A stretch of 22,462 nt of DNA from the IMG/VR virus record IMGVR_UViG_3300021368_002513, positions 1 through 22,462 of that record; one strand, written 5' to 3'. Shown piece after piece: positions 1-22,462 of the stretch; position 1 is the first letter of the stretch; every line of letters starts with the position of its first letter. The position numbers and the translations under genes are program-made. The DNA is from a virus. A model generated the notes under the pieces. That model made no database searches and was not told the DNA's origin. It saw only the letters and a program-made list of their open reading frames with translations.

Positions 1-1
1 T

Positions 2-3000
2 AGCAACTACACGGATAGAAAGTTAATTGTTAAGACCACTGGAATATCTACAGTCACATCATCTGTTAAGTTCAATGATCATGGATTTGAACATGGTGAA
101 GTTATCAATTATAGAACTTCCTCTGGTGTAGGAACAATCACAGGATTGAATGAAACTGATCAGTATAAAGTTATTAAGTTAGACAATAACTCATTTAGAT
201 TAGCAAATGCTGGAGTTGGTGGAACTAACACTTATGATTTCGATCGTGGAGATTATGTAAAGTTTGAAACAGTTGGCAGTGGTAATCAAGAGTTCTCATA
301 TCCTCCTGTACAGTTAACTGTAACTGCCGTATATTCGCCTACAACGTTGAGTAGAAGTGGTGACCTTGTTGTCACCCCAATCGTCAGAGGATCTCTTGTA
401 GATGCGTATTTGTATGAAACTGGAACTAACTATGGATCCGAGATCGTAAACTTCGAAAAGAAACCAACCATTTCCATTAAGAATGGAAAACGAGCAGAAT
501 TAAAGGCAATCGTATCAGGCGGTAAAATCTTATCTGTTGATGTCCGTGATTCTGGAACAGAATATTTCTCTCCACCCGATTTGGAAGTTGTTGGTTTAGG
601 AACTGGTGTAGGAGCACGTTTACGTCCTATTGTATCAAATGGTCAGATTACTGAAGTTAAAGTAGTTAATGCAGGAATCGGATATAGTGAGTCACCATCA
701 ATTAAAATTACACCTGCAGGTAGAGGAACTATTTTAGAACCTTCGGTTAGATCACTTAGAGTTAATAACTTTGAGAGATTTGGTGATGAGTTCCTTCTCA
801 CAGAATCTATTGGAAACTTAAAGTATTCCGTCGTTGGATATTCAACTGCTGTTGGATTCAGTCAATTTAATGATACTGGAACAACTCACTCACCAATTAT
901 TGGGTGGGCATTTGATGGAAATCCCATTTATGGTCCTTATGCATTCAGCGATCCTTCTGACAGTAACTCTAGTGTTAGAATGGTTGTAACTGGATACGAA
1001 GCACAAACCTCACAAGTTGCTAATAGACCTTCATCATTCTCCTCAGGTTTCTTTGTTGAAGACTATCAATACACGGGAAGGGGAGATCTTGATCAGCACA
1101 ATGGTAGATTCTGTAAGACACCCGAATATCCAGATGGTGTCTATGCTTACTTTGTTGGCGTTAATACTGGATCACAAGGAAATCTTGAACCTGAGTTCCC
1201 ATATTTTGTAGGTAATACTTATAGATCTACACCCGAACCAGACAACTTCCTAATCACTCAGGATAACTTTGATTTCAATAGTTCCAATATAATTAGAAAT
1301 ACTTTACCATATAAAGTTTCTGATGCAACTGCTGATAATGACTTTATCATTGAATCCAATGAACTTACAAAGCAAGTATCAGTCGTAGAATCTGTTACCA
1401 GAGGAACTATTGATGATTTCCAAGTCGTAGAATCTGGAAGTGGATATAAAGTTGGTGATAGTTTAGTATTTGATAACACAAATACTTCAGGTGGTGGTGC
1501 CGCAGCAATTGTCAGAACCATCACTGGTAAAACAGTTTCGAGTGTTAACACAACTGTTGAAACAGATACTGGTGTAGTTTTTGTTAGAAATAGTGATAAA
1601 GAAGTCGCAGGTTATATCGGCACATCTCATAATTTTGTTAATAATGATAACATTGTAATCTCTGGTCTTTCTTCATCAATTTTTGGACTTACAAAATCAC
1701 ACAAAATTGGTGTTTCTTCAGAGCAAGTAGTTCTTTACAATCAGATTGCAGCTAATGCAACTTCTGGTATTGTAACTGACATTTATGTTTCATCCGTTCC
1801 ATCTTCTGTTTCTGTTGGAAGTAGCATTGGAATCGGAACTGAAAGGTTTAAAGTTCTTGATGTCTTGGGTGAAAGAGGTATTTTAAGAGTTAAGAGAGGT
1901 GTTGCTGGTGCAGCACACACGATTTCAACTCCCGTATTCACTGTTCCTCAGTTCTTTACTGTTCCAGTAAAAACAAAATTCTTTGATTCTAAAGTAAATG
2001 ATGTAAGATTCTTCAATCCAACAGAAGCAGTTGGTGTTGGAACAATCGTTGGTATTTCTTCACTGAATACAATTACTGTTGGCGAACTCTCTGATACAGT
2101 ATCTGTTCCTGCGAAGAACATATATCTTCCCGGACATAACTTTAAAACAAATCAAAAAGTTCTTTTTACAAAACCATCGGCAGCAAATGCAATCTCTGTT
2201 GGTTTAGGAACTACAGCATGGGTTGGTGGTTCAGCTTTGAGTTTACCTGCTTCTGGAGATACACAAGAAGTCTTCATTGTTGCTAAATCAAAAGACTATA
2301 TTGGCATTGCACTGACCGCAAATACTGATCCAATCTTCTTTGTTAATAATGGAAGTGATAATTTTGAATATAAATTAGAATCCAGATTTGCTCAGATCAC
2401 TGGTAAGGCACAGAAGATTATATCACATGTCGCAGTTTCTACTGCACATGGTCTTTCGAATGGAGATAAAGTCACTTTTAGTTTAGATTCTAACAAGTCA
2501 ATTGGTGTTGGTAACTCTACACAGGTTGTTGTTAGATATAACTCTGAAAAAGATAAGGTCTTAATCAATCCAATCGGATTTAATTCAACTTCAGTCAGCA
2601 CTGATGCAAATACAATTTCTCTTGCAGATCACGGTTTAGTTACTGGCGATAAAGTATTCTATGAATCAAATGAGGTAATTGCTGGACTCTCTACCGGATC
2701 GTTCTTTGTATATCGTGTTGATGATGATACTATTCAACTGACTGAGACATTAATCGATGCAAGACAAAATATTCCAGTTACCGTAAGTCTTGGATCTACT
2801 GGTGGTTCGGATCAAAAACTTTCAAGAATCAATCCTGAACTTAAAATTGTCCGTGATAATGATCTTGTATTTAATGTTTCCGATAGCACTTTAAATGGAT
2901 ATGAGTTCAAATTATACTTTGATGAAAACTTCAATAATGATTTTGTTTCAACTGGAACTACGAGCACCTTTGTTACCGTTGGTATGGGAACAGTTGGTGT

Positions 3001-6000
3001 TGGAACAACATCCGTATTCAGACTGAACTATTCTGAGCATAATCCAGAGTCATTATTCTACACCATAGAAAAGTCCGGATTTATTAGCACATCTGATGTA
3101 GATGTTGTTAATAGATCCAGAGTAACCTATGTTGATAGCACATATGATGGAACATTTGATGTATTTGGCGTTGGAACTACAAGTTTCAATGTATCATTGA
3201 GAGGTGTACCAGAATCACTTTCTTACACAACAACTAATACTTCCACATTAAAATATACTACAAATTCAACTACTGCTGATGGTGGAGTAGAAAAACTTAC
3301 GATCACGTCTCCTGGACTTGGTTATAAGCAAATACCTGGAATTACTAGTGTTACTTCTGCAAATGGCGTTAATGCCAAGATATTAGCAAAATCTAAGACC
3401 ATCAACCAAATTGATGATGTTAGAATTTTAGATCCAGGATTTGAGTATCCTTCAGATAAGACTCTCAGACCTGAAGCACAAATATCACCTACAATTACTA
3501 CAATTGACTCCGATGTAATCAAGTCTATTGAAGTTCTTAGTGGTGGTAGAAATTACAGCACAAAACCTGATGTTGTAGTTGTTAATCCAGAAACTGGATT
3601 ATTGACAGATCAAGGTGTGCTTGAAGTGGAACTCATAGGAACTTCAATTGATTCCGTAAAAGTTGAAGCATCTCCAAAAGGACTATCTGCAATTGAGCAA
3701 AATATCAGAACAATAAACAATAGTAATGGAATTGCTATTAGTTCTATCGTTGGTATGTCAACTATCAATACTACCGGTATTGTAACTTGCACATTGGTAA
3801 CTCCAATATCAGGATTCACAACTTCCGTATTTGAAGTTGGAGAAAAAATATTTGTTGAAGGTATTGAAAGAATTGATAATTTAGGAACTGGATATAACTC
3901 TCCAGATAATGGATTTGAATTCTACACTGTCAGTAGTTATGCTAATTCAAACCCAGCTGTAGTTGAATTTAATCTCACCGGAATATCAACTAATCCTGGT
4001 GTTGCAAAGACCTCACAAAATTCTTATGCATCCATAGTCAAATTTGCCGACTATCCACAATTTAAGACAATTCAAGGATCTTCTGAATTCAAAATTGGAG
4101 AAAGACTTGCAGTTCTTGTCAATAACAACTACATCTTAACTGATCTTGTAGTCACTGTTAGCGATGATGAGTTTATTAAGGTTCAAGGTCTGTATGATAT
4201 TTTTGTTGGCGATAAGATTAAGGGCGAAATTAGTGGAACCATAGCAACACTCAATACAATAACTGCAAATACTGGAAGATTTGATATTGACTTCTCTCTG
4301 AAGACTAATAGAGGATGGAGTGATTCTGTTGGAAAATTAGATGTTGACCACCAGGTTCTTCCTGATAATGATTATTATCAAAATCTCTCTTACACTATTC
4401 AAAGTCCAGTAACATTTGATAATCTGGTTGACCCTGTAAACAGATTACTTCATACCAGTGGTCTTAAGAACTTTGCTGACACTGGAATAACTTCAACTGC
4501 TAAGTCTGGTATCTCTACAGCATCTGTGATGATATTGGCGAGAGATCTTATCACTGATAAGAGAGTTGATACAATTAACAATTTTGATCTTGCTGTTGAT
4601 ACAGATACTGCTGCCAATAACACTAAATCTAAGTTTATAAGATTTAAGAATAAGAAACTTGCTAGTTATATTGAGTGTAGAACTAATAGAGTTCTTCAGA
4701 TTGACGACATTAGTAATGAGTTCTCAAATAATAATGCGACTCTTAACGGTACTGTTTCGGTTCCTGTAAGTGAAGATTTTGCCAGATTCTTTGTTCAGTC
4801 TAGAAATCCAGCAAACAATGAAATTCAGGTAAATGAGGTAATCGTATTCAAAGATTCCACAGATACATTTACATTTGAGAAATTTAATCTTAATACTTCA
4901 GCGGCAAAAATTGTAGATATCTCTGCATCTACAGATACCAATAACAATACATCATTGGTCTTCACACCAACTGATATATTTAATGATGATTTAGATATCA
5001 AGGTTTATAAAAATTCCTTCAATACTGATTTGGTTGGAATTAATACAAATACAATTGGTTTTGTTAATCTTGTTGGTGCAAATGCAGTAGTTTCTTCTGG
5101 AACAACTGTAAGCATTGTTTCTAGTTCTTCTAATAAAACCGATGCATTCTATGCTGCATTAGAAGTTACAGATACGGTAACCGATGAAAAGAACTATGTT
5201 GATGTTTATGTAACTCATGATGGAACGGATTCATACTTTACAGATGCATATGTTGATAGTGCAGTCCATCCCAACTTCTCATCAAACTTCATTGGAACAA
5301 TCACTTCTAATTTGAATTCTGGTGTACTTTCCCTGAATTTTGAAAATGATACCAACAATTCAGTTCTGGTAAGATCTAGAACAGTTGGATTCGGAACAAC
5401 TGCTGCTGGTATTGGAACTCATAGATTTAAGGATGCTGATCAAGTTGCTGGATCAGAAAGATCACTTCTTTTAGAGGCAGATTTTAGTAATGTAAGTTCT
5501 GCTTCTACTATTGTTGGATTCTCTTCTGAAACTGTCAGCACAATCAATAGTTTTGTTAGAGTGTCTGCTGGTGATACCAGTTCTCTTCATAGAGTAGTTG
5601 TCACTCATGATGATACATCTACACACATTACACAATTCCCATATCTATCGATTGGAAGCACCTCCGGAATAGGAACCTTTACATCTGAATATCATAATTC
5701 TAACTTGAATTTGGTATTCAATCCCGATTCAAACTTCTCAGGAAATATTCAAGTACAAGCATACAGTGAAGTTCTTTACAAAGATATTGATCTCTTCAAT
5801 GTTCCTCCTAATTTACAATATGGAACGGTTAAGGAGTCTGTAGAAGTTGCACAATACAATGCAATTAATGGTAACAGATCAAATAAAACTGCATTTGATT
5901 TGAAGCACGATGGAGTTCCCATTTTTGCAAAAACATTTGCACCAACCAATACTACAGCACTAAATGCAGCGACTGGAGTGTTCACTATCACTGATCACTT

Positions 6001-9000
6001 CTTCAAGACTGGTGAAAAGTTAAAGTATACTCCTGAAAGTACTTTTGTTGGTGTTGCAGCTACTGCAATGACAACTGCCCATAATACAAATCTACCAACA
6101 GACGTATTTGCAATTCGTTTGACGAAGGATACCTTCAAGTTGGCAACTTCAGCATCAAATGCTAACGCAGGAACTGCTGTGACGTTTGCATCACTTGGAG
6201 CAGGTAACGCCCATAAGTTGGAAATGGATAAGAAACTCGAAAAGAGTGTTGTCGTTCTTGATGGTTTAATTCAATCTCCTTTAGCATTTACACCTCTTAC
6301 TCTCACAGTTTCTAATAATGTTGGTGGACAAATATCTTCTACAGCATCAGTATTCAGTGTTTCTGGTATTTCTTCTATTCAACCCACAGACGTTCTGAAG
6401 ATTGGAGATGAATTCTTACATGTAACTAATGTTGGTTTGGGGACGACTTCTGTAGGACCTATTTCTGGATCGGGTTCAATTAATCTGATTCAAACAAAGA
6501 GAGCATTTGTTGGAACTTCTGCAACATCTTATGCTGACGGAACTACAATTAGAAAGTTTGCTGGTTCATTTAACATTGTTGGAAGTAAAATTCACTTCAC
6601 AGACGCACCTAGAGGTACAAATAATACAACTAAGAATATTTCAAATAGAGATTTCCCAAGATCCGATTTTAGTGGAAGAGTTTATCTCCGCAACGATTAT
6701 TCTGATAACAGAATATTTGATGATATTTCAGATCAATTTACTGGAATCGGAACAAACTTTAATGTAAGTGTTGCTGGTGTTAACACCACTGGAATTGATA
6801 CTGGAAGTTCAATTGTTCTTATTAATGGTATTTTCCAAAAACCAACCACTGCTAATAATGCTGACAATAATTATGAATTTGCAGAAAGTGGTGGTGCAAC
6901 AGATATTGTCTTTACTGGAATTACATCCACTGACGGAACTAAGATTGTTAGCACAACAGATGCAAACTTAAATCAACTCCCAAGAGGTGGTATGACAGTT
7001 TCCTTCGGTTCTACCGGAGGTTTAGGTATTGCACCTTTGGTTGGTGCTGCAATTACAGCAACACTTAATGGTTCTGGTGCAATTACAGGCATAACCACTG
7101 CAATTCCTACGGGATCCTTTGGTTCTGGTTATAGAGGTTCTGTTTCAATCGGAATTACTGATTCTGCTCATACCGGAACTGCCGCTAATGTCACTGCCAC
7201 TGTCGGTGCCGGTGGAACATTATCCTTTAATGTTGTTGCTGGTGGATCTGGTTATGTAAATCCAATATTTGAAATACCCGAACCATCTTATACAAATCTT
7301 GAGGTTGTTGGTGTTTCTAGACTTGGTATTGGTGCAACTACAGATACTGGTAATGGACTTCTCGTCAGTGTTGATGTTGGTGCAAGTTCCACAACTGGAA
7401 TTGGTTCCACATTATTTACAGTAACCTCATTCAAGATTGATAGACCTGGATTTGGTTTTAAAGTTGGTGATGTTATTAAACCCGTTGGTCTTGTAACTGA
7501 TAGAAGTGTTCCAAATCTGGTTGATGATTTTGAATTAACAATCACTGATGTATTTACTGATAAGTTTGCTTCTTGGGATTTTGGTGAGTTTGATTACATC
7601 GATCCAATCACCAACCTTCAAAATGGCACTAGAACTAGATTCCCATTGAGATTAAATGGAAATCTGCTGAGTTTTGAAATTGATAGAAACAATGCAGATT
7701 CATCTTTAATTGATATGCAATCATTACTCCTTATCTTTATCAATGGAGTAATTCAAGTTCCTGGTGAGGCATATACATTTGATGGTGGCGCAACATTTGC
7801 CTTTACCACTGCACCAGATCCTGAAGATGAGGTTTCCATCTTCTTCTATAAAGGAACAACTGGAACAGATAGTGTGGTTGTTGATGTAACACCATCTGTA
7901 AAATCTGGAGATGATGTTCGATTGATGAATAATAGCAGAGTATCCTCAACTCTGGCACAGGAGAAGAGAGTAATTGCTGGTATTACTACTTCTGACACTT
8001 TTGAAACTGATATCTACACTCTTCAGGGAATTGATGATATAAACTTCAGACCTTTAAATTGGACTAAGCAGAAGATTGATAAAAAAATTGCTGGTGAGAT
8101 TGTATCTAAATCTAGAGATTCTATTGAATCTCTTGTTTTCCCAACTGCCAGAATTATTGCTGATGTTTCAACGACTGATAATGAAATATTTGTTGATGAT
8201 GCATCATTCTTCAATTATGAGGAAGATAACTCTAGTGTTGTAATCAACAGTGTTGGTGCTCTTATTATAGATAGAACAGAACCTACAAGCGCAACGTTTA
8301 CTGCTGTAGTTTCTGCTGCTGGAACGGTTTCTTCCGTTACTGTTAATTCTGGTGGAACCGGGTATGTTGGATCAACAACTTCCCTTTCTATCAGTCAACC
8401 CACTGCTTATACTGGGGTTGGATTGACTGTTGGTGTAGGAACCACTGCAAGAGCATTAGCCACTGCAACCATTTCTAATGGGTCAATCACATCCGTGACA
8501 GTTACACAACCTGGATTTGGTTATACAACAACTAACGTTCCTCTTGTTATTGCACCTTTCCCCGAACCAATTGAAGAGTCCTTAACAAATATAAACGGTG
8601 TTCAAGGATTCTCTGGAATTGTCACTGGTATTACAACCACAACAATTGGTGTAAGCACGCTTGGAATGAGAATTGGACTTGAAAAAGCAAGTGGAAACTT
8701 TAACGATCTTGTTGTTGGTCATCCAATTTACGTTTATGATACAACTATCGGCACAGGTGTTACTTCACTCAACTTAAGTGGAAATGACAATGATGCTGTT
8801 GGAATCGGGTCTACATTTATTGATAATGTCTATATGATTAAGTCCATCACAAGAAATGGGCATAAAGCAGAAATCGTTGCAAACATTCACTCCGCGACAA
8901 CTAATATTGGAATCGGAACAACCGGAAATAATATTGGTAAGTTCTCTTGGGGTAGATTGTTTAATTCCGGAGGATTGACCAGAAATAACCCAATTTCGAT

Positions 9001-9106
9001 TGGAGTTACCGGAAATCATATTTCTGGACTGAGCACATTCCCAACAATTCAAAGAAGGGGATTTGGAATTAGAAACACTGGTGCGCTCAGAAAACAATTA
9101 GAATAA
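2..9106 (+). CDS. Giant modular virion structural protein in the gene 7 slot (5' partial)
   Basis: The frame is open from base 2 to the TAA at 9104-9106 (3,034 codons plus stop), so the real start lies before the window; the TTG at 146 is internal. I recognise it as the huge virion protein that T4-like cyanophages carry between gp6 and gp8. A baseplate or fibre role is inferred from position and composition, with no visible homology to T4 gp7. Modules in order: an HG-turn repeat (78-116); glycine-rich GY modules (about 395-725 and 1381-1545); a YHYH-type domain (881-1250); more HG-turn repeats (1624-2664); GY modules (3280-3665); a GE/GD module leading into a conserved GWSD...DPVNRLLHTSGLKNFADT segment (about 4084-4490); three tandem beta domains (4781-5785); three 'NG-x-x-Q-x-P' modules (about 6256, 6817, 7738); and GY modules (7037-7500, 8297-8590). 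I count only three cysteines, one of them in the YHYH domain. Gly-Ile/Val-Gly-Thr turns are very frequent. Confidence 0.85.
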   Translation, partial: SNYTDRKLIVKTTGISTVTSSVKFNDHGFEHGEVINYRTSSGVGTITGLNETDQYKVIKLDNNSFRLANAGVGGTNTYDFDRGDYVKFETVGSGNQEFSYPPVQLTVTAVYSPTTLSRSGDLVVTPIVRGSLVDAYLYETGTNYGSEIVNFEKKPTISIKNGKRAELKAIVSGGKILSVDVRDSGTEYFSPPDLEVVGLGTGVGARLRPIVSNGQITEVKVVNAGIGYSESPSIKITPAGRGTILEPSVRSLRVNNFERFGDEFLLTESIGNLKYSVVGYSTAVGFSQFNDTGTTHSPIIGWAFDGNPIYGPYAFSDPSDSNSSVRMVVTGYEAQTSQVANRPSSFSSGFFVEDYQYTGRGDLDQHNGRFCKTPEYPDGVYAYFVGVNTGSQGNLEPEFPYFVGNTYRSTPEPDNFLITQDNFDFNSSNIIRNTLPYKVSDATADNDFIIESNELTKQVSVVESVTRGTIDDFQVVESGSGYKVGDSLVFDNTNTSGGGAAAIVRTITGKTVSSVNTTVETDTGVVFVRNSDKEVAGYIGTSHNFVNNDNIVISGLSSSIFGLTKSHKIGVSSEQVVLYNQIAANATSGIVTDIYVSSVPSSVSVGSSIGIGTERFKVLDVLGERGILRVKRGVAGAAHTISTPVFTVPQFFTVPVKTKFFDSKVNDVRFFNPTEAVGVGTIVGISSLNTITVGELSDTVSVPAKNIYLPGHNFKTNQKVLFTKPSAANAISVGLGTTAWVGGSALSLPASGDTQEVFIVAKSKDYIGIALTANTDPIFFVNNGSDNFEYKLESRFAQITGKAQKIISHVAVSTAHGLSNGDKVTFSLDSNKSIGVGNSTQVVVRYNSEKDKVLINPIGFNSTSVSTDANTISLADHGLVTGDKVFYESNEVIAGLSTGSFFVYRVDDDTIQLTETLIDARQNIPVTVSLGSTGGSDQKLSRINPELKIVRDNDLVFNVSDSTLNGYEFKLYFDENFNNDFVSTGTTSTFVTVGMGTVGVGTTSVFRLNYSEHNPESLFYTIEKSGFISTSDVDVVNRSRVTYVDSTYDGTFDVFGVGTTSFNVSLRGVPESLSYTTTNTSTLKYTTNSTTADGGVEKLTITSPGLGYKQIPGITSVTSANGVNAKILAKSKTINQIDDVRILDPGFEYPSDKTLRPEAQISPTITTIDSDVIKSIEVLSGGRNYSTKPDVVVVNPETGLLTDQGVLEVELIGTSIDSVKVEASPKGLSAIEQNIRTINNSNGIAISSIVGMSTINTTGIVTCTLVTPISGFTTSVFEVGEKIFVEGIERIDNLGTGYNSPDNGFEFYTVSSYANSNPAVVEFNLTGISTNPGVAKTSQNSYASIVKFADYPQFKTIQGSSEFKIGERLAVLVNNNYILTDLVVTVSDDEFIKVQGLYDIFVGDKIKGEISGTIATLNTITANTGRFDIDFSLKTNRGWSDSVGKLDVDHQVLPDNDYYQNLSYTIQSPVTFDNLVDPVNRLLHTSGLKNFADTGITSTAKSGISTASVMILARDLITDKRVDTINNFDLAVDTDTAANNTKSKFIRFKNKKLASYIECRTNRVLQIDDISNEFSNNNATLNGTVSVPVSEDFARFFVQSRNPANNEIQVNEVIVFKDSTDTFTFEKFNLNTSAAKIVDISASTDTNNNTSLVFTPTDIFNDDLDIKVYKNSFNTDLVGINTNTIGFVNLVGANAVVSSGTTVSIVSSSSNKTDAFYAALEVTDTVTDEKNYVDVYVTHDGTDSYFTDAYVDSAVHPNFSSNFIGTITSNLNSGVLSLNFENDTNNSVLVRSRTVGFGTTAAGIGTHRFKDADQVAGSERSLLLEADFSNVSSASTIVGFSSETVSTINSFVRVSAGDTSSLHRVVVTHDDTSTHITQFPYLSIGSTSGIGTFTSEYHNSNLNLVFNPDSNFSGNIQVQAYSEVLYKDIDLFNVPPNLQYGTVKESVEVAQYNAINGNRSNKTAFDLKHDGVPIFAKTFAPTNTTALNAATGVFTITDHFFKTGEKLKYTPESTFVGVAATAMTTAHNTNLPTDVFAIRLTKDTFKLATSASNANAGTAVTFASLGAGNAHKLEMDKKLEKSVVVLDGLIQSPLAFTPLTLTVSNNVGGQISSTASVFSVSGISSIQPTDVLKIGDEFLHVTNVGLGTTSVGPISGSGSINLIQTKRAFVGTSATSYADGTTIRKFAGSFNIVGSKIHFTDAPRGTNNTTKNISNRDFPRSDFSGRVYLRNDYSDNRIFDDISDQFTGIGTNFNVSVAGVNTTGIDTGSSIVLINGIFQKPTTANNADNNYEFAESGGATDIVFTGITSTDGTKIVSTTDANLNQLPRGGMTVSFGSTGGLGIAPLVGAAITATLNGSGAITGITTAIPTGSFGSGYRGSVSIGITDSAHTGTAANVTATVGAGGTLSFNVVAGGSGYVNPIFEIPEPSYTNLEVVGVSRLGIGATTDTGNGLLVSVDVGASSTTGIGSTLFTVTSFKIDRPGFGFKVGDVIKPVGLVTDRSVPNLVDDFELTITDVFTDKFASWDFGEFDYIDPITNLQNGTRTRFPLRLNGNLLSFEIDRNNADSSLIDMQSLLLIFINGVIQVPGEAYTFDGGATFAFTTAPDPEDEVSIFFYKGTTGTDSVVVDVTPSVKSGDDVRLMNNSRVSSTLAQEKRVIAGITTSDTFETDIYTLQGIDDINFRPLNWTKQKIDKKIAGEIVSKSRDSIESLVFPTARIIADVSTTDNEIFVDDASFFNYEEDNSSVVINSVGALIIDRTEPTSATFTAVVSAAGTVSSVTVNSGGTGYVGSTTSLSISQPTAYTGVGLTVGVGTTARALATATISNGSITSVTVTQPGFGYTTTNVPLVIAPFPEPIEESLTNINGVQGFSGIVTGITTTTIGVSTLGMRIGLEKASGNFNDLVVGHPIYVYDTTIGTGVTSLNLSGNDNDAVGIGSTFIDNVYMIKSITRNGHKAEIVANIHSATTNIGIGTTGNNIGKFSWGRLFNSGGLTRNNPISIGVTGNHISGLSTFPTIQRRGFGIRNTGALRKQLE
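395..725 (+). repeat. GY beta module, first copies in the giant protein
   Basis: Two adjoining units follow the pattern 'GGxI-x-x-V-x-V-x-x-x-G-x-x-Y-x-x-x-P-x-x-x-V/I'. Examples are G-G-K-I-L-S-V-D-V-R-D-S-G-T-E-Y and N-G-Q-I-T-E-V-K-V-V-N-A-G-I-G-Y. Related units lie in the same protein near 1381-1545, 3280-3665, 7037-7500 and 8297-8590, and also in gp8, the DUF4815 protein and gp14. The alternating hydrophobic pattern suggests short beta strands separated by glycine turns. Confidence 0.7.
881..1250 (+). other. YHYH-type domain inside the giant virion protein
   Basis: The translation has the signature of the YHYH family (Pfam YHYH): an H-S-P-I-I-G-W-A-F-D-G-N-P-I-Y-G-P-Y stretch from about 887, then D-Q-H-N-G-R-F-C-x-T-P-E-Y-P near 1093-1134, V-Y-A-Y-F just after, and P-E-F-P-Y-F-V-G near 1192-1215. 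The eponymous Y-H-Y-H tetrapeptide expected upstream is not obvious; only T-T-H-S-P precedes the core. The family's function is poorly known. The clustered His, Asp and Asn residues make metal or ligand binding plausible, but that is inference. It is a single copy, unlike the repeated modules around it. Confidence 0.75.
4781..5785 (+). repeat. Three tandem copies of a roughly 120-residue beta domain
   Basis: Three consecutive segments (cores about 4781-5030, 5141-5390 and 5546-5785) share an order of elements. Each starts with a strand such as F-F-V-Q-S-R, Y-A-A-L-E-V or F-V-R-V-S-A. A strand with V-x-V-T-H-D (copies 2 and 3) or V-I-V-F-K-D (copy 1) follows. Each ends with a strand pair: T-S-L-V-F-T-P then D-I-K-V-Y-K; L-S-L-N-F-E-N then V-L-V-R-S-R; L-N-L-V-F-N-P then I-Q-V-Q-A-Y. 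The copies are well diverged, so the duplication is old. No name is offered for the fold. Confidence 0.6.
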
Positions 9107-9116
9107 TTCTAACCAC

Positions 9117-9124
9117 TATAAATA
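9117..9124 (+). promoter_or_regulatory. T4-type late promoter box (TATAAATA) upstream of gp8
   Basis: An exact TATAAATA lies in the 36-nt gap between the giant gene and gp8. In T4 this -10 element is read by RNA polymerase carrying the late sigma gp55 with gp33 and the sliding clamp. By T4 geometry transcription would start near 9130, leaving a leader of about 13 nt before the gp8 ATG. No clear Shine-Dalgarno sequence is visible in that leader. Confidence 0.75.
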
Positions 9125-9142
9125 TAGAAAAAAGCTAGTAAT

Positions 9143-10687
9143 ATGGCTGCCATTGTAACAGATCAATTTAGAATTCTTAACGCGACTAATTTTGTTGACA
9201 CGATTAGTGATTCGACGAATTCTTATTATGTTTCTTTAAGTCTGCCTAATCCGACCAATGTTGGATTTGGTAGAACTTCTAATTGGGATACAAACACTCC
9301 CAATCCAGTTGATAATGTCAACAACATTAATCACATCGGTGATACTACAATTTTTGGTAAGCGTGTAACTGGCGTTAATGTTAGAAGATTGATTAGGAGA
9401 GTCAACTGGACTCAAGGTACACGATATGAAATGTATCGTCATGATTATAGCATCAATTCCCCTTCTCCAGTGACACAATCTTCCAGATTGTATGACTCAA
9501 ATTACTATGTAATGAATAGTAATTTCAATGTATACATTTGCATTGATAATGCATCTTCTGGAATTAACACAACTGGAAATGCATCTCAGGATGAACCAAC
9601 TTTTACCGACTTGGAACCATCTAAGGCAGGAGAAAGTGGTGATGGATACATCTGGAAATATCTGTTTACGGTATCACCCAGTGATATCATCAAATTTGAC
9701 TCCACTGACTATATTGCTGTTCCAAATGATTGGGCAACAACAACCGATGCCTTGATTCAATCGGTTAGAGAGAATGGTGATTCTGAAGTTAATAATAACC
9801 AAATTAAAAAAGTATACATTGACCAACAAGGTGCCGGATATGCTGGCGGTTTAGGTCAAGAATTTAGCATACTTGGTGATGGAAGTGGAGGAAAAGTTGT
9901 TGTTGATGTTGTAAGTGGAAAAATCACGAATGCTGTTGTATCTTCCGGTGGAAAAGGATACACATACGGCATTGTTGATTTGGGATCCATCAATCAAAAC
10001 ATTTCTACTCCAGCAAAACTGATTCCAATCATTCCTCCCGCAAAAGGTCATGGAAATGATCTTTATTCCGAGTTGGGAACTGATAGGGTACTAGTTTACG
10101 CTAGATTTGATGATTCTACAAAAGATTTTCCAATTGATACAAAATTTGCACAGATTGACTTAGTTAAGAATCCAACTTCTATTGGATCTACATCAATATT
10201 CTTGGGTAGTCAATATTCTTCATTGAATTCATTCAAATTCTCTTCTACTACAGGAACACCTGCCATTGGTGAGAAAATATCACAAACGACAGGAAGTGGT
10301 GTAGCAGTTGGATATGTCGCATCATTTGATTCTGAAACAAAAGTGATGAAGTATTTCCAAGATAGATCACTTTACTTCAATCAAACAACTGCAGACCAAA
10401 CAGATTATATTGGAATTTCTACATCCGGCAGAGTCTTGGCATTTGAATCATCTGCAAGTCAGGTTTCCGCACCTAGTGGATTTACTGGATCAATTGATAC
10501 AAACTTCAGTGCTGGGATTACAACTGTAAATAACAAGAGTATTAGTCTCGGTGTTGAGTTTACAAACGGACTTGCCACTCCTGAGATAAATAAAGGGTCA
10601 GGCGAAGTTATCTATGTAGACAATAGAGCTACTATAACTAGGAACTCTAGACAAAAAGAAGACGTTAAAATTATCCTGGAATTCTAA
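9143..10687 (+). CDS. gp8: Baseplate wedge subunit gp8, enlarged
   Basis: This is a homologue of T4 gp8, which as a dimer joins the outer baseplate wedge and contacts gp7, gp10 and gp6. Matches to remembered T4 gp8: N-terminal A-I-V-T-D-Q-F-R (residues 3-10); R-R-V-N-W and T-R-Y (85-94); G-D-G-Y-I-W-K-Y-L-F (166-175); Y-I-A-V-P (190-194); and the C-terminal G-E-V-I-Y-V-D-N-R-A through I-L-E-F (487-514). At 514 residues it is about 180 longer than T4 gp8 (334). The extra length sits in the second half: a GY module at about 221-283 and a GE-x-I-x-Q module with a following Thr/Ser-rich stretch at about 371-475. The ATG is the first in frame after the late promoter and is 36 nt past the previous stop. 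The next gene starts 3 nt after this one's TAA, implying coupling. Confidence 0.9.
   Translation: MAAIVTDQFRILNATNFVDTISDSTNSYYVSLSLPNPTNVGFGRTSNWDTNTPNPVDNVNNINHIGDTTIFGKRVTGVNVRRLIRRVNWTQGTRYEMYRHDYSINSPSPVTQSSRLYDSNYYVMNSNFNVYICIDNASSGINTTGNASQDEPTFTDLEPSKAGESGDGYIWKYLFTVSPSDIIKFDSTDYIAVPNDWATTTDALIQSVRENGDSEVNNNQIKKVYIDQQGAGYAGGLGQEFSILGDGSGGKVVVDVVSGKITNAVVSSGGKGYTYGIVDLGSINQNISTPAKLIPIIPPAKGHGNDLYSELGTDRVLVYARFDDSTKDFPIDTKFAQIDLVKNPTSIGSTSIFLGSQYSSLNSFKFSSTTGTPAIGEKISQTTGSGVAVGYVASFDSETKVMKYFQDRSLYFNQTTADQTDYIGISTSGRVLAFESSASQVSAPSGFTGSIDTNFSAGITTVNNKSISLGVEFTNGLATPEINKGSGEVIYVDNRATITRNSRQKEDVKIILEF
9803..9991 (+). repeat. GY beta module inserted in gp8
   Basis: Residues about 221-283 of gp8 carry I-D-Q-Q-G-A-G-Y, then a G-D-G-S-G-G-K-V-V-V-D-V-V-S-G-K-I stretch, then V-S-S-G-G-K-G-Y. 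This is the same strand-turn pattern seen in the giant protein. In the alignment by eye with T4 gp8 it falls between the conserved Y-I-A-V-P region and the conserved Q-I-D-L-V-K-N-P (T4 Q-I-S-I-I-T-N-P), where T4 has no counterpart. It is therefore best read as a domain insertion into a loop. Confidence 0.65.
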
Positions 10688-10690
10688 AAA

Positions 10691-13600
10691 ATGCCTCAGA
10701 AGACTAATCTAAATATCAATCCTTATTATGATGATTTTGATAAGGAGAATAATTACTACAGGGTATTATTCCAACCCGGTAGACCTGTTCAGGCTAGAGA
10801 ACTAACGACTCTTCAATCGATTCTACAAGATCAGATAGAATCTTTCGGTAGTCATATGTTCAAAGAGGGATCAATGGTGATTCCTGGAAACTTTGCATAT
10901 GATTTTGAGTATTATTCAATTAAACTGGATTCTGTTCATTTGGGTGTTCCAGTAACACTTTATATTGATAATTTGAAGGGGAAGATATTAAGAGGACAAA
11001 ACAGCGGTGTAAAGTTAAGAGTAGATAATTACGCATTACCTTCGAGTTCATCTGACATTACGGATGTAACTCTGTTTGTTAAATATATTGATTCTGGAGA
11101 TAATAAAGAAATTTCATTCTTAGATGATGGTGAAAACCTTATTACTGAAGAATCTTTTGTATATGGAAATACTCCAATAAATGCTGGAGACACTGTTGTT
11201 AATTTGATTGATAGTGAAGCATCACACATTGGTTCTTCATTGTCCATCAATAATGGTGTATTTTTCATCAGAGGTTCTTTCGTTAACGTTAGTTCCGATA
11301 GAATTGTATTAGACCCATATTCTAATCAACCTTCTTATAGAGTTGGTTTAGATGTCAATGAGCAGATTGTAACTGCAAATGATGATGATTCTTTGTATGA
11401 TAATGCAAGAGGATTTTCTAACTATGCTGCTCCTGGTGCTGATAGATTAAAAATTTCTACATTACTTACTAAAAAACCACTTAGTGATTACAACGATAAG
11501 AACTTCATTGAGTTAATTAGATTTGATAATGGTGAAGTTAGGAAGATTCAAAATAAGACTCAATATTCTTTAATTAAGAATTATTTTGCAAAGAGAACCT
11601 ATGAGGAATCTGGAAACTATTCCATAGGTAATTTTAAGATTGAGGCAGCAAATTCTCTCAATGATGGTCTATCAAACGAAGGTCTTTTCTTATCGACAGA
11701 AGTTACGGATATTGGAAACACTCCTTCTGACGACTTGATGTGCCTTAAGGTTTCTCCTGGTAAGGCATATGTTAGGGGTTATGATGTAGAAGCAGCAAAT
11801 ACAACTATTATAGATGTTGCAAAACCCAGAGATAAAGAAAGCATTGATTCTGCATTAGTACCATTTACTCTTGGCAGTCTCGTAAAAGTTAATAGGGTAT
11901 TTGGTACTCCCAAAATTGACATCAACACATCAACTAACATTGTTAGCCTTAGGCGAAATAGAAGAGATGCTTCTACAACTAATGCTGGCAGTGGTACAGA
12001 AGTTGGTAGAGCTAGAGCATATTCTTTCCAAGTAACAGATGCATCGTATTCTGGAGATGAAACTGAATGGGATTTGTACCTGTATGATATTCAAACTCAT
12101 ACCCAACTTTTAATTAATAGTGCAGTATCAAACACAGAACTTCCTACAACATGTTTCGTTGAAGGTTTAAGTAGTGGTGCTACTGGTTTTGCAGTTTCTT
12201 CTGGTGGAAATAGCACAACAATTACTTTAAGCGATACTTCCGGAACATTTATTGCTGGTGAAGAACTTAGATTTGGTACAGGAGTTACTAGATCAGTTAG
12301 AACAGTAACAGCGTTCTCCCTTGATGATGTCAAGTCCGTCTATCAAGATGCATCTGCATTAGGTCTTCAAACCGACTTTACTGCTGACGTTGTTCTAAAA
12401 TCGACAGTAATTAAAGAATTAGGCATCGGAGATCAAGTTAATGTTAGTGGATCTAGTGTATTAACTTGTGCAGGCAAAACATTTGGATCATTAAAAATTG
12501 GCGATATAATTATTGTTAATTTAGCGACAGATGCAGCACCAAGATTTAATCGCATATCTGCCATTTCTACAGATTTAAAGTCAATAACATTGGGAGCAGT
12601 TCCAAGCGTAACTGGTGTTTGTGTTGGTACTGCATTAAATAATCATCAATCAACCGGATTTCATGTTGCAAGACCTGCAATTATTAATAATGAAGAGTCT
12701 GGTCTTTATGCAAGCATAGATCAAGAAAATATTTCTGATGTTTCTCTTGCTAATGCCGATCTGAGCATCAAGTCTCAGATGACATCATTATCCACTAACG
12801 CTGTTGGTACTATGACCGTACAGGTTGTGGATGTTGTCGGAGTTACTACGGCGTTCTTTGAACCTTTTGATGCAGAAAGATATTCTGTTCACTATTCTGA
12901 TGGATCGATTGAAGATTTAACATCAGACCAGTTTACACTGTCTAATAATTCTACTACAGCAACTATCACTGGACTTACAGCGTCTCAATCTAACGTTGTT
13001 CTGAACGTTACTGCTAGAAAGAATTCAGTACAAAGCAAAGCAAAAGAATATTTAAGAAGTCAAAAAATTCAAATTGATAAGTGTGTTTCTGCAGCATCTA
13101 CTGTAAATGGTCTCACTCAAAACAATCACTTTGGATTAAGAGTTGATGATGCTGTAATTTCATTGAACACTGCAGAAGTTGCAAATATCGTCGGTGTCTT
13201 TGAATCCGTAACCACATCTGCTCCTGTTTTGGATAGATTAACTTTTGTTAGTGGATTGAGTCTTGATACCAATTCTATTCTTGGAGAAAAGATTGTTGCA
13301 TCTGGTAGTGGTGCTATCGCTCAAATTACCGATAGAGTATCTGCAACGGTTGTTGAAATTGCATATCTTACTCAAGATAGATTTATTATTGGAGAGTCTG
13401 TAACTTTTGAAGAATCAAATATTACAACTAACCTTCAAAATATTACGGAAGGTAGTTACTTAAATATTACGACCAACTATAAACTCAATAGAGGTGAAAA
13501 GGAACAATACTCTGATTATTCTAGGATTGAAAGAGTTGATCTGGATCAAGTACCTTCTAGAAGACTTACTGTAGTATTTGATAAGTTTGCAGTTCCTGCA

Positions 13601-16600
13601 GGAGATTCTGGAGACATCTTTACCGTAGAATCTTATGATGAAGAAAGATTTGGAAAAGATGTTCCCCTTTTGAGAGGTGGAACTTTAAGAACAACTGATA
13701 CCTTAGACTTTAGACCTGTAGTATCTGATTTTACAGCAACAAATACCTCACCGTTTGCTTTTGCATCTAGAGATTTTAGTTCTACTTTAAATCCAGCACT
13801 GATTGTTGCTCCTGAAGAAAGTTCTGAAATTGGTTATAGTTTCTATCTTCCTAGAATCGATACGTTAGTATTGGAAACTATGAAGTTAGATGAGTTTAAT
13901 ACTACGGTTCCCATATTTAAACTGAACAAAGGTATTTCTTCGCTGACACCAGAGGCACCCGAAAATCCAGAAAGTGGTATGCTTTTAGCAACCATTTCTC
14001 TTCCTCCTTATCTGTACGATCCTAGTGATGCAGAGATCGTAGCAGTTGATAATAGAAGATTTACCATGAGAGACATTGGTAAATTGGAAGATAGAATTGA
14101 AAATCTTGAGACATTAACGTCACTTTCTTTACTTGAACTTGATACAAAAACTTTCCAAGTTCAAGATGCCGATGGTCTTTCCAGATTTAAGTCTGGATTC
14201 TTTGTTGACGACTTTAAGAATGTTAGTTTCTTAGATATTAGTAATCCCGAATGTAGATGTGATATTGACAGCACAAATCAAACATTGATTGCGGCATCGG
14301 ATATCTATTCGATGAAGCCTGAGTTAGCATTAGAACCTTCAATTAACACAGATACTGCAGACTTTAGTGCTGATTTGCAACTGTTAGATTCAAACATCAG
14401 AAAAACTGGTGATCTTATAACCCTAAACTACACCGAAAAAGAATTCTTAAACCAACCTCTTGCATCTAGAGTATCAAACGTTAATCCATTCAATATTATC
14501 GTATTCAATGGTAGAGTACAATTGAATCCAAACTCTGATAACTGGACACGTAATGTTGTTCTTCCTGGAAGAGAAAGAACTGTTTTTGGTGATAGAGAAG
14601 ACACATTTACTACAGAAGTTAGAGTAAGTAGTGAACCTGATACACACATTCGTTCTAGAAACGTAGGTTTTGATGCTAGTGGCATGAAACCTAATACAAG
14701 ATTCTATCCTTTCTTTGACAGTGTTAGTGGTATTGATATTGTACCTAAGTTATTGGAAATCTCTATGACATCTGGAGTTTTCACAATTGCAGAAACTGTT
14801 GATGCATTTGATGGAAGTGATAGATTAATGTCTGCAAGAATATGTCAACCCAATCATAAAGGTGGAAATATCTCCACTCCAACTTCAACGTTTGGTGCAA
14901 ATCCATATGACACCAATGTAAATCTTGCAACTACATATTCCGCATCTTCTACAGTCCTTAATATTGATATCAATTCTCTTGTAGAAGAGGCTCAAGGAAG
15001 ATTCTCTGGTTATGTAAGAAATGGAATTACCCTTGTTGGTCGTACAAGTGGAGCAGTTGCTACGGTAGCAAATATTAGATTGGTTACTGATTCTGTAGGT
15101 GATGTATTTGGATCATTCTTCTTCAGAGATCCTCTGGCGTCTCCACCACCACCACTCAGATTTAGAAATGGAACAAGAACTTTTAGATTGACTAATAGCC
15201 CCACAAATGCTATACCTGTAACCGGAGACTCTGGTAGTAGTTCAACAGAGAACACTTATACTACTAGTGGAGTTATTGACACTGTTCGTCAATCTACGGT
15301 CGTGGTTAGAAGACCACCCCCACCACCACGACCTATTATTAATTTCATTACTAATATTACACAAAATATTACTAATGTCACCAATGTGATTAGACCCCCT
15401 GCTCCTGTTAGAAGAGGTGATCCTCTTGCACAATCATTTACAGTTGAGGGAACTGGAGTATTCGTATCTTCCGTTGATCTGTTCTTTAAAGATAAAGATC
15501 CTAAAGAGAAACTGACCGTAGAATTGAGAACTATGGAGTTGGGAACTCCTACTGATCTCCTTATTCAAGATTTTGCTACTGTCACTTTAGATCCATCTGA
15601 AGTAAATATCTCTGAAGATGCATCTGCACCAACTAGAGTTACATTCCCATCACCAATATATCTTGAGCCAGAGAATGAATATGCTCTCTGCTTATTGTCA
15701 ACAGCTTCAAATAGGTATGAAGCATGGGTAGGAAGAATGGGAGAAAAAACCATTACTACTCAGACACTTCCAGATTCTGAGAGTGTTCTTATATCTCAAC
15801 AGTATCTTGGTGGTAGTTTATTCAAGTCTCAGAACGGAACTATTTGGACACCAAGTCAGTTTGAGGATTTGAAATTCACACTGTATAGATGTGATTTCGC
15901 AGAAAATACTTCTGGAGATTTGTTCTTCTATAATCCTGAATTAAATTATGAAAGTAGCCAAGTTCAAACTCTCTTGCCTAACGCGGTAAGATCTCTTCCA
16001 AGAAAACTGAAAGTTGGTATCACAACCGTTACCAATGCTAATTTGATTACTCAACTTGCTAAAGGTATTAAAGTAAGTGAGGGAACTCAACCCGGTCCCT
16101 TTGGATTCATTGAGAACACCGGAGGAAATGCTGCTTCAATCACTCTTGCAAACGCTGGTATTGGATATTCCAACGGAACATTCACGGGTGTACCTCTTTA
16201 CAATATTACAGGAAACGGATCTGGTGCTACTGCTTCTGTCACGGTTTCTGGTGGTGTTGTTTCTTCAGTTTCTGTCGCATCAACCGGAAACGGTTATATT
16301 AAAGGAGATCTTCTTGGAATCACAACTTCGAACGTTGTTAAAGGTGCAGGTGCAGAACTTACTGTTAACACCGTCTTTGGTCGTGATACCTTGTATCTCA
16401 CCAACGTTCAAGGTGAACAGTTCACAGATGGTCAAGATTTAGTTATCTTCAACGGAAATACTTCAACAGGACTTGCTAATACGGACATTAGAGGAAATTC
16501 TACCGTAATTAATGATCTGTTTACTGGTAACGTTCTTGAAGTTGAACAATATAATCATGGAATGCAGGCAGACACTAACATTGTTGAACTGTCTAATATT

Positions 16601-17863
16601 AGACCCACTACGGAACCCATTCAGTTAACGGCAGAACTTGGAATGACAGATTCCACAATCTCTGTTGCTAACACGACACCATTTGCAACGTTTGAAGGTA
16701 TTACAACTTCAACTGGATACGTTCAAATCAACAATGAAGTTATCTTCTACGATAGTATTGGATCTGGTACTCTGGGTATTGGTGAAAGAGGTGTTGATAG
16801 TTCCTTAACTAGACCTCATGCAGACGGTAGTCTTGCTTACAAGTATGAGTTCAATGGTATATCTCTCACCGGAATTAATACACATCACACAATGCCTAAT
16901 ACGGCACTTCTGAGTGATACTAAGGATATTGACAAGTATTACTTAGAAATTAATCGTGGTGCAAGAGCAAATCTACAAAATCGTGCTACTGGAGACAATC
17001 AAGTAAGTTTCACTGATAATAGAACAGGTGGTGGGGACGAAATCTTCGCCTCTCAAAATATTCAGTTTAACGAAGTTAATCCTAGATTTAACTACATTAC
17101 TCCTGGAAATACTTCCATTAGTTCCAGAATAAGAACAGTTTCTGCTACAAGTGCTGGAGGATCTGAGGTTTCATTCCTTGATCAAAACTTTGAGGATATT
17201 GAACTCAATAGATTCAATAAATTGAATTCTACAAGAATGGTTGCCTCTCCTAGAAATGAAGATGCTTATCTAACCGATCTTCCTAAGAATAAATCCTTCA
17301 CATTAGCAGTTAGATTTGAAACTGAAGATCCTAAATTGTCTCCTGTTTTGGACACAATGAATGGAACTATATTCTATCGCAGAAATAGAATTAACAAACC
17401 CATTGACAATTATGCGTTAGAACCTGGTGCAAATCTTAATACTGGTGATCCTCATGCATCGACATACATCACCAGAAGAGTTGATCTTCAGCAACCTGCA
17501 ACTTCACTAAAAGTTCTTATTGCGTCAGATAGACATGCATCATCCGACTTTAGAGTTCTCTACAAGTTGTTCAGACCAGACTCGACTGATGTTGAACAAA
17601 CTTATGAATTCTTCCCTGGATATGACAATCTTGCGGATACTGATGGAGATGGATTTGGAGATGAAATTATTTCATCTAGATTAAATAGTGGTAGAGCAGA
17701 TGCCTTTGTGGCAGACAGCAAAAATGGAGAATTCAAAGATTATCAATTCACAATTGATAATTTACCTGAGTTTACTGGATTTGCTATCAAGATTGTATCT
17801 AGTGGTACAAACGAAGCATACGCTCCACAATTCAAAGATCTCAGAGTTATTGCATTAGCATGA
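10691..17863 (+). CDS. Large virion structural protein with DUF4815-type N-terminus
   Basis: This 2,390-residue protein belongs to the large T4-like cyanophage virion proteins. The N-terminus (N-I-N-P-Y-Y-D-D-F, then F-Q-P-G-R-P-V-Q-A-R-E-L) is the DUF4815 signature. Further recognisable segments are a short coiled coil near residues 1131-1150 (L-E-D-R-I-E-N-L-E) followed by D-G-L-S-R-F-K-S-G-F; proline clusters near 1484 and 1542; a D-P-L-A-Q-S-F-T-V domain from about 1577 ending near Q-Y-L-G-G-S-L-F-K-S-Q-N; a GY module near 1811-1920; an R-G-V-D module with H-A-D-G near 2040; and a C-terminal beta domain containing a calcium-type loop at 2316-2325. By position, after gp8 and before the neck genes, it replaces T4 genes 9-12; a tail-fibre or baseplate-periphery role is inferred. 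No strong Shine-Dalgarno sequence is seen; the 3-nt gap suggests coupling to gp8. Its TGA overlaps the next ATG (ATGA). Confidence 0.85.
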   Translation: MPQKTNLNINPYYDDFDKENNYYRVLFQPGRPVQARELTTLQSILQDQIESFGSHMFKEGSMVIPGNFAYDFEYYSIKLDSVHLGVPVTLYIDNLKGKILRGQNSGVKLRVDNYALPSSSSDITDVTLFVKYIDSGDNKEISFLDDGENLITEESFVYGNTPINAGDTVVNLIDSEASHIGSSLSINNGVFFIRGSFVNVSSDRIVLDPYSNQPSYRVGLDVNEQIVTANDDDSLYDNARGFSNYAAPGADRLKISTLLTKKPLSDYNDKNFIELIRFDNGEVRKIQNKTQYSLIKNYFAKRTYEESGNYSIGNFKIEAANSLNDGLSNEGLFLSTEVTDIGNTPSDDLMCLKVSPGKAYVRGYDVEAANTTIIDVAKPRDKESIDSALVPFTLGSLVKVNRVFGTPKIDINTSTNIVSLRRNRRDASTTNAGSGTEVGRARAYSFQVTDASYSGDETEWDLYLYDIQTHTQLLINSAVSNTELPTTCFVEGLSSGATGFAVSSGGNSTTITLSDTSGTFIAGEELRFGTGVTRSVRTVTAFSLDDVKSVYQDASALGLQTDFTADVVLKSTVIKELGIGDQVNVSGSSVLTCAGKTFGSLKIGDIIIVNLATDAAPRFNRISAISTDLKSITLGAVPSVTGVCVGTALNNHQSTGFHVARPAIINNEESGLYASIDQENISDVSLANADLSIKSQMTSLSTNAVGTMTVQVVDVVGVTTAFFEPFDAERYSVHYSDGSIEDLTSDQFTLSNNSTTATITGLTASQSNVVLNVTARKNSVQSKAKEYLRSQKIQIDKCVSAASTVNGLTQNNHFGLRVDDAVISLNTAEVANIVGVFESVTTSAPVLDRLTFVSGLSLDTNSILGEKIVASGSGAIAQITDRVSATVVEIAYLTQDRFIIGESVTFEESNITTNLQNITEGSYLNITTNYKLNRGEKEQYSDYSRIERVDLDQVPSRRLTVVFDKFAVPAGDSGDIFTVESYDEERFGKDVPLLRGGTLRTTDTLDFRPVVSDFTATNTSPFAFASRDFSSTLNPALIVAPEESSEIGYSFYLPRIDTLVLETMKLDEFNTTVPIFKLNKGISSLTPEAPENPESGMLLATISLPPYLYDPSDAEIVAVDNRRFTMRDIGKLEDRIENLETLTSLSLLELDTKTFQVQDADGLSRFKSGFFVDDFKNVSFLDISNPECRCDIDSTNQTLIAASDIYSMKPELALEPSINTDTADFSADLQLLDSNIRKTGDLITLNYTEKEFLNQPLASRVSNVNPFNIIVFNGRVQLNPNSDNWTRNVVLPGRERTVFGDREDTFTTEVRVSSEPDTHIRSRNVGFDASGMKPNTRFYPFFDSVSGIDIVPKLLEISMTSGVFTIAETVDAFDGSDRLMSARICQPNHKGGNISTPTSTFGANPYDTNVNLATTYSASSTVLNIDINSLVEEAQGRFSGYVRNGITLVGRTSGAVATVANIRLVTDSVGDVFGSFFFRDPLASPPPPLRFRNGTRTFRLTNSPTNAIPVTGDSGSSSTENTYTTSGVIDTVRQSTVVVRRPPPPPRPIINFITNITQNITNVTNVIRPPAPVRRGDPLAQSFTVEGTGVFVSSVDLFFKDKDPKEKLTVELRTMELGTPTDLLIQDFATVTLDPSEVNISEDASAPTRVTFPSPIYLEPENEYALCLLSTASNRYEAWVGRMGEKTITTQTLPDSESVLISQQYLGGSLFKSQNGTIWTPSQFEDLKFTLYRCDFAENTSGDLFFYNPELNYESSQVQTLLPNAVRSLPRKLKVGITTVTNANLITQLAKGIKVSEGTQPGPFGFIENTGGNAASITLANAGIGYSNGTFTGVPLYNITGNGSGATASVTVSGGVVSSVSVASTGNGYIKGDLLGITTSNVVKGAGAELTVNTVFGRDTLYLTNVQGEQFTDGQDLVIFNGNTSTGLANTDIRGNSTVINDLFTGNVLEVEQYNHGMQADTNIVELSNIRPTTEPIQLTAELGMTDSTISVANTTPFATFEGITTSTGYVQINNEVIFYDSIGSGTLGIGERGVDSSLTRPHADGSLAYKYEFNGISLTGINTHHTMPNTALLSDTKDIDKYYLEINRGARANLQNRATGDNQVSFTDNRTGGGDEIFASQNIQFNEVNPRFNYITPGNTSISSRIRTVSATSAGGSEVSFLDQNFEDIELNRFNKLNSTRMVASPRNEDAYLTDLPKNKSFTLAVRFETEDPKLSPVLDTMNGTIFYRRNRINKPIDNYALEPGANLNTGDPHASTYITRRVDLQQPATSLKVLIASDRHASSDFRVLYKLFRPDSTDVEQTYEFFPGYDNLADTDGDGFGDEIISSRLNSGRADAFVADSKNGEFKDYQFTIDNLPEFTGFAIKIVSSGTNEAYAPQFKDLRVIALA
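15302..15416 (+). other. Proline-rich hinge and I-T-N repeat in the DUF4815 protein
   Basis: A run of five prolines (R-R-P-P-P-P-P-R-P) is followed at 15332-15391 by I-I-N-F-I-T-N-I-T-Q-N-I-T-N-V-T-N-V-I and then R-P-P-A-P-V-R-R-G. Isoleucine or valine recurs every three or four residues with Thr and Asn between. A second cluster, S-P-P-P-P-L, lies at 15139-15156. The layout suggests a stiff or swivelling linker with a short self-associating segment between two folded domains. The following D-P-L-A-Q-S-F domain begins at about 15420. Confidence 0.6.
16123..16450 (+). repeat. GY beta modules in the DUF4815 protein
   Basis: Two GY units lie in tandem. The first contains L-A-N-A-G-I-G-Y followed by N-G-S-G-A-T-A-S-V-T-V-S-G-G-V-V-S-S-V-S-V. 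The second contains S-T-G-N-G-Y followed by G-A-G-A-E-L-T-V. This is the clearest copy of the module outside the giant protein. The flanking F-G-R-D-T-L-Y-L-T-N-V-Q-G-E stretch begins a new domain. Confidence 0.7.
17636..17665 (+). other. Calcium-binding type loop near the C-terminus of the DUF4815 protein
   Basis: The codons read D-T-D-G-D-G-F-G-D-E (residues 2316-2325). This matches the D-x-D-x-D-G-x-x-D-E spacing of EF-hand or thrombospondin-3-type calcium loops. It lies in a conserved C-terminal beta domain, with no paired second loop visible. Calcium binding is inferred from the motif only. Confidence 0.55.
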
Positions 17864-18066
17864 TACCAGTTGAAGGACATAAAAATCTTTATAGAGATGA
17901 AAATACGGGCGCTATTGTCAATTGCGATACAGCGTCCTATCATCAGTATATTAGAATGAGATCTAAGAAGAAAACTCAAAAAGAAGAGTTAGATCAGATC
18001 AAATCTGATATTGATGAAATTAAGTCACTACTTAAGGAGATTATCAATGGACCCAAACCAAATTGA
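17860..18066 (+). CDS. Small conserved T4-like phage protein with C-terminal coiled coil (68 aa)
   Basis: I recognise the N-terminus (M-I-P-V-E-G-H-K-N-L-Y-R-D, then T-G-A-I-V-N) as a small protein found widely in marine T4-like phages; no function is known to me. Residues 1-30 form a compact conserved head. Residues about 34-62 are a charged, heptad-like helix (K-K-K-T-Q-K-E-E-L, then I-K-S-D-I-D-E-I-K-S-L-L-K-E-I), so it probably oligomerises. The start ATG overlaps the TGA of the DUF4815 gene as ATGA, so it is likely translated by reinitiation. Its 3' end overlaps the next gene by 20 nt and contains that gene's Shine-Dalgarno sequence. Its place between baseplate and fibre genes suggests a virion or assembly role. 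Confidence 0.75.
   Translation: MIPVEGHKNLYRDENTGAIVNCDTASYHQYIRMRSKKKTQKEELDQIKSDIDEIKSLLKEIINGPKPN
18034..18040 (+). promoter_or_regulatory. Shine-Dalgarno sequence that sets the start at 18047
   Basis: AAGGAGA lies 6 nt before the ATG at 18047, inside the end of the 68-aa gene. It is the strongest ribosome binding site in this stretch and favours the ATG at 18047 over the in-frame TTG at 18011. Confidence 0.75.
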
Positions 18067-18229
18067 ACTTACTAATCTTAGTAAGAGTTTTGAATATCAC
18101 AAACTAGCGTCTCAAATTGACGAGTGTGATGATAGAGAAATATTGAAAAATATTGCGAAATCTTTCTGCAAGTTATACTACAAGCAACAAGAAACGATGT
18201 CCGTCATCGGTATTCCTAACGCTGCCTGA
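18047..18229 (+). CDS. Small helical protein (60 aa), unknown function
   Basis: The start is set by the AAGGAGA at 18034-18040; the reading frame stays open farther upstream, to a TTG at 18011, but that has no ribosome binding site. The 60-residue product is predicted by eye to be nearly all helix, with S-K-S-F-E-Y-H-K-L-A-S-Q-I at about 12-24, then D-D-R-E-I-L-K-N-I-A-K, then L-Y-Y-K-Q-Q-E-T-M. Its size and a helix-turn-helix pattern with S-F-E, Q-I and R-E-x-L loosely resemble NblA, the cyanobacterial phycobilisome-degradation adaptor. The resemblance is weak and a late virion-operon position is not expected for NblA. It may equally be a conserved small cyanophage protein of unknown role. 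It overlaps the upstream gene by 20 nt and is the last gene before the second late promoter. Confidence 0.7.
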   Translation: MDPNQIELTNLSKSFEYHKLASQIDECDDREILKNIAKSFCKLYYKQQETMSVIGIPNAA

Positions 18230-18251
18230 TTGATTGTTCGATTTTATATAG

Positions 18252-18259
18252 TATAAATA
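18252..18259 (+). promoter_or_regulatory. T4-type late promoter box (TATAAATA) before the fibre and neck genes
   Basis: An exact TATAAATA lies in the 57-nt gap at 18230-18286, the longest non-coding stretch in the window. T4 spacing puts the start of transcription near 18265, with a leader of about 22 nt before the ATG at 18287. No convincing hairpin terminator is seen between 18229 and this box, so read-through from upstream is likely. Confidence 0.75.
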
Positions 18260-18286
18260 CACTTTAGATCTGAAATTATTTTATAA

Positions 18287-18628
18287 ATGGCAGCTGTTTA
18301 TGTTAGCAACCTAGTAATTAACTCTGGTGCTACATTTTCTCAGACCTTTAATTTAGAAAACTCTGCCTCAAGTTCATCATTGAACCTGAGCAATTTCACT
18401 GTTGCTGCTCAAATGAGAAAGCACTCTGGAAGTACGGGGGTTACAACTTTTACATCCACCATCACTGATAATACTGGAGGAACGATAAGAGTCGGTCTGA
18501 CCAGTGCAACAACTGCTTCGTTAAAACCTGGTCGTTATGTATACGACGTTATTGTATCCGATTCTTCTGGAGAAGTAACGAGAGTAGTTGAAGGATCAGT
18601 TTTAGTTAGAGAAGGAGTGACACGCTGA
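18287..18628 (+). CDS. Small beta-sandwich virion protein (113 aa)
   Basis: No enzyme motifs are present. The chain alternates short hydrophobic strands and polar turns, with T-F-S-Q-T-F-N-L near the start, F-T-V-A-A-Q-M-R-K in the middle, then I-R-V-G-L-T, L-K-P-G-R-Y-V-Y-D-V-I-V-S-D and V-V-E-G-S-V-L-V. This pattern (a strand, a Q-M-R-K strand, L-x-P-G-x-Y-x-Y-D, E-G-x-V-x-V) is common in small phage tail and baseplate beta-sandwich proteins, including the N-terminal domain of BppU-like baseplate proteins. It is the first gene after the second late promoter, and its TGA shares one base with the next ATG (TGATG). A structural role on the tail periphery is inferred from fold pattern and neighbours. 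Confidence 0.75.
   Translation: MAAVYVSNLVINSGATFSQTFNLENSASSSSLNLSNFTVAAQMRKHSGSTGVTTFTSTITDNTGGTIRVGLTSATTASLKPGRYVYDVIVSDSSGEVTRVVEGSVLVREGVTR
18611..18617 (+). promoter_or_regulatory. Shine-Dalgarno sequence for the 75-aa gene
   Basis: GAAGGAG lies inside the 3' end of the 113-aa gene, with 10 nt before the ATG at 18628. It supports that start and coupled translation across the TGATG junction. Confidence 0.7.
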
Positions 18629-18855
18629 TGGCGGATATCAAAGTAAAAGTAGGACAACAAAATGCTATAAAAGTAGTTTCCTCTTTGGCAGGAAACATTA
18701 GTGGTTCCTTAGCGGGACTCAGTGATATTGATGCTTCAAATCCTCAAAATGGACAAGTCTTAGTCTACAACTCTACCACCGGAAAGTGGACGGGAACTTT
18801 AGATCTAACCCCAGGAAATACACAAAATTTGGACATCAACGGAGGTAGCTTTTAA
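18628..18855 (+). CDS. Small virion-associated protein (75 aa), fibre-related
   Basis: The 75-residue product begins M-A-D-I-K-V-K-V-G, and its middle reads L-S-D-I-D, then G-Q-V-L-V-Y-N-S-T-T-G-K-W-T. The latter is a stretch common in phage tail-fibre proteins of T4-like and other tailed phages. It ends N-L-D-I-N-G-G-S-F, close to the D-G-G-T-F end of the next protein. The codons for the two glycines form the GGAGG ribosome binding site of that next gene. Start and stop are tightly packed: ATG shared with the previous TGA, TAA shared with the next ATG. It is probably a small partner or attachment piece of the adjacent 576-residue fibre-like protein. The function is inferred and no family is named. 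Confidence 0.7.
   Translation: MADIKVKVGQQNAIKVVSSLAGNISGSLAGLSDIDASNPQNGQVLVYNSTTGKWTGTLDLTPGNTQNLDINGGSF
18841..18845 (+). promoter_or_regulatory. Shine-Dalgarno sequence embedded in the Gly-Gly codons of the 75-aa gene
   Basis: GGAGG at 18841-18845 lies 9 nt before the ATG at 18855. It is read as Gly-Gly in the last five residues of the 75-aa protein. Confidence 0.7.
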
Positions 18856-20585
18856 TGGCTAGTATTATACGAGTAAAAAGATCGACGGGGGTAGCTGCTC
18901 CTTCGACTCTAAATTTCGGTGAAGTTGGACTTACTATCGGTGTAGGTACTCACGGCAATTCTGGTGGAAGATTGTTCGCGGGTGACAATGCATCGAATCC
19001 CCAAGTAATCGGTGGTAGGTACTTCACGGATCTCTTAAGCATTGCTCCTGGTTTAGTTGCAGGTCAGTCAAACCCAACTACAGCGGCAAACGGATTTGTT
19101 CCCATCGTTGACGCGAATGAGAAAGTCGATAGATGGAACGTAGATAATTTAAGATTAGATGGAAATACATTTTCCTCTACGAATACGGATGGAGATATTA
19201 ACATCGATCCTAATGGGACCGGTGAAATTGTCATTCCTGATGATACATTCCTTACCTTTGGTACTAGTAAGGATGCAAAGTTTGAATATGATGAAAATGG
19301 AACAGATCAGTTAAACTATACTGGTGCTGATTTTAGAATTAATGTAGCAACTCAATCTAATAGCAAAGACACTGGTGCTCTTATTGTAGAAGGTGGCGTT
19401 GGTATTGAGAAGAATCTCAATGTCGGTGGTGCATTTGATGTAACTGGCATTTCATCATTTTCAAGTCAGGTAAACATTACCGGTGGACTTGCCATTACCG
19501 GTGGAATTGAAGTTGATAATATTGGCATTTCATCCAATATTATTGCAACAAGACAAGGCGGTGGAAACACCTTATACATTGACCCATATCCCGATGGTCT
19601 TAGCAACGAAGGTTTAGTTGTTGTTAAAGGTGACCTTCAAGTTGATGGTACTACAACTACCGTAAACTCTACGGCAGTAACCGTCAATGATGCCATTATG
19701 CGTGTTGGTGATACAACCAGCACAAGAACCGTAATGGTGACAGTTGGTTCAGGAACATCAACAGTTGTTCTTGATTCTATTGTCGGTATTAACACTGGTG
19801 ACGTTGTAGCTGGCACAAACATTGGTGCCGGAACATCTGTTCATTCATATGTTACACCTGCAGGTGGAGTTGGTCTTGGCACAATCTTCTTGGATGCCAA
19901 TACAAGTGGTTCAATTGGCACCACAACTCAACTGACAATCACCCACGCTTATGACACCAATACCGACAGAGGTATTGCATTTGATTATAATACTTCGCTC
20001 GGAACCACAAATAAGAAAACTGGTTTCTTTGGTTTCGATGATAATTCCATTGCAAGCAGTACAGCAGGTGCTCTAAATCATGGCACTCATGCCAACGATA
20101 CTAGAAGATGGACTTATGTTCCTGATGCAACTATCAATAATGAAGTTGTAAGTGGAACTAAAGGTTTCTTAGATGTTAAAGGTATCTATTATCAGTCTGG
20201 TGATTTCAGCACCAATGGTATTGTTTACTTTGACAATCAAGGTCTGCAGAGATCTACAATTGATCCTGCTAATGCGAACGGAACAAGAACTTCTACTCAA
20301 GTTTTGACCGCCGTTACTGAAATCGTTCTTACTTTATCAGCAACTCATACATTTGCTGCTGGAGATCAAATCACTCAGCAAAGCAATAGTGCTGCATATG
20401 GTGTTGTTAAAACGAGCACATCTTCTTCAAACAGTGTAACACTTATTGGTGTTCAGGGAACATTTGATACTACAAATGATCTCGTTAAAAACGGGACTAG
20501 TATTTCAATTAACCCTACCGCTAATACGACTACATATACTAACAAGCCTACTTGGACTGATACACTGGATGGAGGAACCTTCTAA
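18855..20585 (+). CDS. Tail-fibre-like virion protein (576 aa)
   Basis: The N-terminus (I-R-V-K-R-S-T, then T-L-N-F-G-E-V-G-L, then R-L-F-A-G-D-N and I-G-G-R-Y) follows the pattern seen at the start of phage tropism-determinant and fibre proteins. Residues about 185-235 alternate V/I with G in the style of a beta-helical shaft (N-L-N-V-G-G-A-F-D-V-T-G, then I-T-G-G-L-A-I-T-G-G). From about 257, V-K-G-D-L-Q-V-D-G-T-T-T-T-V-N-S-T, then D-R-G-I-A-F (about 371) and G-F-F-G-F-D-D-N (about 390), are motifs I recognise from cyanophage structural proteins. A G-D-Q-I-T-Q module near 505 is shared with gp8 and the DUF4815 protein. The C-terminus is T-L-D-G-G-T-F. It is probably a trimeric fibre or spike on the tail. 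No autochaperone domain or receptor-binding head is recognisable. Confidence 0.8.
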   Translation: MASIIRVKRSTGVAAPSTLNFGEVGLTIGVGTHGNSGGRLFAGDNASNPQVIGGRYFTDLLSIAPGLVAGQSNPTTAANGFVPIVDANEKVDRWNVDNLRLDGNTFSSTNTDGDINIDPNGTGEIVIPDDTFLTFGTSKDAKFEYDENGTDQLNYTGADFRINVATQSNSKDTGALIVEGGVGIEKNLNVGGAFDVTGISSFSSQVNITGGLAITGGIEVDNIGISSNIIATRQGGGNTLYIDPYPDGLSNEGLVVVKGDLQVDGTTTTVNSTAVTVNDAIMRVGDTTSTRTVMVTVGSGTSTVVLDSIVGINTGDVVAGTNIGAGTSVHSYVTPAGGVGLGTIFLDANTSGSIGTTTQLTITHAYDTNTDRGIAFDYNTSLGTTNKKTGFFGFDDNSIASSTAGALNHGTHANDTRRWTYVPDATINNEVVSGTKGFLDVKGIYYQSGDFSTNGIVYFDNQGLQRSTIDPANANGTRTSTQVLTAVTEIVLTLSATHTFAAGDQITQQSNSAAYGVVKTSTSSSNSVTLIGVQGTFDTTNDLVKNGTSISINPTANTTTYTNKPTWTDTLDGGTF

Positions 20586-20590
20586 AGATC

Positions 20591-20809
20591 ATGAGCAACC
20601 CTAATAATGATGTTGATGTGAATGTATTGATTAAACTTTATAATCAAAAACTGGCAACATTAGCAAATCAGAATGTATTGTTAGAGGCAAAGTTACAAAC
20701 AATCATGCAGGATCACTTGGATGAAATGAGTAACATAGTTGCCGAAAAAAATGAAATTGAAGATAAGTATGAAAATCTAATGGCGGAAATAGAAGAGGAA
20801 GACAACTAA
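20591..20809 (+). CDS. Small acidic coiled-coil protein (72 aa)
   Basis: After a short N-terminus (M-S-N-P-N-N-D-V-D-V), residues 11-70 form one long charged helix with heptad-like leucines, isoleucines and valines (L-I-K-L-Y-N-Q-K-L, then N-V-L-L-E-A-K-L, ending E-I-E-E-E-D-N). This is typical of a short parallel coiled coil. The function is unknown to me. Its place directly before the neck genes suggests a virion assembly or scaffold-like role. A GGAGGA at 20571-20576, in the Gly-Gly codons of the preceding gene, is the only ribosome binding site candidate, though 14 nt is a long spacing. Its own tail holds a GAGGAAG at 20795-20801 that serves gp13. Confidence 0.75.
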   Translation: MSNPNNDVDVNVLIKLYNQKLATLANQNVLLEAKLQTIMQDHLDEMSNIVAEKNEIEDKYENLMAEIEEEDN

Positions 20810-20810
20810 A

Positions 20811-21656
20811 ATGGCAAAACCGTCCACCAAACAACAACTAATCGACTACGCATTGCGAAAACTTGGTGCTCCTGTATTGGAGGTAAACCTTGATGACGAT
20901 CAGATTGATGATTTGGTGGATGACACCATTCAACTCTTCAATGAGCGTGCATATGATGGAATTGAAAGAATGTATCTCAAATATGAGATAACTCAAGATG
21001 ATATTGATAGGGGTAAAGCAACCGGAACAAGTGGCGTAGGTATCGTAACCACAACTGGAACATCTACAGCAATTAGTGGGTATGGAACTACCTCTACTAA
21101 TTTCTATGAGAATAGTAACTTCTTACAGATTCCTGAACCAGTAATCGGTGTAAACAAAATTTTTAAGTTTGATACTAGTTCCATCTCTGGTGGAATGTTC
21201 AGTATCAAATATCAACTATTCTTGAACGATTTATATTATTTCAATTCTGTTGAGTTATTGCAGTTCGCAATGACTAAGACTTATCTTGAGGATATTGATT
21301 TCTTATTGACTCCAGATAAACAAATTAGATTTAATAAGAACCAGAATAGACTATATTTGGATATTGAGTGGGAATCTCAAACAGCAGGAGATTTCTTAAT
21401 CATTGATTGTTTTAGGGCACTGGATCCTGAAACATTCAGCGATATTTACAATGATAGATTTGTGAAGAGATACCTTGTTGCTCTTATGAAGAGACAGTGG
21501 GGTCAGAATCTGATCAAGTTCAGAGGAGTAAAACTTCCTGGAGGATTAGAACTTAACGGAAGAGAAATTTACGAAGACGGAGAAAGAGAGTTACAAGAAA
21601 TTAAATCCAAGATGGCACTGGAGTATGAAACTCCTCCTCTTGATTTTATAGGTTGA
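20811..21656 (+). CDS. gp13: Neck protein gp13
   Basis: This is a homologue of T4 gp13, which with gp14 forms the neck that seals the DNA-filled head and joins it to the tail. Recognisable conserved parts are the N-terminal helix region (L-R-K-L-G-A-P-V, then D-D-D-Q-I-D-D, residues about 15-34), Y-D-G-I-E-R-M-Y, I-P-E-P-V-I-G-V (107-114), and the C-terminal M-K-R-Q-W-G-Q-N-L-I-K-F-R-G-V (226-240) with L-P-G-G. Its 281 residues compare with 309 in T4. Residues about 69-103 are a Gly/Thr/Ser-rich stretch between D-I-D-R-G and the conserved I-P-E-P, probably a flexible surface loop. A GAGGAAG ribosome binding site sits 9 nt upstream, within the preceding gene. gp14 starts 6 nt after its stop. 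Confidence 0.9.
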   Translation: MAKPSTKQQLIDYALRKLGAPVLEVNLDDDQIDDLVDDTIQLFNERAYDGIERMYLKYEITQDDIDRGKATGTSGVGIVTTTGTSTAISGYGTTSTNFYENSNFLQIPEPVIGVNKIFKFDTSSISGGMFSIKYQLFLNDLYYFNSVELLQFAMTKTYLEDIDFLLTPDKQIRFNKNQNRLYLDIEWESQTAGDFLIIDCFRALDPETFSDIYNDRFVKRYLVALMKRQWGQNLIKFRGVKLPGGLELNGREIYEDGERELQEIKSKMALEYETPPLDFIG

Positions 21657-21662
21657 TGAGAT

Positions 21663-22462
21663 ATGGCATTAAATCCGTTTTTTCTACAAGGTTCACAGGG
21701 CGAGCAGAGACTAGTTCAGGACCTAATTAACGAGCACCTTAGAATCTATGGTGTTGAAGTAACTTATATTCCCAGAAAGTTTGTCGCAAGAGAAACGATC
21801 ATGGAGGAAGTAACATCCTCCAAGTTTGATGACAACTTTTTGATTGAGGCATATGTAAATACGTATGAAGGGTATTCTGGATCAGGAGATATTCTTACAA
21901 AATTTGGAATGAGTCTGAGAGATGAAGTAACTCTCACATTATCAAAAGAAAGATTTGAAGACTTCATTGCACCATTCTTGGATGCAATGCCAGAATCTGA
22001 AGTAGAGGTTTCTACCAGACCAAGAGAAGGAGACTTAATTTATTTTCCTTTAGGTCAAAGACTCTTTGAGGTTAAGTTTGTAGAGCATGAGAAACCCTTC
22101 TATCAGTTGGGTAAAAATTATGTTTACGAACTGAAGTGTGAACTCTTTGAATATGAAGACGAAGTTATCGATACCGATATCGACGAAATCGATACTCAGA
22201 TTCAAGATGAAGGGTTTATCACAACTCTCAACCTGGTTGGAACTGGAAGAACTGCAACTGCAACGGCAACCTTATCTCAGCCAACTGGATATATTCGGAA
22301 GATTGTTCTTAACAACGATGGTAGTGGTTATAATACTGCACCCACTGTTGCCATCTCTACAGCACCGACAGGCGGTGTTAATGCCACTGCAGTAGCGATT
22401 ACTACTAGCATTGGTGGTGTTAAGTCTATCAAGGAGATTCTGCTTACTAACGCCGGTTCTGG
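21663..22462 (+). CDS. gp14: Neck protein gp14 (3' partial) with an added GY domain
   Basis: The frame runs from the ATG at 21663 to the right edge without a stop (266 full codons), so the C-terminus is missing. The first 165 or so residues match T4-like gp14: N-P-F-F-L-Q-G-S-Q-G-E-Q near the start, then a V-E-V-T-Y-I-P-R-K strand, F-L-D-A-M-P, and G-D-L-I-Y-F-P-L-G followed by F-E-V-K-F-V-E-H-E and Y-Q-L-G. Together with gp13 it forms the head-closing neck. After an acidic linker (about 163-183, D/E and I rich) the protein enters a GY module (D-G-S-G-Y at about 219-223; G-G-V-K-S-I-K-E-I-L-L-T-N-A-G-S-G at the edge). T4 gp14 is 256 residues, so this one is longer. No strong ribosome binding site is visible; the 6-nt gap after gp13 suggests coupling. 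Confidence 0.9.
   Translation, partial: MALNPFFLQGSQGEQRLVQDLINEHLRIYGVEVTYIPRKFVARETIMEEVTSSKFDDNFLIEAYVNTYEGYSGSGDILTKFGMSLRDEVTLTLSKERFEDFIAPFLDAMPESEVEVSTRPREGDLIYFPLGQRLFEVKFVEHEKPFYQLGKNYVYELKCELFEYEDEVIDTDIDEIDTQIQDEGFITTLNLVGTGRTATATATLSQPTGYIRKIVLNNDGSGYNTAPTVAISTAPTGGVNATAVAITTSIGGVKSIKEILLTNAGS
22209..22462 (+). repeat. GY beta module at the C-terminus of gp14 (cut by the window edge)
   Basis: From about residue 183 the translation changes from the acidic gp14 linker to T-A-T-A-T-A-T-L, D-G-S-G-Y, A-P-T-V-A-I-S-T, A-T-A-V-A-I and a second G-G-V-x-S-I-x-E-I-x-L-x-N-A-G-S-G. These follow the same strand-turn order as the modules in gp8, the DUF4815 protein and the giant protein. At least one and a half units are present before the edge. 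Confidence 0.65.

Follow-up and report, generated by a model that had tools for sequence, protein, structure and literature searches.

The question raised by this locus is whether a glycine-rich beta pattern that recurs along several of its virion proteins is one and the same module and, if so, what it contributes to the particle. The window (the whole stretch of DNA analysed) is a 22.5 kb virus fragment derived from a T4-like phage of cyanobacteria, of the Kyanoviridae type. The genes for the giant wedge-region protein, gp8, the DUF4815/VrlC protein, gp13 and gp14 are arranged in the order found in the genomes used for comparison, those of P-SSM2 (Prochlorococcus) and S-SRM01 (Synechococcus). 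The gp8 core belonged to the T4 gp8 family (Pfam PF09215, E 1e-10; phrog_438) and matched PDB 1n7z by profile (E 1e-11) and by Foldseek (E 9e-8). Likewise, the gp14 core belonged to the T4 gp14 neck family (PF11649, E 1e-32; profile match to PDB 9mkb, E 8e-31). A complete gp14 of 548 aa was found on contig L085 (positions 500-2143), its gp14 segment being 99 % identical to that of the window.

The giant protein is annotated as gp7 (5195 aa) in the P-SSM2 record. Similarity to T4 gp7 was barely detectable, the best phmmer score in the T4 gp7 homology check being 9.9 bits, to P-SSM2 'gp7'; cyanomyophages have been reported to be devoid of gp7 (PMC7029224). A 576-aa protein encoded at 18855-20585 matched phrog_15769 and, more weakly, a family of head structural proteins; it displayed neither GY nor any Pfam match. 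Coordinates of all other features are gathered in Table 1.

Table 1. Genes and modules of the window (positions refer to the window unless contig L085 is indicated).
Feature	Position	Strand	Evidence or remark
Giant protein	2-9106		wedge region
GY domain(s), giant aa 158-260	473..781	+	profile E 6e-10, 8e-10; HHalign to gp8/DUF4815/gp14 modules 93-96
YHYH domain (PF14240), giant, between two GY blocks	869..1165	+	Pfam E 3e-25
GY domain, giant aa 437-519	1310..1558	+	profile E 1.9e-16
GY domains, giant aa 1074-1220	3221..3661	+	profile E 1e-11, 2e-18
GY domains, giant aa 2386-2515	7157..7546	+	profile E 6e-4, 6e-8
GY domains, giant aa 2759-2875	8276..8626	+	profile E 7e-5, 2e-10
gp8, baseplate wedge subunit	9143..10687	+	T4 gp8 core plus two inserts
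GY domain, gp8 aa 189-309 (core motif aa 213-290)	9707..10069	+	profile, HHalign, T4 alignment
GE module, gp8 aa 371-416	10253..10390	+	GE profile E 3e-15; without counterpart in T4 gp8
DUF4815/VrlC-type baseplate protein	10691..17863	+	Pfam PF16075 E 8e-57; phrog_358
Two GE modules, DUF4815 protein	12155-12277, 13271-13420	+	GE profile E 8e-10, 1e-14
GY domain, DUF4815 protein, half-repeats aa 1821 and 1864	16112..16450	+	phrog_438 cross-match E 2e-6
gp14, neck/head closure protein	21663..22462	+	truncated by window edge
First GY repeats, gp14 aa 174 to edge	22182..22462	+	profile E 3e-22; directly after T4-like core
GE module, complete gp14	L085:1619-1783		

The module, called GY here, is a domain of ~85 residues composed of two GxGY half-repeats ~40 residues apart. 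Each half-repeat (40-45 residues) comprises a strand (I-x-x-I-x-V), a G-x-G-Y turn, a short P-x-V strand, a glycine turn and a further strand (A-x-A-x-V). No Pfam or NCBIfam model covering it emerged when GY proteins of the window, of cyanophages and of bacteria were scanned, and the Ig, Big and FN3 sequence families gave no match in the same Pfam scans, nor in NCBIfam. RTX calcium-binding repeats were discarded as a candidate, GGxGxD being absent from all seven proteins of the window and from the complete gp14. The earlier note had placed the module in the giant protein, gp8, the DUF4815 protein and gp14; profile matches were obtained at all of these places, and the early coordinates proved good to ~100 bases. 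In the DUF4815 protein the profile matched aa 1838-1897 (16202-16381), preceded by one further GxGY near 16150. Alignment to T4 gp8 confirmed that the gp8 copy is an insertion relative to T4. The YHYH domain, a predicted metal-dependent hydrolase (PMC7824862), lay between GY blocks in three giants, those of the window, of P-SSM2 and of S-PM2.

Common descent of the copies was examined with ~80 gp8 and ~80 gp14 orthologs and their flanking genes. Profile-profile comparison by HHalign gave a probability above 60 in 18 of 28 module-region pairs (gp8-giant 96, DUF4815-giant 96, gp8-DUF4815 94, DUF4815-gp14 91), as opposed to a median of 0.2 and a maximum of 29 in 144 controls drawn from other segments of the same proteins. 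Independently, the PHROG profiles of gp14, gp8 and the giant cross-matched one another's module regions. When each family was held out in turn, the GY profile recovered 77 of 84 gp14 and 54 of 78 giant orthologs, but only six of 83 for gp8 and two of 106 for DUF4815; membership of the latter two therefore rests on the profile-profile and PHROG cross-matches. No match was encountered in 84 gp13 proteins, 66 orthologs of the 576-aa protein, 543 other ORFs or shuffled sequences.

Poor held-out recovery of the gp8 and DUF4815 copies, together with the low identity of copies within one genome (only ~25-40 %), could be taken to mean that independent glycine-rich beta sequences merely resemble each other by composition. 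This is very improbable, since control segments, shuffles and unrelated ORFs yielded nothing, and since a cyanophage-trained profile found bacterial copies (best E 1e-5 to 1e-11 per protein) which kept the spacing of ~38-45 residues. Profile comparison separated GY from the 144 controls and from shuffles, whereby chance glycine-rich similarity was rejected. As judged by profile comparison, the copies are thus homologous, which bears out the proposal of one module reused on baseplate and neck proteins.

Genomic copy numbers were counted by profile, as a paired-GxGY regular expression missed known gp8 copies. P-SSM2, S-SRM01, S-PM2, Syn9 and Syn19 displayed nine, 10, 15, 18 and 19 matches over the whole genome, respectively, and T4 none. 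GY was more widespread than the four proteins first proposed, being found in at least 15 virion protein families of cyanomyoviruses. Every match for which the gene was read fell in a virion gene (gp7/giant, gp8, gp14, VrlC, the gp5 hub lysozyme, tail fibres). A contractile tail sheath of Pseudovibrio japonicus (NZ_BMXE01000004; L197:3019-3246) carried GY as an insertion at aa 178-253, ahead of Phage_sheath_1, so that reuse on several unrelated virion proteins was confirmed for gp7/giant, gp8, gp14, VrlC, gp5, fibres and sheath. Bacterial copies, found by a genome scan with a single GY copy as query, resided in secreted-looking proteins with multicopper oxidase, FGE-sulfatase, lipocalin or autotransporter-repeat domains; plasmids displayed no GY match. 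In secreted multicopper-oxidase-like proteins (L187, L188 and L195), tandem GY adjoined the oxidase domain.

A second module, GE (consensus GTPIVGEKIVGSSSGATGYVKSWDSDTKVLKVSQVSGTFIQGESITF), was also identified. Its pattern, GEKIVGxxSGAxGYVKSWDSDTKxLKV, is common to gp8, the DUF4815 protein and gp14 and was not mentioned in the earlier note. The GE profile found nothing in T4; by eye, T4 gp7 resembles it around residues 775-825.

Protein gp14 was the most instructive host of GY, as its length varied with module content. It measured 212-256 residues in a Stenotrophomonas phage and T4; 292-308, devoid of GY, in S-PM2, S-RIM44, Syn19 and S-P4; 390, with one GY domain, in Syn9 and S-RIM12; and 463-548, with four half-repeats, in S-SRM01, P-SSM2 and the window type. 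The complete window-type gp14 displayed four GxGY half-repeats, another module and a conserved C-terminal tail. Because this tail comes after GY, the module is no terminal appendage as had been supposed; it lies between the T4-like core and the tail. In S-SSM7 (762 residues), gp14 carried GY plus a Laminin_G_3-like lectin which scored 26.6 bits, just under the Pfam cut-off of 27.6. This lectin (L180, aa 318-443) had GY copies on both sides, making S-SSM7 gp14 a lectin-bearing neck protein.

The gp14 proteins of Syn19/S-P4 and Syn9/S-RIM12 were 67-73 % identical except for one clean block inside GE: in the latter pair GY sat inside GE, which was intact in the former. Such clean natural pairs with and without the module establish GY, on sequence grounds, as an autonomous domain. 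As GE is in one piece in gp8, in the DUF4815 protein and in the remaining gp14 proteins, a gain is the simplest account of the Syn9 state. The P-SSM2/window group carried two GY domains at another site, ahead of GE; GY has therefore likely been inserted into gp14 at least twice.

Almost all copies (972 of 973) were closest to a copy in the same protein family, a proportion favoured by the ortholog sampling, though the score gap was large (median best-match scores of 94-130 bits to orthologs as opposed to ~35 bits across families). Recent copying between genes is hence not supported, and recent gene conversion between proteins, which would concern a single copy of the 973, was rejected. These scores and the gp14 pairs indicate that GY is old in each protein and that separate insertions did occur within cyanophages. 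Of the suggested spread by recombination within the genome, the recent part was consequently abandoned and the separate insertions were retained, the spread itself appearing old. GY is under purifying selection, looser than that of the cores: dN/dS was 0.20 in gp14 GY vs 0.06 in the gp14 core and 0.13 in gp8 GY vs 0.05-0.11 in the gp8 core. Such looseness is as expected for a surface scaffold.

AlphaFold2 models of gp8 and of the full gp14 displayed an identical GY strand order, compared by order and not by superposition. GY strands were predicted at aa 223-278 of gp8 (pLDDT block means ~79-87) and pLDDT amounted to 80-93 across the gp14 array, the T4-like core of gp14 being modelled with poor confidence. 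Foldseek with the whole gp8 and gp14 models retrieved only the T4 cores among solved structures, leaving the GY part unmatched, and returned cyanophage giants and fibres from a viral library. Cyanophage GY copies alone retrieved nothing in a sequence search of solved structures. Once bacterial copies were added, the profile weakly matched (E 0.098) residues 449-506 of Dpo31, the tailspike of marine podovirus Carin-1 (PDB 28lx, 28mg), a stretch containing two GxGY half-repeats. It scored 23.5 bits vs 11.8 for the best of ~2000 self-shuffles, a test that is supportive and not decisive as it was run after the best match had been picked. The match falls inside D3* (Dpo31 residues 434-536), described as an Ig-like domain that is inserted into the beta-helix, protrudes from it and is soluble alone (PMC13317679). 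This match is the best clue to the fold and exposure of GY. D3* is distantly similar to Ig-like sugar-binding domains (DALI Z ~2.9) and lies beside the exopolysaccharide depolymerase site (PMC13317679). Together with the predicted strands, this match suggests that GY is probably Ig-like; it comes from one distant relative, weakly matched by itself, and from models that were not superposed. The clean gp14 pairs, the shared strand order and the protruding inserted domain of Dpo31 all agree with the expectation of an independently folding, exposed domain.

What GY contributes to the particle was weighed against this background. It is fairly probable that GY is a self-folding glycine-rich beta domain, probably Ig-like, serving as an exposed accessory knob or spacer inserted in tail and neck proteins. 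Such a domain would tolerate insertion into surface loops and linkers of these proteins, would be exposed on the particle, as the Dpo31 match and predicted strands suggest, and may push functional domains (YHYH, lectin, fibre parts) outward. Weak contact with envelope polysaccharide would then likely be a bonus. Glycan contact is plausible in view of Dpo31 and the bacterial companion domains, and fits the Ig-like, sugar-binding-like D3* and the S-SSM7 gp14 lectin; its presence in the gp5 hub and the ordinary level of purifying selection are equally compatible with a scaffold role.

GY might instead be mainly an adhesin, a weak polysaccharide binder on tail and neck by which the phage attaches to glycans of the host or the environment before it binds its specific receptor. 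The likeness of D3* to sugar-binding domains beside a depolymerase site, the lectin adjoining GY in S-SSM7 gp14 and the occurrence of GY in secreted bacterial proteins all speak for it. So do S-PM2d chemostats, where gp8, d081, d084 and d088 were among the genes mutated early under host resistance (PMC9910659), the last three carrying GY by profile; however, the proteins of S-PM2 and S-PM2d do not differ in the deposited records and these mutations can consequently not be placed within GY. Moreover, purifying selection on GY was ordinary, the invariant residues of the gp14 array were mostly Gly, Pro and Ala with no conserved polar cluster, and GY is also present in the gp5 hub spike, so that adhesion as the main role appears rather doubtful. 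A broader version, in which GY on hub, wedge, fibres and neck forms a particle-wide, low-affinity polysaccharide-binding coat with neck copy number tuned per lineage, is quite improbable; were it true, cyanomyoviruses would cling to slime or to cell envelopes with the entire tail and as far up as the neck. As T4 gp14 docks on gp15 through residues 178-256 (PMC12270204), GY in gp14, and perhaps in gp8, could also be a buried assembly joint which replaces or enlarges this C-terminal arm docking the head onto gp15 and so stabilises the neck. GY indeed begins directly where the T4 gp14 core ends, near residue 178, the site of the arm, and is followed by the conserved tail. This role is nevertheless unlikely: gp14 copy number varies from none to about five half-repeats, and the four GY-less proteins (S-PM2, S-RIM44, Syn19, S-P4) keep the tail, hence the neck joint works without GY.

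Small beta domains of the Ig-like type (Big, Ig, FN3) are reused on unrelated virion proteins of tailed phages, where they are thought to give weak surface contacts. GY is similarly a small beta domain on unrelated virion proteins; it differs from them by lacking any Ig/Big Pfam match, by its GxGY signature and by its in-frame insertion, no frameshift extension being seen. D3* likewise has two GxGY half-repeats, in a domain of ~100 residues that is inserted in a virion protein, protrudes from it and is soluble alone; unlike phage GY, D3* is a single copy in the trimeric beta-helix tailspike of an unrelated podovirus, and the sequence match is weak. The BACON domains of crAssphage are also beta domains arranged in tandem within a phage protein, and are associated with carbohydrates (PMC6949934); they belong to another sequence family, and no Pfam BACON match was obtained in the proteins scanned. 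T4 gp8 and gp14 have cores homologous to those of the window, without GY or a GE profile match. The shuffling of domains among phage proteins has been surveyed extensively (PMC10684548). In the literature searched, which covered few subscription journals, no description of the GY module was found; its reuse is a new example of a known phage habit and not a new machine.

GY represents an unmodelled domain family which recurs both in the virions of abundant marine phages and among secreted proteins of bacteria, and it accounts for much of the extra length of cyanophage gp8 and gp14 relative to T4. Natural gp14 pairs with and without the module make it possible to test directly for a part in adsorption or in the stability of the neck. 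Recognition of GY and GE would improve the annotation of giant structural proteins; those encoded upstream of gp8 in Syn9 and Syn19 exceed 6000 aa.
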